In this document: piece by piece, positions 1-64,000 of the stretch
Numbering within the stretch: the first letter of the stretch is position 1
Layout of the letters: the number at the start of each line of letters is the position of its first letter
Source of the DNA: Candidatus Pyrohabitans jungbluthii
GTDB lineage: Archaea; Hydrothermarchaeota; Hydrothermarchaeia; Hydrothermarchaeales; BMS3B
Direction of reading: 5' to 3'
Assembly: GCA_002010065.2 (NCBI GenBank)
Contig: MTMD02000002.1
Location: 496,001 to 560,000, forward strand
DNA: 64,000 nucleotides
Translations under genes and position numbers: made by a program
The notes under the pieces: model-generated
Databases searched by the model: none
What the model was told of the DNA's origin: nothing
Seen by the model: the letters and a program-made list of their open reading frames with translations, nothing else

Positions 1-76
1 CACCTAGCTTATTTTACTTTCTGCAACAACAAAGTATATCTACCCATGTGCCAACATCTTTACGGGAGATGTAAAA

Positions 77-262
77 ATGAACTGTTGTGGCACGCACGAG
101 AAGAAGGAAGGAGAAGAGGAAAAGCACGAGCATGGCAAGGAAGAGCATTCCCACACCTCCCACGCTGGATGCGGCATGCACGGCGGAGGCTGGCTCTACT
201 GGATTCTCGTAGGGACATTCATCTATCTGGTGGTTGCCTACATATTCACCTACGTAATATAG
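77..262 (+). CDS. Small His/Cys-rich single-pass membrane protein
   Basis: 61-residue protein with a soluble N-terminal half very rich in His, Cys, Glu and Lys (NCCGTH at the start, then HEHGKEEHSHTSHAGCGMHGG) and a C-terminal hydrophobic segment (residues about 38-60) that should span the membrane. The start is supported by a purine-rich GGGAGATG just upstream. The His/Cys cluster suggests transition-metal binding, but I recognise no family. It lies just upstream of the membrane protease HtpX on the same strand, so the two may be co-transcribed. Function unknown; metal binding is inferred from composition only. Confidence 0.7.
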   Translation: MNCCGTHEKKEGEEEKHEHGKEEHSHTSHAGCGMHGGGWLYWILVGTFIYLVVAYIFTYVI

Positions 263-315
263 ATGTTAGCGCTCACGCCTTTGCGTAAACAGTGGAAGAG
301 AGGAGAATAGCAAAG

Positions 316-1272
316 ATGTGGCTTCAAATTAGGATGTACCTCCTGCTTGCGGTGATGTTCGCAATTGTATACGCGGTGATAGTTGTAGCAGCGAGTAGCC
401 TTGGAATTCAGAGCTTTGCAGTTTACGGTGGCATCGCCGCGGTGATGCTTCTCATCCAGTACATGATTTCACCAAAAATAGTTGAGATGAGCATGGGTGT
501 GCGCTACGTAAGTGAGGCTGAAGCGCCGAAGCTGCACAGCATCGTCGCCGAGCTTGCGAGGCGCGCGGGCATACCCAAGCCGAAGGTGGGAATCTCCCGC
601 CTGCCCATACCCAACGCCTTCGCCTTCGGGCGCTGGAAAAGCGATGGCAGAGTGTGCGTTACTGAGCAGCTTCTGCACCTTCTAAGCGAGGAGGAGCTGC
701 GCGCGGTGCTCGGGCACGAGATTTCCCACCTGAAGAACAGGGATGTTACGGTGATTACTGCGCTAAGCGTCGTGCCCATGGTGCTCTGGTACCTCGCCTG
801 GAGCTTCATGTGGGGCGGTGGCAGGAACCGGGGCAACACCGTGGTTCTGGGCATCGCCGCCTTTGTGCTCTACTTCATAACCAACCTGCTGGTGCTCTAC
901 GGCTCAAGGATTCGCGAGTACTACGCCGACGAGGGCAGCGTGAAGCTGGGCAACCCACCGCACGCCTTAGCGAGTGCGCTGTACAAGCTGGTCTACGGCA
1001 GCGCCCGTGTGGATAGGGAAACCCTGAGGCAGATGCAGGGATACAAAGCCTTCTTTGCCAACGACCCCGCGAGAGCGTACCACGAGATTCGCGAGCTGAG
1101 GCAAGTGGATGTGGACATGAACGGGAGCATCGATGCAAATGAGCTTCTTGCGCTGAGCAGCAAGCAGGTGCGCCTGAACTCTGCAGACAGGCTGATGGAG
1201 ATGTTCAGCACCCACCCGAATATGGTGGCTCGCATAAAGCGTCTCAGCCAGCTCGCCGCTCGCAGGGCGTAG
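316..1272 (+). CDS. htpX: HtpX-like M48 family membrane zinc metalloprotease
   Basis: Integral membrane metalloprotease that degrades damaged membrane proteins. Two N-terminal membrane segments (residues about 8-55) precede the catalytic part. The zinc site HEISH lies near residue 134 inside GHEISHLKN, and the third ligand is the Glu of EYYADEGS near residue 201. Two more hydrophobic stretches lie between them (about 150-190), as in HtpX. I prefer the ATG at 316, which has GAGGAGAA about 9 bases upstream; an in-frame GTG at 292 would add eight residues. Oddity: residues about 265-276 read DVDMNGSIDANE, a textbook EF-hand loop (D-x-D-x-N-G-x-I-x3-E), suggesting calcium binding in the C-terminal cytoplasmic part. 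Confidence 0.93.
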   Translation: MWLQIRMYLLLAVMFAIVYAVIVVAASSLGIQSFAVYGGIAAVMLLIQYMISPKIVEMSMGVRYVSEAEAPKLHSIVAELARRAGIPKPKVGISRLPIPNAFAFGRWKSDGRVCVTEQLLHLLSEEELRAVLGHEISHLKNRDVTVITALSVVPMVLWYLAWSFMWGGGRNRGNTVVLGIAAFVLYFITNLLVLYGSRIREYYADEGSVKLGNPPHALASALYKLVYGSARVDRETLRQMQGYKAFFANDPARAYHEIRELRQVDVDMNGSIDANELLALSSKQVRLNSADRLMEMFSTHPNMVARIKRLSQLAARRA

Positions 1273-1274
1273 CC

Positions 1275-1973
1275 TCAAATTCTCCTCATAATCTCGGCGT
1301 ACCTCTCTATCAACCCGCTGCTTTCGTACTGCACCAGCCAGGCTAAGAAGCACAGCTCTATCGCCCTGCGCTGCGTTGTCTTCGCAATCTCATGAACCTT
1401 TGCTATAAAAGTGAGGTCCTCTTCCACTTTGGCTTCGCCAGCCTCGGCGAGTATGCGATTGATAACCCGCTTCACAATCTTGTCGGGCATAGTCGTGTCT
1501 ATTCCACCCATCATGCGCAGGTACTGGAAGGTGTTTATCCCCACGCCTTTAACCCTGCCTATGGCATCGTTGCGCCACTCTTCAAGCTTCGCCTGCCTCG
1601 CCCACCTTCTTAAAGCCTGGCGGTCGTCTATATGATGCTGTTTCTTAAGCTTTGCCAGGTGGGCTGCGATACCTTGCGCAGCTTTCCAGCTTCGCCTGTT
1701 TCCCCAAATCTCAAACAGCTTCTCAAGCTTAGCCGAAGCAAGGTCCTCCACGCTTACTATTTCGCCGGTGGAAACGAATCTGCGCCTGAACTCCTCAACC
1801 CGGGGCACCACCACAGTGAAGTAATTAACCCCGGTAGAGGTGATGGCAGCATCCACGAGCATGCAAACAACGCTCCCACCCCAGCGCTCCGTGGCAAGGC
1901 AGCGTGAAGCTAACTCGCTGAGGTAGGGCACTCTTGCGATGTGGTCATCTACAATCTCCTTTAGCGTGGGCAT
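1275..1973 (-). CDS. Helix-hairpin-helix (HhH-GPD-like) DNA repair protein
   Basis: 232-residue, all-helical soluble protein. Near residue 145 it carries a helix-hairpin-helix element (VKGVGINTFQYL) followed by a region ending in TTMPDKIVKR. This resembles the HhH-GPD fold of base-excision glycosylases, where a hairpin is followed by a catalytic Asp region. I see no iron-sulfur cluster cysteines like those of endonuclease III. A glycosylase or AP-lyase role is therefore likely but not proven. It is convergent with htpX, with only two bases between the ends, and lies downstream of a zinc-ribbon membrane protein on the same strand. Confidence 0.6.
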   Translation of the reverse strand: MPTLKEIVDDHIARVPYLSELASRCLATERWGGSVVCMLVDAAITSTGVNYFTVVVPRVEEFRRRFVSTGEIVSVEDLASAKLEKLFEIWGNRRSWKAAQGIAAHLAKLKKQHHIDDRQALRRWARQAKLEEWRNDAIGRVKGVGINTFQYLRMMGGIDTTMPDKIVKRVINRILAEAGEAKVEEDLTFIAKVHEIAKTTQRRAIELCFLAWLVQYESSGLIERYAEIMRRI

Positions 1974-1985
1974 TGCACTCGACCT

Positions 1986-2924
1986 CTAAATCTTAACTCT
2001 AGCGCCGCAGTTGTGGCAGTAGTTAGCGAATCTACTGCGCTGTGCACCGCACTTCTCACAGGTTTCTACCAAGCGCTGCCCGCAGTTTATACAGTATGCA
2101 TCGCCGCTCTCAAAGGGGAAGCTGCAGTAGGGGCAGCGCCTCTGAGAGAGCCTCGTCTTAGCCTGGCGCTCAGGGCTGAGGTACTCCTTCTTCAGGTAGG
2201 CGAGGGCTACGCCAGTAGCCAGAGCGCCTATAGCGGAGACACCTATTACATGGAAGGAGCGCCAGGTGAACTCAATAAGCATGTAAAACAGAAGCAGAAT
2301 GGAGAATGCCATGAATGAGTTGGCGTGTATGGCATACCTGCTACGCCTCTGCCTCGCGCGCTGCGCTGCATATATGGAGGCGATAAATAGAGGTAGAGCA
2401 AAGCCAAGTCGGAGCACAAGCACCCTGAGTTCGTAGACACGCATTGCAGCTCTGTAATCCCTACTTGCCTCTTCCCTCCGCTGAAAAAGCTCCTTTTTCA
2501 GCGCCTCAAGGCTCTGCCTCGCTGCCTCAAGCTTCTCTTTGGCGACGTCGCGATTTCTGAGCGCTGTCTCATAGCTCTGCCTCGCCTGCTCGTACTCCTG
2601 TCTTAGCTTCTCGTCGAGAGAGCCTTCCTCCATGCGAGTGCGGTACTCTTCGCGTTTAAAGAGGTACTCCTCTTTTGCCCTGAGGTGCTCCTCCTGAGCG
2701 CGGCGATATGTCTCCTCTAAGCTTTGCACCTCAATGCTGAGTTCAGATAGGTTTCGCTCAAGCTCAGGTATCCCGTAGCGTGCCTCATAAGCCCCCATTA
2801 AAGGCTTTGCGGGGATCTCTCTCAGCTCCCCGAGCACGCGCACCCCGCCTATGAGCAGGAAGAGCACAAAGGCTGCGGCAAGAATCTTCTCAGCCCTCGT
2901 TACCTCAACTTCTTCCCCCTGCAA
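1986..2924 (-). CDS. Membrane protein with coiled coil and C-terminal double zinc ribbon
   Basis: 312 residues. In order: a membrane anchor (about 13-33), a long Glu/Arg-rich coiled coil (about 50-160), two or three further membrane spans (about 168-245), then two zinc ribbons at the C-terminus (CPYCSF...CINCG and CEKCG...CHNCG). The start appears to be TTG, preceded by GGGAGA. Double zinc-ribbon tails like this are common in archaeal membrane proteins of unknown role. No specific function can be assigned. It is followed by the HhH gene on the same strand with a 12-base gap. Confidence 0.7.
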   Translation of the reverse strand: MQGEEVEVTRAEKILAAAFVLFLLIGGVRVLGELREIPAKPLMGAYEARYGIPELERNLSELSIEVQSLEETYRRAQEEHLRAKEEYLFKREEYRTRMEEGSLDEKLRQEYEQARQSYETALRNRDVAKEKLEAARQSLEALKKELFQRREEASRDYRAAMRVYELRVLVLRLGFALPLFIASIYAAQRARQRRSRYAIHANSFMAFSILLLFYMLIEFTWRSFHVIGVSAIGALATGVALAYLKKEYLSPERQAKTRLSQRRCPYCSFPFESGDAYCINCGQRLVETCEKCGAQRSRFANYCHNCGARVKI

Positions 2925-2993
2925 GGTATCTCCCTACTGTATTAGGGTGAGGTGCTTTATATATTTTCCATAAAAGAAGGAAAAATGGGTATG

Positions 2994-3284
2994 CTAACCC
3001 ATAAAATCGCAGCTCCTGCACTTGAAGACAGGAACATTCTTCTTACCCTGCTTCTCCCAGTGGTGTATCTCAATGCTGGAGGAGCCACAGCCAGGGCAGG
3101 TAACCAGGCGAGGGTTGAGCTTCACTAAGCGTTCAAGAACGCGCATATCCTCGAGAAGCTCCGTCTCCGCCTCGCGCTTAATCTCCAGAAACTTCTGGAA
3201 GCGGCGCATGTGCTTGGGGCACAGATTGAGCCTAAACTCGGTTATTAAGCCAGCAGCCTCATTGGAGCAGAAGGTGCACTTCAT
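2994..3284 (-). CDS. Small zinc-finger protein, function unknown
   Basis: 96 residues with three cysteine/histidine clusters: CTFCSNEA at the N-terminus, a CPKHMRR motif, and CPGCGSSS...CRSC at the C-terminus, separated by a charged helix. The pattern suggests two structural zinc sites, each with four ligands. It looks cytosolic and has no membrane segment. It is divergent from the MazG gene at 3370, with an AT-rich region of about 85 bases between them that must hold both promoters. I do not recognise the family. Confidence 0.65.
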   Translation of the reverse strand: MKCTFCSNEAAGLITEFRLNLCPKHMRRFQKFLEIKREAETELLEDMRVLERLVKLNPRLVTCPGCGSSSIEIHHWEKQGKKNVPVFKCRSCDFMG

Positions 3285-3369
3285 GTTTAAAATCGCCTAT
3301 CTTAACGTCTTGACAGATTCATAAAAGATTTAACAAAAGAGTTAAATTTCACGGGAGCTACTTAACCCC

Positions 3370-3657
3370 ATGGAGGTCGCTGAATTCCAGTCCCTCATAC
3401 GCAGGCTCTACCTCGAAAAGGATAGAAAGCGTGGTGAAGACGCGACGCTGCTCTGGCTGGTGGAGGAGGTGGGCGAGCTTCTCGAGGCACACCGCAGGCG
3501 GGACCGCGAGGGGATAGAGGAGGAGATCGCAGACGTCATTGCATGGGTGACCAGCTACGCCAACCTCGCGGGCATCGACGTGGAGGAAGCCCTGAGAAAG
3601 AAGTATCCCGGGAAGTGTCGCTACTGCAACTCTGTGCCGTGCGAATGTGAGAAGTAG
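3370..3657 (+). CDS. MazG-like nucleotide pyrophosphohydrolase
   Basis: 95-residue all-alpha NTP pyrophosphatase of the MazG/dUTPase-like superfamily, which hydrolyses NTPs or dNTPs to monophosphates. The metal-binding acidic pattern is visible: WLVEEVGELLEA (E-E-x2-E) followed by EEEIADVIAW (E-x3-D). It ends in a CRYCNSVPCECE tail that looks like a small zinc-binding knuckle, a C-terminal addition to the single-domain MazG. Its 3' end nearly abuts the ATP-cone nuclease gene, so the two are probably co-transcribed. Confidence 0.85.
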   Translation: MEVAEFQSLIRRLYLEKDRKRGEDATLLWLVEEVGELLEAHRRRDREGIEEEIADVIAWVTSYANLAGIDVEEALRKKYPGKCRYCNSVPCECEK

Positions 3658-3670
3658 GTTAAGGGTGAAG

Positions 3671-4501
3671 ATGACGATCTACGTAACCAAAGCTTCGGGG
3701 AAGAGGGAGAAGTTTGATCCCCGCAAGATAGAGCGCACCTTAAGACGCGCTGGGGCGAGCAGAGAGGTGAGGGAGAGAATCCTCACCGAGGTGGATGCTA
3801 AGCTCTACGACGGCATCTCTACGGGTGAGATTCTGAAGATAGTAAAAAGCCTGCTCAGAAAGGAGGAGCGCAAAGCGGGCATGCGCTACGATTTGAAGCA
3901 TGCGATAATGCGTCTCGGCCCAGCGGGTTTCGCCTTTGAGACATACTTCGCGGAGATATTGGAGCACTATGGCTATGCCACAGTGGTTGGGCGAAAACTG
4001 GCCGGGAAATGTGTCAAGCATGAGATTGACATAATTGCAGAGCCGAAAAGCGGGGAAAGGAGACGTGCGCTCATAGAGTGCAAGTATCACAACGCTCCGG
4101 GGATCTACACCAATCTCAAGGCTGCGCTCTACACCTACATGCGCTACATTGATTTAGCTGAGGTGAGCCACGCTTTTGACGAGGTATGGCTGGTTACCAA
4201 CACAAAGGTCTCAAATGACGCAAAAAGGTTCGCGAAGTGCAGAGGAATGAAGCTCATCACATGGCGCTCGCCTCGTGGTAAGAGCCTCTGTGAGCTCATA
4301 GAGAAAAAGAAGCTTTACCCGGTTACATCTCTGCCCTCTGTGGACTCGCATGTGCTTCAGAAGCTGGTGAAGGCGAAGCTAATACTCGCCAAAGACCTGC
4401 TTGCAGCGGATAGGGCATACACTAGACTCGTGACAGAACTGCCCAAAAAGAAGCTTGAGAAGATAAAGAAAGAGGCAGAAGAGCTTATTAACAGGCGATA
4501 A
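3671..4501 (+). CDS. ATP-cone domain plus Mrr-like PD-(D/E)xK nuclease
   Basis: About 276 residues. The N-terminal 90 residues form an ATP-cone (starting TIYVTKASGKREKFDPRKIE), the nucleotide-sensing domain of ribonucleotide reductases and NrdR. The next section resembles restriction-endonuclease-like folds: HEIDIIAE followed by RALIECKYH gives the D-x(n)-E-x-K active site of Mrr-type nucleases. The C-terminal region is helical. I chose the ATG at 3671 because GGGTGA sits three bases before it; a GTG at 3647 would overlap the MazG stop. A nucleotide-sensing nuclease in DNA repair or defence is likely; its target is unknown. Confidence 0.8.
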   Translation: MTIYVTKASGKREKFDPRKIERTLRRAGASREVRERILTEVDAKLYDGISTGEILKIVKSLLRKEERKAGMRYDLKHAIMRLGPAGFAFETYFAEILEHYGYATVVGRKLAGKCVKHEIDIIAEPKSGERRRALIECKYHNAPGIYTNLKAALYTYMRYIDLAEVSHAFDEVWLVTNTKVSNDAKRFAKCRGMKLITWRSPRGKSLCELIEKKKLYPVTSLPSVDSHVLQKLVKAKLILAKDLLAADRAYTRLVTELPKKKLEKIKKEAEELINRR

Positions 4502-4532
4502 AAATTTATATCCCCTCATTTAATTTACCTGC

Positions 4533-4976
4533 ATGCTCTACCACCCGTACATCCTCGCAGTAGGAATGATCCTCTTCCTCGCAGGTGTTGTAGAGGGCTA
4601 CAGAAAGGCTAAGTCTCTGCCAAGCAGCGAGAAGTCGAGGCATTCCGTGATGGTGTATACCGCCTACTCCTTATTTTTGCTGGCTCTGGGTATCTACTAC
4701 GGGTATGAGAAAAATCTCGCCCTGGAGATCGCTGGCGGGAGAGAAGCATTCCGCGCAACAGGCCTCCTTGTGCCCCACATTATCTCAATAACCGCCTCAA
4801 CCATCCTCCTCACTCTGACGCTTGTGTATGGAATTGTTATGAGAGGGAGGATTTTCACGGAGAGGATAGGAAGGAACGAGATAGTCCACATGGTGCTGGG
4901 TAGCCTCGGCATCGCCTTCTACGTGCTCGCGGTTGTGACAGGCGCAGCGATGTACATGAAGGCGGGCGTGCTGTAG
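4533..4976 (+). CDS. Four-helix membrane protein, DUF420-like
   Basis: 147 residues with four predicted membrane helices (about 5-22, 40-58, 75-100, 118-142). The His residues near helix ends (LVPHIISI and NEIVHMVLG) and the overall layout resemble the DUF420 family, found near heme-copper oxidase assembly genes, but the match is by eye and weak. No Shine-Dalgarno sequence is seen. A TATA-like AATTTATAT lies about 25 bases before the ATG, which suggests a leaderless transcript. The stop codon directly abuts the start of the ITPase gene. Confidence 0.55.
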   Translation: MLYHPYILAVGMILFLAGVVEGYRKAKSLPSSEKSRHSVMVYTAYSLFLLALGIYYGYEKNLALEIAGGREAFRATGLLVPHIISITASTILLTLTLVYGIVMRGRIFTERIGRNEIVHMVLGSLGIAFYVLAVVTGAAMYMKAGVL

Positions 4977-5522
4977 ATGCGTCTGTACTTCTACACCACC
5001 AATCGCTTTAAGTTCCGCATAGCTGAGAGGCTGCTGAGGCGCTACGGCATAGCTCTTGAGAGGGTTACGCCTGAGTTCAGGGAGGTGCAGGCAGAGAGCA
5101 GCGAAGCTGTGGTGGAGGACGCGCTGAAGCGAGCCAAGCTATTGCCTGCGATTGCTGAAGACTCGGGCTTAATTATTCCAGCGCTGCGCGGCTTCCCGGG
5201 CACAATCACGGGCTATGTGCAGCGCACCCTCAGCGCTGAGCATCTGCTCAGACTCCTTGAAGGCGAGGCGAGAAGAGAGGCGTGCTTCCGCTCCGTGGTG
5301 GGACTCCGCGAGGTGAGCGGGGAGATAAGGCTCTTCAAGGGTGAGGTGTGCGGGAGGATTGCAGAAAAGCAAAGGGGAAGCTCCGAGTACTGGTACGATA
5401 CCATTTTCATACCAGAAGGCGAAACGCGTACCTTTGCGGAGATGAGTTTTGAGGAAGTGCTGGCAATATCCGACTGGAAAAAGAGCTTTACGGCGCTGGG
5501 GGAATACCTCAGTAAGCAATGA
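4977..5522 (+). CDS. XTP/dITP diphosphatase (HAM1/RdgB family)
   Basis: 181 residues. House-cleaning enzyme that hydrolyses dITP, ITP and XTP to monophosphates, keeping deaminated purines out of DNA and RNA. Family features are visible: the N-terminal TTNRFKFRIAE loop, IAEDSGLIIPALRGFPG with the catalytic Asp, and YDTIFIPEGETRTFAEM. The length is normal for archaeal members. It starts immediately after the stop of the four-helix membrane protein gene, so it is the second gene of that transcript. It ends just before the tRNA-Ser gene on the other strand. Confidence 0.92.
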   Translation: MRLYFYTTNRFKFRIAERLLRRYGIALERVTPEFREVQAESSEAVVEDALKRAKLLPAIAEDSGLIIPALRGFPGTITGYVQRTLSAEHLLRLLEGEARREACFRSVVGLREVSGEIRLFKGEVCGRIAEKQRGSSEYWYDTIFIPEGETRTFAEMSFEEVLAISDWKKSFTALGEYLSKQ

Positions 5523-5524
5523 AG

Positions 5525-5660
5525 CGCCGGGGAGGGGATTTGAACCCCTGTGTTCCGCGAGGAACACGAGCTTTCCGTCGCGGGGTTTCCCATCTCGCCT
5601 TATGGCGAGGGAAACGAAGACTCCAGGCTCGCGCCGTAGTCCGGGCTTGGCTACCCCGGC
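5525..5660 (-). tRNA. tRNA-Ser(GGA) with a 48-base intron
   Basis: On the minus strand the 7-bp acceptor stem GCCGGGG/CCCCGGC, the T-arm AGGGG-TTCAAAT-CCCCT and a long variable arm (TGTTCC-TCGC-GGAACA) identify a class II tRNA. The anticodon stem CGAGC/GCTCG encloses CTGGA, giving anticodon GGA (bases 5622-5624). An intron of about 48 bases (5573-5620) interrupts the loop at the usual archaeal 37/38 site. It folds by GTTTCCC/GGGAAAC and TCGCC/GGCGA pairing. The exact splice points can shift by a base or two. No CCA is encoded. Confidence 0.9.
5573..5620 (-). other. tRNA-Ser intron
   Basis: Insert between anticodon-loop positions 37 and 38 of tRNA-Ser(GGA). The intron is self-complementary, with a stem of two nested helices. 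Short GTC/GAC pairing near the exon junctions fits the bulge-helix-bulge recognised by archaeal splicing endonuclease. An alternative boundary one base away would change position 37 from G to A. Confidence 0.7.
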
Positions 5661-5883
5661 ACGTTGAACTCACGGGTAAGAATAACCTTGGAGAAGTATT
5701 TTGAAACACATCACTTTTCCAGCGCTCTCGGAAAAGCCCAAAATATGCACTACCTCAAGCTAATTTGTGGTGATGGATATGATAGTGGTGTATAATGAGA
5801 ACACTGTTGTGTTCGAAGAAGAAAATTAAAACTCTCCTTTAATTTTTTAAGAAAAGAGGGGGCAAAAAAGCAGAAAATTAAAA
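5661..5883. other. AT-rich gap between tRNA-Ser and uS10 gene
   Basis: 223 bases. The part next to the tRNA must contain the tRNA promoter. The part downstream of the uS10 gene holds poly-T runs when read on the minus strand (complement of AAAATTAAAA and GGGGGCAAAAAAG), which would suit termination of the long ribosomal and RNA polymerase transcript. No convincing coding sequence is seen. Confidence 0.5.
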
Positions 5884-6192
5884 CTATGTACGCAGCTCTA
5901 TCTCTATGTTGACGCCGTCCGGCACGCGCACGCGCATTATCTGTCGCATTGTGCGCTCGTCCGCCTCGATGTCAATGAGGCGCTTGTGGATGCGCATCTC
6001 CCACTTTTCCCAGGTCGCTGTGCCGTCGCCGGATGGAGACTTGCGCACTGGGACGCGGAGTCTTCGCGTTGGCAGCGGTATCGGCCCAGACATCTCTACC
6101 CCTGTCTTCAGGGCAATCTCCTTCACCTGCGCACAGACCTCCTCAAGCTTCTTGTGGTCTGTGCCACTGAGCTTTATCCTTGCACGCTGCAT
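5884..6192 (-). CDS. rps10: Small ribosomal subunit protein uS10
   Basis: 102-residue uS10 (bacterial S10, eukaryotic S20e), part of the 30S head and the last gene of the polymerase/elongation factor cluster. Typical features are [17 protein letters not shown] at the start, [10 protein letters not shown] in the loop that contacts rRNA, and [17 protein letters not shown]. The length is standard for archaea. It follows the EF-1A gene with a gap of about 38 bases, the usual archaeal linkage, and shares its transcription direction. Confidence 0.97.
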
Positions 6193-6230
6193 AACTGCGT
6201 CACCCTATAAAATTTTAGGGGGGAGAAGGT

Positions 6231-7514
6231 TTACTTCGCCTTCTCTATATCCACCACCATGCCGGCGGCGACTGTCATACCCATATCGCGGATCGCGAAC
6301 CTACCAAGCTGGGGTATCTCCTTGACCTTCTCCACCACAAGAGGCTTGGTGGGCTGCACGCGTATTACGCCTGCCTCACCAGTCTTGAGGAACTGCGGAT
6401 TCTTCTCAAGCACGTTACCTGTACGCGGGTCGAGCTTGCTTATGAGCTCAACTATCCTGCAAGCCACCTGCGCGGTGTGGGCGTGGAACACCGGCGTGTA
6501 GCCCACGGTAATGGCACTGGGATGCTGGAGCACAATTATCTGCGCTGTGAAGCTCTTTGCAACTGTGGGCGGATTGTCGACGTGTCCGCACACGTCGCCG
6601 CGCTTTATATCGTTCTTGCCAACACCGCGCACGTTGAAGCCGATGTTATCTCCGGGCTCTGCCTTCTCTATCGCCTCATGGTGCATCTCTATGCTTTTAA
6701 CCTCACCGCTTACACCTGGAGGCTCGAATATTACCTTGTCACCAGGTTTAAGCACACCTGTCTCTACCCTGCCTACGGGCACAGTACCTATACCGGTAAT
6801 AGAGTAGACGTCCTGCACTGGAATGCGAAGCGGCAGGTCGATGGGCTTCTCAGGCACCTTCAAGCTATTGAGCGCATCCACCAGGGTGGGACCATCCCAC
6901 CAGGGCATCTTGTCGCTCTTCTTTACTATGTTCTCACCCTGAAGCGCAGAGATGGGCACGTAGGTTATCTGCTCGGGCTTATAGCCGACGATCTTGAAGA
7001 GTTTGTCCAGCTGCGCCTTGGTCTCCTCGAACTTCTTCTGGTCCCAGTTCACCGCGTCCATCTTGTTTATGGCCACGATGAACTGCTGTATACCCAGCGT
7101 TCGCGCAAGGAACACGTGCTCCTTGGTCTGGGGCATCAGGCCGCCCTTCTCATCCTTCTGGGCCACGTCTACCACGAGCACCGCTGCATCTGCCTGAGAG
7201 GCACCGGTAATCATGTTCTTTATGAAGTCGCGGTGACCGGGTGCGTCTATGATGGTGAAGTAGTACTTGTCGGTCTCCATCTTCTGGTGAGAGATATCAA
7301 TGGTCAAGCCGCGCTCGCGCTCTTCTTTAAGCCTATCCATAACCCACGCGAACTCGAAGGTAGCCTTGCCTATCTTCTGCGCCTCTTCGCGGTACTGCCT
7401 TATGATGTGCTCTCCTATGGCGCCCATCTCGAAGAGCAGCCTTCCTACTGTCGTAGACTTACCGTGGTCTACGTGTCCAATAAACACCAGATTCAGATGC
7501 GGTTTCTCTGCCAT
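6231..7514 (-). CDS. tuf: Translation elongation factor EF-1A
   Basis: 427-residue GTPase that delivers aminoacyl-tRNA to the ribosome. The G motifs are intact: GHVDHGKST (residues 13-21), DAPGHRDF (near 93-100) and NKMD (near 155). Domains 2 and 3 follow with typical archaeal sequence ([27 protein letters not shown]). A good Shine-Dalgarno (complement of ACCTCCTTTTTT) precedes the ATG. It sits between EF-2 and uS10, the conserved archaeal order. Confidence 0.98.
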
Positions 7515-7552
7515 GTTTTTACCTCCTTTTTTCCTTGTGTTATCTCATTACC

Positions 7553-9712
7553 CTAATTTAAACCTTTTCGTTCGCGTATCTTCTTCACAACTTCCTCCTG
7601 AAGCTCAGCTGGCAGGCGCTCGAAGCCAGCAAACTCTGTGCTCCACAGCGCTCTTCCCTCGGTAGCGCTGCGTATATCGCCAGCGAAGCCGAACATCTCG
7701 CTCACAGGGCACTTAGCCTCGACCACTATGAGGTCACCCTCCTGACGCATGTCAAGGATCTGACCCCTGCGGCGCTGAATCTCATGTGTCACTGCACCCA
7801 TGTAATCCTGGGGTACGTGGATGAACACCTTCATCTTTGGCTCGAGCAGCACAGCCTTTGCCTGGAGCATAGCTTCGCGTATCGCGTCGCGCACCGCTGG
7901 AATAACCTGCGCAGGGCCGCGGTGAACCGCATCTTCATGAAGCTTAGCATCGACAAGCTTAACCTTCACGCCCAGCACCTGCTCCTTTGCAAGCGGTCCC
8001 TCATTCATTGCCTCATGGAAGCCCTCCTGAATTAAGGGCATTGTCTCATGGAGGTACTGGATACCCTTGGTAACGTCTGTGAATATGTTGTTCTCGTACA
8101 CCTCCACTATACCACGAGCCTCGTCCTTCTTCATTCCCACGTTCTCAAAAGCCTTGCCCAGCTCCTTGCCCTTGTAACGCGAAGGCTTAATCTCGCCCTC
8201 CAGCAGGGCGCGCATCACAGGCTCCTCAATGGGCTCAACCACAAAGTAGAAGCGGTTGTGCTTGTTTGGCGATTTGCCCTCAATCACAGGTGAGGTGTCG
8301 AGCACGCTCTCGCGGTACACAACTATGGGCGGGGAAACCTCGATGTCGACGCCGCGCTCCTTTATGCGGTATGTGACTACCTCAAGGTGGAGCTCCCCCA
8401 TACCGGAGAGGAGATGCTCACCCGTCTCCTCATTTATCTCAACGCGCAGCGTCGGATCCTCGCGCGCCATTATGTTGAGCACGTCAATGAGCTTGGGCAG
8501 GTCCTTGGTGTTCTTTGCCTCCACTGCGACGGTAACCACCGGCTCAGAGTAGTGCCGAAGCTCCTCAAACGGCTCTATCGGGTTATCTGCAGAGGTCACT
8601 GTCTCGCCAGCCTGGACATTCTTCAAACCAGTGATCATGACGATATTGCCAGCCACCACATGCTCAGTGGGCATGCGCTCAGGACCAAAGTAAACACCCA
8701 CCTGCTGGGTGCGCGTCTTTGTCTTGGCGTTGCAAAGGTAAACCTCCTGGCTTCGCTTCAGCGTACCCGAGAAAATTCTCCCTGTGGCAACCTCTCCCGC
8801 CTGAGGGTCTATCCTCAGGTCGGTGATCATAATAGCGAGCTTGCCATTGGGGTCACAGTTCAGCATGGCTTTGCCGTCCTCACTCTCCACATCTCCCGGC
8901 CATATCTGGGGTATCCTGTACTTCTGCGCAACTGTCGGCGAGGGCAGGTGCTTGACCACCATGTCCAGGATAACCATGTGCGCAGGTGCGCGCTTTGCAA
9001 GCTCCCTCTGCTCACCCTTGAGGTTGTAATCTATGACATCCTTGAAGGTTATCCCCGTCTCTTTCATCAGCGGGAAGTTTATGGCCCAGTTGTGGTAGGC
9101 TGAGCCGAAGGCTACGCTTCCATCTTCCACCTTAACCTGCCACTTATCGCGAAACTCTGGCGGTGCCATGCTTTTAACAATCTTATTGAAATCAGAGATT
9201 ATCTCAATGAATCGGCGCTGCATCTCCTCAGGCGTGAGGCGCAGCTCATTAATCAGGCGATCAACCTTGTTTATGAAGAGCACAGGCTTAACGCGCTCCT
9301 TCAAAGCCTGGCGAAGCACCGTCTCAGTCTGGGGCATCGTGCCCTCGACGGCGCACACCACAACAATAACCCCATCCACGGCACGCATCGCTCTGGTCAC
9401 GTTACCGCCGAAGTCCACGTGCCCAGGGGTGTCTATCATATTTATAAGGTAGCTATCGCCCTTGTACTCGTGCACCATACTCACGTTCGCAGCGTCTATG
9501 GTTATACCACGCTGCTGCTCAAGCACGTCGCTGTCCAGCACCAGCTGCTTGCCCGCGAGGTCGAAGCTCATCATACCAGCGCCGGCGAGAAGATTGTCGC
9601 TGAGTGTGGTCTTGCCGTGGTCTATGTGGGCGACTATACCCATGTTGCGTATATACTCGGGCTTATGCATGAGCTCCTGAATCTTCTTGACCATCTCTTC
9701 GCGTCTTCCCAT
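7553..9712 (-). CDS. fusA: Translation elongation factor EF-2
   Basis: 719-residue translocation GTPase. The N-terminal G domain has [18 protein letters not shown] and NKVDR. Domain IV contains [18 protein letters not shown], whose His is the site of diphthamide modification in archaea and eukaryotes. Length and domain order are normal. The start codon lies five bases from the uS7 stop on the same strand, so the genes are translated from one message. Confidence 0.98.
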
Positions 9713-9716
9713 GGTT

Positions 9717-10307
9717 CTACCTCGCAGCCTTTGCTATGCGCTCTATTTCTTCCTTCTTCGAAATCGCGTAGCACTTCATGTCGTAGTTCGCAGCGGCGAT
9801 TATCTCGTCAGCAAGAGCCTCGGCAATGCTCTTCTTCGACTTGAACGCCTGTCTTGCGGCGCCTATTGCAATAAAGCGGAGCGCCATGTCGAGACGGCGT
9901 TGCGGAGCTACATCAACGCTCTGATGGTAAGCTATACCACCATACTTTAGCCTCGTGGTCTCCTCTCTGGGACCGGCGTTTATCAGCGCATCCACGAGCA
10001 CCTGTATTGGGTTCTTCTTGGTGCGCTTCTCCACTATCTGCAGAGCTTCCTTAACTATCTTCGAGGCCAGTATCTTTTTGCCGGTGTTTCTGCCTGAGGT
10101 GCGCTTGTGCTTCTTGCCCTCGTGACCGGTGACCATCATCTTATTTATAAGGCGCTCCACTATGGGCACCTCTGCCTTACCGAACTGGCGAAAATGCCTG
10201 CCCATAGTGTGGGGCACCAGCACCGGGCGGAGGTTTATGTACGCCTTTAAGCTCGGGTCGCGCACCTCAACCTCGGTAGGGTCCCATAATCCGAAGATTT
10301 TAAACAT
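9717..10307 (-). CDS. rps7: Small ribosomal subunit protein uS7
   Basis: About 196 residues; archaeal uS7 (S7/S5e) that nucleates assembly of the 30S head. Characteristic stretches are [35 protein letters not shown] and [22 protein letters not shown] prefer the ATG at 10307 because GGTGATG lies five bases upstream. In-frame ATG 10313 or GTG 10316 would overlap the uS12 stop. It is part of the uS12-uS7-EF-2-EF-1A-uS10 string. Confidence 0.96.
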
Positions 10308-10312
10308 GAGCA

Positions 10313-10750
10313 TCACCTTATTGGCTTCTCCTTGCGTCCACGCACAAGTTCGCGCAGTGATACGCCGTTTACGGCGATAACCTTGAAGCGCACGCCGGGG
10401 ATGTCACCCATACTTCCTCCCTGCCTGCCTCCTATACCCTCGATGAGCACCTCATCGTGCTCGTCTATGTAGTTGATCGCTCCATCGCCAGGGGCAAAGG
10501 CGGTGACCTGCCTCCCGCTCTTAATGAGCTGCACCTTAACGCACTTTCGTATCGCAGAATTCGGCTGCTTAGCCTCTATACCAACTTTCTCCAGCACTAT
10601 GCCTCTCGCCATCGGCGCCGCGCCAAGGGGGTTTGACTTCTCCTTAAGCTTGAGTACTCTACGCTTGTAGCTGGGATCGCTCCACCTGAACTGCTTCCTT
10701 CTCTGCCTCAGCTTGCGTGCAGTAAACTCGCCGGTCGGCTTCTTAGCCAT
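10313..10750 (-). CDS. rps12: Small ribosomal subunit protein uS12
   Basis: 145-residue uS12 (S12/S23e) of the decoding centre. It contains the conserved [16 protein letters not shown] and the loop [17 protein letters not shown], which carries the residues that monitor codon-anticodon pairing. The basic N-terminus is typical of archaeal uS12. Its stop overlaps the start region of the uS7 gene, indicating translational coupling. It follows nusA on the same strand. Confidence 0.97.
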
Positions 10751-10761
10751 GCATTTTCACC

Positions 10762-11193
10762 TCAGATTATAATTACCTCATCTATGCCATGATGCCTTTT
10801 GAGGATGTTCTTGATACGCGCTAGGTTCTTACCTCCCCTGCCTATGGCTTGGGGCTTGTCCTGCATATCCACCTTTACTTTTGCTACCTTCTTGTCGTCT
10901 TTCACCCCTATATCAACGCTCTTGACCTTGATGGGGTGAAGCACATTCGCAACAAACTCGGCAGGGTCATCGCTGTACTCGATAATCTCTATCTTCTTTC
11001 CCAGCGCGCGGGAAACGCGTTGCACGTTTGCACCCTTTCTGCCAATCGCAAGGCCTATATCACCCTTCTTAACTATGAAGGTTATCTTCCTGCCATCTTC
11101 GTCGATTATGCAGTCCTTCGTCACTGCACCTGTCATGCTTTCAAAAAGGGCGATATAGCGGATTTCATTGGCAGAAAGCTTCAAAGCTTCCAT
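10762..11193 (-). CDS. nusA: Archaeal NusA-like transcription factor (two KH domains)
   Basis: 143 residues; the short archaeal NusA with only the two KH RNA-binding domains and no S1 or N-terminal domain. The KH signatures are GDIGLAIGRKGANVQRVS and DKPQAIGRGGKNLARIK, each with a GxxG loop. It is thought to act in transcription termination or antitermination. It lies between eL30 and uS12, its conserved position after the RNA polymerase genes. Confidence 0.95.
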   Translation of the reverse strand: MEALKLSANEIRYIALFESMTGAVTKDCIIDEDGRKITFIVKKGDIGLAIGRKGANVQRVSRALGKKIEIIEYSDDPAEFVANVLHPIKVKSVDIGVKDDKKVAKVKVDMQDKPQAIGRGGKNLARIKNILKRHHGIDEVIII

Positions 11194-11196
11194 TAG

Positions 11197-11498
11197 TTAT
11201 TTCCTCCTACCGAGCTCAAATATATCTGAATCTCCCGCCTCGACCACACCCAGCATGCTCACAACGTAGGGCTTGCCGCAAACCGCACCAAGCTCAAGAC
11301 TTGTGCCGGGGTACTCGTAGACGGGTATTCCGGCGAGCTCGGCATATCGAAGGAGGTCGCTCTTGGCGTCGGGCGGGCAGTTGCTCGCCACCACGACAAG
11401 CTTTACCTCCTTGTTTCTGACTGCGTTTAGAGTCTCCTCCTTGCCCAGGTAAACCTTACCTGTATCAACAGCCACGCGAATAGCTCTTTCCACGTCCA

Positions 11499-11499
<1 letters not shown>
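11197..11499 (-). CDS. rpl30e: Large ribosomal subunit protein eL30
   Basis: 100-residue member of the L7Ae/L30e RNA-binding family. The family core is visible in VYLGKEETLNAVRNKEVKLVVVASNCPPD and in the C-terminal PVYEYPGTSLELGAVCGKP. It is the 50S protein eL30, whose gene almost always follows rpoA2 in archaea. Its start overlaps the rpoA2 stop by one base, so translation is probably coupled. Confidence 0.95.
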
Positions 11500-12671
<1,172 letters not shown>

Positions 12672-15329
12672 CTACGCCGCCTCCTTTCTCGCGTAGCGCT
12701 GAACAATCTTCTTAACATTGACCATCTGTCCCCAGTCTGTTCTGCTTGGGTCTGCGCCGTCCTCGCCGTGGCGGAACTCTACTATTACCCCGCGGGTGTC
12801 TCTGACTGTGTTGTCGTACTCCACCTTCAAATCCTGCAGCGCATTAATCAGCCTGCGCTGCATATAACCGCTCTGCGAGGTTCTCACCGCAGTGTCCACC
12901 AAACCTTCGCGACCGCCCATATTGTGGAAGAAGAACTCAAGCGGAGAAAGTCCGCGCTTATAGCTGCTGCGTACAAAGCCTTTGGCGCTGGCGGAGATGT
13001 CGCCCACCTTAAAGTGGGGCAGCGTTCGTCCTGAATAACCACGCTTTATGCGCTCGCCGCGCACCGCCTGCTGACCCACGCAGGCTGCCATCTGCGTAAG
13101 GTTGAGCAGGCTGCCGCGCGCGCCAGAGATAGCCATTATGCGCGCGCTGTTCTCGTGCTTCCTGCGCTTCTCCTCCTTCTCAAGGTACTCATTGGCAATT
13201 GCGCCTGTCTTGTCTCTCGCTTCGCTGAGCACCTGCATTATGCGCATCTCCAGCGTCTCTTCGAGGGTTCTCCCAGGTAGCTGCTCAAGAATGTTCTCAT
13301 TGTACGCGCGAATAAGCTCCTGCACCTTCCTGTCCGCTTCTTCCAGAATCTCAGCTATCCTCTCCTTAGCCTCCTCTGGCAAATCTTCGTCGTCTATACC
13401 CGTGGAGAAGCCGCGCCAGGTTATGAAGTTTATCACCAGCTTGGTAACATTGTCTAGGAATTCGCGGGCTGCGTCGGTGCCATAGTCCTTGACTATGCGG
13501 TCAAGAAGCTCGCCGGCGAAGGCACCAAAGCTCTTCTCGTCCATTACGCCATGCTCAAGCTTGCCGTTGCGGATAACCACATAGGCATCGTACTCGCACT
13601 CTTCCTCCTTGCAAACCTCGCACTTCTTGCACACCTTGGCTTTATAGGTGAGGTTCAGGTCTTCTGGAAGAAGGAGGCTGAATATCTGCTTGCCGGTGTA
13701 GTACTCCTTGCCGTCCTCCACGAAGGCTGGCTCGGGTAAGGGTTTGTTTATTCCACTCGCGTACAGCAGGTGGAAAGCCTGCTCGCGCGTAAAGCGAACC
13801 TCAGGCTGGGTGAAGAGATAAGCCCCCGAGATGTGGTCGTGGATTCCACCTATTATGGGTCCGCCGAAGCGTGGCGATAGAATCTGCTCCTGCACCCGCA
13901 TAAGTACACGAGCCTCAGCGCGAGCTTCCTGCCCCTGAATCGCGTGCAGGTTCATCTCGTCACCGTCGAAGTCCGCGTTGTACGGCGGGCACACGCACAG
14001 GTTGAGGCGGAAGGTCTTGTATGGGAGCACGCGCACTTCATGCGCCATTATGCTCATCCTGTGCAGGCTAGGTTGGCGGTTGAAGAGCACTATGTCGCCG
14101 TCGATGAGATGGCGGTGAACCTTCCATCCCGGCTCAATCTTCTCAAGGAGTTCGTCAATGTTTTTAACTCTAGCCAGGCTGAGCCTTGCCCCGTCGGGGC
14201 GCTCCACGTAGTTAGCGCCAGGATACTTGTTTGGACCATTGCGTATGAACTTCTTGATGTGCTCTATGTTCATTGGCGTTACTATCACTGGTATGGTGAG
14301 CTCCCTCGCTATTAGCTCTGGCACGCCAACCTCATTGATGCTCAGGTTGGGGTCTGGTGAGATTACAGTGCGCGCCGAATAGTTGACGCGCTTGCCCGAG
14401 AGGTTGCTCCTGAACCTGCCTTCCTTGCCCTTGAGGCGCTGGGCGAGGGTTTTCAGGGGTCTGCCGGAGCGGTGTCTCGCAGGCGGGACGCCCGCCACCT
14501 CATTGTTGAAGTAGGTGGTGACGTGGTACTGCAGAAGCTCCCACAGGTCTTCGATTATGAGCTGCGGCGCCCCGGCCTCTATGTTCTCCTCCAGGCGCTG
14601 GTTTATCCTTATTATATCCACAAGCTTGTGGGTTAAATCATCCTCACTGCGCTCACCCGACTCGAGGGTAATCGAGGGACGCACCGTAACTGGCGGCACG
14701 GGTAAGACGGTGAGCACCATCCACTCCGGGCGAGCAACCTCCACGTCGAAGCCCATAACCTCGGCATCGCTGTCAGTGATCTTCTCCAAGCGCTCACGCA
14801 CGTCGATGGGCGAGAGCCTCTGCTTGTCCTCGATGAACGTGGTGGGCTTCTCAAACTTTATGTCAAGCTGCTCCTCACCGCAGTGGGGGCACTTCTTAAC
14901 AGCGCGCGCCGCCTTGAAAAGCTCTTCCACTATAGGCTCCTCGCTCTTACCTATGCGCTTCGCCTTGCGCAGCTCCTGGCGAAACGCTTCGATTTTGTCG
15001 TCAGGAAGCAGAATGCGACCGCACGCTCTGCATATGCTTCTCAGAATTTTATTTATCAGCTTGGCATAACCAACGTGAATAACCGGACGAGCAAGCTCTA
15101 TCCTGCCGAAGTGCCCAGGGCAGTCGCCCACACGGGAGCCGCATGTTTTGCACCTCAACCCAGGGTCGACCACACCCAGGCGGGGGTCCATGAGTCCGCC
15201 CTCTATGGGGTAGCCGTCCTCGTCATAGGTGTCGGCGGTGACTATCTTCACCTCCGACATCTTGCGTATCTGCTCCGGCGAGAGCAGCCCGAACTTTATT
15301 CCCTCAACCTTTTTTGGGATTATCCTCAT
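12672..15329 (-). CDS. rpoA1: DNA-directed RNA polymerase subunit A'
   Basis: 885 residues, the N-terminal two thirds of the largest subunit. The catalytic magnesium loop YNADFDGDEMNLH is intact. Near the N-terminus CKTCGSRVGDCPGHFG forms the clamp zinc site, and further CxxC pairs (CRACG, CPHCG) follow. An additional cysteine cluster CKKCEVCKEEEC occurs near residue 570. Length is normal. It is followed directly by rpoA2 and preceded by rpoB1 with a gap of eight bases. Confidence 0.98.
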   Translation of the reverse strand: MRIIPKKVEGIKFGLLSPEQIRKMSEVKIVTADTYDEDGYPIEGGLMDPRLGVVDPGLRCKTCGSRVGDCPGHFGRIELARPVIHVGYAKLINKILRSICRACGRILLPDDKIEAFRQELRKAKRIGKSEEPIVEELFKAARAVKKCPHCGEEQLDIKFEKPTTFIEDKQRLSPIDVRERLEKITDSDAEVMGFDVEVARPEWMVLTVLPVPPVTVRPSITLESGERSEDDLTHKLVDIIRINQRLEENIEAGAPQLIIEDLWELLQYHVTTYFNNEVAGVPPARHRSGRPLKTLAQRLKGKEGRFRSNLSGKRVNYSARTVISPDPNLSINEVGVPELIARELTIPVIVTPMNIEHIKKFIRNGPNKYPGANYVERPDGARLSLARVKNIDELLEKIEPGWKVHRHLIDGDIVLFNRQPSLHRMSIMAHEVRVLPYKTFRLNLCVCPPYNADFDGDEMNLHAIQGQEARAEARVLMRVQEQILSPRFGGPIIGGIHDHISGAYLFTQPEVRFTREQAFHLLYASGINKPLPEPAFVEDGKEYYTGKQIFSLLLPEDLNLTYKAKVCKKCEVCKEEECEYDAYVVIRNGKLEHGVMDEKSFGAFAGELLDRIVKDYGTDAAREFLDNVTKLVINFITWRGFSTGIDDEDLPEEAKERIAEILEEADRKVQELIRAYNENILEQLPGRTLEETLEMRIMQVLSEARDKTGAIANEYLEKEEKRRKHENSARIMAISGARGSLLNLTQMAACVGQQAVRGERIKRGYSGRTLPHFKVGDISASAKGFVRSSYKRGLSPLEFFFHNMGGREGLVDTAVRTSQSGYMQRRLINALQDLKVEYDNTVRDTRGVIVEFRHGEDGADPSRTDWGQMVNVKKIVQRYARKEAA

Positions 15330-15337
15330 TCTATCAC

Positions 15338-17149
15338 CTACGCCTTGTCTCCTAGCACCAGCCTCGGGTTTATCCCGAGGGACCTTAGCTCATCCAATAG
15401 AAGCTTGAAGGCATAGCTCACCTCAACCTCAGCAGCTTCGCTCTCCCTGCCGCAGATAGCGCAGTATATGGTGTCGCGTATCTTGTCGTACACCGCTATC
15501 GTACCACAGCGCTCGCATACGAGCATTGTATGGCGGTCGCTCTCATCGAGCAGACGCTCCTTGAGCAGCAGCGCCGCGCCGTAGCCTATCAAACAATCGC
15601 GCTCCATTTCACCAAAGCGCAGGCCACCTTCGCGCGCTCTTCCTTCTGTGGGCTGCCTCGTTAAGACCTGCACAGGTCCTCGGGAGCGCGCATGTATCTT
15701 GCCTGCGACCATGTGGTGGAGCTTCTGGTAGTAAGCCACGCCTATGAATATCTCAGCCTCAAAAATCTCGCCCGTCATGCCGTTGTACATTATCTCCCTA
15801 CCTGTGCTCTTAAAGCCGTGCCTCTTGAGCGCCTCGCGCAGGTCCTCTTCGCGCTCTCCTGAGAAGGGTGTGCCATCAACGCGGCGTCCCTCAAGGCTGG
15901 CGACTTTACCACCGAGCATCTCCAGCACTTGACCGACAGTCATTCTCGAGGGTATCGCGTGGGGGTTGATTATTAAATCAGGGATAATGCCGTCTTCGGT
16001 AAATGGCATGTCCTCCTGGGGCAGAATTAGGCCCATGACACCCTTCTGCCCGTGCCTCGAAGCGAATTTATCGCCCAGCTCAGGTATTCGCTGGTCGCGC
16101 ACGCGTATCTTAACCAGGCGATTTCCATTGGTGTTCTCTGTGAGCATCACCATATCGACGACGCCATCCTCACCATGGCGCACTGTTATCGACGTCTCGC
16201 GTCGCTTTTCGCGGATTAAGCCGTACTCGCTCACCTCCTCAAGGAAGCGTGGGGGCGAGGTCTTGCCTATGAGCACATGCCCCGAGCGTACCTCGCTCTC
16301 GGGCTCGATTAAACCATCCTCACCCAGGTAGGCGTACGCCTCCTCGTCGCGGTAGCCGCGAATCTCGGGGTCTGGTATCTCAAACACATCCATCTGCCCG
16401 CCTGGATAGCGCCGCTCCTCCGCCTCGTAGCTCCTGAAGAAGGTACTCCTAGCTAAGCCTCGCTCTATCGAGGCTTTGTTCATTATGAGCGCATCTTCCA
16501 TGTTGTACCCGCAGTAAGAGAGCACAGCCACAACGAAATTCTGCCCTGCGGCACGGGCGTCGTAGCCAATTGCCTCCATTATATCCGTCTTAACCAGGGG
16601 CGTCTGAGGGTAATGCAGAAGATGAGCTCGCGTATCTGTGCGGTACCTGAAGTTGGAGGCGTAGAACCCAAGAGCCTGCTTGCTCATACCAGCGCCCATG
16701 GTATTTCTCGGAGAGGAGTTGTACTCTGGGAAAGGCAAAATCGAAGTGCAGACACCAAGCATGAGTAGCGGGTCGATTTCAAGGTGGGTGTGCTCCTCTG
16801 TAACCTCCTCTGGGGTCATGGCTATGTAAGCGTTCTCCTCCTCCTCTGAGTCGAGGTACTCTATCTTGCCCTGCGCCACGAGGTCGTCGAAGGTGAGTTC
16901 TCCCCTTCGAACAGCCTCTATATCCTCCTCTGTGACCAGGGGCTTGCCGTCTTCCACTACTATGAGAGGGCGCCTTGCTCTGCCCTCGTCGGTGTTTATG
17001 TATACCTCCTGAGTATCACTGTAAAAAGCTACATTTGTTTGAGGGGATATCTTACCTTCGCGCCTTGCGCGCTTTATCGCCTCAACCAGAGCAAGAGGGT
17101 CCTCGTGCTTGCCTATGAGGTTTCCATTAACGTAAACATTCGCTTCCAT
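15338..17149 (-). CDS. rpoB1: DNA-directed RNA polymerase subunit B' (C-terminal part of B)
   Basis: 603 residues, corresponding to the C-terminal half of the second-largest subunit. It contains the catalytic-site region [15 protein letters not shown], the hybrid-binding stretch [20 protein letters not shown] and the zinc ribbon CERCG...CAICG near the end. B is encoded by two genes here, as in many Euryarchaeota, but not in Thermococcales or most Crenarchaeota, where it is fused. The start abuts the rpoB2 stop. Confidence 0.97.
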
Positions 17150-18634
17150 CTACAGCCCCTCCTTCTGTATTGGCTTTACCCCTAAATCATAGAGGAAGGG
17201 TATGAGCTCCTTTTCGGGGTAGCCTGTGGAGAACTCGCAGGCAAGGGCTAAGTTCTTCACCAGACCGCAGTTTGGTCCTTCTGGCGTCTCACTTGGGCAT
17301 ATCCTGCCAAACTGCGTTGGGTGCAGGTCTCGCGCCTCGAAGTGAGGCTGCGACCGCGAGAGCGGCGAAACAACGCGGCGAAGATGGGAGACAACGCTTA
17401 GATAATTTGTCCTGTCCAGAAGTTGGCTCACGCCGGCTCTGCCTCCCACCCAGTTTCCTGTAGCCAGAGCGTGGCGTATCCTCTCTGTTAGCACGTCCGC
17501 TCGCACTGCGGTGTGCACACTGGGCTCCTTCCCGCGCACGACTGCACGCTCTAACTGGTATTTTATGTCTCTGGTGAGGTTGTAAAATGCCACGCGGAAC
17601 AGGTCCTCCATTAAATCTCCCGCCAAGCGCAGGCGCTTGTTAGCGTAGTGGTCTTTATCGTCGGGGTCGCGCTTCCCCTGCGCCAGCTCAAGCACGCGCA
17701 GCACCATTCTTCCCAAGTAGTGCGCCTTTCTCAGTCTGTCCTCGGGCTCAACACCTATGTGCGGGAGCAGGTAGCGGTCTATTACCTGCTCCGCCCGCTT
17801 AAGGCGGTACTCCCTTGTTTGCCCGGCGGCGACCTTCTTGCCTATGTACTCCATTGCCATCTCCTTTGTTTTTATCTGGATGTGCTCCTCCAGGTTGAGC
17901 AGTATATCGTGAGTATACGCGGGGTCGTCAGAGATGGTCTCCATTATCTCCTTATCGGTTTCCACTCCCAGGGCGCGCATCAGTATCACCAGGGGGATAC
18001 TCCCAGGCACAGAGGGGAAATTCACCCCAATTAAGCCATCTCTGTCCCTCTCCACTGTCACAAGCGCCCTGAAGCCGCCCCGCCTCGAGAACACCTTCGC
18101 CACTTCTGTTATCTTGGAGTACTCCTCCCCCTTTTCCAGCATTATCTTGTTCGGGGCGAGGTCCTCTATTGTTACAAGCACCCTCTCGGAGCCGTTGACT
18201 ATGAAGTACCCACCAGGGTCGAGGGGGTCTTCGCCAAGAGCGATGAGCTCCTCGTCGCTCTTGCCATAGAGGTTGCATATCTTGGATTTTATCATCGTTG
18301 GAAGCATACCTATCTTAACCCTCTCAAACTCGCCCTCACGCTCCTCCTTGCGCAGCTTCATTTCCAGGTAAACGGGTGAGAAGTAGCTCAGGTTGCGCAG
18401 CCTCGCTTCCATAGGCGTGATCTTATTCCTGGAACCGTCTGCCTCGATAACCTCAGCGGTGTCTACAAAGATGTTACCCAGCTCCACCTCAACGCCCACG
18501 TCCGTCTCAATAATCTTAGTCTCATCCACTATCTCCTGCAGGCGGTTCTCTATGAAGTCGTTAAAGGAGTCTACGTGCTGCCTCACGAGTTCGCGCTTCA
18601 TCAAAAATGACTTTAAAACAGGCTTCCTGTCCAT
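17150..18634 (-). CDS. rpoB2: DNA-directed RNA polymerase subunit B'' (N-terminal part of B)
   Basis: 494 residues, the N-terminal half of the second-largest subunit, with protrusion, lobe and fork regions. Conserved motifs include GYFIVNGSERVLVTIEDLAPN and, near the C-terminus, HPTQFGRICPSETPEGPNCGL. It is the second gene of the polymerase cluster, 12 bases after rpoH. The B''/B' split point lies shortly after the fork region, as in other archaea with split B. Confidence 0.97.
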   Translation of the reverse strand: MDRKPVLKSFLMKRELVRQHVDSFNDFIENRLQEIVDETKIIETDVGVEVELGNIFVDTAEVIEADGSRNKITPMEARLRNLSYFSPVYLEMKLRKEEREGEFERVKIGMLPTMIKSKICNLYGKSDEELIALGEDPLDPGGYFIVNGSERVLVTIEDLAPNKIMLEKGEEYSKITEVAKVFSRRGGFRALVTVERDRDGLIGVNFPSVPGSIPLVILMRALGVETDKEIMETISDDPAYTHDILLNLEEHIQIKTKEMAMEYIGKKVAAGQTREYRLKRAEQVIDRYLLPHIGVEPEDRLRKAHYLGRMVLRVLELAQGKRDPDDKDHYANKRLRLAGDLMEDLFRVAFYNLTRDIKYQLERAVVRGKEPSVHTAVRADVLTERIRHALATGNWVGGRAGVSQLLDRTNYLSVVSHLRRVVSPLSRSQPHFEARDLHPTQFGRICPSETPEGPNCGLVKNLALACEFSTGYPEKELIPFLYDLGVKPIQKEGL

Positions 18635-18646
18635 AACCTACGCCTC

Positions 18647-18886
18647 CTATTCATTAACAACCACGCGGTAGTAAACGCTTTCCCCGGCGGTCTTGCTCTT
18701 CCTGGTAATCTTAATTATGTCCCCTACCTTGGCTTTAATCTTCTGCACCATTGGATCATTCTTCAATATCTTCGGAAGCTGTCCCCTGCTTATGTTCAGC
18801 TCTTCCAAGAGCTTTTTCGCCTCCTCCTCACTCAACACCTCATGCTTTGGCACCAACTCATGCTTGGAAATATCTACCCTTCTCAC
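18647..18886 (-). CDS. rpoH: DNA-directed RNA polymerase subunit H
   Basis: 79-residue archaeal subunit H (homologue of the C-terminus of eukaryotic Rpb5). Typical sequence includes DISKHELVPKHEVLSEEEAKKLLEEL at the start and DPMVQKIKAKVGDIIKITRKSKTAGESVYYR at the end. It is the first gene of the long polymerase-translation cluster, so the promoter for the cluster should lie just above 18887. Confidence 0.96.
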   Translation of the reverse strand: MRRVDISKHELVPKHEVLSEEEAKKLLEELNISRGQLPKILKNDPMVQKIKAKVGDIIKITRKSKTAGESVYYRVVVNE

Positions 18887-18929
18887 ACCACATCACCTTT
18901 TTTAGCAGTACCCCTCGACACCAGCCGTC

Positions 18930-18948
18930 ACCCGCAGCAAAGCTGCGG
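18930..18948. repeat. Short repeat flanking tRNA-Lys, copy 1
   Basis: ACCCGCAGCAAAGCTGCGG. It matches 18 of 19 bases of the sequence at 19244-19262. Each copy is a small hairpin (GCAGC-AAA-GCTGC type). The pair brackets the tRNA-Lys gene. Function unknown. Confidence 0.5.
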
Positions 18949-18960
18949 ACAACCATAGGT

Positions 18961-18985
18961 ATACGGGCCCGACATGATTCAGAAC
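18961..18985 (-). pseudogene. Possible tRNA-Lys 3'-end fragment
   Basis: The stretch containing CGGGCCCGAC followed by ATGATTCAGAAC resembles the 3' end of the nearby tRNA-Lys (CGGGCCCGAC then GGGATTTGAAC), with a perfect acceptor-end match and a diverged T-arm. No complete tRNA can be drawn around it. It could be a relic of a duplicated tRNA or half of an old attachment site, or chance. Low certainty. Confidence 0.3.
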
Positions 18986-19125
18986 GCAACCACAGTTGGT
19001 TGCATCCACATACTGCGGTATTTCCCTCCAGTCAATACCGCGATTATTCCCCTCGTGTTTACCCTCATATCCCCGTCGGGGGGGGGTATACCTAAGGGGA
19101 GGGGTATTCCCCTCTCCTGGATATG

Positions 19126-19200
19126 CGGGCCCGACGGGATTTGAACCCGCGACTCTCGGCTTAAAAGGCCGATGCTCTAACCAGACTGAGCTACGGGCCC
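19126..19200 (-). tRNA. tRNA-Lys(UUU)
   Basis: Minus-strand cloverleaf: acceptor GGGCCCG/CGGGCCC with discriminator G, D-arm containing TAGCTCAGTCTGGTTAGAGCA, anticodon stem CGGCC/GGCCG-type pairing around CTTTTAA (anticodon TTT), and T-arm GCGGG-TTCAAAT-CCCGT. No intron and no encoded CCA. It lies between rpoH and tRNA-Asp on the same strand. Confidence 0.95.
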
Positions 19201-19243
19201 TCTCAGCGTTACCCGGAAGCGGAGCTTCCAGTGTGACGTAGTT

Positions 19244-19262
19244 ACCCGCAGCAAAGCTACGG
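19244..19262. repeat. Short repeat flanking tRNA-Lys, copy 2
   Basis: ACCCGCAGCAAAGCTACGG, second copy of the hairpin sequence at 18930-18948 with one difference. A second small hairpin (GGAAGC-GGA-GCTTCC) lies just before it. Confidence 0.5.
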
Positions 19263-19361
19263 GTGACTAAATTACCCGAAACATTACCAATAGAAAAATC
19301 GCTGTTCCGTGCAAATCTTCCCTCGCTCATTTCGTGCTACCTCATTTATGGAAAGGAAAAA

Positions 19362-19436
19362 CGCCCTGGTCGGGATTTGAACCCGAGTCACAGGAGTGAC
19401 AGTCCTGTATGATAGGCCGAGCTACACCACCAGGGC
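19362..19436 (-). tRNA. tRNA-Asp(GUC)
   Basis: Minus-strand cloverleaf: acceptor GCCCTGG/CCAGGGC with discriminator G, D-arm with GTAGCTCGGCCTATCATAC, anticodon stem CAGGA/TCCTG around CTGTCAC (anticodon GTC), and T-arm CTCGGGTTCAAATCCCG. No intron. It lies about 58 bases downstream of the 5S rRNA gene on the same strand and is probably transcribed with it. Confidence 0.95.
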
Positions 19437-19494
19437 GTGGTGAGATTACATTCACTTTCACTCCTGCTGCTCTGTCAAAAGGGTGAGGATGAGT

Positions 19495-19619
19495 GGGCTG
19501 GCGGCGTCCCCGGCTTCCCGAGGGCTCTCGCACCTCAGTACCACCGGGATCGCTGGAGGACTTTACTTCCGTGTTCGGATGGGAACGGGTGTGGCCCCTC
19601 CGCTGTGGCCGCCATACCC
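19495..19619 (-). rRNA. rrf: 5S ribosomal RNA
   Basis: On the minus strand the transcript begins GGGTATGGCGGCCACAGC and ends with GCCGCCAGCCC, which pairs with the 5' end (helix I). The internal CCCGTTCCCATCCGAACACG and GGAAGTAAAGTCC segments are the 5S loop B/C hallmarks, and CCGGTGGTACTG follows. Length is about 125 bases. No 16S or 23S gene is in the window, so 5S appears unlinked from them here and is followed instead by tRNA-Asp and tRNA-Lys. Confidence 0.95.
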
Positions 19620-19735
19620 TGTGCGATTGCTGTGCAATCGCCTCCGTGGTATTTAAATTTTGCGCTGACAAAATTTCCGATTATCCTTTACACGAGATAA
19701 CCTATGTAAATATTATGGTAATGCATTCGTGTGCA

Positions 19736-20284
19736 TCACAATATGAATACCGCTGCTGCTACCACGGTGGTCCACTTTCCGTCCTGAGCCACCACAGCGC
19801 TCTGGGTGACATTGAAGGTCTTGACAATCTTCCCGCTCATCATAAAGATATCCTTGCGTTCGTCGTAGTCCCTATCGGGGTCGAAGTCGATGCCCAGCGT
19901 CGTAGCCAGCATAGTCGCCGCCAAATCTTCGGCGTATTCGCCAGCCTCTTTCTCACTCTGCCCGAAGCTGTGGTGCTCGCTCAGGTAGCCGTACACGTTC
20001 CTGTCCTTTGGCACTGCGCATCCCACGGAGGCAGAGATCAAGCGGTGGGGTTCGTTGCTTGCATTCTCGCTCAGGACGCAGAAGACTATCTCACCTGGGC
20101 TCAACTCCTTTAACCCTTCTTCTCTGGGTACAATCTCGCAGTGAGGCGGGAGTATACTGGAGACGCGAACCAAATTGAACTTCTCTATGCCCGCGTCGCG
20201 AAGAGCCATCTCAAATGAAGAGAGCCTCTCCCTGTGTCTGCCCACGCCACTGGTGAAAAACACTTTACGAGGAATCATTCTCAT
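19736..20284 (-). CDS. pdaD: Pyruvoyl-dependent arginine decarboxylase
   Basis: 182-residue proenzyme that cleaves itself between Ser42 and Ser43 (in VSSILPP) to make the pyruvoyl group. It then converts arginine to agmatine, the first step of archaeal polyamine synthesis. Other family marks are the starting [11 protein letters not shown] and [20 protein letters not shown]. Length is normal. It stands alone, upstream on the minus strand of the 5S rRNA gene, separated by an AT-rich stretch. Confidence 0.95.
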
Positions 20285-20353
20285 GCAGAGTCGCTTAGTT
20301 TTCTAACATGTGCAGAAATTTAAAATTGAAAAGTTTTTAAAATTGAAAAAGCG

Positions 20354-20782
20354 TTAAGGCACAGGATAGCCTGCGCGCTGCCAAGCTACTATTCCGCCTT
20401 TAAGGTAGTAAACGTTGGTGTAGCCGAGCTCATACAATGCTTTAATCGCCGGAAAGCTCATGGGGCCTGTTTTGCAGTACACCACTATCTTGGTTGACTT
20501 GTCCTTTGGCAGCCTATCTGCATAGCGCTTTATCTGGTTGTAGGGTATGAAGGCGTCTGTGCCCCGTATGTGGGTCTGCTCCGGTATGTGGACATCCAGC
20601 AGAAAGATATCCTCGCCGCTGTCCAGCATCGCCTTTAACTCCTGCGGGGTTATTCCCCGGTACTCTACCTTCACCACCTGGGGTGCCTGCGTCACCTGAA
20701 CTTGCGTGCTCGCCTCTTTCTGAGCGCAGCCCGCGAAGAGCAAAAGAGCCGCCAGCAGAATAATACCCACTATTCTGTTCAT
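20354..20782 (-). CDS. Rhodanese-domain lipoprotein
   Basis: 142 residues. The signal peptide MNRIVGIILLAALLLFAGC ends in a lipobox-like LFAGC, so the protein is probably lipid-anchored outside the membrane. After a short linker comes one rhodanese domain (about 42-142) with the active-site loop VVYCKTGPMS, whose Cys could carry a persulfide, and the closing LKGGIVAWQRAGYPV. Extracytoplasmic rhodaneses are known in sulfur-metabolising archaea; the substrate here is unknown. It is followed by pdaD and preceded by a YhhQ transporter, all minus strand. Confidence 0.85.
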   Translation of the reverse strand: MNRIVGIILLAALLLFAGCAQKEASTQVQVTQAPQVVKVEYRGITPQELKAMLDSGEDIFLLDVHIPEQTHIRGTDAFIPYNQIKRYADRLPKDKSTKIVVYCKTGPMSFPAIKALYELGYTNVYYLKGGIVAWQRAGYPVP

Positions 20783-20816
20783 ACCTGTGTATCACCTTTT
20801 AACATCATATGAATAT

Positions 20817-21488
20817 TTAGAAACCCCGCCTGTATATCTCCCTGCTCAGGTACATGAATGGCGTGTCGAGGGCGGCTATAGCTAGCTTGACCACATACTG
20901 CCCCAGAATCATACCAGAGATGGGAAAAACTCCGTAGAAGGCGATGGTTATGAAAAGCGAGGTGTCTATAAACTGCGACACCATTGTGGAGGCATTATTC
21001 CTGAGCCACAGGTACTTGCCACCTGTCTTCTGCTTCCAGAAGTGAAACGCAATGACGTCGAAGTGCTGCGAGACTAAATAGGCGAGCATTGAAGCTAAGA
21101 CTATCCGCGGCACAAGGGAGAAGAGCGTCTCGAAGGCTTCCTGATGCTGCCAGAAGGGCGCAGGAGGTAAGTGCACCGCAACAGCGATTACCGCCACTAG
21201 GATAACATTCGCATAGAAGCCTGCCCACACAGCGCGGTGCGCCTCGCGCTTTGAGTAGAACTCTGAGAGCATATCCGTCAGGAGGAAAGTTACGGAGTAG
21301 GCTACAACCGCCGCTGGTACAGCGAAGCCAGCGATGGTGGTTATCTTCACCGCAGTTATATTTGCGATAACCACAAGTGCCGCGAACGTCGCAACGAGAA
21401 AGTCGCTGCTCCTGGTGCGCTTGGCTATGTAGCTTGCCGCCACACAGAAAGAGAGGATGAGCAGAGCCCAGGCTGCGAAGACGAGCAT
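20817..21488 (-). CDS. YhhQ/VUT family queuosine-precursor-type transporter
   Basis: 223-residue integral membrane protein with about six helices. Family hallmarks are ANITAVKITTIAGFAVPAA, the LLTDMLSEFYSKREAHRAVWAGF segment and the polar helix VSQHFDVIAFHFWK followed by WLRNNASTMVSQFIDT. In bacteria the family imports preQ0 or preQ1; in archaea the equivalent need is archaeosine in tRNA. It may share a transcript with the downstream rhodanese lipoprotein. Confidence 0.85.
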   Translation of the reverse strand: MLVFAAWALLILSFCVAASYIAKRTRSSDFLVATFAALVVIANITAVKITTIAGFAVPAAVVAYSVTFLLTDMLSEFYSKREAHRAVWAGFYANVILVAVIAVAVHLPPAPFWQHQEAFETLFSLVPRIVLASMLAYLVSQHFDVIAFHFWKQKTGGKYLWLRNNASTMVSQFIDTSLFITIAFYGVFPISGMILGQYVVKLAIAALDTPFMYLSREIYRRGF

Positions 21489-21636
21489 GTGGAATATTCA
21501 ACGCTTGGAGGTTATATCTTTTACTGACGCTCCTGAGAAACAGGCTATGCACTATACAACGGCATAAATGCATCGCCTTCGAAAGAATCGTCAGCTTAAT
21601 TTCAGGGTTGTATGAAACTGCAGGAAAGCTGGAAAA

Positions 21637-21743
21637 ATGGATAAAGAAGACATTAAAAGCTCCGAGAGGAGCTGAGCTCTCTCTGAGATAAAACGCTAGG
21701 CGTACTACTCTACGGCTCGGTGGCGAGGGGTGAATACTACTGA
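21637..21743 (+). pseudogene. Trace of a minimal nucleotidyltransferase gene
   Basis: Within the gap between the YhhQ and ctaB genes, one frame reads LGVLLYGSVARGEYY then a stop. This is the GS-x(n)-RGE catalytic motif of MNT-type nucleotidyltransferases (partners of HEPN proteins). It is preceded by a possible start (ATG at 21637, MDKEDIKSSERS) in a different frame with stops between. No full domain remains. I read it as a decayed fragment; the motif alone could also be chance. Confidence 0.35.
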
Positions 21744-21745
21744 CT

Positions 21746-22612
21746 TTATAGGGAGGAGAAGAGGAGGTAAGCTAAAAACACGCATGCCAAGTGGGCATTG
21801 CTGAGCCTGAACAGGCTAAGCTGTAGCGCGGGGGAATAGCTGCGATACGCTCGAAGGCACAGCCTGAGCAGTGGATAGGAGAGTAGCCCAAATATTGTAA
21901 GCGCAACAAGAGTTGCCTCGCTTGTGAGGAAGAGTAAAAGTGCATCGAAGAGGTAGAGGAGAGCGAAGAGAATTATGAGCTTGTGCACCCTCTGGCTCCT
22001 CTCCACCACCGGGAGCATGGGAACGCCAGCCCTGCGGTAGTCATTGCTGTAGAAAATCGCAAGACTCCATATGTGCACAGGAGTCCAGAAAATTATCAGC
22101 AGAGCAAGAAGTAAAGACTCAAGGGAGAGAAACTCACCTGTCATAGCTGAGTATGCCCCAAGCACCGGGGCAGCGCCTCCAGGCGAGGCGATGAGCACAT
22201 TCCATGGCGTCGCCCTCTTGAGCTTCCAGTTGTAGCTCAGTACCATTGCAGAGCCGAGCACGCCCCAGAAGGTGACGTATGGGTTTAGAAGGAAGGTTAT
22301 ACCCAAGCCAGAGAGAAGCAGCATAGCGCCAAAGTATAGAGCCTGCCTTTCACTCACCGTTCCGCGAGGTAAAGGTCTCTGCCTGGTACGCTTCATCACC
22401 CCGTCTATATCCCTGTCCAGATAGCAGGTTAGAGTGTTTGTTCCCGCGACAGTGAGGAGCACGCTGAGCAGGAGAATTAATAACGTTGAGAGCGAGGGCT
22501 GCTTGAGATGAAGGGCCAAGCCTTCAACAAGGGCTGTAAAAAAAAGCAAAAAGAGAAGCCTGGGCTTTGTTAGTTCAATGTAGCCCAGGAGCTTATTCGA
22601 GGTGGTGCCCAT
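21746..22612 (-). CDS. ctaB: Protoheme IX farnesyltransferase (heme O synthase)
   Basis: 288-residue UbiA-superfamily membrane enzyme that adds a hydroxyethylfarnesyl chain to heme B to make heme O. Eight or nine helices are predicted. The prenyl-diphosphate site CYLDRDIDGVMKRTRQRPLP is intact, and the second polar region is FSNDYRRAGVPMLPVV. Its start overlaps the norB 3' end by about 20 bases, so it is the third gene of norC-norB-ctaB. That linkage suggests the reductase may use heme O, although NorB enzymes classically carry heme B. Confidence 0.93.
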   Translation of the reverse strand: MGTTSNKLLGYIELTKPRLLFLLFFTALVEGLALHLKQPSLSTLLILLLSVLLTVAGTNTLTCYLDRDIDGVMKRTRQRPLPRGTVSERQALYFGAMLLLSGLGITFLLNPYVTFWGVLGSAMVLSYNWKLKRATPWNVLIASPGGAAPVLGAYSAMTGEFLSLESLLLALLIIFWTPVHIWSLAIFYSNDYRRAGVPMLPVVERSQRVHKLIILFALLYLFDALLLFLTSEATLVALTIFGLLSYPLLRLCLRAYRSYSPALQLSLFRLSNAHLACVFLAYLLFSSL

Positions 22613-24227
22613 ACTCTATGCCTCTTGCCAGCTTTCCTGCCATGAGCGTCGCTGTTATGGCTAAGCCTATGTATGCCACTGCAACCAGAGTGTAGGGTAT
22701 CCACAGCTTCTTGAACGTCAACACGCTCTCTGAGGAGAAGCTCCACAGCCCTGTGGTGCCAATGAGAGAGAGAAGCACTGATACAACGACGAGCGTCGAG
22801 AAGCCTTTGAAGGTGTTGAAGTAGCTCTTCTCTATCTTCGGCGGTGTGTATGGGTCCTCCGGTACTGGGAAGAGCAGGTGCCTGAACACGCTGGCTGCGA
22901 AGTATAGGTAGCCCACGAAGACTATCGCGCCGCCTATGATTATGCCCGGAACGAAGGGGAATCTTGCGGCAAGCACTGATTGCCAGGGTTCACCCAGTAT
23001 CCAATAGTGGTATATCTGCACAGTTCCTGCTAAGCCAAAGCTCGTAGCGAGGATCACCTGACCCACGAACATGAACCAGAAGGCTTTCTTGCCCCAGTCC
23101 ACGAAGGTCCTGTCTATGGGCTTGCCCACTAAGTCGGGAAGGGCGAAGTACAGCAGCGCTATGGCACCCATGGCGAATGCCATCATACACTCATGTCCGT
23201 GCGAAGGCGTAACCCAGGTGCCGTGCTCCCACCAGTTTGTCCACGGCCAGGTCTGCATCAAGCCAAGCAATGAGACGCCCACGAAGCCGAAGATGAGTAT
23301 GCCCACCATGAAGTACAGGCTTGGGATGTTGACAAAGGGTTGCTTGAGCTCCCTTGCTATCTTCAGCGACTCTATCGCCATTAACGCAAGAGGCACTATC
23401 TCCAGGACGCTGATTACACCGCCCAGCATTATCCAGAAAGTGGGCGTACCAATCCAGAAGTAGTGGTGTCCCTGACCTATTATGCCTGAGGTTGCAGCCA
23501 AGACAACGTCGTAGAAGATATACTTGTCCACTATCTTGCGCACCCTGGGATCTGGGATAATCAGCATCAGCACCAGGCCAATTGCTCCAGCGTAGGCTAT
23601 CTCCAGGCTTCCCTCAACCCAGTAGTGGACTGTCCACCACCTGAAGTACTCGCTGGTCGGGATGCTCTTGAAGAAGATATTCCCTGGAATGTACAGGAAG
23701 AAGGTTCCAGCGGCGCCTATCACCAGAGCCCACAGTGCCAAAGGCCACTTGCGCGGCGAGGGCAGCGTTTTCAGCACCACTAAAGCTACGATGAGGAAGC
23801 CCACGAAGACGAGCACGTCCCACAGTCTGCCCGCCTCAACGTACTCTTTACCCTCGTAGAGCAGCGGCTGATTAAAAGCCCAGATGTTGCTGCCGTTCTG
23901 CATTAAAGGCAGCGTGACGAATATGCCGATTACCACCAGCACCAGTACCGCGGCAAGGAACTTAACCAGGCCCTGACCCCAGAGTTCACGCTCACCCAGA
24001 ATTGGCGTTACATAGAACACCGCCGCGAAGGTGGCTGCGAAGAGCCAGAATATCAGCGCGTTGAGGTGGTAGGCTCTGATAAGGTTGAAGTTTGCTATGC
24101 CCGAGAGCACGTCCGGCGATATGTAGTACAGCGCCAGCAATCCGCCTGCGATGAGCTGCACCAGAAAGAGCACAAGCGCTACCGCCGCAAAGGGGAGGGC
24201 AAGCTTCTGACTCTGATATTTAACCAT
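22593..24227 (-). CDS. norB: Nitric oxide reductase catalytic subunit NorB (heme-copper oxidase superfamily)
   Basis: 544 residues, about 12-14 membrane helices. NOR-type rather than O2-reductase signatures are present: HYWVEGSLE (near 197) with the FeB Glu, GQGHHYFWIGTP (near 252) with two FeB His, SVLEIVP with the second conserved Glu, HGH near 343 (heme ligands), and RAYHLNALIFW near 53. There is no Tyr-His cross-link motif of oxygen reductases. Reaction: 2 NO to N2O. A strong GGGGGTGATG precedes the ATG, five bases after the norC stop. No fused quinol-oxidase N-terminus is seen, which with NorC next door fits a cytochrome c-dependent type. Confidence 0.93.
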   Translation of the reverse strand: MVKYQSQKLALPFAAVALVLFLVQLIAGGLLALYYISPDVLSGIANFNLIRAYHLNALIFWLFAATFAAVFYVTPILGERELWGQGLVKFLAAVLVLVVIGIFVTLPLMQNGSNIWAFNQPLLYEGKEYVEAGRLWDVLVFVGFLIVALVVLKTLPSPRKWPLALWALVIGAAGTFFLYIPGNIFFKSIPTSEYFRWWTVHYWVEGSLEIAYAGAIGLVLMLIIPDPRVRKIVDKYIFYDVVLAATSGIIGQGHHYFWIGTPTFWIMLGGVISVLEIVPLALMAIESLKIARELKQPFVNIPSLYFMVGILIFGFVGVSLLGLMQTWPWTNWWEHGTWVTPSHGHECMMAFAMGAIALLYFALPDLVGKPIDRTFVDWGKKAFWFMFVGQVILATSFGLAGTVQIYHYWILGEPWQSVLAARFPFVPGIIIGGAIVFVGYLYFAASVFRHLLFPVPEDPYTPPKIEKSYFNTFKGFSTLVVVSVLLSLIGTTGLWSFSSESVLTFKKLWIPYTLVAVAYIGLAITATLMAGKLARGIEYGHHLE

Positions 24228-24232
24228 TCACA

Positions 24233-24898
24233 TCACCCCCTTGCATACCAGTACAGGAAGCTGTATACCAGGAAAACCGTGAAAACCATCGTAAGCACCC
24301 AGTACACTGCCCAGGCATCGAAGCTCTCGTACCAGCGCACAGTGTTCTTGTCGAAGCTGCTGGCAAAGCTGAAGTCGTTTGCCTTCATCGGGGGCCAGTT
24401 GTTGGTGTTGAGGTCGCGCAGGTACAGCATCCACGCTGTTAGCGCATCCTTCTGCCTGTCGCTGAGCTGGAATGGCATGAACTTCGTGCCCGTGTAGGCG
24501 TCTATGACACTCCTGATCTTATCTGCATCACCCGCCTTTCTGGCGCTGTAGACCAGCTCAGGGGCATAGTACGCTCCATTCCCTACGATAGTATGGCATC
24601 CCATGCAGTTGTAGTCTATGGCAACTCGCCACCCTTCGACGGCGTCAACGCCATTGTAGGTCACCTGCTCCGGCGAGGGATTGCGCTTGGCCTCTGTCAT
24701 GTCTATCGATAGTGGTGTTAAAATCACCACTATCGCTATGGAAAAAAGAACCATGAACTTCCCTAGCCGGGCGTAGGGTATCTCTTCCGCCTCTGCGCGC
24801 TTGGCTTTCCTTGCATAGTATGCATAGAGCGCAAGCGCCACTAAAATTCCTCCTATAAAGGAGGAGAAAAACAGTTTCTCATACATGAGGGCTGACAT
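24233..24898 (-). CDS. norC: Nitric oxide reductase cytochrome c subunit NorC
   Basis: 221 residues. An N-terminal helix (about 8-27) and a second one (about 45-63) anchor the protein; the C-terminal region has another (about 195-217), more than the single helix of classical NorC. One heme c site, CMGCH, lies at residues 98-102 in NCMGCHTIVGNGAYYAPEL, very close to the NorC consensus. The likely axial Met is in TKFMPFQLSD near residue 141. I use the ATG at 24898, which has GGTGGT just upstream; TTG at 24910 is the alternative. It is the first gene of the nor operon. Confidence 0.92.
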   Translation of the reverse strand: MSALMYEKLFFSSFIGGILVALALYAYYARKAKRAEAEEIPYARLGKFMVLFSIAIVVILTPLSIDMTEAKRNPSPEQVTYNGVDAVEGWRVAIDYNCMGCHTIVGNGAYYAPELVYSARKAGDADKIRSVIDAYTGTKFMPFQLSDRQKDALTAWMLYLRDLNTNNWPPMKANDFSFASSFDKNTVRWYESFDAWAVYWVLTMVFTVFLVYSFLYWYARG

Positions 24899-24910
24899 TT
24901 TACCACCCAA

Positions 24911-25310
24911 GTCTTCATATAGAAGATAAACTTAAGTCTTTTATTGCGAACATGTTCAAAAATTAAATTTATTTATACAATATTATAAAATTAAATTGAA
25001 AAGTTAGAAATATACCTAACATTTTTCTATAATAATTTGCTAAGATATATAATACTGCCTTTTTCAAAAGTGTTGTAAATGTAAACGTGTGTCAGGCCAC
25101 ATCTTCTTTATCAAGGTGTCTAGCTGCGTCTCTTTCAGGCTATTAAATAAAATTAAATTATAAATAAATTCAACCACTTTTTATAACACTGAGATATAAG
25201 GCTTCTCACTTTGTTTGCGTGCGAAACCATTTTCTGCCTCTCAGGCTATATACTGTCTGGCAGTAGGAGATGCTATGCGCATCTAAGCAACAATCAACCC
25301 TTTACTAGGA
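24911..25310. other. 400-base AT-rich intergenic region between norC and permease genes
   Basis: Divergent promoter region. It contains several runs of AATTAAATTTATTTATA and TATAAATAAATTC that could serve as TATA elements in both directions. The palindrome GAACATGTTC lies on the norC side. Nearer the permease is a GC-richer part with small inverted repeats (ACTGTCTGGCAGTA). I see no coding sequence and no recognisable RNA gene. Confidence 0.6.
24948..24957. promoter_or_regulatory. Palindrome upstream of norC, possible operator
   Basis: GAACATGTTC is a perfect 10-base palindrome about 50 bases before the norC start. It lies just upstream of a TATA-like AATAAAAG (minus strand, 24938-24946), where a repressor could block TFB/TBP. 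The binding protein is unknown, and a 10-base palindrome can arise by chance. Confidence 0.4.
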
Positions 25311-26600
25311 ATGGAGAGCATGCAGGGGCTTAGGAGAGAGGTAAGCCTGGGAGAGGCTGTGGTGTATGGCGTCGGCATAATTATAGGCGCCGGGATATAC
25401 TCCCTCATAGGCGAAGCTGCGGCAACCACAGGAAATGCGTTGTGGCTTGCATTTCTCATAGCTGCTTTTATAAGCGCCTTCACTGCACTGAGCTACGCCG
25501 AGCTAAGCACCATGTTCCCCAGAAGTGGGGCGGAGTACTTCTATGTTAAAAACGCCTTCAGAAGCGAGGCTCTGGCTTTTATAACCGGCTGGCTCATAAT
25601 ACTCGTGGAGATAATCGCGGGTGCGACGGTGGCTCTGGGCTTTGGGGGTTACCTCCACGAGCTTACCGGCGTGGGGAGGGTGACCTCGGCTTTAATCCTC
25701 CTGGCGGCGCTTGCAGTGGTGAACTACGCCGGCATAAAGCAGAGCGTGCGCCTTAATGTGCTCATGACGTTGGCGGCGGTGCTGGGCTTGCTGATGGTTG
25801 TCTTTATAGGGCTGCCAAGGTTGGGAAGCGTCGATTACCTGGAAGCGAGCTTCGGGGGATGGGGCATACTCACCGCAGTAACTGTTATTTTCTTTGCCTA
25901 CCTGGGCTTTGAGGACCTGGCAAACCTCGCAGAAGAGGTTAAGCAACCCCAGCGTAACCTGCCCAGAGCGATTCTCCTTGCCCTTGCCATAACCACTGTG
26001 CTCTACGTGCTAGTTTCCCTCGTCGTCGTCTCCCTGGCGCCGTGGCAGGAGTTTGCAGCCAGCGAGGCTCCCCTCGCAGTGGTGGCGGCACACGCGGGCT
26101 TGCCCCAGGAGATAATAATCCTCATCGCCCTTTCTGCGACTGCGAGCACAGTGCTCATATTTCAGATAGCCAGCTCCAGAATGCTCTACGGCGTCGCCAG
26201 GGATGGGGCACTTCCCGGCGTTCTCGCGAGGGTGCATCCCAGGAGGTACACCCCCTATGTAGCTATAGCCTTTGCTACTCTCCTCAGCATAGCCTTTGTG
26301 CTACCTGGCGAGATTCGCTTGGTGGCGCTGCTCACCGACTTCTGCGCTTTTGTGATTTTTGCGCTGGTGAACCTCTCGGCGATTGCACTCAGGCTGCGTC
26401 ACCCCGAGCTTGAAAGACCCTTCAGAGCTCCTCTGAATGTGCGTAACATCCCTCTGGTTAGCGTGCTTGGCCTGCTCTCCTGCATGGCGATGCTTCTCAC
26501 CTTCGAGGCGGAGATAATCGCTACCTTTGTAGGCCTCACCTTAGCTGGCTTCGCGGCACATGCACTGCGCAGGCGAAGGGATTATAAGCTCCAAAGCTGA
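25311..26600 (+). CDS. APC-superfamily amino acid permease
   Basis: 429 residues with about 12 membrane helices. The N-terminal VSLGEAVVYGVGIIIGAGIYSLIGEAA is the unwound helix-1 signature of APC transporters (GxGxIIGAGI), and EVKQPQRNLPRAI follows helix 6 as usual. Substrate cannot be told; related archaeal proteins carry neutral or cationic amino acids. The start at 25311 is uncertain, since the in-frame ATG at 25320 is also possible. It stands alone upstream of a YbjQ-like gene. Confidence 0.88.
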   Translation: MESMQGLRREVSLGEAVVYGVGIIIGAGIYSLIGEAAATTGNALWLAFLIAAFISAFTALSYAELSTMFPRSGAEYFYVKNAFRSEALAFITGWLIILVEIIAGATVALGFGGYLHELTGVGRVTSALILLAALAVVNYAGIKQSVRLNVLMTLAAVLGLLMVVFIGLPRLGSVDYLEASFGGWGILTAVTVIFFAYLGFEDLANLAEEVKQPQRNLPRAILLALAITTVLYVLVSLVVVSLAPWQEFAASEAPLAVVAAHAGLPQEIIILIALSATASTVLIFQIASSRMLYGVARDGALPGVLARVHPRRYTPYVAIAFATLLSIAFVLPGEIRLVALLTDFCAFVIFALVNLSAIALRLRHPELERPFRAPLNVRNIPLVSVLGLLSCMAMLLTFEAEIIATFVGLTLAGFAAHALRRRRDYKLQS

Positions 26601-26618
26601 GTTTTACCTGGTGATGCC

Positions 26619-26945
26619 ATGTTAATCTCAACCACATGTGAAATCCCGGGGAAGAGGGTTGTAAAAACGCTGGGCGTGGCGATGGGGAATACGGTAAGGG
26701 CGAGGTTCATAGGCAGAGATATAATCGCAGGGATAAGGAACATTATCGGGGGCGAGCTGAAGGAGTACACAAAGATGATGGAAGATGCAAGGGAAGAGGC
26801 GATTAAGAGGATGCTGGAAAATGCGGAGCAGCTTGGTGCAAACGCCGTGGTGAATGTGCGCTTTGTTACGTCGCAGATTGCTCAGGGGGCAGCAGAACTC
26901 CTCGCCTACGGAACCGCTGTAGTGGTGGAAGACGTGGAGGAGTAG
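26619..26945 (+). CDS. YbjQ/UPF0145 family protein
   Basis: 108 residues. It starts MLISTTCEIPGKRVVKTLGVAMG and contains FIGRDIIAGIRNIIGGELKEYTKMMEDAREEAIKRM, both characteristic of the YbjQ/UPF0145 family, which forms pentamers and has been called a heavy-metal-binding domain from one conserved Cys. Biochemical role unknown. It follows the permease gene after 18 bases and precedes the radical SAM gene by about 30, so these three may form a transcript. Confidence 0.85.
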   Translation: MLISTTCEIPGKRVVKTLGVAMGNTVRARFIGRDIIAGIRNIIGGELKEYTKMMEDAREEAIKRMLENAEQLGANAVVNVRFVTSQIAQGAAELLAYGTAVVVEDVEE

Positions 26946-26976
26946 CTTTTCCATTGTTATTCTAACCAGAGAAGGC

Positions 26977-28233
26977 ATGCGCTTGCTTCTGGTGCACCCG
27001 CACTTCCCCTACCTGGGCAAGGACCTTTTTCCTCTGGGGCTTGGTTACCTCGCGGCGAGCGTTGAAGACATCACCGAGGTAAGGGTTATAGATGAAAGTG
27101 TGGAGAGGGTAACCCCTGAAAAGCTCAGGGAATTTAATCCGGAGTTTGTCGGTATAACCGCAACCACGCCGTCCTTTGCCAGAGCGAAGGAGATAATCTC
27201 GCTGGTCAGGCAGACTTTACCTAAGGCGACGGTTATTATGGGCGGCACCCATGCCACTTTCCGTCCGGAGGAGGCACTCGCAGCGGGGGCAAGCGTTGTG
27301 GTGCGAGGCGAAGGTGAGGAGACGCTTAAGGAAATTCTTCTGGGCAGAGACTGGGGAAAAATAAAGGGTATATCCTACCTCGAAGAGGGTAAGGTAGTTC
27401 ACAATCCGGAGCGGGAGCTGATTCGCGACCTTGATGCTTTGCCCTTCCCCGCGTGGCATTATTTTCCTCTGCACGCATACAGGATAATGAGCCTGGTCTC
27501 CGCGCGAGGTTGCGTCTATCGCTGCGCCTACTGCAGCGCCGCGCAGTTCTGGCACCGCCGGGTACGCTTCCGCTCTCCACGAAATGTCGTTGAAGAGGTG
27601 GAGAAGCTCTATTCGCTGGGCTTTAGAAGGCTGCGCTTTATGGACTCCACCTTCACCCTGGATAAAAAGCGCGCCCTGGAGATTTGCTCCCTCATAGAGG
27701 AGCTTGGTTACAGCGATTTAAGCTGGAGCTGCGAGACTAGGGCAGACCACTTAGACGAGGAGCTCTTAGAGGCGCTGAAGAGTGCGGGCTGCAACTTAAT
27801 CTGCCTGGGCGTGGACTCGGGCTCGCAGGAGGTGCTGGACGCGTGCAGGCGGAGCATAACTGTGGAGCAGGTTAAGCAGGCGATTATGGCTGCAAAGGAG
27901 AAGGGAATTAAAGTTAGAGCCTACGTCACCTTTGGCTTCCCGGGCGAAACCGCGCAGAGTGTGCACGCTACGGTTAAACTGCTGGAGGAGACGAAGCCGG
28001 AGCAGATCCTCCTAAGCCTTGCCACCGCTTACCCGGGCACTGAACTGGAAAAGGGACGGAGCATACAGGTGCATGAGAACTGGGTTAAAAAATTTCACGG
28101 GCATGGGCTGGGGGCAAAGCTGTACTTCCCGGAAACGCTTTCGCGAAAAGAGTACACAAAGCTTGGAGATTATATTTACCGTGAGATTCGCAGGATAAAC
28201 CGCGAGGTGAGGCGGAGCGCTGCGGTTTCGTGA
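26977..28233 (+). CDS. B12-binding domain radical SAM protein
   Basis: 418 residues. The N-terminal 130 residues are a cobalamin-binding Rossmann domain (MRLLLVHPHFPYLGKDLFPLGL...VIMGGTHATFRPEE). The radical SAM domain follows with ARGCVYRCAYC, the C-x3-C-x2-C site for the 4Fe-4S cluster, near residue 175. Such proteins methylate unreactive carbons or rearrange lipids, pigments and tetrapyrroles. The substrate cannot be inferred. Its position near heme genes (hemY, hemH) is suggestive but the strands differ. Confidence 0.88.
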   Translation: MRLLLVHPHFPYLGKDLFPLGLGYLAASVEDITEVRVIDESVERVTPEKLREFNPEFVGITATTPSFARAKEIISLVRQTLPKATVIMGGTHATFRPEEALAAGASVVVRGEGEETLKEILLGRDWGKIKGISYLEEGKVVHNPERELIRDLDALPFPAWHYFPLHAYRIMSLVSARGCVYRCAYCSAAQFWHRRVRFRSPRNVVEEVEKLYSLGFRRLRFMDSTFTLDKKRALEICSLIEELGYSDLSWSCETRADHLDEELLEALKSAGCNLICLGVDSGSQEVLDACRRSITVEQVKQAIMAAKEKGIKVRAYVTFGFPGETAQSVHATVKLLEETKPEQILLSLATAYPGTELEKGRSIQVHENWVKKFHGHGLGAKLYFPETLSRKEYTKLGDYIYREIRRINREVRRSAAVS

Positions 28234-28276
28234 GTTTAAAATCCCCCCTGTGTCGTTAATCTGCCAGCTTAATTAT

Positions 28277-28474
28277 ATGCGAAGGCGGGACAAAGAGGTG
28301 CGCTGCCCTGCCTGTGGACACCCTCGCGAAGAGGCAAGCGTGGTGGGAAAGACCTCCACGATTAAGCGAGGGGTGAAGACGGTGTATGAGGTGCTCCGCT
28401 GCAGGTGTGGCAAGATATACCGCGGTGAGATAATTGAAAAGAGGGAGCTTCCAAAGCGGGTTACAGGCGGGTAA
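28277..28474 (+). CDS. Small zinc-ribbon protein, function unknown
   Basis: About 65 residues with two cysteine pairs, CPACGHPREE and CRCGKIYRG, forming one zinc ribbon; the rest is basic. I take the ATG at 28277 (MRRRDKEVRC), though a GTG at 28250 would add nine residues and no Shine-Dalgarno sequence clearly favours either. It follows the radical SAM gene. It may bind nucleic acid, judging only from charge and zinc pattern. Confidence 0.55.
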   Translation: MRRRDKEVRCPACGHPREEASVVGKTSTIKRGVKTVYEVLRCRCGKIYRGEIIEKRELPKRVTGG

Positions 28475-28524
28475 GTGCACTATGCTAACCCTGCAGAAAG
28501 GCAGGAGGAGAAAGATACCAAGGG

Positions 28525-29970
28525 TTAGTTTGGGCTCTTTTTGGTTATAAACTCCACTACCCGCTTCGCAGCCTCTTTCGCTTGACGCACGCAGTCGTTT
28601 ATTCCAACGCCGCGATAGGCGTTGCCCGTGAGCACCACACCAGGAAAATCGCGCAGCCTTGCCTCAATGCGCTCAAGGCGAGCTGCGTGTCCTACCAGGT
28701 ACTGAGGAATTGCCCGCTGATGGCGGTATATCCGCACCATCTCAGGCTCGGCGTCTATGCCCATGGTATCGCGAAGGTCTCGCCTGCACGCCTCGATGAG
28801 TTCCTCGTCGCTGAGCAGCGCCTTCTCCTCGGCGCGAGCGCCGCCCACCATCATGCGCAACAGCGCCTTGCCCTCAGGCGCACGGTGGTCGAACATGCTG
28901 GAATCCCACAGACAACCGAGTATGGTCTTGCCCTCCTCGTGGGGCACAAGGAATCCAAAGCCATTGAGGTCGTGCTTAATCTCGCTGCGCTCGTAGCCAA
29001 AGGCCACGACGGCGAGCTTTGTGTATGGAATACCACGTAGCTCCTCCGCAACTTTTGCGTCCAGGCTCTCAAGCATGGATGCGGCGGCATAGGCTGGAGC
29101 TGCCACAACCACGGCATCGCATGCTACACTTCCCCTCTTAGCGAGGTGCACTACGTAGCCGTCTTCTGAGCGCTCTATGCTCGCTGCCTCCTTACCCAGG
29201 AGGAGCTTATCCTCCAAGCGAGAGGCGAGGGTCTGGGTCAAGTACTCTATGCCCTCAGGGAATGAGGTGAGCACACCTCCGGGACCAGCGGCGCTTCCTG
29301 GCTTGTAGACCCGCTTTCCCTGCTTCTCGAGCTCAGCCAGCTTCTTCTTCATCTCCTTTGCCTTCTTCATGCGCTTGAGTGCAGCGCGCATCAGGCTTCC
29401 GTTGCCCTCCTTCTCAAGCGCAGCCATCACAGGGAAGGCGCTCTTCAGGCTCATTTTATATGGGTCGCCAGCGAAGACGCCGCTCACCATCGGCGCAACC
29501 AGCTTGCGCAGCGCTTCCTCGCCCAGGTGGCGCCTGACAAAGCTTGCAATGGTCTCATCCTCCTCCTTCGCTGGCTTTGTAAAGGGCTCAAGCGCCATGC
29601 GGAGCTTCCCCTTCCAGGAAAGTATGTCGGAGAAGAGGAAGCCCACAGCGCTCGCTGGTAGCTCACGCAGCCTGCCATCAAGGTATATGAAGCGTCTGCG
29701 CGCAATATCCTTGCTGGGCATTAAGCGAGAGCTTATCCCCAGGTCATCGCACAGCTCCAGAGTCCAGGGCTTGTTGTCCAGAAAGCCGTTGCTCCCGGCT
29801 TCTATCACATACCCCTTATAATGCTCACTCCTTATCTTCCCACCAGTGCGATTGGAAGCCTCCAGAAGGGTTACATCAACCTCTTCCCCAGCCTCTTGAG
29901 CGAACTTCCTAACATAAAAGGCGGCAGTTAAGCCTGATATTCCTGCGCCTATTACTGCAACGCTTTTCAT
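28525..29970 (-). CDS. hemY: Protoporphyrinogen/coproporphyrinogen oxidase (HemY/HemG type)
   Basis: 481-residue FAD enzyme of the amine-oxidase fold. The N-terminal dinucleotide motif is VIGAGISGLTAAFYVRK, followed by LLEASNRTGGKIRSE, and the C-terminal FAD-binding region is VVLTGNAYRGVGINDCVRQ. It oxidises protoporphyrinogen IX, or coproporphyrinogen III in the Gram-positive type pathway; I cannot tell which. Ferrochelatase lies 300 bases upstream on the same strand. This pathway is uncommon in archaea, most of which make heme through siroheme. Confidence 0.88.
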   Translation of the reverse strand: MKSVAVIGAGISGLTAAFYVRKFAQEAGEEVDVTLLEASNRTGGKIRSEHYKGYVIEAGSNGFLDNKPWTLELCDDLGISSRLMPSKDIARRRFIYLDGRLRELPASAVGFLFSDILSWKGKLRMALEPFTKPAKEEDETIASFVRRHLGEEALRKLVAPMVSGVFAGDPYKMSLKSAFPVMAALEKEGNGSLMRAALKRMKKAKEMKKKLAELEKQGKRVYKPGSAAGPGGVLTSFPEGIEYLTQTLASRLEDKLLLGKEAASIERSEDGYVVHLAKRGSVACDAVVVAAPAYAAASMLESLDAKVAEELRGIPYTKLAVVAFGYERSEIKHDLNGFGFLVPHEEGKTILGCLWDSSMFDHRAPEGKALLRMMVGGARAEEKALLSDEELIEACRRDLRDTMGIDAEPEMVRIYRHQRAIPQYLVGHAARLERIEARLRDFPGVVLTGNAYRGVGINDCVRQAKEAAKRVVEFITKKSPN

Positions 29971-30099
29971 AAACTCACCTACTTTATTTTTCTTTAACTA
30001 TTTAAAAAGTCTTACCATAAAGGTTGTTCGGCTTGGGGGTGAACAAAATCATAAATTTTTTCAAATCTTTATATTCAGATATGACAGCAGGGAGGTGAC

Positions 30100-30225
30100 A
30101 TGAAGAAGGCGGAGGAAACTCCTCAAGCCACAGGCGCACAGCCCAAGGAAGCATGCGGCCCAACTGCTCTGCTCCTGCTTGTGCTACTTCCCCTAATTCC
30201 CAGGCTCAGGAGGGTGGTAGGATGA
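30100..30225 (+). CDS. 41-residue CGP-CTERM mini-protein
   Basis: Tiny open frame with a perfect GGAGGTGA directly before ATG. It encodes a short hydrophilic N-terminus rich in Ala, Thr, Pro and Gln, then CGPTALLLLVLLPL and a basic end RLRRVV. The CGP-hydrophobic-Arg pattern is the CGP-CTERM tail that marks archaeal surface proteins for processing; two more occur in this window. Here it has no signal peptide and no preceding domain. It could be a real small membrane peptide or the remnant of a longer gene. A TATA-like CTTTATATT lies about 27 bases upstream. Confidence 0.65.
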   Translation: MKKAEETPQATGAQPKEACGPTALLLLVLLPLIPRLRRVVG

Positions 30226-30265
30226 AGTATGAAATAGGCCCGTAACCCCCAGCTGAGCTAGGGGA

Positions 30266-31204
30266 TTAATGTCTGGTCACCAGCTCAGCCAGCGCTTCTA
30301 TGAACTTTGGCGATGTGTTAAGGGACTCACTCCTTCTGAAGTGCTCTATCCCCAGCTTCCTCGCAAGGGCAGAGTACTGGAAGTCTATCTCATAAAGCGT
30401 CTCTATGTGGTCTGAGACGAAGCTCACGGGCACAATCAAAACGCTTTTTTTGCCCTCTTTTGCCAGCTGACGAAGTACCTCCTCTACGCTTGGGGAGAGC
30501 CACTTTCCGAAGCGAAGACCGCTCTGATACGCTAAGCGATAGCTCTCCAGCTTGGCTCGCTCAGCAACGCCCTCGCAGGTGGCCAGCACCTGCTCCTCAT
30601 ACGCATCTCGCTTGGCCATGCTCTCTGGCAGAGAGTGAGCCGAGAATATAACCTCCACCTCCTCGCCCCGCGGAAACCTTTCAATGGCTGCAGTCACCTT
30701 CTCCGCCAAGGCGTCGAGGTAGGGCGGAAAATCTCCCCATCTCTCAATATAGCTCACCTCAAGCTCTGCATTTAGCTCGGCGATGGCGCGCTCCATCTCT
30801 TTTATGCACGTGCCCGTCGTTGCGCCAGCGTAGTGGGGGTATAAGCTCAGCCCTACCACATCCCGTATCCCGGCTTTAAGCACATTCTCAATAGCTTCGC
30901 TGATGAAAGGCTTGGTATAGCGCATGCCCAGAAAAACCTCATAGCTTGAGCCAAGCCTTTTCTTGAGCGCTGAAGCCTGGGCTTGAGTAATCGCTGGCAG
31001 AGGTGAGCACCCGCCTATTAAAGCGTAGCGCTTTTTCACCTTCGGCGCGCGCAGGGTGGAGATTAACCAAGCAAGGGGCTTCTGGAGGGGCTTTGGGAAG
31101 GGCACAACCTCCGGGTCTGAGAAAAGGTTGTAGAGGAATGGCTTAACCGCCTCCAGCGAGTCGGGTCCACCCATGTAGAGAAGCACCACTGCCTTCTTGT
31201 ACAT
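30266..31204 (-). CDS. hemH: Ferrochelatase
   Basis: 312 residues. Inserts Fe2+ into protoporphyrin IX (or coproporphyrin III) to make heme. Family motifs are visible: LLYMGGPDSLEAVKPFLYNLFSDPEV at the start, GGCSPLPAITQAQA, GMRYTKPFISEAIE, LSLYPHYAG (a metal-ligand His) and IFSAHSLPESM near residue 190. Length is that of the compact soluble type. With hemY on the same strand it supplies heme for the cytochromes and the NorB/CtaB system encoded nearby. Confidence 0.93.
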   Translation of the reverse strand: MYKKAVVLLYMGGPDSLEAVKPFLYNLFSDPEVVPFPKPLQKPLAWLISTLRAPKVKKRYALIGGCSPLPAITQAQASALKKRLGSSYEVFLGMRYTKPFISEAIENVLKAGIRDVVGLSLYPHYAGATTGTCIKEMERAIAELNAELEVSYIERWGDFPPYLDALAEKVTAAIERFPRGEEVEVIFSAHSLPESMAKRDAYEEQVLATCEGVAERAKLESYRLAYQSGLRFGKWLSPSVEEVLRQLAKEGKKSVLIVPVSFVSDHIETLYEIDFQYSALARKLGIEHFRRSESLNTSPKFIEALAELVTRH

Positions 31205-31234
31205 GGGTAAAACTCGCTCTACGGTAATAAAAAG

Positions 31235-31963
31235 TTACGGCAGGGGCGTAAGTATATACCCCTCGGCTACGCTACCAATTACAGCGCAGCTTCCGTGATG
31301 CCAGCAGTAACTCGCCACGTATGCGCAGGTTACGGCGTCGAGGAGATCCTCGTAGCGCTTAAGCGCTTTACCGCGCAACTTATCCACCTTTACCCCGAGA
31401 ATCTCCTCAGGTATATGCAGCGGCGGCTTGGCTTTGGCTAAAGAGCTGAGAAGCTCCTGATATCGCCTGAACTCGCGATAGCGCTGCTCGTAGCTTCTCC
31501 CTGGGCGAGCCTTGTACTTCAGGGTCTTATCCAAGCCAAAGATTGCCACCATCGCAGAGTGGGGAAAAACCTCGGCAAAAGCTCTCCCCACCAACGGCGC
31601 GGCAAGCTTGGGATTGTTCACGAAGCCAGCGTTTTCCAGAAGCTTTGCAAGCCTCTCACCACGAATCTCGCCGTAGCGCTCAAGCAGTCGACGATTGACA
31701 GGATAAACCCCTGCTTCGTAGCGCCTGAATAGCTTGGCTATGCGGCGATCGCATTCTCTGCTCCCGCTGGGGTTGGGCACCACCAGCGGAGCATCTATGG
31801 CGACAAAAACCGGAGCCTCGCCTACCGCAGAGAGGATGTAGGAGGTGATTTCCTCGACGCTGCGAAGCTCCTGCTCCCACCTCACAAGTTCACCGCCGCA
31901 GGCTATGGCCACCGCCGTAGTATTGCGGGGCGACCAAGCTAAATCAACGCCCACGAAGAACAT
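31235..31963 (-). CDS. DUF429-family RNase H-fold protein
   Basis: 242 residues. It begins MFFVGVDLAWSPRNTTAVAIA, and VFVAIDAPLVVPNPSGSRECDR follows; these Asp-containing strands are typical of DUF429, predicted to have an RNase H/actin-like nuclease fold. LLDAVTCAYVA near the C-terminus supplies another Asp. Function not established. It is divergent from the gene at 31997, with only a 33-base gap that includes a TATA-like GTATAAATA. Confidence 0.75.
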   Translation of the reverse strand: MFFVGVDLAWSPRNTTAVAIACGGELVRWEQELRSVEEITSYILSAVGEAPVFVAIDAPLVVPNPSGSRECDRRIAKLFRRYEAGVYPVNRRLLERYGEIRGERLAKLLENAGFVNNPKLAAPLVGRAFAEVFPHSAMVAIFGLDKTLKYKARPGRSYEQRYREFRRYQELLSSLAKAKPPLHIPEEILGVKVDKLRGKALKRYEDLLDAVTCAYVASYCWHHGSCAVIGSVAEGYILTPLP

Positions 31964-31996
31964 GGGTATAAATAGCAGGGGAGCAAATATAAAGTG

Positions 31997-32695
31997 ATGC
32001 GCACCGCTGAGGTTGAGGCGAAGCTTGCAACACTTGAGAAAACACTCAATGAAGCTGAGTTCTGGAGGCTGGTCTCCAGGGTAAAGCGCAGCAGACCTCT
32101 CGCAGAGAAATATGCAGAGCGCATCGCACGCATAGATGCTGATATATTCATGCGACGCGCCAAGCTCAGGGTAGGCATAGCTACAGGAAGCGCTGCAATG
32201 CTCCTCTTAGCTGCGATTGCTGCGCTTCTCCTACTTTTCGCCCCTTCTCTAGGAGCTAACCTCCATGGCTTAATCATACTCCTCGCCACATTCCTGCTTA
32301 TGACTGCACTTCACCCCCTTGCCCACCTCGCCGCTGGAAGAGCGCTGGGGATTCGCTTCCTATTCTACTTCCCTAACGGACCAGCGAAGATAGAGCCCAC
32401 GCTTAAGGTAGACTACGCAAGCTACCTCAGAGCATCGCCTCAAGCGAGGGCAGCCATGCACCTCGCCGGCATAGGTGCAAGCATCCTTGCTACGCTCGTG
32501 GGTTTCCTCGCCGCGTATAGCACGCAGGCGCCAAGCTTCGCTACCATCACCTTAGCGGCGCTGCTCCTCCTCAACACCCTCTTTGAATTTTCGCCATCGT
32601 TGCTCGTGAAGCTGGGCTTCAAGATATTCAGGAAATCCGACGCCTACCGCGCCTTTCGAGAGCTCAGGCTGAGAAAGGAGCAGAGCCGCGCATGA
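31997..32695 (+). CDS. Site-2-protease-like membrane protein lacking the catalytic Glu
   Basis: About 232 residues: a helical cytoplasmic N-terminus (1-55), then about five membrane helices. The second helix contains LHPLAHLAAGRALGI, matching the M50 protease layout HExxH-x-xAG but with HPLAH, so the catalytic Glu is replaced by Pro. The usual second motif (NLLPxxPLDGG) appears as NTLFEFSPS, without the Asp. It is therefore probably a non-catalytic relative. A TATA-like TATAAATA about 27 bases upstream suggests a leaderless start at ATG 31997. Confidence 0.6.
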   Translation: MRTAEVEAKLATLEKTLNEAEFWRLVSRVKRSRPLAEKYAERIARIDADIFMRRAKLRVGIATGSAAMLLLAAIAALLLLFAPSLGANLHGLIILLATFLLMTALHPLAHLAAGRALGIRFLFYFPNGPAKIEPTLKVDYASYLRASPQARAAMHLAGIGASILATLVGFLAAYSTQAPSFATITLAALLLLNTLFEFSPSLLVKLGFKIFRKSDAYRAFRELRLRKEQSRA

Positions 32696-32883
32696 TGCAC
32701 CCGATACCTGTAGCTACCCAGGCGATGAGAGGTTTTGGATTGGATGAAAATTTAAATAAATAAAAATATTTTCAAATAACATAATACAGTTAACATAGAT
32801 ATACACTAATACGCTATAACGAATTGAATAGAAGCACCTTTGCAAAAGGGCCGAGAAGATAGATATTGAAGAGGGATGAAATT
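32696..32883. promoter_or_regulatory. AT-rich promoter region before the exported-protein cluster
   Basis: 188 bases, very AT-rich (AATTTAAATAAATAAAAATATTTTC), marking the change from housekeeping genes to the exported-protein region. Several TATA-like blocks are present; the one used cannot be picked out. No coding sequence is seen. Confidence 0.5.
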
Positions 32884-34833
32884 ATGGATATAGGAGAGTC
32901 AAAAATTGCAGTTTGTGCAGCAATATTGCTCCTGCTCATGCCTCAAGTCTTTGCTGTGAGCTTTGATGAGATACGCAGCGCAGGCGAGAAGTACTCTAAG
33001 GGCGAGGCTATTATGGTGGACGGCCCCTTCTACGTTGAGGGCAAGCCCTACTACGTTGTTGAGTACATGTTTCAGCGGGAGAGGCGAGCGGCACTAGTTT
33101 ATGACCCCTCGACGGGGGACTTTGTAAAAGACCGCGAAACCATGCGGCGCGTCTTCGCCACCAAGGATTTAAAGTTATTAACGCTCATGGACCCGCTTTT
33201 TTACGCTATTGGAAACAGCTCAAAGATTCCACTTGCTGCCAAGTACGAAACCCAGAACGTGAGAAATTTTGCCTCCTTTTCAAGCATAACTCCCGAGGAG
33301 AGGGTGCTCCTTGAGAGGTTTCTCAGCGCCTATGAGCGTGTGATGGAGGACGTTAAGGAGGTCACAGAGCTTACAAATCAGATGCTTTACCCGGGCGATG
33401 CCTATCACTTCGAGTTCTCCCGCAGGGAGCCCAACATCGTGATTGAGGTTTACAACACCTCAGCGGAAGGCAACTACTCCTATGAGGGTTTCCAGAGGCT
33501 CATAGAAGCCTACGAAAGACTTTATGAAGACTACCTTGCCATGGCAGTGGCACTTAACCATTTTGCAGGCGGACTGGAAGACTACCCTCCAGGGGCGACG
33601 ATACGCGAAAAGTGGGGGGTAATTATTACAAGGGAGGATATAATTGAGGAAATCAGACTGATTAAGAAGAATGCGGATCACATACAGGCTGAAATTGAGC
33701 TGAGAAGGGGCATCCTTGAGTACGACTATGCAGACCTGATCTCCAAAGCATACGAGAGACTGGGCGTTGGCGAGAAAGAGGCTCCCAGAAAAGCTGTGTG
33801 TGGCCCCACTTTCATCTCCCTTTTACCTCTCCTTGCCCTAGCTCTTCGAAAGAGTAATGCAAGGCGCACTGCATTGGTTCTCCTCATTCTTCTGACGCTT
33901 ATCTCGGGCTATGCAGGTGCCTTTGAAGTTCCCTCTGCAGAGGAGCTCATATCCCAGAAGATTTCGCTGGAAGAAGTGAAGAATGTTTCGATCAAGATTG
34001 AGGCGCGCGGCATAACAGAAGCCGAAGCACGGGAGATTCTAGCAGGCTATCCGCTACTTCTCCGCGGGGAGAGCGTTGTGGTTAAAGGTCCCTTCTATGA
34101 AGGCGGCGTGCCCAACTATCTCTTCGAAATTTACCGCGGCGATGCTCCTACTGGCTACGCATTTATGGTTAACTGGGAAACAAAGCTTCTGGTAAGCAGC
34201 CAGCGCGACGCTTACCGTTTGCAGAAGGCGCATTTCCTTGCAGACCTGGTTAGGAGGCACCCTCTCTATGCGCAGGCAAACGCAGAAGCGATAGAAAGCG
34301 CTGCGCACAACGCAACTCTACCGCCTCTTGAGATTTTCCTCATGAATCTCTCTGAGAACATCAAGCTCGGAAAGAAGCTGGAAGAGGAGCTAATAAGGGA
34401 GCCGAGTTTTGACAAGGTGGTCAACCTTACTCAGGTCTACCTCCAGGGCTTCATTCTCATACACAACATAGAAGCCTTAACTTCGCCAGAAGAGGCATTA
34501 AACCTCACCTCAGGCTTCTCAGCAAATAAGCTTTACCTTGAAGCTTATGCGAGGGCTATGCGCGGTTTAAGCGCTGACGAGTACTTTGAGGCAAGGAGGG
34601 CGATGTACAGAGGGAGAACTCTAAACAGGATACCGCTGATGTATAAGCTTAGCGCCCTCGGCTTAAGGCCGTCGAAGGCGCAGGTGGTGCACGACCTTAC
34701 CAGCGACCTCATTTATGACAACATCTTTTTGTGGCGTCTTGGCAAAAAGGTAGACCCACGGCTATTTGCCAGACTTGCCTATAAAGAAGGCACTGCTTCA
34801 CTCCCCTCGGTGCTGGAGGAGGAGAGGGGGTGA
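32884..34833 (+). CDS. Tandem two-domain exported protein with an internal CGP-CTERM signal
   Basis: 649 residues. I choose ATG 32884 (GAGGGATGA just upstream) over TTG 32866. Residues 1-23 are a signal peptide. The first half has a domain with GPFYVEGKPYYVVEYMF, then helices, and ends at Cys306 in AVCGPTFISLLPLLALALRKSNARR, a complete CGP-CTERM tail. The frame runs on without a stop into LVLLILLTLISGYAGAF, which looks like a fresh signal peptide (in-frame TTG at residue 331). A second, related domain follows (GPFYEGGVPNYLFEIY). It reads as two paralogous genes fused in frame. Function unknown. Confidence 0.75.
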   Translation: MDIGESKIAVCAAILLLLMPQVFAVSFDEIRSAGEKYSKGEAIMVDGPFYVEGKPYYVVEYMFQRERRAALVYDPSTGDFVKDRETMRRVFATKDLKLLTLMDPLFYAIGNSSKIPLAAKYETQNVRNFASFSSITPEERVLLERFLSAYERVMEDVKEVTELTNQMLYPGDAYHFEFSRREPNIVIEVYNTSAEGNYSYEGFQRLIEAYERLYEDYLAMAVALNHFAGGLEDYPPGATIREKWGVIITREDIIEEIRLIKKNADHIQAEIELRRGILEYDYADLISKAYERLGVGEKEAPRKAVCGPTFISLLPLLALALRKSNARRTALVLLILLTLISGYAGAFEVPSAEELISQKISLEEVKNVSIKIEARGITEAEAREILAGYPLLLRGESVVVKGPFYEGGVPNYLFEIYRGDAPTGYAFMVNWETKLLVSSQRDAYRLQKAHFLADLVRRHPLYAQANAEAIESAAHNATLPPLEIFLMNLSENIKLGKKLEEELIREPSFDKVVNLTQVYLQGFILIHNIEALTSPEEALNLTSGFSANKLYLEAYARAMRGLSADEYFEARRAMYRGRTLNRIPLMYKLSALGLRPSKAQVVHDLTSDLIYDNIFLWRLGKKVDPRLFARLAYKEGTASLPSVLEEERG

Positions 34834-34837
34834 AACC

Positions 34838-37417
34838 TTGAATAAGCCCTATCTTTTCTCCCTGAGCTTTGCAGCGGGTGCATTGCTAATAGCCTCGGCA
34901 AGGAAGCTCTCCTTTGTATTGCCCTATGAGGATCTCTCTTTGGCTCTGCTTTTGTTCCTCACCGCCCTTGGCTTTTTGTGTGGCTACTACCCAGGCGGGA
35001 CGATTTCAAAAAGAGGCTTGGCGTTCCTTTTTTTTGCAGCCTCTGCAGCACCTCTGGCTCTTGCAAGTCTTCCCAGCTTTATCGCGGACGGTTACTTAGG
35101 CTTGCTTACGGTGCTCTTCTTCTCAGCCATAGTGGGAAAACTCTTCCGCTTGCATATCTTCTCTGGCTCAGATGCAGAGGCTGTGCTCTGGGGCATAGCC
35201 TTAGCCTTTCTTGCATCGCTCTTTCTTCTGCCAAAGCCGGGTTTGGATACTCTTCTCATATTCGCCTCCATCGCCCTTGCATCCTCAGGTGCGTACCTGC
35301 TGTACTCCGGCAGGTATGAGGATGTGAAATTTGAAAGAGCCAGTTTTTCAGCAGAGGCGATGTCTGCCTTCCTCGTTGCGATGCTTTTCTCAACCTTTGC
35401 ATTCTCTTATTCAAGGGCTGCGGCATGGCTCATCGGCTACACCGGCATTACCTTCTTAAGTGCAGGTGTGGCATTTTTTATTGCAATAGCCGCCGGATAT
35501 TTCCTCGCCGCAAGGAGGCTGGGTTCCCTATCCATAACTGTAGCCCTCTCCGTCCTTCCTGCGGCACTCTTCGTGAGCCTTTTAGCCTTGCCGTACTTAT
35601 CGTCTGCCTTCTCTGGAGGCTCGGTGCTTCGTCTTCTTCCCCTTTTCCTGCTATCCTCCCTCCCAGCCGGAGTGGCTTTCGGGATTCTGACGTGCTCAAT
35701 TCCGGAGAGAATCCCAGACTCGCGTTTTGTGGTTATCTCCCTTGCCCTTCCATTTGGTTTGCTTCTGGACCTGCTCTTAGCTTCGTTTTTGGGTACTAAA
35801 ACAGAATTCTTCTTTATTCCCCTTGCTGCTCTTTCTCTAGCCTTTTTCACCGCCTTTAAGCGAGCGGCGCTCGGCTCACGCAGCGTGGTCACCTTCCTTG
35901 CCCTGAGCCTCCTTGCCGGAGGGGGCGCAGGTATTGTAGCCAGCGACGCTTTTGCCCAGCCGCCCCAGTTAGCCTACCAGCACGAAAGCATGGGTGAGCT
36001 GCTCCAGGTTTTCAGGGAAGACGGAGTAACCAGCCTTAAGATAAATGGATATGAGGCTGCGAGTGATAGGGAGGCTCAGCGGGAAGCAGAAGCTTTCGCG
36101 GGATACGCTGCGATGTTTCTCCATGGTGGCGAGGCTGAGAAGGTGCTTATGCTTGGTATAGGCGGCGGCTTTGCTTTGCGGGCGGTGGAGTATTTTGATG
36201 TTGAAGAGATACATGCGGTAACCAGCGCCGCGCAGGCTGAGGCGGTGGCAGCTTTCTTCTCAGCAAAGAATGAGCTAGCCCTTGAGGATGAAAGGCTTTC
36301 CTTCAGAAAGGGAAGCGCCCTGAGATACCTCCTGCGCACTCCCGAAAGCTATGACGTAATCATCTCCCTGCCTCCCCCTCCTTGGAATTCTAACAACCCT
36401 GCCTACACCAGAGAGTTCTATCTCCTTGCAGCGCAGCATCTCAAGCAAGAGGGAGTCTTTGTCACGAGGCTTCGAAACCTTGAGTATGGGGAGGAGGAGT
36501 TCAAGGTTGCGATAAGAACCTTTATGGATATCTTTCCCCACTCCAGCATGTGGTATGCCGATGGTGATGTAATTCTCGTTGGAAGCGAGGCACCAATGAA
36601 TATAAACTACACGCACATTCGGAAGGTTATTGTTAACAGCCCAGCGAAGCCCGGTTACAGGACCCTATTTAAGGGTGCAACTTATACAGATTCAAACCTT
36701 GTGGATGAGTTCCTGAGCAATCTTTTAATGAGTGCCTCGGAGCTTTATGATTACTCCTATGAGGCGGAGGTAAATACCATATCATCGCCGGTACTTGAAT
36801 TTTCAACCGTGCGCAACCTTTATGTCAAGCCAAATAAAACGCTGGTGGGCAACGTACTCCTCTACAAACTTTCGAGGCAGGGAAATCCCCTTATCTACCC
36901 TGCCCTTGAGGGGCTCTACTCGCGGGATGGCTATAATATAAGGCTCCACTTCCTTAGCCTTGAGGCGAGCTTTGACGAGGACTGGAGTGAAGATTTTGTT
37001 GGCTACGTTTTCCGCTACCGGCCTTTAGCCACCCCTAAGGGTGTAAAGTACCTAAAGTCCTACACGAAGCGAGCCACTTTTGTGAGAGGCAATGAAAGCC
37101 TCAGATTCTACGCCTTCGAGTCCCGTGCATATTCCCTCAGCCGCGGTATGGCAACTCGGGAGGAGATACAGCAGGAGGTTAGGCAAATCCTTGAGGACAG
37201 ACTTTCCTTTCTGAACCAGAGGAAGACAAAGGAAAGTGTGGTTCTGGTTGGCGAGGAGGAGGGCATACTCATGCACGGCGCGCGGGAGGCTTCGCAGGAG
37301 AAGAGCATTCTTCTGGGGTGGTTCTGCAGAGAAAACAAGGAGATATACGTGGTGAGCTACGAGTATTCTGGGAAGGAAAAGCAGGTGATACCTGCAAGCA
37401 TTGCCTGCGTGCATTAA
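34838..37417 (+). CDS. Multi-pass membrane protein with a degenerate spermidine-synthase-like domain
   Basis: About 859 residues. I choose TTG 34838, preceded by GGGGGTGA; earlier starts would overlap the previous gene by 70 bases. The first 375 residues hold about 11-12 membrane helices. A Rossmann domain follows with LMLGIGGGFALRAVEYF, as in spermidine synthase-like methyltransferase folds. The SAM-binding acidic residue is missing (EEIHAVTSA) and the catalytic Asp region reads VIISLPPPPWNSNNPAYTREFY. So aminopropyl transfer is unlikely. A C-terminal domain of about 280 residues is unrecognised. Confidence 0.7.
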   Translation: MNKPYLFSLSFAAGALLIASARKLSFVLPYEDLSLALLLFLTALGFLCGYYPGGTISKRGLAFLFFAASAAPLALASLPSFIADGYLGLLTVLFFSAIVGKLFRLHIFSGSDAEAVLWGIALAFLASLFLLPKPGLDTLLIFASIALASSGAYLLYSGRYEDVKFERASFSAEAMSAFLVAMLFSTFAFSYSRAAAWLIGYTGITFLSAGVAFFIAIAAGYFLAARRLGSLSITVALSVLPAALFVSLLALPYLSSAFSGGSVLRLLPLFLLSSLPAGVAFGILTCSIPERIPDSRFVVISLALPFGLLLDLLLASFLGTKTEFFFIPLAALSLAFFTAFKRAALGSRSVVTFLALSLLAGGGAGIVASDAFAQPPQLAYQHESMGELLQVFREDGVTSLKINGYEAASDREAQREAEAFAGYAAMFLHGGEAEKVLMLGIGGGFALRAVEYFDVEEIHAVTSAAQAEAVAAFFSAKNELALEDERLSFRKGSALRYLLRTPESYDVIISLPPPPWNSNNPAYTREFYLLAAQHLKQEGVFVTRLRNLEYGEEEFKVAIRTFMDIFPHSSMWYADGDVILVGSEAPMNINYTHIRKVIVNSPAKPGYRTLFKGATYTDSNLVDEFLSNLLMSASELYDYSYEAEVNTISSPVLEFSTVRNLYVKPNKTLVGNVLLYKLSRQGNPLIYPALEGLYSRDGYNIRLHFLSLEASFDEDWSEDFVGYVFRYRPLATPKGVKYLKSYTKRATFVRGNESLRFYAFESRAYSLSRGMATREEIQQEVRQILEDRLSFLNQRKTKESVVLVGEEEGILMHGAREASQEKSILLGWFCRENKEIYVVSYEYSGKEKQVIPASIACVH

Positions 37418-38806
37418 TTATTCTGCGAGGAGCTTGTCACCGAATAGTTTGCGGCTCTCCTCTCTTAGAAGCTTCCGGTGGCTTAGGTAAAGGAACTCTG
37501 CAGTATCGTCAGTTATAATCGGTGTGTCCTCCTCAACCTCAATGGGATAATGGGGTATGTAGAAGGGCTCGGGTGAGGCGTAAAGTATTGAGATGTCTTT
37601 TTGAGCAGGAAGCTGGGCATATACGTAGGGAAACACCTGCTTCAGAGTTTTGTAAACAGCCTTCGCCAGCTTTGCCCTGCGAGGATCTCCAGGAGTCACC
37701 ACCACAACCACGCCCTTTTCGCTTAGCTTGCCTTTCACATCCTCAAGGGCCTCTCTGCTTAAAAGATTAAAGGCGGGAGCAGAGAAGGTATCTATTACGA
37801 TAAGGTCGTACTTTTTCTGTGTACCCCTGATATAGCGTCTTCCGCTGTCTATGGTTACACTACCTGAGTAGCTGAAGTATTTTTTAGCGACCTCAGCTAA
37901 GCCTGCGTCAGCCTCAATCACATCAAGGGCTAAGCCTGCGTCTTGCAGGTTTCTCGCCAGGGTGCCACCCCCCAGGCCTATTAAAAGCCCTCGTTCCACA
38001 TCTGGAATCACATCCGTATATATTCTATTAGTATATTCAAAGCAGGAACCTCGGCTGGAGAGGTCCATGCAGGAGCGCACCTCCCCGTTGACCAGGAGGT
38101 AACGCTTTGCCTCCTGCTCAATCACCTTTATCTGTCCCACCGCACTTTCCTCCTCGTGGACTATCCGCGGGTCCTTCGCTGGCATTAAGTTGAAGGTGTA
38201 GTAGTTGTGGGCAACCAGAATAAAAAACAGGGCTACAGCAAGCTCAGCTTTTTTCATGGTAACATAACCAATAGCTGCAAGCACCATTAGCAAAATGGCA
38301 GAGAGTGTGAGTATGTGTGAAATATTTAGGGCAGGGAGGTAACCAATTACAATTGCAGCAGAGAGTGAGCCCACGCCAGCGATGCCCAAGAACCTTCCTG
38401 CAGCCTCACCCGCCTCTCCTTTGCTGAGCCTTATGCAGTAGGGCAAAACCATGGTGAGGAGGGTTATGGGCAGAGCGAAGAGGAGCAGAGAAGACATTAA
38501 AGCGCCTGCTCTAACTCCCAAAGGCGACGTCAGGAGAAGAACCTTTACCTTCACCAGAGGTATGAGCAGCACAAGTACGCCCGCCAGGAATACTATGAGG
38601 TAAAGCGCTCCCTCCCCGGGCAGGCGGCGGGCAAGCTTCCCTCCCACAAAGTAGCCTAGGGAGATTGAGGCCAGGGCTGCGTATAAAAAGGATGACCATA
38701 CATAAAGCGTAGCTCCATAGAAGGGTGCAAGTATGCGCATCCCCGCTATAGTGAGGGTTATTAGAACGGCGCCGGTGAAGAAGGCGGTAATGTAGAGTTT
38801 TTTCAT
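37418..38806 (-). CDS. Membrane-embedded spermidine-synthase-like protein
   Basis: 462 residues: about seven membrane helices (1-195), then a spermidine-synthase-like Rossmann domain. Unlike its convergent neighbour, key residues are kept: LLIGLGGGTLARNL, DVIEADAGLAEVA (acidic SAM-pocket residue) and YDLIVIDTFSAPAFNLLSREALE (catalytic-region Asp). Membrane-fused members of this family occur in many bacteria and archaea and their reaction is unknown. Its stop is adjacent to the stop of the larger membrane protein, and both sit next to the multiheme genes. Confidence 0.75.
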   Translation of the reverse strand: MKKLYITAFFTGAVLITLTIAGMRILAPFYGATLYVWSSFLYAALASISLGYFVGGKLARRLPGEGALYLIVFLAGVLVLLIPLVKVKVLLLTSPLGVRAGALMSSLLLFALPITLLTMVLPYCIRLSKGEAGEAAGRFLGIAGVGSLSAAIVIGYLPALNISHILTLSAILLMVLAAIGYVTMKKAELAVALFFILVAHNYYTFNLMPAKDPRIVHEEESAVGQIKVIEQEAKRYLLVNGEVRSCMDLSSRGSCFEYTNRIYTDVIPDVERGLLIGLGGGTLARNLQDAGLALDVIEADAGLAEVAKKYFSYSGSVTIDSGRRYIRGTQKKYDLIVIDTFSAPAFNLLSREALEDVKGKLSEKGVVVVVTPGDPRRAKLAKAVYKTLKQVFPYVYAQLPAQKDISILYASPEPFYIPHYPIEVEEDTPIITDDTAEFLYLSHRKLLREESRKLFGDKLLAE

Positions 38807-38874
38807 GACTTGGTTATTGCTATCGGAGTATTTAAAATTTCAAGTAAGCCACACGTTTTAACCGAATCTGAAGT

Positions 38875-39218
38875 TATAATGAGAGTCAACTCTGGGTCTT
38901 AGAGCAATGCTTAATGTTGCCTTTTGACACTACTAAGACTGTCGATGCTAAAGTACCTAATGGTGGCACGTACCTCCTACCAGCCGCCGCTCCTGAGCCA
39001 ATACTCGGGGTCCTGCATATACATTTCCGCTCTCCCACCCGTAATTGGTCCCATTATTATAGGGGGTGTAGTATTCAGAGAAACTCCAAGATTCGTTAAT
39101 ACCGGTCAGAAAGTCGTCTTGTAGCACCACAGTCTGCGCTTCGGCACTCACACACCCACCCAAAAACTGATAAAAACACAAGACATGCCAATGGAACTGG
39201 AATCAATGTGTTCCTCAT
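38875..39218 (-). pseudogene. Decayed secreted-protein gene (frameshifts)
   Basis: A strong GGAGGAGGT precedes an ATG at 39218. The start encodes a signal peptide (MRNTLIPVPLACLVFLSVFG). A shift of frame then gives GGCVSAEAQTVVLQDDF and INESWSFSEYYTPYNNGTNY, which looks like the start of a mature lipoprotein with a LamG-like fold. Further shifts and a stop follow (DPEYWLRSGGW then stop; YVPPLGTLASTVLV in a third frame). At least two disruptions in about 340 bases, with good translation signals, point to recent inactivation and truncation. Confidence 0.6.
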
Positions 39219-39691
39219 ACTCAACCTCCTCCTTTTTCAATTTTTGTCATGACTAAAACCCAAGATTTTCCCTGAATCCCCATCTTTACCAACTCCAATT
39301 GTTAGTTAAAGTTTCTTTATATTAAAGCTCGTTTAAAGCTCGTAAGGTGTATAAAAAGTTTACTACAGTTTGACAAAAATTTACATGGTAGAGAGGCGGT
39401 GCTACCTTAAAATAATTAGTAAATTTCTGGATCTTATAACGAGTCTTGAATATTCGTAAATTTTACTCGTCCAAGAAATCTATGGCTATGCCCTTAGAAA
39501 ATACCACTTAGCACCCAGTTAAATAATGGGGGGCTACACCGAGAGAAAAACATTTAAAGGAGTTGGTACACACATACCACCACCCGGAGGTCGAGAAAAA
39601 TTTTAAGGCCGTGATAGAAAAGTTTATAAAAAAAAAGTTTAATAATATTTAATCATATTAGCAAAGTGTGTATAGGATAGGTGTGGGCCAC
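39219..39691. other. AT-rich intergenic region upstream of the cytochrome cluster
   Basis: About 470 bases without a convincing gene. It contains AAAGCTCGTTTAAAGCTCGT (a short direct repeat near 39327-39346), a GC-richer patch ACCACCACCCGGAGGTCG, and near the downstream gene GTTTATAAAAAAAAAG and TTTAATAATATTTAATC, plausible TATA elements for the gene at 39692. Confidence 0.5.
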
Positions 39692-40693
39692 ATGTCGTTG
39701 TCATGGAATAAAGGCATTGTACTGATAGTGTTGCTTCTAAGCATCTCAGTGGTTTATGCAGCTGACCAGTTCTATTCGATTAAAGGTGGCCCCACTTACA
39801 ACGGCTCAAGCGATGGCTGGGTTATGGTTTGGGATGCAGGAGCAACTCAGGACAGCTACCTTAGAGTTGCCTTCTCTGTTAACCGCCCAGCCTACAAGCT
39901 TGGAAAGACTGTTTCGGTAATGATACGTACCGACGGCTATTACTCCAGAGACTCTGGCTGGTGGTATACAGAGGGTGGCGCAAGTGTTGATTATGTAAAG
40001 TTTTACTATCCGAACGGCACACTTATAAAGCAGCTCAGCGGTACCACTGGCAGCGACGGCGTGTGGAAGGACGACACCGCCTTAATGCTCACAAAAGACA
40101 TGCCCATGGGCACCTACAAGGTGGAGGCGAGCGTAACTAAAGGCACGACAACTGTGGGGGATGATGCTGGAGGCTACATGACCATCTACTTCGACGTCGG
40201 AGGAGAGCTTCACCTCACGGTTAATACAAATGCAAGCACAGATAGCAGAGGAAGGTTTGTAGCAGCAAACGGCTCGGTGGTTAGAATTTATGGGCAAATC
40301 CTTCAGCCCAATGGCGACGTGTTCAGCAGCACCACAGTACCTTCGGGAAGTGCTGTTACTGTAAGGCTTGGAATAGTTAAGCCCGACGAGAGCTATACAT
40401 ACATGACCCAAACAACAACCACTGGCGACTATTCCTTTGATGTTCTCCTTGACCAAGTGGGACATTACTTCTTTGTTGTTACCGCCAACTGCACAGTAGG
40501 CGGTCCGATTACTGGCATCAAGTACGTTGTATGTGAGGGAAGAAATCAGACAAATATTATTTCAACGGGAGAGTGGCCAGCGGCGGGGGGCTCCTTCGCA
40601 TCCTCTCCTCTCGCAATTAGCGTGGCGGTGATTCTTGCAATAATATCAGCTTACTACCCAGGGGGTATGCTGTATAGGCGGCTCAGGAAGTAA
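39692..40693 (+). CDS. Membrane-anchored Ig-like surface protein
   Basis: About 333 residues. I choose ATG 39692, which leads into a signal peptide (MSLSWNKGIVLIVLLLSISVVYA); GTG 39668 is the alternative. The mature part is two beta-sandwich regions: SYLRVAFSVNRPAYKLGKTVSVMI resembles MG2/Ig-like domains of surface proteins, and LTVNTNASTDSRGRFVAANGS begins the second. A single C-terminal helix (AISVAVILAIISAYYPGG) with an Arg/Lys tail anchors it. It lies 22 bases before the giant cytochrome on the same strand, so it may be its membrane partner or anchor. Confidence 0.7.
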   Translation: MSLSWNKGIVLIVLLLSISVVYAADQFYSIKGGPTYNGSSDGWVMVWDAGATQDSYLRVAFSVNRPAYKLGKTVSVMIRTDGYYSRDSGWWYTEGGASVDYVKFYYPNGTLIKQLSGTTGSDGVWKDDTALMLTKDMPMGTYKVEASVTKGTTTVGDDAGGYMTIYFDVGGELHLTVNTNASTDSRGRFVAANGSVVRIYGQILQPNGDVFSSTTVPSGSAVTVRLGIVKPDESYTYMTQTTTTGDYSFDVLLDQVGHYFFVVTANCTVGGPITGIKYVVCEGRNQTNIISTGEWPAAGGSFASSPLAISVAVILAIISAYYPGGMLYRRLRK

Positions 40694-40715
40694 TCACGGT
40701 AAGTGCAGAGGCAGC

Positions 40716-43700
40716 ATGAGAAGAGGGCTGGTGTTAGTCTTTACTTTAGCTGTGCTTTTCTCAGTTTCGCCTGTGCATGCCAAGGTTACAAACTGGAACG
40801 TCAACATAGAGTTCAGAGATACCGCCAACAATATAATAACAAGCATACAGCCCGGGCAGACCTTCTATGTGAACATAAGCGTCACCGCCTCCAGCGACAC
40901 CGGCGAAACCTATCCCATGGCGAAGCTGAGCATCCCCCCGGGCTTTACCATAATACCCAAAAAGATAAACGACGGCACCTACGACATTGAAGAACACAGC
41001 GTTCATTTTTACAGTCTTGAAGCAGATGGAGACTGGTATGTTACCGGCTCCAGCCTGGCAGATGGCACAAACTGGAACACAGGCTGGGTTGTTAAGGCTG
41101 ACGACTACTTAATTCCCGGGAAAAACTACACCTTCTTTATTGCGATGTATGACGAGGACACCACAGGCGGTACCAAAACGAGTTACTATGAAAACTTCCC
41201 TGCCTACTACCAAGGCTGGGGTAATAAGTTTTACAAGGATATTTACGTCCAGCCCACTATTTCCACCCTAACGGTAAGTGTGAACTCGACCACCTACGAC
41301 ATAGGTGGAGGCGTAACCGTAGAGGGCTTCAAGATAGGCGACACCGTGCTCATAAGCGGCACCACTGAACCTAACGCTAATGTAAACATTACTATTTGGA
41401 AGCCCCAGTACACCATTGGCGCAAAAATCACAACCACAGCGGATGGTAGTGGGAACTTCCAGGCAACCTACACCCTGACGGAAAACTGGGACAGGCGCGG
41501 TATATATACCGTTGAAGTGATAGCCTACAAGGCTCCCAACCTCATAGCAAGAACCAAAATAAACTTCTACGTTGGCGACAACATAGCTCAGAACGATAAA
41601 GCTTTCAGAAGCAAAAGGGTTTCCCCTCCTGACATAAGCTACTCCTGCGGCGATTGTCATACCGCCGTATTCTTCAACTACAGCGTTATGAGCCAGGCAG
41701 ACCAGATTAATCCTGGCAGTGAAGGGACACCTGATCCACATAAGGAGCATCCTTACCGCTCACCCCCAACAGAGAATTGCGACTGGATTCATTGGATTCA
41801 CGACCCTCTGCCGGAATTTAATGAAAGCAGACTGGCTTCCGGTGTGTTGTTAAAGCAGGATCGCGTTACTGCTGGAAGAAGCTACACACAGCCTGGAGAG
41901 ATTACCCACCTTGCCGAGTGGGAGAGGGATGATGACATACCTCCACCCTATGCGATTACCGAGTTTTATGCAGAGCCATTAAATTATCCTGACTCCGCTG
42001 GTGAGTGGACTGCTTGCAGTATGTGCCACCTGAATGTTCGTGGCTACTCTTACGTGAGGACTGACAACACTCTCACTTGCACACCAAAGGGCAACAACCG
42101 TCCGGGATGTCACGTTGTTGAGAGGGAGGGAACCCATAAATACACACCTTCCTGCCAGAACTGCCACGTTCCTTCGGGAAAGAGCTTGAAGGATGTTGAG
42201 CTTCCCAACTGCCTCAAGTGCCATGCTATTAAAAACTATTGGGAATATGGCGTAGGCACTTCCCACGCCACTGACAGTAGTGGCAGTGATATTACAGATG
42301 CTGTAATGGCAGATGATGAGAATGTTTTTAGATTGGATACTTCGGGGCAGTATGTTGAGGCAAATATCTCCGCTCCCTTCAGAGAGAAAGCCCTTCAGGT
42401 TATAAAAATCGGAGTGAACTGGAACGGCACAACCAGCGGAGGTGCGGGCAATCAGCAGATAGAGCTTCAGTACCTCGACGTAAATGGTATATGGCAGTCC
42501 GCAGGGTTATCTCCTGCTCGGACTACGCCTTTTGAAGCGACAGATTACTTCATTATTAAGAACACCTCAGACCCGAGCTTAACAAATCCCGCCGGGCTGA
42601 ATGAGCACGGTGAGATTGTGGTAAGGGTTGTATATCCAACCGATGGCAATTCTAAAGAATTTGCTGATATTGATTATATCTTCATGGACATTCTAGCGGA
42701 TGATTCAATTGCCCTCGAAGGTGCCCACGAGGGTGTGGAGTGCCTCAACTGCCACGGGCACAGCCACAACGCAACCAGGCAAATCTACTGTACCTCCTGC
42801 AAGGGTCAGAAGCTTGCCCCCGAGGGTGAGCACGTGTGGCAGAAGAAGAACGCCACCGGCGGGGATATAATAGAGGGGGTGAACACCTCCCTGTGGTGTA
42901 CAGAGTGCCACGGTGGATATGGGCACACCTCAATAACAAATACGCCTTCCTGCGCCAAGTGCCACAATCCGAGCGTTGCCAACAAGTCTTGGAAGCGGTA
43001 TTCTTATACCGAAATTCCGCCGTGGGGTCTGGACAACATCCATGGCAGAGCTAACCTCTTCTGCGAGGATTGTCACATTGATAATCACAACGTCACATTG
43101 CCCAGCTGCAACGCAGAGGGCTGCCATATCGCCAATATTTCTGATACTGTACCCAGCTCGGGCTACTACGCCACCTGGGACGACTCCACAAAGACTCACG
43201 ACCCGAGCCACAGCAGCGGTACAAACTATACCATAGAGATGCACGCATACAATGCCAGTGGTTGGTATGGCAAGAGTGACAAGAAATGGGGTGCCACCTG
43301 CGATGAGTGTCACAACAACCATACAAGTGAGGTTTACCTCAAGCTTGAGAACAAGTGGATAAATGCGAGCACCGATTCTATGGTACACTCCACCAACAGA
43401 AGTATAGCCGAGATGGTGCCCTACAATGAGAGTTATGCTTCCTACGATGCAAAGTGGTGTGTTGACTGCCATCAGGATAGAGGAAGCCACTATGGGTGGA
43501 GTTGTCTTGACTGCCACTATCGTGATGACGGCGACGACACGTTTAAGGAGCCTGCCTTCCACAGCGCTAAAATCGCAAAGTCTGGTGGGGGCGGCCCCAA
43601 CTGTATAGGTTGCCACGACATTGGAGGCAGCGCCACCCACATTATAAACGTCACCGCCTTAAATCTGAGCGTTCATGGCGGAATAGTTACCAATTCAAGT

Positions 43701-46700
43701 ACTTATTCCACGTATGGCTTGAATCAGAGCTGCTACGCGTGCCACACCAGTGATGGTCAGGCACCTGATGACATGGGCGACCGTTACAACAACCCGTGGA
43801 CATGTGTTGACTGCCATACCAGCGGAGGTGCAAAGGCTGGTGCCTATGGTGCGCCCATAGTTAGTGAGCACTATCGCAGTGGAGATAATATAACTGCTGT
43901 TGGTTATGCCAGCACCGACGTACTCAGCTGCCTTGCATGCCACCAGAATGCCACTGATGCCAGCCTGAGGGACTTCATGCTCATCCCTGCCAACGATCCA
44001 AATGAGGGTAGCTCCGTCTCAGATGTTGATGGAGATGGGATTAAGGGTGGCAACATAAGCTTCTACCACTATGGTAAGGATAACAGCTGGTTGAGAACAG
44101 GGCCTGGTGGCAGCACTTCCTGTCAGTTCTGCCATCAGAACAACAGCATCTTCACTGCAGTAATGAGCGATTCCACTCACAACAGCATGCAGAACCACAC
44201 TGACAATGCTGTTGTAGACTGTACTGACTGTCATGGTACTGGCTGGATACACAATGCATCGCTCACCAAGCCTGTGCTTACTGCGAGTGATGACAGCGTA
44301 TGTACAAGCTGTCATACAACCAAGAGCCGGCACAACAGCGCTGGCAACCGCGCCAATGCTGAGGAGGTAAAGTGTATTGCCTGCCACACTGGTGATGTAA
44401 ACACCTACCAGCCTAGAGACATCCACGGCATAAAGATTATTAACTCCTCGGGTGGTTATGAACAGTGGGGCACCTCTTCTCCAGCGACCTGTGTCACCTG
44501 CCACCAGAGCAACCTTGGTGGCAAATTTGCGAACGCTTCGCAGGTACCTTCACCGCTCAATCACAGCCAGGATCCCATTGCTGGGCAGAAGTGGAACAAG
44601 ACTTCGCAGGCTTACTGGACTCCTGGCGATGATCAGGAGGCGTGCAACTACTGCCATGGCGATTCCAGGCACGAGGCTAATGCACTGGGCAATGCCTCAG
44701 CTATAGAGGATTCGCTGAGCAGGAACGCCACTGACCTCAGCACCACCAGCTGGTGTGCTGGTTGCCACTACTCGGAGGCGAGCAACTACAACGGCACTGC
44801 CTTCTCGCCTCAGCCGCCCGAGATAATCACCTGGGGTGGCACAGCCAATGATGGCACAAGCTTCCAGAACCACAGCGGCTACCTCTCCAGTGGATACGAC
44901 GATAGTGTGTGCACCTCCTGCCACAGTGGTAGCACCTCTTCGACTGCGCTGTATCCGCACAACGTTTACGAGGGCGTCGCAGGCGGTCCCAACTGCATAA
45001 GCTGCCACGACATAGGTCAGAGTGGTGCTCCCAAGCACATCAACTTCACCGCTGTAAATTCAAGCGAGAATATTCACTTTAATCTGAACAATGCCACTCC
45101 TGTGAGTTATGATCCTGTTAACAGGATTTGCCTTGGCTGTCACAGCAGCGATGGAAGCGAGCCTGCGAGTGGACATCCCACAGGCTACAAGTCGCCTTAT
45201 ACCTGCGTAGACTGCCACGTTAACTCGCCACCTGCCCATGCAAGCAATGCTCCGCAGGTAAGGGAGCACTACCGCAATGGCAGCGAGGTGAAGGCGGTTA
45301 CGGACGCAGCCAGCGACGTGCTCAGCTGCATTGCGTGCCACCAGAACTCTACCACAGCAAATACAATGCTAATACCAGCCAACGATCCTGACTATGGCAG
45401 CTTTGATGCCGATGGAGACGGAGTTAGTGGCGGCAACATAAGCGCCTCTCACTATGGCAAGAAGCGCACTGATATTGTCAGTGGAGGCGTAACAAGCTGC
45501 GCCTACTGCCACCAGAACGCTGGAAGCGAGTTCGCTGGTGTGTTCAACAAGAGCGGTAATGCAGACATGCTTAACCATACTGACAACACCGTGGTAGACT
45601 GCACAGACAGTAACTGCCACTCCTCTGGCAGAATTCACGACTCTGCCTTAACCAAGCCGCCTACGATGTACAACAACACCTACTGTACCACATGCCACAC
45701 TGGCAAGGAGCTTCACGGCAGTAATACCATAACAGGAATAAGTCCACAGGGCAGCGGAGTCAACTGCTATGATTGCCATGCCGATGAAAACAAAGAGGTT
45801 GCTCCCATTCACGGCATAAGCTACATAAACACCACAGGCGGCTTCACAGTTTGGGATAACTCCAGTGCAGCCACCTGCAAGACCTGCCACCAGAGCAGCG
45901 TTGCTGATGCTGCTATAGGAGCAACTGCGCCCAAGATACGCTCACCGCTTCACCACAGCGATGATCCCATAGCCGGATGGAAGTGGAACGCCTCTGGGTA
46001 CTGGAATGACACCAACAGTGTTGAGTACGATGACTCCTGCTACTTCTGCCATGGCAGCGTGAAGCACAGCGCCAACGCCATGGGCTTAATAGTTACCAAC
46101 AACGTGACTGGGAGCAACTCCTACAACACCTCCAGCTTCGACACAAGCTACTGGTGCGCCAACTGCCACTACAGCAACAGCGCTGACAACTATGCAGGCG
46201 ACCTCTTCACGCCTAAAGTGGTTGAGATAACCTCCTGGCCAGTGAACTCAAGCGATGGGCAGCAGGAGTTTGTGAACCATACCAGTTACATCTCATCAGG
46301 TCATACTGATAGCGTTTGTAAGGGCTGCCACGGTGGCTTTGCACCTGAAACCACGGGCGACTTTGCCCACGACGTGGCTATAGGTGCAGCCGGCGGCCCC
46401 AACTGCATAAGCTGCCACGATATTGGCGCCAACCCAAGTGTAACCCACGTGATTAATGTCTCGGCCCTGCAGCAGGGTGTGCACGGCAATATTGATACCC
46501 CAGCGGATGACGCTACATATGGCTTGAATCAGAGCTGCTACGCGTGTCACACCAGTAATGGTCAGGCACCTCCAGAAGGAGATATGGGCGACCGGGCCTT
46601 TAACCCGTGGACATGTGTTGACTGCCATACCAGCGGAGGTGCAAAGGCTGGTGCCTATGGTGCGCCCATAGTTAGTGAGCACTATCGCAGTGGAGATAAT

Positions 46701-49700
46701 ATAACTGCTGTTGGTTATGCCAGCACCGACGTACTCAGCTGCCTTGCATGCCACCAGAATGCCACTGATGCCAGCCTGAGGGACTTCATGCTCATCCCTG
46801 CCAACGATCCAAATGAGGGTAGCTCCGTCTCAGATGTTGATGGAGATGGGATTAAGGGTGGCAACATAAGCTTCTACCACTATGGTAAGGATAACAGCTG
46901 GTTGAGAACAGGGCCTGGTGGCAGCACTTCCTGTCAGTTCTGCCATCAGAACAACAGCATCTTCACTGCAGTAATGAGCGATTCCACTCACAACAGCATG
47001 CAGAACCACACTGACAATGCTGTTGTAGACTGTACTGACTGTCATGGTACTGGCTGGATACACAATGCATCGCTCACCAAGCCTGTGCTTACTGCGAGTG
47101 ATGACAGCGTATGTACAAGCTGTCATACAACCAAGAGCCGGCACAACAGCGCTGGCAACCGCGCCAATGCTGAGGAGGTAAAGTGTATTGCCTGCCACAC
47201 TGGTGATGTAAACACCTACCAGCCTAGAGACATCCACGGCATAAAGATTATTAACTCCTCGGGTGGTTATGAACAGTGGGGCACCTCTTCTCCAGCGACC
47301 TGTGTCACCTGCCACCAGAGCAACCTTGGTGGCAAATTTGCGAACGCTTCGCAGGTACCTTCACCGCTCAATCACAGCCAGGATCCCATTGCTGGGCAGA
47401 AGTGGAACAAGACTTCGCAGGCTTACTGGACTCCTGGCGATGATCAGGAGGCGTGCAACTACTGCCATGGCGATTCCAGGCACGAGGCTAATGCACTGGG
47501 CAATGCCTCAGCTATAGAGGATTCGCTGAGCAGGAACGCCACTGACCTCAGCACCACCAGCTGGTGTGCTGGTTGCCACTACTCGGAGGCGAGCAACTAC
47601 AACGGCACTGCCTTCTCGCCTCAGCCGCCCGAGATAATCACCTGGGGTGGCACAGCCAATGATGGTACCACCTTCAAGAATCACAGTGAATTTGGCATTT
47701 CGCCGTCATCATATACTGACGATAAGTGCACCTCTTGCCACAGTGGTAGCACTTCTTCGACTGCGCTGTATCCGCACAACGTTTACGAGGGCGTCGCAGG
47801 CGGTCCCGAATGTACCACCTGTCACTATATAGGCAGCGCCAATCCCAACATCAACGTCACCGCCTTCTCTCTGGGTGTGCACGGCAAGATAGTTACCAAC
47901 TCCAGCACCTTCTCCACCTATGGCTACAACCAGAGCTGCTGGGCGTGCCATGCCACAGATGGTAGTGTAACTCCCAGTGGTCATCCTGATAGGCAGAAGA
48001 ACCCGTGGACCTGCGTTGACTGCCACACCTCTGGTGGAGCCAAGGCGGGTGCTTATGGCGCTCCAATAGTGAGCGAGCACTACCGCAATGGCAGCGAGGT
48101 GAAGGCGGTTACGGACGCAGCCAGTGACGTGCTCAGCTGCATTGCGTGCCACCAGAACTCTACCACAGCAAATACCATGATAATCCCGGCAAACGACCCG
48201 GATGAGGGCAGCGCTGACATGATTGATGTTGACGGCGACGGCACCAAGGGTGGTAACCTAAGCTTCTACCACTATGGTAAGAATCGTACTGATTTAATCA
48301 CAGGAGGAATAACCAGCTGTGAATACTGCCACGTGGGCGGTGGCAATGAGTTTGCCTCGCTCTTCAACAATACTCTAAATACCAACATAACCAACCACAC
48401 CGATAACAACAACCCCTACTGCACAGGCTGCCACGGCAGCGGAAGGATTCACGACGCAGCCATCTTCAAGACCAGCGTTACCAACAGCACCTTCTGCGTA
48501 AGCTGCCACGGCAGCGATGCTGTGCCAAAGCAAGCTCACGCAACAGACACCAGCGAGAACACTCTCGGTAGCGGTGTGCCCTGCGCCGACTGTCACACCT
48601 CAGTGCCCAGAGATATCCATGCAGCGAGGTACATCCTTGCAAATGGCAGCTACTCTGCGCCCTACGATAACTCTACCTATGCGGTTGCCAACTGCGTAGA
48701 TTGCCACCAGCCTGGTGGGGTGCCCTCAGCCAACTCCAAGTTCTCCAGTGCACCCATAATTTCCAAGCCCATGAACCACAGCGATAGCAACCTCTCTGGT
48801 CAGAAGTGGGGCAACTACTGGGCTCATGGCGATGATCAGAGCACGTGCAACTTCTGTCACGGTGACACCAGACACAACTCCTCTGGCCTGGGCAAGGCGA
48901 GAGTGGTTATGGGAAGCAACTCCCTCAACCAGAGCCTTGACGCTGGCATATGGTGTGCAAATTGCCACTACAAGGTTTCGTCCGAGTACAACGAAACTAA
49001 GCTCCTTAACACCTTTGGTGTGCTTCCGCCCGAAATTACCAACTACTCCACGGGTGAGATAAACTTCAGCGATGGTTCAACTTCGCAGAACCATTCTGAG
49101 CTCAACCTGGATAGCAACTATAAGGATTCTCAGTGCGACGGCTGCCACGGCTATAACAACCCGATCAAGACCTCTGGTAGCTTTGTGCACCAGGTTGCGG
49201 TTGGTAACGTGGGTGCCGAGCCCGGCGGTCCTGACTGCGTGAGCTGCCACAAGCCAGGTGGCTATGCAGAAACCTATAACCACTCCATAGATACTGATGT
49301 TATGGAGAGCAGCAGCTACATCCACCGCTACCTCAACAAGGACGCCACCGCAAGCACTTCGCTGAGCACAACCCTCAACAAAGCCTGCTGGGCATGTCAC
49401 GATCCCAAGGGTCAGGGCGTGGAGCCGGGTGCTAAGGAGCACTACAACACCACCACAACGGCGAAGCGCTGCACCGACTGCCACCTGAGCGGTGCCTTTG
49501 GCGCTCCCGTGGTGAGCGAGCACTTCTGGAATGCTCAGGAGATAAAGCTAAATAAGACAACTGCATGTGAGGACTGCCATGCAAGAGCTGAGATGGTGCT
49601 CAACCACACCGACCCCTCACCAAGTATAGCCGAGAATGCCACAATGAACGCTTCCCACTACGGCACGAAGCGCAACGATGTCAAGGCAAAGACAGGCAAC

Positions 49701-50600
49701 GGCTACTGTGGCTACTGTCACCAGCAGCAGCATAGCGACTCAACCGCAGCGTTTAACGACCTCTTCAACGATCCGGCGAAGCAGCGCATACCCAGGCACA
49801 GCAACGGCACGAGGCACAACTACGATACCTGCGTGAGGTGTCACAACGCTTACAACAGGAATCTACATGATATAACAGTTATAAAGAACAATATAAACAC
49901 CATAAATTGCTATCTGTGCCATTCTGTAACAGAGGGATGGGCTTATGTCCATGGCTTTGAAAAGAGTAAAACGTTAGACTGCCAGGATTGCCACGTGGGC
50001 GACACAGGTACAATCCATCCGATATCCTACATACGCAGCGACGGTACCTATAAGAACTACTCTGTAACCACGCCGAAGAAGGCTGATTGCGTGGACTGCC
50101 ACCTTGGTTCAAATTCCGCCATAGATACTGCGATGCAGACCTACTATGGTAAGGTTCCGCCAAGATTTGCAACCTTCAAGCACAACCTCTCCACCACCTA
50201 CTGGAGCACAACAAAGCAGGCATGTCTGTACTGCCACAACCCCGTGCACTGGGAGGCGGTTGGTGTTTCCCGCATTGCTGCAGCCAAGGCTGGAACGAAG
50301 TATCGGCAGATAAGGGATGACCACAAGCCTCTCAACAACACCCTCTGGAACACCACATGGTGTGCCTCTTGCCACTACAGCGGCGATAGTGATTACGACG
50401 ACGTACAATACGTCTTAACCAAATCCAGCCTCTACGGGCGCTCACCTCTGCCACCTGTCATAAGCACACCTTCAAGCCACTATGGCGCAGATATTACTGT
50501 AAACTACACCGACGCTAAGTGTGGCGAAAGTACCTGCCATGGTGGAAGCTACACCCCGAGCGACGGGCTTACCCCATTCATGCACAACATAACCAACTGA
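40716..50600 (+). CDS. Giant modular multiheme c-type cytochrome (about 72 heme sites)
   Basis: 3294 residues, secreted: signal peptide MRRGLVLVFTLAVLFSVSPVHA. Residues 25-290 are two Ig-like beta domains. From about 310 on I count 69 CXXCH motifs plus three CX4CH (CNAEGCH, CTDSNCH, CGESTCH), one CXXCK (CTSCKGQ) and one widely spaced C-x9-CH. A jelly-roll-like insert lies near 530-690. From residue 959 five modules begin with GGPNC/GGPEC/GGPDC at about 959, 1423, 1893, 2362 and 2837, each with 12 heme sites. Modules 1-4 each have a DxDGDG calcium-type loop (DVDGDGIKGGN, DADGDGVSGGN). There is no C-terminal anchor. Probable role: extracellular electron conduit. Confidence 0.95.
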   Translation: MRRGLVLVFTLAVLFSVSPVHAKVTNWNVNIEFRDTANNIITSIQPGQTFYVNISVTASSDTGETYPMAKLSIPPGFTIIPKKINDGTYDIEEHSVHFYSLEADGDWYVTGSSLADGTNWNTGWVVKADDYLIPGKNYTFFIAMYDEDTTGGTKTSYYENFPAYYQGWGNKFYKDIYVQPTISTLTVSVNSTTYDIGGGVTVEGFKIGDTVLISGTTEPNANVNITIWKPQYTIGAKITTTADGSGNFQATYTLTENWDRRGIYTVEVIAYKAPNLIARTKINFYVGDNIAQNDKAFRSKRVSPPDISYSCGDCHTAVFFNYSVMSQADQINPGSEGTPDPHKEHPYRSPPTENCDWIHWIHDPLPEFNESRLASGVLLKQDRVTAGRSYTQPGEITHLAEWERDDDIPPPYAITEFYAEPLNYPDSAGEWTACSMCHLNVRGYSYVRTDNTLTCTPKGNNRPGCHVVEREGTHKYTPSCQNCHVPSGKSLKDVELPNCLKCHAIKNYWEYGVGTSHATDSSGSDITDAVMADDENVFRLDTSGQYVEANISAPFREKALQVIKIGVNWNGTTSGGAGNQQIELQYLDVNGIWQSAGLSPARTTPFEATDYFIIKNTSDPSLTNPAGLNEHGEIVVRVVYPTDGNSKEFADIDYIFMDILADDSIALEGAHEGVECLNCHGHSHNATRQIYCTSCKGQKLAPEGEHVWQKKNATGGDIIEGVNTSLWCTECHGGYGHTSITNTPSCAKCHNPSVANKSWKRYSYTEIPPWGLDNIHGRANLFCEDCHIDNHNVTLPSCNAEGCHIANISDTVPSSGYYATWDDSTKTHDPSHSSGTNYTIEMHAYNASGWYGKSDKKWGATCDECHNNHTSEVYLKLENKWINASTDSMVHSTNRSIAEMVPYNESYASYDAKWCVDCHQDRGSHYGWSCLDCHYRDDGDDTFKEPAFHSAKIAKSGGGGPNCIGCHDIGGSATHIINVTALNLSVHGGIVTNSSTYSTYGLNQSCYACHTSDGQAPDDMGDRYNNPWTCVDCHTSGGAKAGAYGAPIVSEHYRSGDNITAVGYASTDVLSCLACHQNATDASLRDFMLIPANDPNEGSSVSDVDGDGIKGGNISFYHYGKDNSWLRTGPGGSTSCQFCHQNNSIFTAVMSDSTHNSMQNHTDNAVVDCTDCHGTGWIHNASLTKPVLTASDDSVCTSCHTTKSRHNSAGNRANAEEVKCIACHTGDVNTYQPRDIHGIKIINSSGGYEQWGTSSPATCVTCHQSNLGGKFANASQVPSPLNHSQDPIAGQKWNKTSQAYWTPGDDQEACNYCHGDSRHEANALGNASAIEDSLSRNATDLSTTSWCAGCHYSEASNYNGTAFSPQPPEIITWGGTANDGTSFQNHSGYLSSGYDDSVCTSCHSGSTSSTALYPHNVYEGVAGGPNCISCHDIGQSGAPKHINFTAVNSSENIHFNLNNATPVSYDPVNRICLGCHSSDGSEPASGHPTGYKSPYTCVDCHVNSPPAHASNAPQVREHYRNGSEVKAVTDAASDVLSCIACHQNSTTANTMLIPANDPDYGSFDADGDGVSGGNISASHYGKKRTDIVSGGVTSCAYCHQNAGSEFAGVFNKSGNADMLNHTDNTVVDCTDSNCHSSGRIHDSALTKPPTMYNNTYCTTCHTGKELHGSNTITGISPQGSGVNCYDCHADENKEVAPIHGISYINTTGGFTVWDNSSAATCKTCHQSSVADAAIGATAPKIRSPLHHSDDPIAGWKWNASGYWNDTNSVEYDDSCYFCHGSVKHSANAMGLIVTNNVTGSNSYNTSSFDTSYWCANCHYSNSADNYAGDLFTPKVVEITSWPVNSSDGQQEFVNHTSYISSGHTDSVCKGCHGGFAPETTGDFAHDVAIGAAGGPNCISCHDIGANPSVTHVINVSALQQGVHGNIDTPADDATYGLNQSCYACHTSNGQAPPEGDMGDRAFNPWTCVDCHTSGGAKAGAYGAPIVSEHYRSGDNITAVGYASTDVLSCLACHQNATDASLRDFMLIPANDPNEGSSVSDVDGDGIKGGNISFYHYGKDNSWLRTGPGGSTSCQFCHQNNSIFTAVMSDSTHNSMQNHTDNAVVDCTDCHGTGWIHNASLTKPVLTASDDSVCTSCHTTKSRHNSAGNRANAEEVKCIACHTGDVNTYQPRDIHGIKIINSSGGYEQWGTSSPATCVTCHQSNLGGKFANASQVPSPLNHSQDPIAGQKWNKTSQAYWTPGDDQEACNYCHGDSRHEANALGNASAIEDSLSRNATDLSTTSWCAGCHYSEASNYNGTAFSPQPPEIITWGGTANDGTTFKNHSEFGISPSSYTDDKCTSCHSGSTSSTALYPHNVYEGVAGGPECTTCHYIGSANPNINVTAFSLGVHGKIVTNSSTFSTYGYNQSCWACHATDGSVTPSGHPDRQKNPWTCVDCHTSGGAKAGAYGAPIVSEHYRNGSEVKAVTDAASDVLSCIACHQNSTTANTMIIPANDPDEGSADMIDVDGDGTKGGNLSFYHYGKNRTDLITGGITSCEYCHVGGGNEFASLFNNTLNTNITNHTDNNNPYCTGCHGSGRIHDAAIFKTSVTNSTFCVSCHGSDAVPKQAHATDTSENTLGSGVPCADCHTSVPRDIHAARYILANGSYSAPYDNSTYAVANCVDCHQPGGVPSANSKFSSAPIISKPMNHSDSNLSGQKWGNYWAHGDDQSTCNFCHGDTRHNSSGLGKARVVMGSNSLNQSLDAGIWCANCHYKVSSEYNETKLLNTFGVLPPEITNYSTGEINFSDGSTSQNHSELNLDSNYKDSQCDGCHGYNNPIKTSGSFVHQVAVGNVGAEPGGPDCVSCHKPGGYAETYNHSIDTDVMESSSYIHRYLNKDATASTSLSTTLNKACWACHDPKGQGVEPGAKEHYNTTTTAKRCTDCHLSGAFGAPVVSEHFWNAQEIKLNKTTACEDCHARAEMVLNHTDPSPSIAENATMNASHYGTKRNDVKAKTGNGYCGYCHQQQHSDSTAAFNDLFNDPAKQRIPRHSNGTRHNYDTCVRCHNAYNRNLHDITVIKNNINTINCYLCHSVTEGWAYVHGFEKSKTLDCQDCHVGDTGTIHPISYIRSDGTYKNYSVTTPKKADCVDCHLGSNSAIDTAMQTYYGKVPPRFATFKHNLSTTYWSTTKQACLYCHNPVHWEAVGVSRIAAAKAGTKYRQIRDDHKPLNNTLWNTTWCASCHYSGDSDYDDVQYVLTKSSLYGRSPLPPVISTPSSHYGADITVNYTDAKCGESTCHGGSYTPSDGLTPFMHNITN
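43791..44854 (+). repeat. Long internal repeat of the giant cytochrome gene, copy 1
   Basis: 1064 bases within module 1. Read side by side, they are identical to 46602-47665 (offset 2811 bases). The encoded 354 residues, including ten heme sites, are the same. The flanks diverge at once on the left and become mosaic on the right. Confidence 0.9.
46602..47665 (+). repeat. Long internal repeat of the giant cytochrome gene, copy 2
   Basis: Second copy, within module 3. A further shared tract at the same 2811-base offset lies in modules 2 and 4 (about 45271-45365 and 48082-48176, one difference seen), showing that modules 1+2 were duplicated together as 3+4. Confidence 0.9.
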
Positions 50601-50669
50601 TGAGCAAAAAAGTTAAATATAAAAAAATCTAAAAAATGTTAAAAAACATTAAATATATAGGGTGAAGTG
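50601..50669 (+). promoter_or_regulatory. Promoter region of first tetraheme gene
   Basis: AT-rich gap with AAATGTTAAAAAACATTAAATATATAGG; the TTAAATATA block is a TATA-like element about 15-20 bases before the GGGTGA ribosome site. The inverted repeat AATGTT/AACATT sits just upstream. The tetraheme gene therefore probably has its own promoter after the giant cytochrome gene. Confidence 0.45.
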
Positions 50670-51215
50670 ATGAGCGGCCTGCGTATGATGGTGCTGACGC
50701 TGGGATTGATGGCTTTGCTAACCTTAGTCATGCCCACAGCGATGGCTAAGTTCAGCGGCCAGCACCAGTTCGTGAATGGAAGTGAGGTGGATTGCGCAAA
50801 GTGCCATATTGATGTTTATGATGAGCTTACCGCTAACCCCGATGCGCCTCATGCAAACCGGAGCTGTAAGTTCTGCCATACGTGGGGTAATGAGAGTGCC
50901 CCCGGATTCTGGAAGGACCCATTGGGTTTGGATCTTAAATTTCATGCGGCTGCTACTATAGCTTGCGACAATGAATACTGCCATGGCAAGGCAGGAGCTA
51001 ACGTCACCGCTGAAATAACCAACACCTCCGCGGCGCATACGCCCTTCTACGAGAGCATGCACAACGAGCCATACCTCCAGGGCGGCAATGAAGCCTGCGT
51101 TGGCTGCCACACTCAGGTGAAGGTGAACGTCACCATATCTGAAGCCAAGGGCTTCAACATCACTGCAACGAGCAACGGTACCGACTGGAACATAACCTTC
51201 AGCATAGTACCTTAA
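50670..51215 (+). CDS. Secreted tetraheme cytochrome A, candidate filament subunit
   Basis: 181 residues from ATG 50670 (GGGTGA upstream). Signal peptide ends LVMPTAMA-KF. Four heme sites: CAKCH (42-46), CKFCH (66-70), CDNEYCH (99-105, CX4CH) and CVGCH (143-147). The mature start KFSGQHQFVNG has a His well placed to be a distal heme ligand. The C-terminal 40 residues are beta-rich and Asn/Thr-rich, probably glycosylated. It is a paralogue of the next gene. Small secreted four-heme archaeal cytochromes build the extracellular cytochrome filaments known from Archaeoglobus veneficus; membership in that family is my inference. Confidence 0.85.
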   Translation: MSGLRMMVLTLGLMALLTLVMPTAMAKFSGQHQFVNGSEVDCAKCHIDVYDELTANPDAPHANRSCKFCHTWGNESAPGFWKDPLGLDLKFHAAATIACDNEYCHGKAGANVTAEITNTSAAHTPFYESMHNEPYLQGGNEACVGCHTQVKVNVTISEAKGFNITATSNGTDWNITFSIVP

Positions 51216-51284
51216 ATAAAATTTAAAGGTAATCGAAAAATATTTAAATAAGTATAAACAAAAACAAAATGGAGGTGAAAACAC
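51216..51284 (+). promoter_or_regulatory. Promoter region of second tetraheme gene
   Basis: AT-rich gap with AAAAATATTTAAATAAG as TATA-like element, followed by a strong GGAGGTGA eight bases before the ATG at 51285. Separate signals before each tetraheme gene suggest independent, probably high, expression. Confidence 0.45.
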
Positions 51285-51827
51285 ATGAGGAGAGTACTAC
51301 TCTTGGTGGGTGTGCTGGCACTGATGATGCTGGTGATGCCCACAGCGATGGCAAAATTCCAGAACCAGCACAGCTTCCTGAACGGCAGCAGCGTAGACTG
51401 TACCAAGTGCCACTCGGACGTCAACACGGAACTTCAGGGAAGTGACGTGAGTGTGCACAAAAATCTTGACTGCAAGGACTGCCACATAGCTCTGGGTCCG
51501 CAGGCAGCGGGCAAGGGATACCACGCTGCCGAGCTGGTGGAGTGTCTCTACTGCCACGATACCAACGCTGGTCAGAATACCACCTGGACTAATCGTCCGA
51601 TACCATCCAACAACGTTACCGCCGAGATAACCCAGACCACGGCAGCGCATAAGCCCTTCTATGAGGCGATGCTCACAGAGACCACGCTCCAGGGTGCCAA
51701 CGAAGCTTGTATAGGCTGCCACACCAATGTGCAGGTGGACGTTGCCATAACCGAACAGACCGGCTACAACATTAGCGCCACCTACGACGGTACCGGCTGG
51801 ACTGTGAGCCTGACAGGCACATTCTAA
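51285..51827 (+). CDS. Secreted tetraheme cytochrome B, candidate filament subunit
   Basis: 180 residues. The signal peptide ends VMPTAMA-KF, as in its neighbour. Four canonical heme sites: CTKCH (39-43), CKDCH (63-67), CLYCH (87-91) and CIGCH (142-146). The third site aligns with the CX4CH of the neighbouring tetraheme. Shared blocks with that paralogue are KFxxQHxFxNGSxVDCxKCH, NVTAEITxTxAAHxPFYE and LQGxNEACxGCHT. It has the strongest ribosome site in the region. A candidate major subunit of a cytochrome filament, judging by size, heme number, export and lack of an anchor. Confidence 0.87.
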   Translation: MRRVLLLVGVLALMMLVMPTAMAKFQNQHSFLNGSSVDCTKCHSDVNTELQGSDVSVHKNLDCKDCHIALGPQAAGKGYHAAELVECLYCHDTNAGQNTTWTNRPIPSNNVTAEITQTTAAHKPFYEAMLTETTLQGANEACIGCHTNVQVDVAITEQTGYNISATYDGTGWTVSLTGTF

Positions 51828-51860
51828 GCAGGGTTAGCATAACTGCTGCTACCCTTCCCC

Positions 51861-51876
51861 TCTTTTTTTTATTTTC
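51861..51876 (+). terminator. T-rich terminator after tetraheme B
   Basis: CCTCTTTTTTTTATTTTCG follows the tetraheme B stop by about 35 bases. A run of eight T then four T is the usual archaeal termination signal. It separates the tetraheme message from the signal peptidase gene. Confidence 0.6.
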
Positions 51877-51899
51877 GTTAAATTTTTGCGAGGGAATTG

Positions 51900-52631
51900 A
51901 TGAATGCCCTTGATATAGTTGTGCTGTTTTACCTTTTGACAATGAGTTTCACCTTCCTAGTGTTCCTGCTCAGTGATAAGTTGTCCCTCCTATTCAAACG
52001 TCTTGTTACTTATGGAAAGCAGCGCAGCTTCCAGAGAAAGGTGGAGAAAAGGTATAGGGAGATGGTGGGTCTGGATAGAATACGCAAACCCACCTTTTCA
52101 GGTGCGATGCTGATAATAATCTTCTACCTCATCTTTGGCGTTTTTGCCATGAACAAGTACCTCTACTTCGCCGCCGTTGCGTCGTACAGCATGTACCCCA
52201 CCCTTGATAAGGGAGACCTTATACTTGTGCAGAGCTTTCACCTTGAGCCCGAAGTTGGAGACATTATCCTCTTCAGCGGTATAGAGGTTGGCGATGAGGA
52301 GAGGCGCGAATTCGTGAGCCACCGGGTTAAGAAAATAGAGGGTGAGAAAATATATACGGGCGGAGATGCTAGAGGTGGTCTTGACCCGTGGGTGGTGCAC
52401 CGGGAGCAGATAGTGGGCAAGGTGGTAACTCTCTTCGGTCAGCCTGTAAAAATCCCCAAGATTGGCGAGTATCTTATTATGGAAGAGGGCAAATCCATGA
52501 GAAACATCCTCCTGCTCCAGTACTTCCTCAATATGAGCAGAATTTACGGTTTTCTGATATTTATCACCGCAATGCTGCTCTACCTCTACCTCACTGCCCG
52601 TGAAGCGAGAAGGCGGGAGGTTAGTATATGA
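51900..52631 (+). CDS. Signal peptidase I (archaeal/ER type)
   Basis: 243 residues from ATG 51900 (GAGGG upstream). Two N-terminal helices (about 5-24 and 67-85) and one C-terminal helix (about 213-233) anchor it. The catalytic Ser97 is in ASYSMYPTLDKGD and the general-base His141 in FVSHRVKKI, the Ser/His arrangement of ER and archaeal enzymes; TGGDARGGLDPW corresponds to the conserved GDN-type box. It lies between the tetraheme and nonaheme cytochrome genes, so it may serve this locus specifically. The extra N-terminal membrane-cytoplasmic section (1-60) is longer than usual. Confidence 0.9.
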   Translation: MNALDIVVLFYLLTMSFTFLVFLLSDKLSLLFKRLVTYGKQRSFQRKVEKRYREMVGLDRIRKPTFSGAMLIIIFYLIFGVFAMNKYLYFAAVASYSMYPTLDKGDLILVQSFHLEPEVGDIILFSGIEVGDEERREFVSHRVKKIEGEKIYTGGDARGGLDPWVVHREQIVGKVVTLFGQPVKIPKIGEYLIMEEGKSMRNILLLQYFLNMSRIYGFLIFITAMLLYLYLTAREARRREVSI

Positions 52632-53776
52632 AAACAAAGCACAAGGTCTTGCTTCTTGGTATCATCGCCATAGGCTACTACATGTTCACACTCTCCGTAG
52701 CAGAATTTAGAGGTCAGCACTCCTTCATAGCGGGTGTCCAGGTAAACTGCACCTCCTGCCATGAAAACGCTGCCTCCAACCTCTCCGCCTCTGCCTACCA
52801 CTCCAGCAAGAGCTGCACCTTCTGCCACAGCGTAACCTTTGTAAACAACTCAGCCCACGGTGCCACCACCACCATCGCCTGTACAGACTCGCTCTGCCAT
52901 GCCAACGTCACCGCTAACCTAACCTCCCCCTACGAGGCGCACAGAGACCTGTACCTTAAAGCGGAGGACTACTTCACCGGCACCTACACCTATGGTCCCA
53001 ACGAAGCGTGCATCTTCTGCCATACTAAGTATCGCAAAGAGATAACATTTTACCATCCAGAGTACATCAACTTTACCATTACAACCAACCACACATCCAA
53101 CTCCTCCTGCGACAGTGGCACCGTTAAGACCTTCAACATCACCCGCTTTGTGGTTGGACCACAGGCAACCAGACCACCCGAACTGTTTACCGACACCGGG
53201 AATCTCCACTACTTTATAAACGTTACTCAGATAAGCTGTTCCGCCAGCCCGTGCCATAAACCGATTCAAGACGCTTTAACTTATAGTATACAATATAGAG
53301 CTCACATAAGCGATGTGGAGGACGAAGGTACAGACGTGGGTCACGCTACTTCAAGCTACGACGACTCCTACTGCAAGGACTGCCACTACAACACAGCCTA
53401 TGCCTTTTTATACCCAGGCTTTGTGCACGCCGACGAGGTGCATGCTGCAGAGAAAATAAAATGCACCTCCTGCCACAGCGCTAATTTGAGTGCTCCTTTT
53501 CCCGCGTCGAATCAGGACAACAACGGCACCGAGCACGGGTGCTCCACTCTATACTATGACATAGAGAAGATTCCAATACACTACCAGGCAGATGTTTGTA
53601 TTGCCTGCCACTACCGGTATGTTCACCTGGATACAAATACTGACACATCAGCCTGCGATGCTTGCCATGTCAACAGCAACAATACCGCCTTTAACCTAAC
53701 AGTAGTTTACTATTCGGAATATTCATCAGACCCAGGTTATGTCACCATATCCGTGGTCAATCTGTCAGGCCTATAA
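52628..53776 (+). CDS. Secreted nonaheme cytochrome related to the tetrahemes
   Basis: 382 residues; its ATG overlaps the signal peptidase stop. N-terminal signal or anchor (about 7-25). Residues 26-150 align with the tetraheme proteins (AEFRGQHSFIAGVQVNCTSCH) and carry CTSCH, CTFCH, CTDSLCH (CX4CH) and CIFCH. The remainder adds CSASPCH (CX4CH), CKDCH, CTSCH, CIACH and CDACH, for nine sites. It looks like a tetraheme filament unit extended by a five-heme domain, as might suit a base or tip protein. Its C-terminus is beta-rich with no anchor. Confidence 0.85.
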   Translation: MKTKHKVLLLGIIAIGYYMFTLSVAEFRGQHSFIAGVQVNCTSCHENAASNLSASAYHSSKSCTFCHSVTFVNNSAHGATTTIACTDSLCHANVTANLTSPYEAHRDLYLKAEDYFTGTYTYGPNEACIFCHTKYRKEITFYHPEYINFTITTNHTSNSSCDSGTVKTFNITRFVVGPQATRPPELFTDTGNLHYFINVTQISCSASPCHKPIQDALTYSIQYRAHISDVEDEGTDVGHATSSYDDSYCKDCHYNTAYAFLYPGFVHADEVHAAEKIKCTSCHSANLSAPFPASNQDNNGTEHGCSTLYYDIEKIPIHYQADVCIACHYRYVHLDTNTDTSACDACHVNSNNTAFNLTVVYYSEYSSDPGYVTISVVNLSGL

Positions 53777-53853
53777 AAAGAGTAACTATTAAGCGGAATG
53801 TAACATTTATTAGACAGGTTAATTAATTAAAATTAATTAGAGGTGAAAAAAGA

Positions 53854-54696
53854 TTGTATGACATGGAAGTAAGGCTTGAGGAGAAGTTTGCCCTCAGTTT
53901 GTTATTTATCGCACCTTTGCTCATGGTTTATTTTCCACTCTATTTCTACTATCACGGCTTCAAACATGGGGACATGGATTTATCACATATAATACTCTCC
54001 GCCCTCCTGTTTTCTCTTGGATTTTATGCTCTTTCAGGCTCGTTCAGGATATATAGTAAAGTTAAAAAACATCTCCACCTTGAGGGAGCCTTTAAAACTC
54101 TAATATTACCTGCAGTGGAGCCCCTTCTCAGGCAGATAGCTCTTCAAACAGTGTCCATGCAGGAACTTGAGAATAAAATCTCGCAAGTCAACCGTTTTCT
54201 GGACAAAATTTCTCCAACTGATAAACCAGCCACATCCAGGGTGCAGTCAGCAGCTTTCCAGAGGAACTCCATAGCTCTCGGCATTTTAACCCTCGCCATT
54301 GCTACCTTCCTGCATCTTACCTCCAGCACCTTCCTCCAGGCTTACATAACCTTTCTACTCTTCTTCGGCTGGTGGCATCTAATAACCTCAGAATTCAACC
54401 TCCACTACTCCATCCGCTCCTACATCACCCTGGCGATTTTCGCCATAGGTGAACTCTTAATACTCTTCTTTCTCCCAACCAAAGGAGTATTCACCAACCT
54501 GTTCTACACCTACCTGAACCTTACCATTATTGTGTATGCCTACTATCGCCTGGCTTTCATAGACTCACCTCGGGTCATTATAGAAAGAAGTTTCATCGCC
54601 TACAGAACTGTTCGACACTTTCTCTCGTTACTTATCCGGGACTTCGTAGGTAGCCACTTTGAATATGGCAAAAAATTTTTAAATAATAAAAAATAA
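53854..54696 (+). CDS. Paralogous membrane protein 1 of the cytochrome locus
   Basis: 280 residues, start TTG with GAGGTGA seven bases upstream. About six to seven membrane helices: two N-terminal (12-32, 42-62), a central amphipathic coiled segment (65-125), then four or more (135-235). The motif GWWHLITSEFNLHYS aligns with LWWLIITDEFGLFAD in the next gene, so the two are tandem paralogues. I recognise no family. A membrane platform or assembly role for the cytochromes is suggested only by position. Confidence 0.7.
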   Translation: MYDMEVRLEEKFALSLLFIAPLLMVYFPLYFYYHGFKHGDMDLSHIILSALLFSLGFYALSGSFRIYSKVKKHLHLEGAFKTLILPAVEPLLRQIALQTVSMQELENKISQVNRFLDKISPTDKPATSRVQSAAFQRNSIALGILTLAIATFLHLTSSTFLQAYITFLLFFGWWHLITSEFNLHYSIRSYITLAIFAIGELLILFFLPTKGVFTNLFYTYLNLTIIVYAYYRLAFIDSPRVIIERSFIAYRTVRHFLSLLIRDFVGSHFEYGKKFLNNKK

Positions 54697-54714
54697 TTTC
54701 ATAAAGGTGTCCTT

Positions 54715-55608
54715 ATGCGGGAGCGCATAGAACTCAACGAGAAGATTTCCCTTGCCATAGCGGGTTTTGTAGCAGTAGGTATGTTTTTACTATCCATATA
54801 TTCCCTCTTCAAGGATATCTTTATCTCCTTCTCTGCACCTGGGATTCTCTTGGACATAGCCTTTATATTCCTTTCTCTATATCTCGGAAGCGGTATACTG
54901 AAAACTTACAACAGAATTACATACTCTGCCGCTATAGACAGGGAATTCAGAGAGGCTCTTCTAAAGAGGCTTGAGCCTGCCCTCAAAGAGGTTGCAAAGA
55001 GTCATGTGTACCTCCAGGAGCTTGACAAAAAGGTGACACTTCTCTCAAAAAGGGTCTCTACTATAAGTGCCGCATACCCCGCCAGGCCTGCCCGAGCAGC
55101 GCCTGGAGAATTTTCCCCCTTCTTCCAGAGGGCGGTATTCATGAGCCTCCTCACCCTTGGGTCACTGATTTTTGTAAACCTTCGCATAAGCCAGACCGGT
55201 GCTTATGTGGTACTTGTTCTTTTCTTCCTGTGGTGGCTCATAATTACTGATGAATTTGGGCTTTTCGCAGATTTTGGTGCCTATATGTTCATAATAGGCC
55301 CTCTGCTTGTCGTTCCCATAGCTTCAATAATCCTCCTTGCCTATCTTGATGTATTTTACATGCTCATGATTCTTTATCTTGCTCTGGTAATATACGTCTT
55401 ACTTTATTACTCTGCGGCCAGCTATCAGGTTACTGGCAGAATACCCCTGCTTGAGAGAAGCAACTACAACATGTACAGAAATGGCGGTGCTAAGGGTGCA
55501 AACGCTCGCGAGAGGGATGGCGGCTCTCTAATTAACGATAACGGTAGAAAACCCTCCTTCACCAGACGTGTTGTGGAACTTTTGCTGGAAAGGTTAAAGC
55601 ATGGTTAG
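54715..55608 (+). CDS. Paralogous membrane protein 2 of the cytochrome locus
   Basis: 297 residues. Same layout as the preceding gene: two N-terminal helices, a helical linker (REALLKRLEPALKEVAKSHVYLQELDKKV, compare VEPLLRQIALQTVSMQELENKI upstream), then a four-helix block with LWWLIITDEFGL. It has a longer basic C-terminal tail (about 255-297). The gap to the first gene is 18 bases, so they are co-transcribed. Family unknown. Confidence 0.7.
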   Translation: MRERIELNEKISLAIAGFVAVGMFLLSIYSLFKDIFISFSAPGILLDIAFIFLSLYLGSGILKTYNRITYSAAIDREFREALLKRLEPALKEVAKSHVYLQELDKKVTLLSKRVSTISAAYPARPARAAPGEFSPFFQRAVFMSLLTLGSLIFVNLRISQTGAYVVLVLFFLWWLIITDEFGLFADFGAYMFIIGPLLVVPIASIILLAYLDVFYMLMILYLALVIYVLLYYSAASYQVTGRIPLLERSNYNMYRNGGAKGANARERDGGSLINDNGRKPSFTRRVVELLLERLKHG

Positions 55609-55656
55609 GGCAGAAAAATCACCAGTTTTAAAATTAAAAAGAGGAGCAGGCAGTGT

Positions 55657-56322
55657 ATGAAGGGCGTAATACTTACGGTGGTGATTATGTTAATGATACT
55701 GGCAGCATCTCTGTATGCTCAGGAGGTAGTGGAGATAAGGGAGGAGCAAGCGAAGCTGCTGAAGAGATACACCGCCTTCTCAACCCACTCCGGCTGGATA
55801 TGCAATAAGTGTCATCTTCAGATAATGGGAGAACAGAGGTTCAGGGAGGTGACAGGTGGGTGTTTGTGCCATCGCAGTCCCTATGGTAAACCCGCCAAAG
55901 TTACAATAGAGAATGTCCAGAAATATGCCCACGACGCAAACCACTGCATGCTGTGCCATGCGGGGACAAAGAATGTGAATACTGATGTCTATCACAAAAT
56001 TGTACACTACAACGTATCCTGCAGCAAATGTCACGATATAAGGAAAAAAAATGATGAGTTCGATATAATAAAGCCGAAAAGTACATATTGCAGAGGATGC
56101 CATTCAGAGGATGTGCATGTGGTGCATGGTCTTAGACTGGACAGGCTCTGCGAATACTGCCATGGAAAAGAATTTGCAAGAAAGTATGTGTCCGTGGGGC
56201 TTGAACCACCTGAGGTGAAGTTAGAGAAGAATCAAACCCTGGTAAAACCAAAGGAGGAAGAGAGAGGTGGTATACCATCCATCAGCGAACTCATATTCAA
56301 GATTTTGGACATTATTTTCTGA
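55657..56322 (+). CDS. Exported 5-6 heme cytochrome c
   Basis: 221 residues with a signal peptide (ending ASLYA-QE). Canonical heme sites are CNKCH (49-53), CMLCH (97-101), CSKCH, CRGCH and CEYCH. Between the first two sits GGCLCHRS, a C-x-C-H with one spacer residue, which may or may not bind heme. The C-terminus, after a charged linker, ends in an amphipathic SISELIFKILDIIF that may dock to the membrane. It is unrelated in sequence to the tetrahemes. It overlaps the next gene by 56 bases, indicating a tight operon. Confidence 0.83.
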   Translation: MKGVILTVVIMLMILAASLYAQEVVEIREEQAKLLKRYTAFSTHSGWICNKCHLQIMGEQRFREVTGGCLCHRSPYGKPAKVTIENVQKYAHDANHCMLCHAGTKNVNTDVYHKIVHYNVSCSKCHDIRKKNDEFDIIKPKSTYCRGCHSEDVHVVHGLRLDRLCEYCHGKEFARKYVSVGLEPPEVKLEKNQTLVKPKEEERGGIPSISELIFKILDIIF

Positions 56323-56764
56323 GGTAGCCGCTATTCTCGCGATAATTGCCTTGGTGGCAGGATGCACTCTACCGAAGCAGGAGGAGGTGATTGTGTATAA
56401 GGTTATCGCAGAGATAAATGAGAGTCATCAGATAACCAATGTAACCTGCTACCAGGAGAAACTACCGATAAACAAGGTAAAAATAACCACTGGTGAAGGG
56501 GAACCACCTATGGTTGGAATGAAGGTTTTTGTTGTGGACAATGTCAACAAGAAAATTCACGGCTCCAACTGGGCGCTTATTGCCTATGAAGGACCTGGCA
56601 AATATGAAGCTACATTGTATGTAGAAGACGGATACATTCCGAGTGAGGTAGATGTGGTAGGCTGTTATGTAAAATTGTTGGATAGGTATCTTAAGCCGGT
56701 TTCAATGAGTGGAGGGGAAGCAGAGATAGTATATCCAAGAGAGAAACTGGAGGAGAGCAAATGA
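56267..56764 (+). CDS. Putative lipoprotein of the cytochrome operon
   Basis: 165 residues from GTG 56267, which has AAGGAGG about nine bases upstream. The N-terminus contains a hydrophobic stretch ending in LVAGC, a lipobox-like site near residue 33. The mature part is a single beta-rich domain (YKVIAEINESHQITNVTCYQ...VEDGYIPSEVDVVGCYVK) with two further Cys that could pair. It overlaps the upstream cytochrome gene, and its stop overlaps the next start (ATGA). No known family. Confidence 0.6.
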   Translation: MVYHPSANSYSRFWTLFSEVAAILAIIALVAGCTLPKQEEVIVYKVIAEINESHQITNVTCYQEKLPINKVKITTGEGEPPMVGMKVFVVDNVNKKIHGSNWALIAYEGPGKYEATLYVEDGYIPSEVDVVGCYVKLLDRYLKPVSMSGGEAEIVYPREKLEESK

Positions 56765-58470
56765 GGTATGCTCTTGCTTTCGTGGTTTTCCTAATATTAA
56801 TCTCAGGTGTTGCTCATGCTCAGTCGGAAATAGTACTCGTTGACAGTGTCTTAGGCTTGGGAAATTATGAAGCAAGATCTACCAACATCTTCAAGCCGGG
56901 GGATACCGTAAAAGTCTACATGGAAGCGGACGACGTAAACCACCGCGGCCTTGTGGCGGTGAATTTTGTGGTGTTCCTGTACAACACCTATAGTGGTCAT
57001 TATGAGCTTTGGGATTTTCAGAGGCTCAGGGTGAGGTACCTCAACTACAGGGAAAAGGATACATATGCGGTTTACGAATTCAAAATACCTGAAGACTTCA
57101 ATCCCGGGGAATATACAATAAAGATTGCAGCCTACGACGTTGCAAATGAAGAGAATTTAAACGAGGTTTTCGCACAAATGCAAAACTTTTTTGAACCTGA
57201 TTTCTCAAAACCCAACACCTATGTGAATGCTCCGCAGGGTGAGGATGCAGCGGACGCGTACTATGGAAACCTGGGATTAATTAAATCAGAGGACTGGAGA
57301 ACGCTGAAGTTCATAAAAACTCTCAGCTTTAAGGTGGTTACTTCCCCGCGGGAGGTGGAGGAGCTTGCCAGCAAGGTCAATTTTACAAATAAGATAAACA
57401 TAACTGCCACCTATCTGGGGTTGTTAAACGGCTCCCATCAAAACGGCATTTTTAAACAGGGAGGAGAAATGGCAATAAATGTCACAGCCAGAGGGATAAA
57501 CCACCAGGGGCTTGTGGCACTTGACTTTATTTTTACAATAGTGGATAAAGACCTCTTGCCTTTGGCGAAGCCTGAGACTTACAGGGTACGCTTCAAGACA
57601 TATAAGGAAAGGGACTTCACCTTTACCTACAACTTCACAGATAAAAAACTTGAACCCGGTGAATACTACCTTGATATCAAAATTTATGACAGAGCAAATC
57701 CAGATTACATTGAAGATGTGCTGAATGCATTGAAGTTCACGTCTGATTTCGACACCTCAAAGATAACCACATACCTTAACATGCCCGAAGGGGTTAATGT
57801 GAATGACAACACCTACTCATCTATTGGCGCTCTAAAGGCGATGGACTACACCACCCTTGTATTTTCCTCTAAGATACCATTTAAAGTGATTAAAGAGGAA
57901 GAGGTTCCCATAGAAGTCCTGGAGGAGCTGAAGCCAGAGATTGAGGTGCTTGAGCTTGAGACAAGCAAATATCTGCTAAAGCCAAACGAACCCTTTAGGG
58001 TGATCCTTACTGTCAAGAATCACGGAGGCAGCGGGAGGGCTTCCATAACCGTTACTCTGTCAGGCGAGACTCGTGAATATCGCCTGCCAAAAGACTTTTT
58101 ATTTGAGGCGAATGAGACCAGAAAGGTATCTTTTGAGATAAATCTGCCCATGGAGGAAGGAGTCTGGCGAGTAGGCGTTGTGAACACCACAATCATTCGC
58201 CCTGTTTTCGTCTTTGCAGGTGAGCTGGGCAAGAAGGAGGAGGTGCCTGAGGAGGAACTGGAAGAGCGGCTCAAGCCGCAAAAGAGGGAGAGGAACCCCT
58301 ACCCAATGGCCATCCTTGCAGCAGTTCTGTTGCCTCTCTTAATTCTCAAGCTGGTTATTAAGGGCTTGAAGATACCGGTGAGTGAATGGACCGGATTGGG
58401 TCTAAACTTTACAATAGCTGTTGTTCTTATCCTCTTTGCCGCTTATGCCGTCTATTATTTCATTTTATGA
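56761..58470 (+). CDS. Membrane-anchored surface protein with repeated beta domains
   Basis: 569 residues. Signal peptide (ending GVAHA-QS). Two repeats of a beta-sandwich follow: NIFKPGDTVKVYMEADDVNHRGLVAVNF (about 45-190) and GIFKQGGEMAINVTARGINHQGLVALDF (about 215-375). A CARDB/Ig-like domain comes next (EVLELETSKYLLKPNEPFRVILTVKN, about 395-480), then a charged linker and two C-terminal helices (about 517-535 and 547-567). Many N-x-S/T sites are present. It may hold the cytochromes at the envelope; role inferred from the operon only. Confidence 0.7.
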   Translation: MRYALAFVVFLILISGVAHAQSEIVLVDSVLGLGNYEARSTNIFKPGDTVKVYMEADDVNHRGLVAVNFVVFLYNTYSGHYELWDFQRLRVRYLNYREKDTYAVYEFKIPEDFNPGEYTIKIAAYDVANEENLNEVFAQMQNFFEPDFSKPNTYVNAPQGEDAADAYYGNLGLIKSEDWRTLKFIKTLSFKVVTSPREVEELASKVNFTNKINITATYLGLLNGSHQNGIFKQGGEMAINVTARGINHQGLVALDFIFTIVDKDLLPLAKPETYRVRFKTYKERDFTFTYNFTDKKLEPGEYYLDIKIYDRANPDYIEDVLNALKFTSDFDTSKITTYLNMPEGVNVNDNTYSSIGALKAMDYTTLVFSSKIPFKVIKEEEVPIEVLEELKPEIEVLELETSKYLLKPNEPFRVILTVKNHGGSGRASITVTLSGETREYRLPKDFLFEANETRKVSFEINLPMEEGVWRVGVVNTTIIRPVFVFAGELGKKEEVPEEELEERLKPQKRERNPYPMAILAAVLLPLLILKLVIKGLKIPVSEWTGLGLNFTIAVVLILFAAYAVYYFIL

Positions 58471-58488
58471 TAATGGGGTAAGGCGGTA

Positions 58489-58934
58489 TTGGGACAAAAC
58501 TCCTCTAGGCTGGATTCTCACCCTCACCGTAAACAGGTTATGCAGCACAGCGATGACAAAGATAGCCATCTCCTGTCTATCTTCTCTTCTCTGCCTGAAA
58601 AACCAGCTTCACTCAGGTTGCGTTTGAAATACCTCTTCAGGTAGCTGAGAGGCGAGCATCTTCAGGATAATCCTGCTTAGAAATATTCTTCTTAGGGATA
58701 ACGTATACTGCCACTTCCTTTCCCAAAAGCTTAAGCACTTTCTCGAGCTATAGTATTTATCCAGTGAAATTGAATCAACCTTAGCCCCGAGTTTTTCAGC
58801 AATTTCATTGCCTTATGAAAAACCTCCATCTCAGATTTATTTGGAATAACCAGGTAGGAAACGGAGCTAAGAAGTTCCTGGTAAAAGAGCTCACGTGATA
58901 ATAGTGGATGAGTAACTATCCAATTTTGTCCCAA
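58489..58934 (-). mobile_element. Remnant of a DDE-transposase insertion sequence
   Basis: Perfect 11-base inverted repeats TTGGGACAAAA (58489-58499) and TTTTGTCCCAA (58924-58934) bound 446 bases. On the minus strand, broken frames give pieces of one transposase: SYLVIPNKSEMEVFHKAMKLLK, then GAKVDSISLDKYYSSRK, then LKLLGKEVAVYVIPKKN and KRYFKRNLSEAGFSG. These resemble the archaeal DDE transposases that read DKYYS, IPKKN and YxxRxxxE in that order. It has several frameshifts and an internal deletion, so it cannot move by itself. This is the only IS trace I find. Confidence 0.75.
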
Positions 58935-58963
58935 AGCCGGATAAGGCACAAAAATTAGGAGAG

Positions 58964-61900
58964 CTATCCAAAAATTTTTACAAATCGCCGGTTAATGTAC
59001 AATAAGATTACAGCCAGTAAAAGGATGAAGTTTGGTCCACACAGATATTTCTTATTACCAGCTTCTAAATCCTCATGGGCTATATTTTCTTTTTTCATAA
59101 TAATTCTTCCTTTTCCTTTTTGTCGTGTTTTATCCACCATTTCCGCAACCGCGAATTCTGATTCATTGAATGTGGTTTCTTTAAAAGCTTTTTCTAGGTA
59201 TTTTGAGACGAATACATTTAATGGCTTTCTTTCCACATCAAACCAGCTTTTTACAACCAGTACAAGCTCATAACTCTTATTTGCAGTAGCGCTGGTGGGT
59301 ATTGTTAGGGTGATGAGGTGTTCGCTTATTCCTGGGAGGATATACCCCCTGAAGGATGGGCTGCTCCACCCATGGGGCAGATTTTCGAGATACACTTCTA
59401 CGCCAGGTTCAGCATAGTTGCTGCTCAATTTTACCCTGATGGGCACTGAATCTCCTGGGTAGATAGTCTTCGTGGGCAGAGCTACTTCGAGAATAGTAAT
59501 TCTGTGAGACATGCCATCTCCGTCTGAAACTTCATAGGAACTGCCTGTGTTACTCTGCTTGCCCATCACACCCCAAAGGGAGAGCCCACTAACCCTTGCC
59601 CAGACATAATGTGAGGATGTATCAACTCCAGAGTCAAAGAGAGTAACATTACCCAGAGGCGCTGGGCACGCGAGAACTTCGCAATCGGCCCTTATCCAGC
59701 CTTCCTTGGTGAACCTTGCAACTCTCAGGGATTCCTCTTTTATATCCTGAGGTATATCACTCTGGTTGTAGTATATTTTTAGGATGATGTACTCCATGTC
59801 AGAAAGCCAGGTTGAGTTATCTTCAGAAAAGTTGAGGAAGATGGGCAGGGTTAGATTTTCTTCTACGCTTTCTGGTAAGGAGGTGGAAATGTTTACGGTT
59901 ATATTACCACCAGTCGTTGTGTTGCCTGCTTTGAAAACCACCTCATAGCTGCCCAGCAGAGTGTTCACCACACCAGTGCTGTAGTTCTCACCCCCAGCGA
60001 GGTGAGGAATCGTATGGTGTTTTATGAGGGTTGTGATCACTGTAAGATTTCTCACACCTGTGGAAATAACATTCTGAGCAAGGTCGTTCACTACCAACTC
60101 CCAGGTGTGGTTTCCATCAGCAAGCTGCACTTTTTTCACGACCTGGCTACCATTGGTGAAGGTGCCAAAGTACTGCTGGGCGCCACCGTCTATGATCAGC
60201 CTGTATGCCAGAGTTTCATCCACGTCATCGCCTGCTTCAAACTTAAAGGATACCTCTGCTCTGGTGGAGATGTAATTGTTTACCGGTTCAACCCCTTGCA
60301 GGTATGGCGCCTGAGAGTCCACCCTAACCTCTATGGCTTCGCTTTCATTGCTGTTGCCAGCTTTGTCATACACTTCCACAGGGAGATAATATACTCCAGA
60401 CGTTATATTCCCCACAACAACTGAGTCGTTGATGTAAAAGCCGTTGTTCTCGCTGAGGAGCACTATACCCGCTCCGATTGTGGAGGCATTTACCACCACT
60501 CTGTCTACCTTTTCATCGAAGGCGGTGATGTTAAGTGTTATGACATCCCCGGGCTTTGCGACGCTCTTTCCACTTGGATATATGGTAGGGTTCACCGTAA
60601 CGCTGGGCGGGGTGTTGTCCACGATAATTGTAAAGCTCTGAGTACTGTTCTCATTTCCTACGCGGTCTTTGGCAGAAACATTAAAGGTGTAGGAACCCTC
60701 CGGGTATTCGATGGAAAACGAAGCCCCAAAAGCCCCCGGGCTGACCTCCACCATTGTGCTAATGGGGCTTCCATTTTCATTGAGTATTTTTATGGAACTG
60801 GTGTTAACACCTGAGAGAAGGTCAGCAATGGAAGCGTTTACCCATAGTGAAGCGCCTGTGGTGAGATACTCGCTGCTAATGCTGATGTTCTCTACTCGTG
60901 GAGGTGTCACATCCAGTGCGGCAAAGCTGTGTTTTATGCTCTCTGCGTTACCTGCCCTATCCACAGAATAGTATTCTATTGTGTGGTTTCCTTCAGTATC
61001 GATAAAAATCTGGTTCCCCTCCTGCCATGAGGAGTTGTCTATCCTGTAATATGTATAATTGCAGCCCGATAGGTTATCGGTGCAGCTCAGATTTACCGTA
61101 AACTCTGACCTCTGCCATTCTGAGGGTGCATCGTCGCTGGTTGAGGGAGCGCTAAGGTCTACGGTGAAGTTCCAGGATTCTGAGCTCTTTGAGTTTCCTG
61201 CGGAATCTGTACAGTTTGCATACCAGGTATAGACACCTTCAGAAAGCTCTATGTAAGTCTGATTTGAAGAGTTGCCGGGCAGGTTAGAGAAGTTAAGCCT
61301 CAGGTTTTTCTCCCCGTTTATGTAAACATCGCAGTAGGAAAAGTTGCTCAGATTCTCCTCTATGCTCAATCTGAAGAGTATGGAGCTTATATTGAAGATT
61401 TCCTCGCTCCTGGGAGTCTCTCTGTGCAGCGTGGGTGGTGTGTTGTCCACCACAATTGTGAGCTGCTGGCTACTATTTACATTCCCGGCCACATCTCTTG
61501 CTGAGAAGTTGTAGGTGTGGAGCCCTTCGAGATAATCCACTGTAATCTCTGCCATAAAGGAACTTTGGCTTATGTTGTGCATCTGTGCCAAGACTGTGCC
61601 GTTTTCATAGAGGATGAAAACTGAGCTGTTATCCACGCCAGAAGCTGCATCGTATACCTCGACAGTGACAGTGATAGTATCGCCCGTTCTTAAGTATGTT
61701 CTGCTTGCAATGGGATTCTCAAACTTAGGGGCCTGGTTATCCAGCCTGTCCGTTAGAGGGAGATAATCTATGTTTGTTCCGCCTGAGATGTTGTAGGGTT
61801 GTTCTCCTATCCCGTCCCCATCTGTATCCCAGCCTTCGTAGCCAGAGTAGAAGTTGCCTCCTGTAGAGGAGTTCCAGTAGTTGGTGCCGCTGTCGTAGAC

Positions 61901-64000
61901 GCTGCCGTATATAAAGTTACTGTAGATGAGGTTATTAAAACACGCCAGCACTTTTAATCCATAATCCTGGTTTCCTGTGATGTTGTTTGAGCTAATGGTA
62001 TTGCCGTGGCTTTTCTCCAGTGTTATGCCAAGGTAATTTTGCTCAACCTTTATATCCTGTATGCTCGAGCCGTTGGTGTTATACAGGTAGATTCCAGAGG
62101 CACCGCTTGCGTTTGCTCCCCTTATGGTGAACCCTGAGATATTTACAGCAGAGGTGTTGCTAATTAGCAGGGCATGCGCTGAGGGATCAGCGGCTACGAT
62201 AAATGTTGAAGTGTTCCCTCCGCCGATAAGGTTTATGCTCTTGTTCACGAATACGTTTTCAGTATAGGTGCCAGGGGCTACATACACCGTCTCTGCTGGT
62301 GTGGCATAATCTATGCCCGCCTGAATTGTAGGTACTTCCTCGGGCACTCTAATAACTGAGGCGTTTACCGTGAAGCTCACCGCTGAAGCATTTAGATTGC
62401 CCCAGCTGTCGTTGGCATACACAGTTAAGTTATGGAGACCATTGCTCAGGAAAGAGAGGTTAAGTAGCAGTGTGTTGCCAGCAAAGGGGGTGCTGTTATC
62501 TCCGTCGTCCACCGAGTACCATATAAAGGTGGTGCTCTCATCGGAGATACTAACGTTGAGTAGTGGTGTGTGGTCCCCCTGTACTGAGCCATTCGCTGGG
62601 GAATGTATTTGAATCTCTGGCGGAGCTATATCCACAGGATTTACCCTTACGGTGAAGTTCTCAAAGCTTGAGGTGTAGTTCTCGTTTCCTTCAAAGGTGG
62701 CATTGAAGTAAAAGACTCCGCTGGTGTTCATTTGTATGATAACCTCAAGGGGTGATGAGCCTGAAACCAGGACTTTGTCAACGCCATCGGAGTAGTTGGT
62801 AGTAACGGTGACATTTCCTGAGTCCGGCACCACCAAGACGGCTGTAAAGTTCAGGGTATCAAACTGGTTCACAACCGCATCGCTACGGGTACCATTTATG
62901 TAGAGGTGAACCGAGGAGTCAGCCTTTAAAACCTCAAGCGCTTGGGAAACACTTCCGCTGGTGTAGTTCTGTCCGCCTGAGGTGTTGAATACGTAAATGT
63001 AAACCCCCGCAGCTAAGGTTGAGATATCAGGGTTCGCCACTGGCGTGCCATTCCTGTATAAGGTGTATGTAACGTCCTCATCGCCTAAGTTGGTTTCCAT
63101 GCCGGTTATGTTCGTCTCGCTCCCGTAGGTAACGCTCCACCCTGGCGAAGCGGTTAGGTTGAGGGTAGGCGAGGCTTTGGAAACAGTGTAATAAAAGATG
63201 TCGGTGGCGTTGACCAGACCTTCGGTGTTGTTGGCATACATTCGCCACTGATAAACCCCTGCGGCAAGGGAGGGATAGGTGTAGGAGTAGGTTGACCCGG
63301 AGTAGCTGCTCACAGTGTAGTTGACCAAGCTTCCTGTGAAGTTGTGCTCTATTAACACGGTGTCAATTGCAGAATCCGGCTCGCTCCATGTTACATTGAA
63401 CTGGTAGGTTTGGGAAAAAGAGTAGCTAACAGGCGCTGGAGGCGAAGCTGAGGGGTTGCTCCAGAGGGGAGGAGTGGTGTCTGCAGGTGCTGCTATCTCA
63501 ATCGTCCTGGTCTCACTTACGTTGAGATTCCCTGCACTGTCATTAGCCCACACGCGATAGGTGTAATTCCCATTCGCCAGGTTGGTCTTGTTTATATACC
63601 AGTTCGTCCCGCTCCCGCTCATGCTCTCGTTGGTGCCGTTCCACTCTAACCAGGCTGTTCCAGGTTCGCTCAGAGTGACGTTTATGAAAGTGTATCTGCG
63701 GTCTGTTATTGTAGCTCCATCAGGGTCAGTTGGTGGGACGAAGGTTATAGTGGGGGGTGTATTGTCGGGCGGTTGCCACGGCCAGACCACTAGAGGGTAG
63801 GGGTCCTCGTTGTTGGAATCTATGATGTAGGAACTGTCGCAGATGTTGTCCCCGTCCGAGTCAGTGCAGTCAGTGTTCTTCTCCCACTTATTGCCCACAT
63901 TGTAGCCGTCGATGGTGGAGTACCAGGTGTTTGTAACTAAAAAAGTTAGAGAAATAGTTTCGTGATAATCTTCTTGGGTATTGTTGAGGTAGTTGTTGTA
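58964..64000 (-). CDS. Very large CGP-CTERM surface protein (N-terminus outside the window)
   Basis: At least 1678 residues; the frame stays open to the window edge, so the N-terminus is missing (the GTG at 63898 is internal). It begins in a NosD-type beta-helix end (TDSDGDNICDSSYI). Many Ig-like/cadherin-like repeats of the DNTPPT type follow, with a second beta-helix block in the middle (TIQAGIDYATPAETVYVAPGTY to WDTDGDGIGEQPYN). Near the C-terminus is a domain resembling the PGF-pre-PGF type (HTIPHLAGGENYSTGVVNTL), and the end is CGPNFILLLAVILLYINRRF, a CGP-CTERM tail. Probably a cell-surface adhesin or coat protein. Confidence 0.85.
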   Translation of the reverse strand, partial: YNNYLNNTQEDYHETISLTFLVTNTWYSTIDGYNVGNKWEKNTDCTDSDGDNICDSSYIIDSNNEDPYPLVVWPWQPPDNTPPTITFVPPTDPDGATITDRRYTFINVTLSEPGTAWLEWNGTNESMSGSGTNWYINKTNLANGNYTYRVWANDSAGNLNVSETRTIEIAAPADTTPPLWSNPSASPPAPVSYSFSQTYQFNVTWSEPDSAIDTVLIEHNFTGSLVNYTVSSYSGSTYSYTYPSLAAGVYQWRMYANNTEGLVNATDIFYYTVSKASPTLNLTASPGWSVTYGSETNITGMETNLGDEDVTYTLYRNGTPVANPDISTLAAGVYIYVFNTSGGQNYTSGSVSQALEVLKADSSVHLYINGTRSDAVVNQFDTLNFTAVLVVPDSGNVTVTTNYSDGVDKVLVSGSSPLEVIIQMNTSGVFYFNATFEGNENYTSSFENFTVRVNPVDIAPPEIQIHSPANGSVQGDHTPLLNVSISDESTTFIWYSVDDGDNSTPFAGNTLLLNLSFLSNGLHNLTVYANDSWGNLNASAVSFTVNASVIRVPEEVPTIQAGIDYATPAETVYVAPGTYTENVFVNKSINLIGGGNTSTFIVAADPSAHALLISNTSAVNISGFTIRGANASGASGIYLYNTNGSSIQDIKVEQNYLGITLEKSHGNTISSNNITGNQDYGLKVLACFNNLIYSNFIYGSVYDSGTNYWNSSTGGNFYSGYEGWDTDGDGIGEQPYNISGGTNIDYLPLTDRLDNQAPKFENPIASRTYLRTGDTITVTVEVYDAASGVDNSSVFILYENGTVLAQMHNISQSSFMAEITVDYLEGLHTYNFSARDVAGNVNSSQQLTIVVDNTPPTLHRETPRSEEIFNISSILFRLSIEENLSNFSYCDVYINGEKNLRLNFSNLPGNSSNQTYIELSEGVYTWYANCTDSAGNSKSSESWNFTVDLSAPSTSDDAPSEWQRSEFTVNLSCTDNLSGCNYTYYRIDNSSWQEGNQIFIDTEGNHTIEYYSVDRAGNAESIKHSFAALDVTPPRVENISISSEYLTTGASLWVNASIADLLSGVNTSSIKILNENGSPISTMVEVSPGAFGASFSIEYPEGSYTFNVSAKDRVGNENSTQSFTIIVDNTPPSVTVNPTIYPSGKSVAKPGDVITLNITAFDEKVDRVVVNASTIGAGIVLLSENNGFYINDSVVVGNITSGVYYLPVEVYDKAGNSNESEAIEVRVDSQAPYLQGVEPVNNYISTRAEVSFKFEAGDDVDETLAYRLIIDGGAQQYFGTFTNGSQVVKKVQLADGNHTWELVVNDLAQNVISTGVRNLTVITTLIKHHTIPHLAGGENYSTGVVNTLLGSYEVVFKAGNTTTGGNITVNISTSLPESVEENLTLPIFLNFSEDNSTWLSDMEYIILKIYYNQSDIPQDIKEESLRVARFTKEGWIRADCEVLACPAPLGNVTLFDSGVDTSSHYVWARVSGLSLWGVMGKQSNTGSSYEVSDGDGMSHRITILEVALPTKTIYPGDSVPIRVKLSSNYAEPGVEVYLENLPHGWSSPSFRGYILPGISEHLITLTIPTSATANKSYELVLVVKSWFDVERKPLNVFVSKYLEKAFKETTFNESEFAVAEMVDKTRQKGKGRIIMKKENIAHEDLEAGNKKYLCGPNFILLLAVILLYINRRFVKIFG

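What the first reader, a model, noticed from the sequence alone, without database searches (positions are those of the whole stretch)
40716..50600. A 72-site cytochrome built from five 12-heme modules
I count 69 CXXCH and 3 CX4CH motifs. From residue 959 the chain divides at GGP(N/E/D)C into modules of 464, 470, 469, 475 and about 458 residues. Each has exactly 12 heme sites in the same order when CX4CH is counted. A dodecaheme module repeated five times in one secreted chain suggests a covalent heme wire rather than a polymer.
Basis: seen in the sequence. Interest (0 to 1): 0.9.

Follow-up and report, generated by a model that had tools for sequence, protein, structure and literature searches.

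The report
Giant archaeal cytochrome of repeated 12-heme modules
A deep-sea hydrothermal archaeon encodes one secreted protein with at least 72 heme-attachment sites, 60 of them in five copies of the same 12-heme unit; that unit also builds the largest cytochromes described in methane-oxidising archaea, and here the gene lies next to genes resembling those of a known polymeric protein nanowire.

Summary
Residues 959-3294 are five modules (464/470/469/475/458 aa) whose 60 sites fall in the same 12 alignment columns. The window belongs to the same genus as Ca. Pyrohabitans JdFR-17 (Hydrothermarchaeota). The module is the building unit of a wider family: 44 of 47 full modules from Hydrothermarchaeota and Methanoperedens have exactly 12 sites, including those in the 113-CXXCH Methanoperedens protein reported as the largest known. 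Across 46 modules there are 12 free-ligand columns for 12 hemes. Eleven are nearly always His; one, just before site 3, toggles between His and Met (at least five changes on the tree; Met in modules 1 and 3 here). Modules 1 and 3 share a 1,064-nt identical tract, so the array appears to be still recombining. Immediately downstream are two tetraheme genes homologous to the A. veneficus nanowire subunit (8e5g), and this linkage recurs. Most likely a surface heme conduit lengthened by module duplication, working with rather than instead of a polymer. Heme spacing could not be tested: the two-module AlphaFold model failed. Giant archaeal cytochromes were known; I found no prior description of this module.

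The parts
40716..50600 (+). giant multiheme c-type cytochrome, 3294 aa, 69 CXXCH + 3 CX4CH
   Evidence: Pfam cytochrome c7 / MtrC-like heme domains
40716..40784 (+). signal peptide (about aa 1-23), the only strongly hydrophobic segment of the protein
   Evidence: inspection and hydropathy
40788..41630 (+). N-terminal heme-free region aa 25-305, weak Ig-like similarity (Big_6 E=0.015, below cut-off)
   Evidence: no homologue in the relatives fetched
41631..43589 (+). heme-bearing head aa 306-958: 11 CXXCH + 1 CX4CH, plus candidate CX9CH (aa 455-466) and CXXCK (aa 692)
42258..42731 (+). heme-free insert in the head, aa 515-672, no Pfam match
43590..44981 (+). module M1, 464 aa, 12 sites; Met at the variable distal-ligand position (aa 1020)
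44982..46391 (+). module M2, 470 aa, 12 sites (site 6 is CX4CH); His at the variable position
46392..47798 (+). module M3, 469 aa, 12 sites; Met at the variable position (aa 1957)
47799..49223 (+). module M4, 475 aa, 12 sites; His at the variable position
49224..50597 (+). module M5, terminal-type module, 458 aa, 12 sites (site 12 is CX4CH); groups with the last modules of relatives
43791..44854 (+). 1,064-nt tract in M1 identical to 46602-47665 in M3
46602..47665 (+). 1,064-nt tract in M3 identical to 43791-44854 in M1; offset 2811 nt = two modules
39668..40693 (+). upstream gene: secreted beta-domain protein with signal peptide and C-terminal membrane helix (possible surface anchor)
50667..51215 (+). 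tetraheme protein (3 CXXCH + 1 CX4CH), homologue of the A. veneficus cytochrome nanowire subunit (PDB 8e5g, E=7.5e-12)
51285..51827 (+). tetraheme protein, homologue of PDB 8e5g (E=5.6e-14)
51897..52631 (+). signal peptidase S26 family protein
52628..53776 (+). multiheme cytochrome (7 CXXCH + 2 CX4CH) whose N-terminal part resembles the nanowire subunit (33% identity)
53854..55608 (+). two multi-pass membrane proteins without Pfam match
55657..56322 (+). pentaheme secreted cytochrome
56761..58470 (+). secreted beta-sandwich (Wzt_C/MG2-like) protein with C-terminal membrane helices

Best explanation
The protein is a secreted, cell-surface multiheme cytochrome built by tandem duplication of a self-contained 12-heme module. 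Heme is attached outside the membrane by the cell's Ccm system. Each module carries 12 c-heme sites and 12 conserved second axial ligands, so it should fold as a fully ligated 12-heme unit; five such units in a row plus a 12-site head give a covalent chain that passes electrons by heme-to-heme hopping from membrane cytochromes outwards. It is encoded with two subunits of an Archaeoglobus-type polymeric cytochrome filament, and most likely acts as the fixed-length part of the pathway (across the envelope, or as the filament's base or feeder) while the filament does the long-range part. Module number changes by intragenic recombination between near-identical modules, and one heme per module is tuned by swapping its second ligand between His and Met. 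Shown: modules, site register, ligand columns, His/Met pattern, gene neighbourhood, relatives, identical tract. Inferred: heme occupancy, wire-like geometry, envelope position, the role relative to the filament, the redox effect of the Met.
For: Motifs and register. 46 full modules: 12 motif-His columns and 12 free-ligand columns, eleven of them 93-100% His. 44 of 47 full modules have exactly 12 sites across Hydrothermarchaeota and Methanoperedens. Own genome has Ccm cytochrome-assembly proteins. Signal peptide and no anchor. Short junction spacing. Downstream tetraheme genes match PDB 8e5g at 5.6e-14 and 7.5e-12; 8E5G is the A. veneficus cytochrome filament (PMC12954529). The tetraheme genes directly follow the giant in two congeners (77-nt gap) and in a same-class genome, and homologues lie in the held DNA of 13 of 39 module-bearing contigs, mostly on the same strand. 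Module phylogeny separates terminal from inner modules (100/100) and places M1-M4 with congeners' inner modules. Identical 1,064-nt tract. His/Met column: 31 His, 13 Met, spacing of 10 residues to site 3 in 45 of 46, at least 5 changes forced on the tree.
Against: No heme distances could be measured; the two-module model failed and the single-module model has no fold match in the PDB. No S-layer domain or membrane anchor in the protein, and no Pfam S-layer protein in the genome, so how it is held at the surface is unknown. M5 lacks His at three of the usual distal columns in this alignment. Two of the four sampled congeners have no match to the module yet have the tetraheme genes, and JdFR-18 has a giant without a tetraheme gene beside it, so neither strictly needs the other. 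Expression is unknown.
Confidence: 0.6

Rival explanations
1. Electron capacitor: the hemes mainly store charge at the surface when acceptors are scarce, and length was selected for capacity, not for reach.
For: Heme number varies widely between relatives (26 to 113 or more); modules look self-contained; no anchor or S-layer domain.
Against: Conserved neighbourhood with filament subunits and short junctions fit conduction better; but storage and conduction are not exclusive.
Confidence: 0.2
2. S-layer conduit of the ANME MHC-A/B kind: the chain threads through the surface layer and does the work of the outer-membrane porin-cytochrome complexes of bacteria.
For: Same module family as Methanoperedens giants; the 113-CXXCH one has a Pfam S-layer domain near its C-terminus; PMC9012536 proposes this for ANME giants.
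Against: This protein has no S-layer domain and no C-terminal membrane helix, and the genome has no PF07752 match.
Confidence: 0.3
3. Free-standing covalent nanowire that replaces a polymer.
For: 72 sites in one secreted chain; from OmcS geometry (about 4.8 nm per 6 hemes, PMC6584659) a fully extended 72-heme chain would be some 55-60 nm long.
Against: Polymer-subunit homologues are encoded next door; a single chain of this length is much shorter than polymeric filaments.
Confidence: 0.15
4. Copy number is partly an assembly artefact: the two 1,064-nt identical tracts are one sequence placed twice.
For: Perfect identity over 1,064 nt between diverged flanks in a single assembly; no independent assembly was available.
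Against: The flanks of the two tracts differ in both M1 and M3, and M2, M4 and M5 are distinct, so five different module starts and ends exist; the Met codons lie outside the tract; the JdFR-18 assembly shows a similar 1,332-nt exact intragenic repeat in a second cytochrome.
Confidence: 0.1

Closest known systems
113-heme MHC of Ca. Methanoperedens Mn-2 and other Methanoperedens giants (PMC7327174)
   Same: Built from the same homologous 12-heme module in tandem (L046, 113 CXXCH + 7 CX4CH, six full modules plus split and partial ones)
   Different: Larger, with Ig/MG2-like regions and an S-layer domain; the present protein has a different head, a distinct terminal module and no S-layer domain
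Ca. Hydrothermarchaeum profundi JdFR-18 cytochrome (67 CXXCH; up to 67 motifs in JdFR genomes noted in PMC6759336)
   Same: Same order, homologous modules
   Different: One module is split between sites 8 and 9 by about 935 heme-free residues; no tetraheme nanowire gene beside it
ANME MHC types A, B and C (PMC9012536)
   Same: Very large extracellular archaeal MHCs with 20-80 heme sites
   [quoted passage not shown] none found here
Archaeoglobus veneficus cytochrome filament subunit (PDB 8e5g)
   Same: Homologues are the next two genes; also secreted, heme-dense
   Different: Tetraheme subunit that polymerises non-covalently; the module profile of the giant does not retrieve it
Geobacter dodecaheme cytochrome GSU1996 (Pokkuluri 2011, cited in PMC6584659)
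   Same: Covalent tandem of heme modules forming an extended chain (own knowledge)
   Different: Its repeat is a triheme c7 domain, 12 hemes in the whole protein (own knowledge); not retrieved by the module profile

Membership tests
c-type multiheme cytochrome | many CXXCH sites on a secreted protein | tested here: met
c-type multiheme cytochrome | Ccm maturation system in the organism | tested here: met
   three Cytochrom_C_asm matches over cut-off
c-type multiheme cytochrome | covalently bound heme at each site | not testable with these tools
   needs protein
dodecaheme-module family (Hydrothermarchaeota / Methanoperedens giants) | 12 sites in register with the family profile | tested here: met
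dodecaheme-module family (Hydrothermarchaeota / Methanoperedens giants) | 12 distal-ligand columns | tested here: met
   M5 deviates at three columns
ANME MHC-A/B | S-layer domain | tested here: not met
ANME MHC-A/B | C-terminal transmembrane helix | tested here: not met
ANME MHC-C | N-terminal pectin-lyase-type domain | tested here: not met
   only weak Ig-like matches
archaeal polymeric cytochrome nanowire subunit (8e5g type) | homology of the giant's modules to the tetraheme subunit | tested here: not met
   profile searches searches do not return 8e5g; the two downstream genes do
archaeal polymeric cytochrome nanowire subunit (8e5g type) | polymerisation of the downstream tetraheme proteins | not testable with these tools
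   homology only
GSU1996-type c7 tandem | triheme c7 repeat unit | tested here: not met
   repeat unit is 12 sites / about 467 aa; GSU1996 not retrieved

The most novel reading that the evidence does not exclude
A length- and potential-programmable heme wire: one dodecaheme module is the common building block of giant archaeal cytochromes in two distant lineages, module number is changed by intragenic recombination in steps of whole modules (here two modules, 24 hemes), one specified heme per module toggles between His/His and His/Met ligation to set the potential profile along the chain, and the chain plugs into a co-encoded polymeric cytochrome filament.
Probability: 0.25. Interest if true: 0.85.

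Novelty: new variant of a known kind. Interest (0 to 1): 0.62.

Why it matters
Giant archaeal cytochromes have been counted by heme motifs, but their construction has not been described in the literature searched here. A repeating 12-heme unit that accounts for most of even the largest known one gives a protein small enough (about 460 aa) to express, solve and measure, and predicts lengths, a ligand switch and a partner filament that can each be tested. It bears directly on how archaea without an outer membrane move electrons through and beyond the cell surface.

Tried and rejected
A first genome-contig scan with M1 alone found nothing; the profile A2 succeeded. Viral contigs: none. Foldseek of the single-module model (pLDDT 74, pTM 0.67) against the PDB: no meaningful match. 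Alignments A3 and A5 of module pairs were out of register by a module and were not used. Pfam on the head, its insert and neighbours gave only weak Ig-like hits. Homology of the head to relatives: none found. The 2023 paper that described the archaeal cytochrome filaments is not in the held library, so its own account of gene neighbourhoods could not be checked.

Full report
Observation. The ORF at 40716-50600 encodes 3294 aa with 69 CXXCH and 3 CX4CH sites. GGP(N/E/D)C occurs at residues 959, 1423, 1893, 2362 and 2837 and cuts the rest into modules of 464, 470, 469, 475 and 458 residues, each with exactly 12 sites. When the five are aligned, all 60 sites fall in the same 12 columns. A shuffled protein of this composition has 0.36 CXXCH on average.

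Beyond the count. The remaining 12 sites lie in a head (residues 306-958) behind a signal peptide and a heme-free region with only weak Ig-like similarity. The five cysteines outside these motifs include a CX9CH and a CXXCK, so two further heme sites are possible. There is no second membrane helix by hydropathy and no S-layer domain, and no Pfam S-layer protein in the genome.

Organism and relatives. The congener contig found in the whole-genome search (G001, 56,053 bases) is MTME02000085.1, Ca. Pyrohabitans sp. JdFR-17, so the window comes from the same genus, in the Hydrothermarchaeota. The same family of modules occurs in a second congener, in Ca. Hydrothermarchaeum profundi JdFR-18 (3924 aa, 67 CXXCH + 6 CX4CH) and in a further same-class genome. 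Two of four sampled congeners have no match. A profile scan of named genomes then found the module in many Ca. Methanoperedens and, more weakly, in ANME-2 and Argoarchaeum-type genomes. One of these, L046, is a 5599-aa protein with 113 CXXCH; Leu et al. (PMC7327174) report a 113-heme MHC from Methanoperedens Mn-2 as the largest in any microorganism, and the two match in motif count and genus (the isolate is labelled MnB_21, so the identity is an inference). Kato et al. (PMC6759336) had noted up to 67 motifs in JdFR genomes. Giant MHCs are therefore known; in the literature I could search I found no description of the dodecaheme module as their unit.

The module. Of 47 full modules, 44 have exactly 12 sites and three have 11. 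In an alignment of 46 there are 12 motif-His columns and exactly 12 columns of free His present in at least half of the modules. Eleven of these are His in 93-100%. The twelfth, ten residues before the first Cys of site 3 (45 of 46 modules), is His in 31 and Met in 13; in the two exceptions a His sits one residue away. On a tree built without that stretch the His/Met state changes at least seven times, five of them forced by well-supported branches. I read this as a recurrent swap of one axial ligand. Met ligation generally raises a c-heme's potential (established knowledge), but that is not measured here, and which heme the ligand serves is not known. In this protein M1 and M3 have Met and M2, M4 and M5 have His. 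Both Met codons lie just outside the identical tract described next.

How the array grew. In the module tree M5 joins the last modules of relatives (100/100), and M1-M4 join the inner modules of congeners rather than those of Methanoperedens, so the amplification happened within this lineage. Congeners have two full modules against five here, although their more fragmented assemblies could collapse near-identical copies. M1 and M3 share 1,064 identical nucleotides between flanks of about 70% identity, offset by exactly two modules (2811 nt); M2 and M4 share exact tracts of 50-54 nt at nearly the same offset. This indicates recent gene conversion, or a two-module duplication with continued exchange. 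It also means that unequal recombination would add or remove 24 heme sites. An assembly duplication cannot be excluded without reads. A second JdFR-18 cytochrome has a 1,332-nt exact intragenic repeat.

Neighbourhood. The next two genes encode tetraheme proteins matching PDB 8e5g (E = 7.5e-12 and 5.6e-14), the Archaeoglobus veneficus cytochrome filament (PMC12954529). They directly follow the giant gene in both congeners (77-nt gap) and a tetraheme gene follows it in a same-class genome; homologues lie near module-bearing genes on 13 of 39 contigs, mostly on the same strand. I did not compute a formal chance level for that fraction; many contigs are short. A signal peptidase gene, two more multiheme genes and membrane proteins follow. 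Chadwick et al. (PMC9012536) describe signal peptidase genes near ANME MHC genes too.

Mechanism. The best reading is a surface electron conduit made of self-contained 12-heme units, feeding or anchoring a tetraheme filament. Junction spacing between sites (28-34 residues) is no longer than inside modules, which argues against a gap, but heme distances are untested: the single-module AlphaFold model is moderate (pLDDT 74, pTM 0.67), has no PDB fold match and came without coordinates, and the two-module model failed.

Verdict. Observation confirmed; interpretation partly supported. The protein is not the record holder for heme number and its class is known, so the interest lies in the shared module, the ligand switch, the recombining array and the nanowire linkage.

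Noticed in passing
window aa 1020 (43773-43775) and aa 1957 (46584-46586); 46-module alignment: One distal-ligand position toggles His/Met across the module family, 10 residues before site 3; a candidate redox-tuning switch.
   Followed up: yes
L044 (JdFR-18), protein residues 1348-2282: A 12-heme module is interrupted between sites 8 and 9 by about 935 heme-free residues with no Pfam match; the two parts still add to 12.
   Followed up: partly
L027, JdFR-18 gene at G012:C9:936624-942731: A second giant cytochrome (33 CXXCH + 3 CX4CH) contains a 1,332-nt exact repeat at 1,491-nt spacing.
   Followed up: no
window aa 455-466 and 692-696 of the giant: CX9CH and CXXCK in the head: possible extra non-canonical heme sites, the latter of the lysine-ligated type seen in NrfA.
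   Followed up: no
window 22593-24910 (-): Heme-copper oxidase superfamily subunit I (COX1 Pfam match) with a single-heme membrane cytochrome; by inspection it looks like a NorB/NorC nitric oxide reductase pair.
   Followed up: partly
window 28525-31204 (-): Protoporphyrinogen-oxidase-like flavoprotein and ferrochelatase genes: heme synthesis genes about 10 kb from the giant cytochrome.
   Followed up: partly
window 58964-63898 (-): 1644-aa surface protein with NosD/beta-helix and several bacterial Ig-like domains and a C-terminal membrane helix.
   Followed up: no
window 34766-38806: Two facing membrane proteins with spermidine-synthase-like domains (883 and 462 aa).
   Followed up: no
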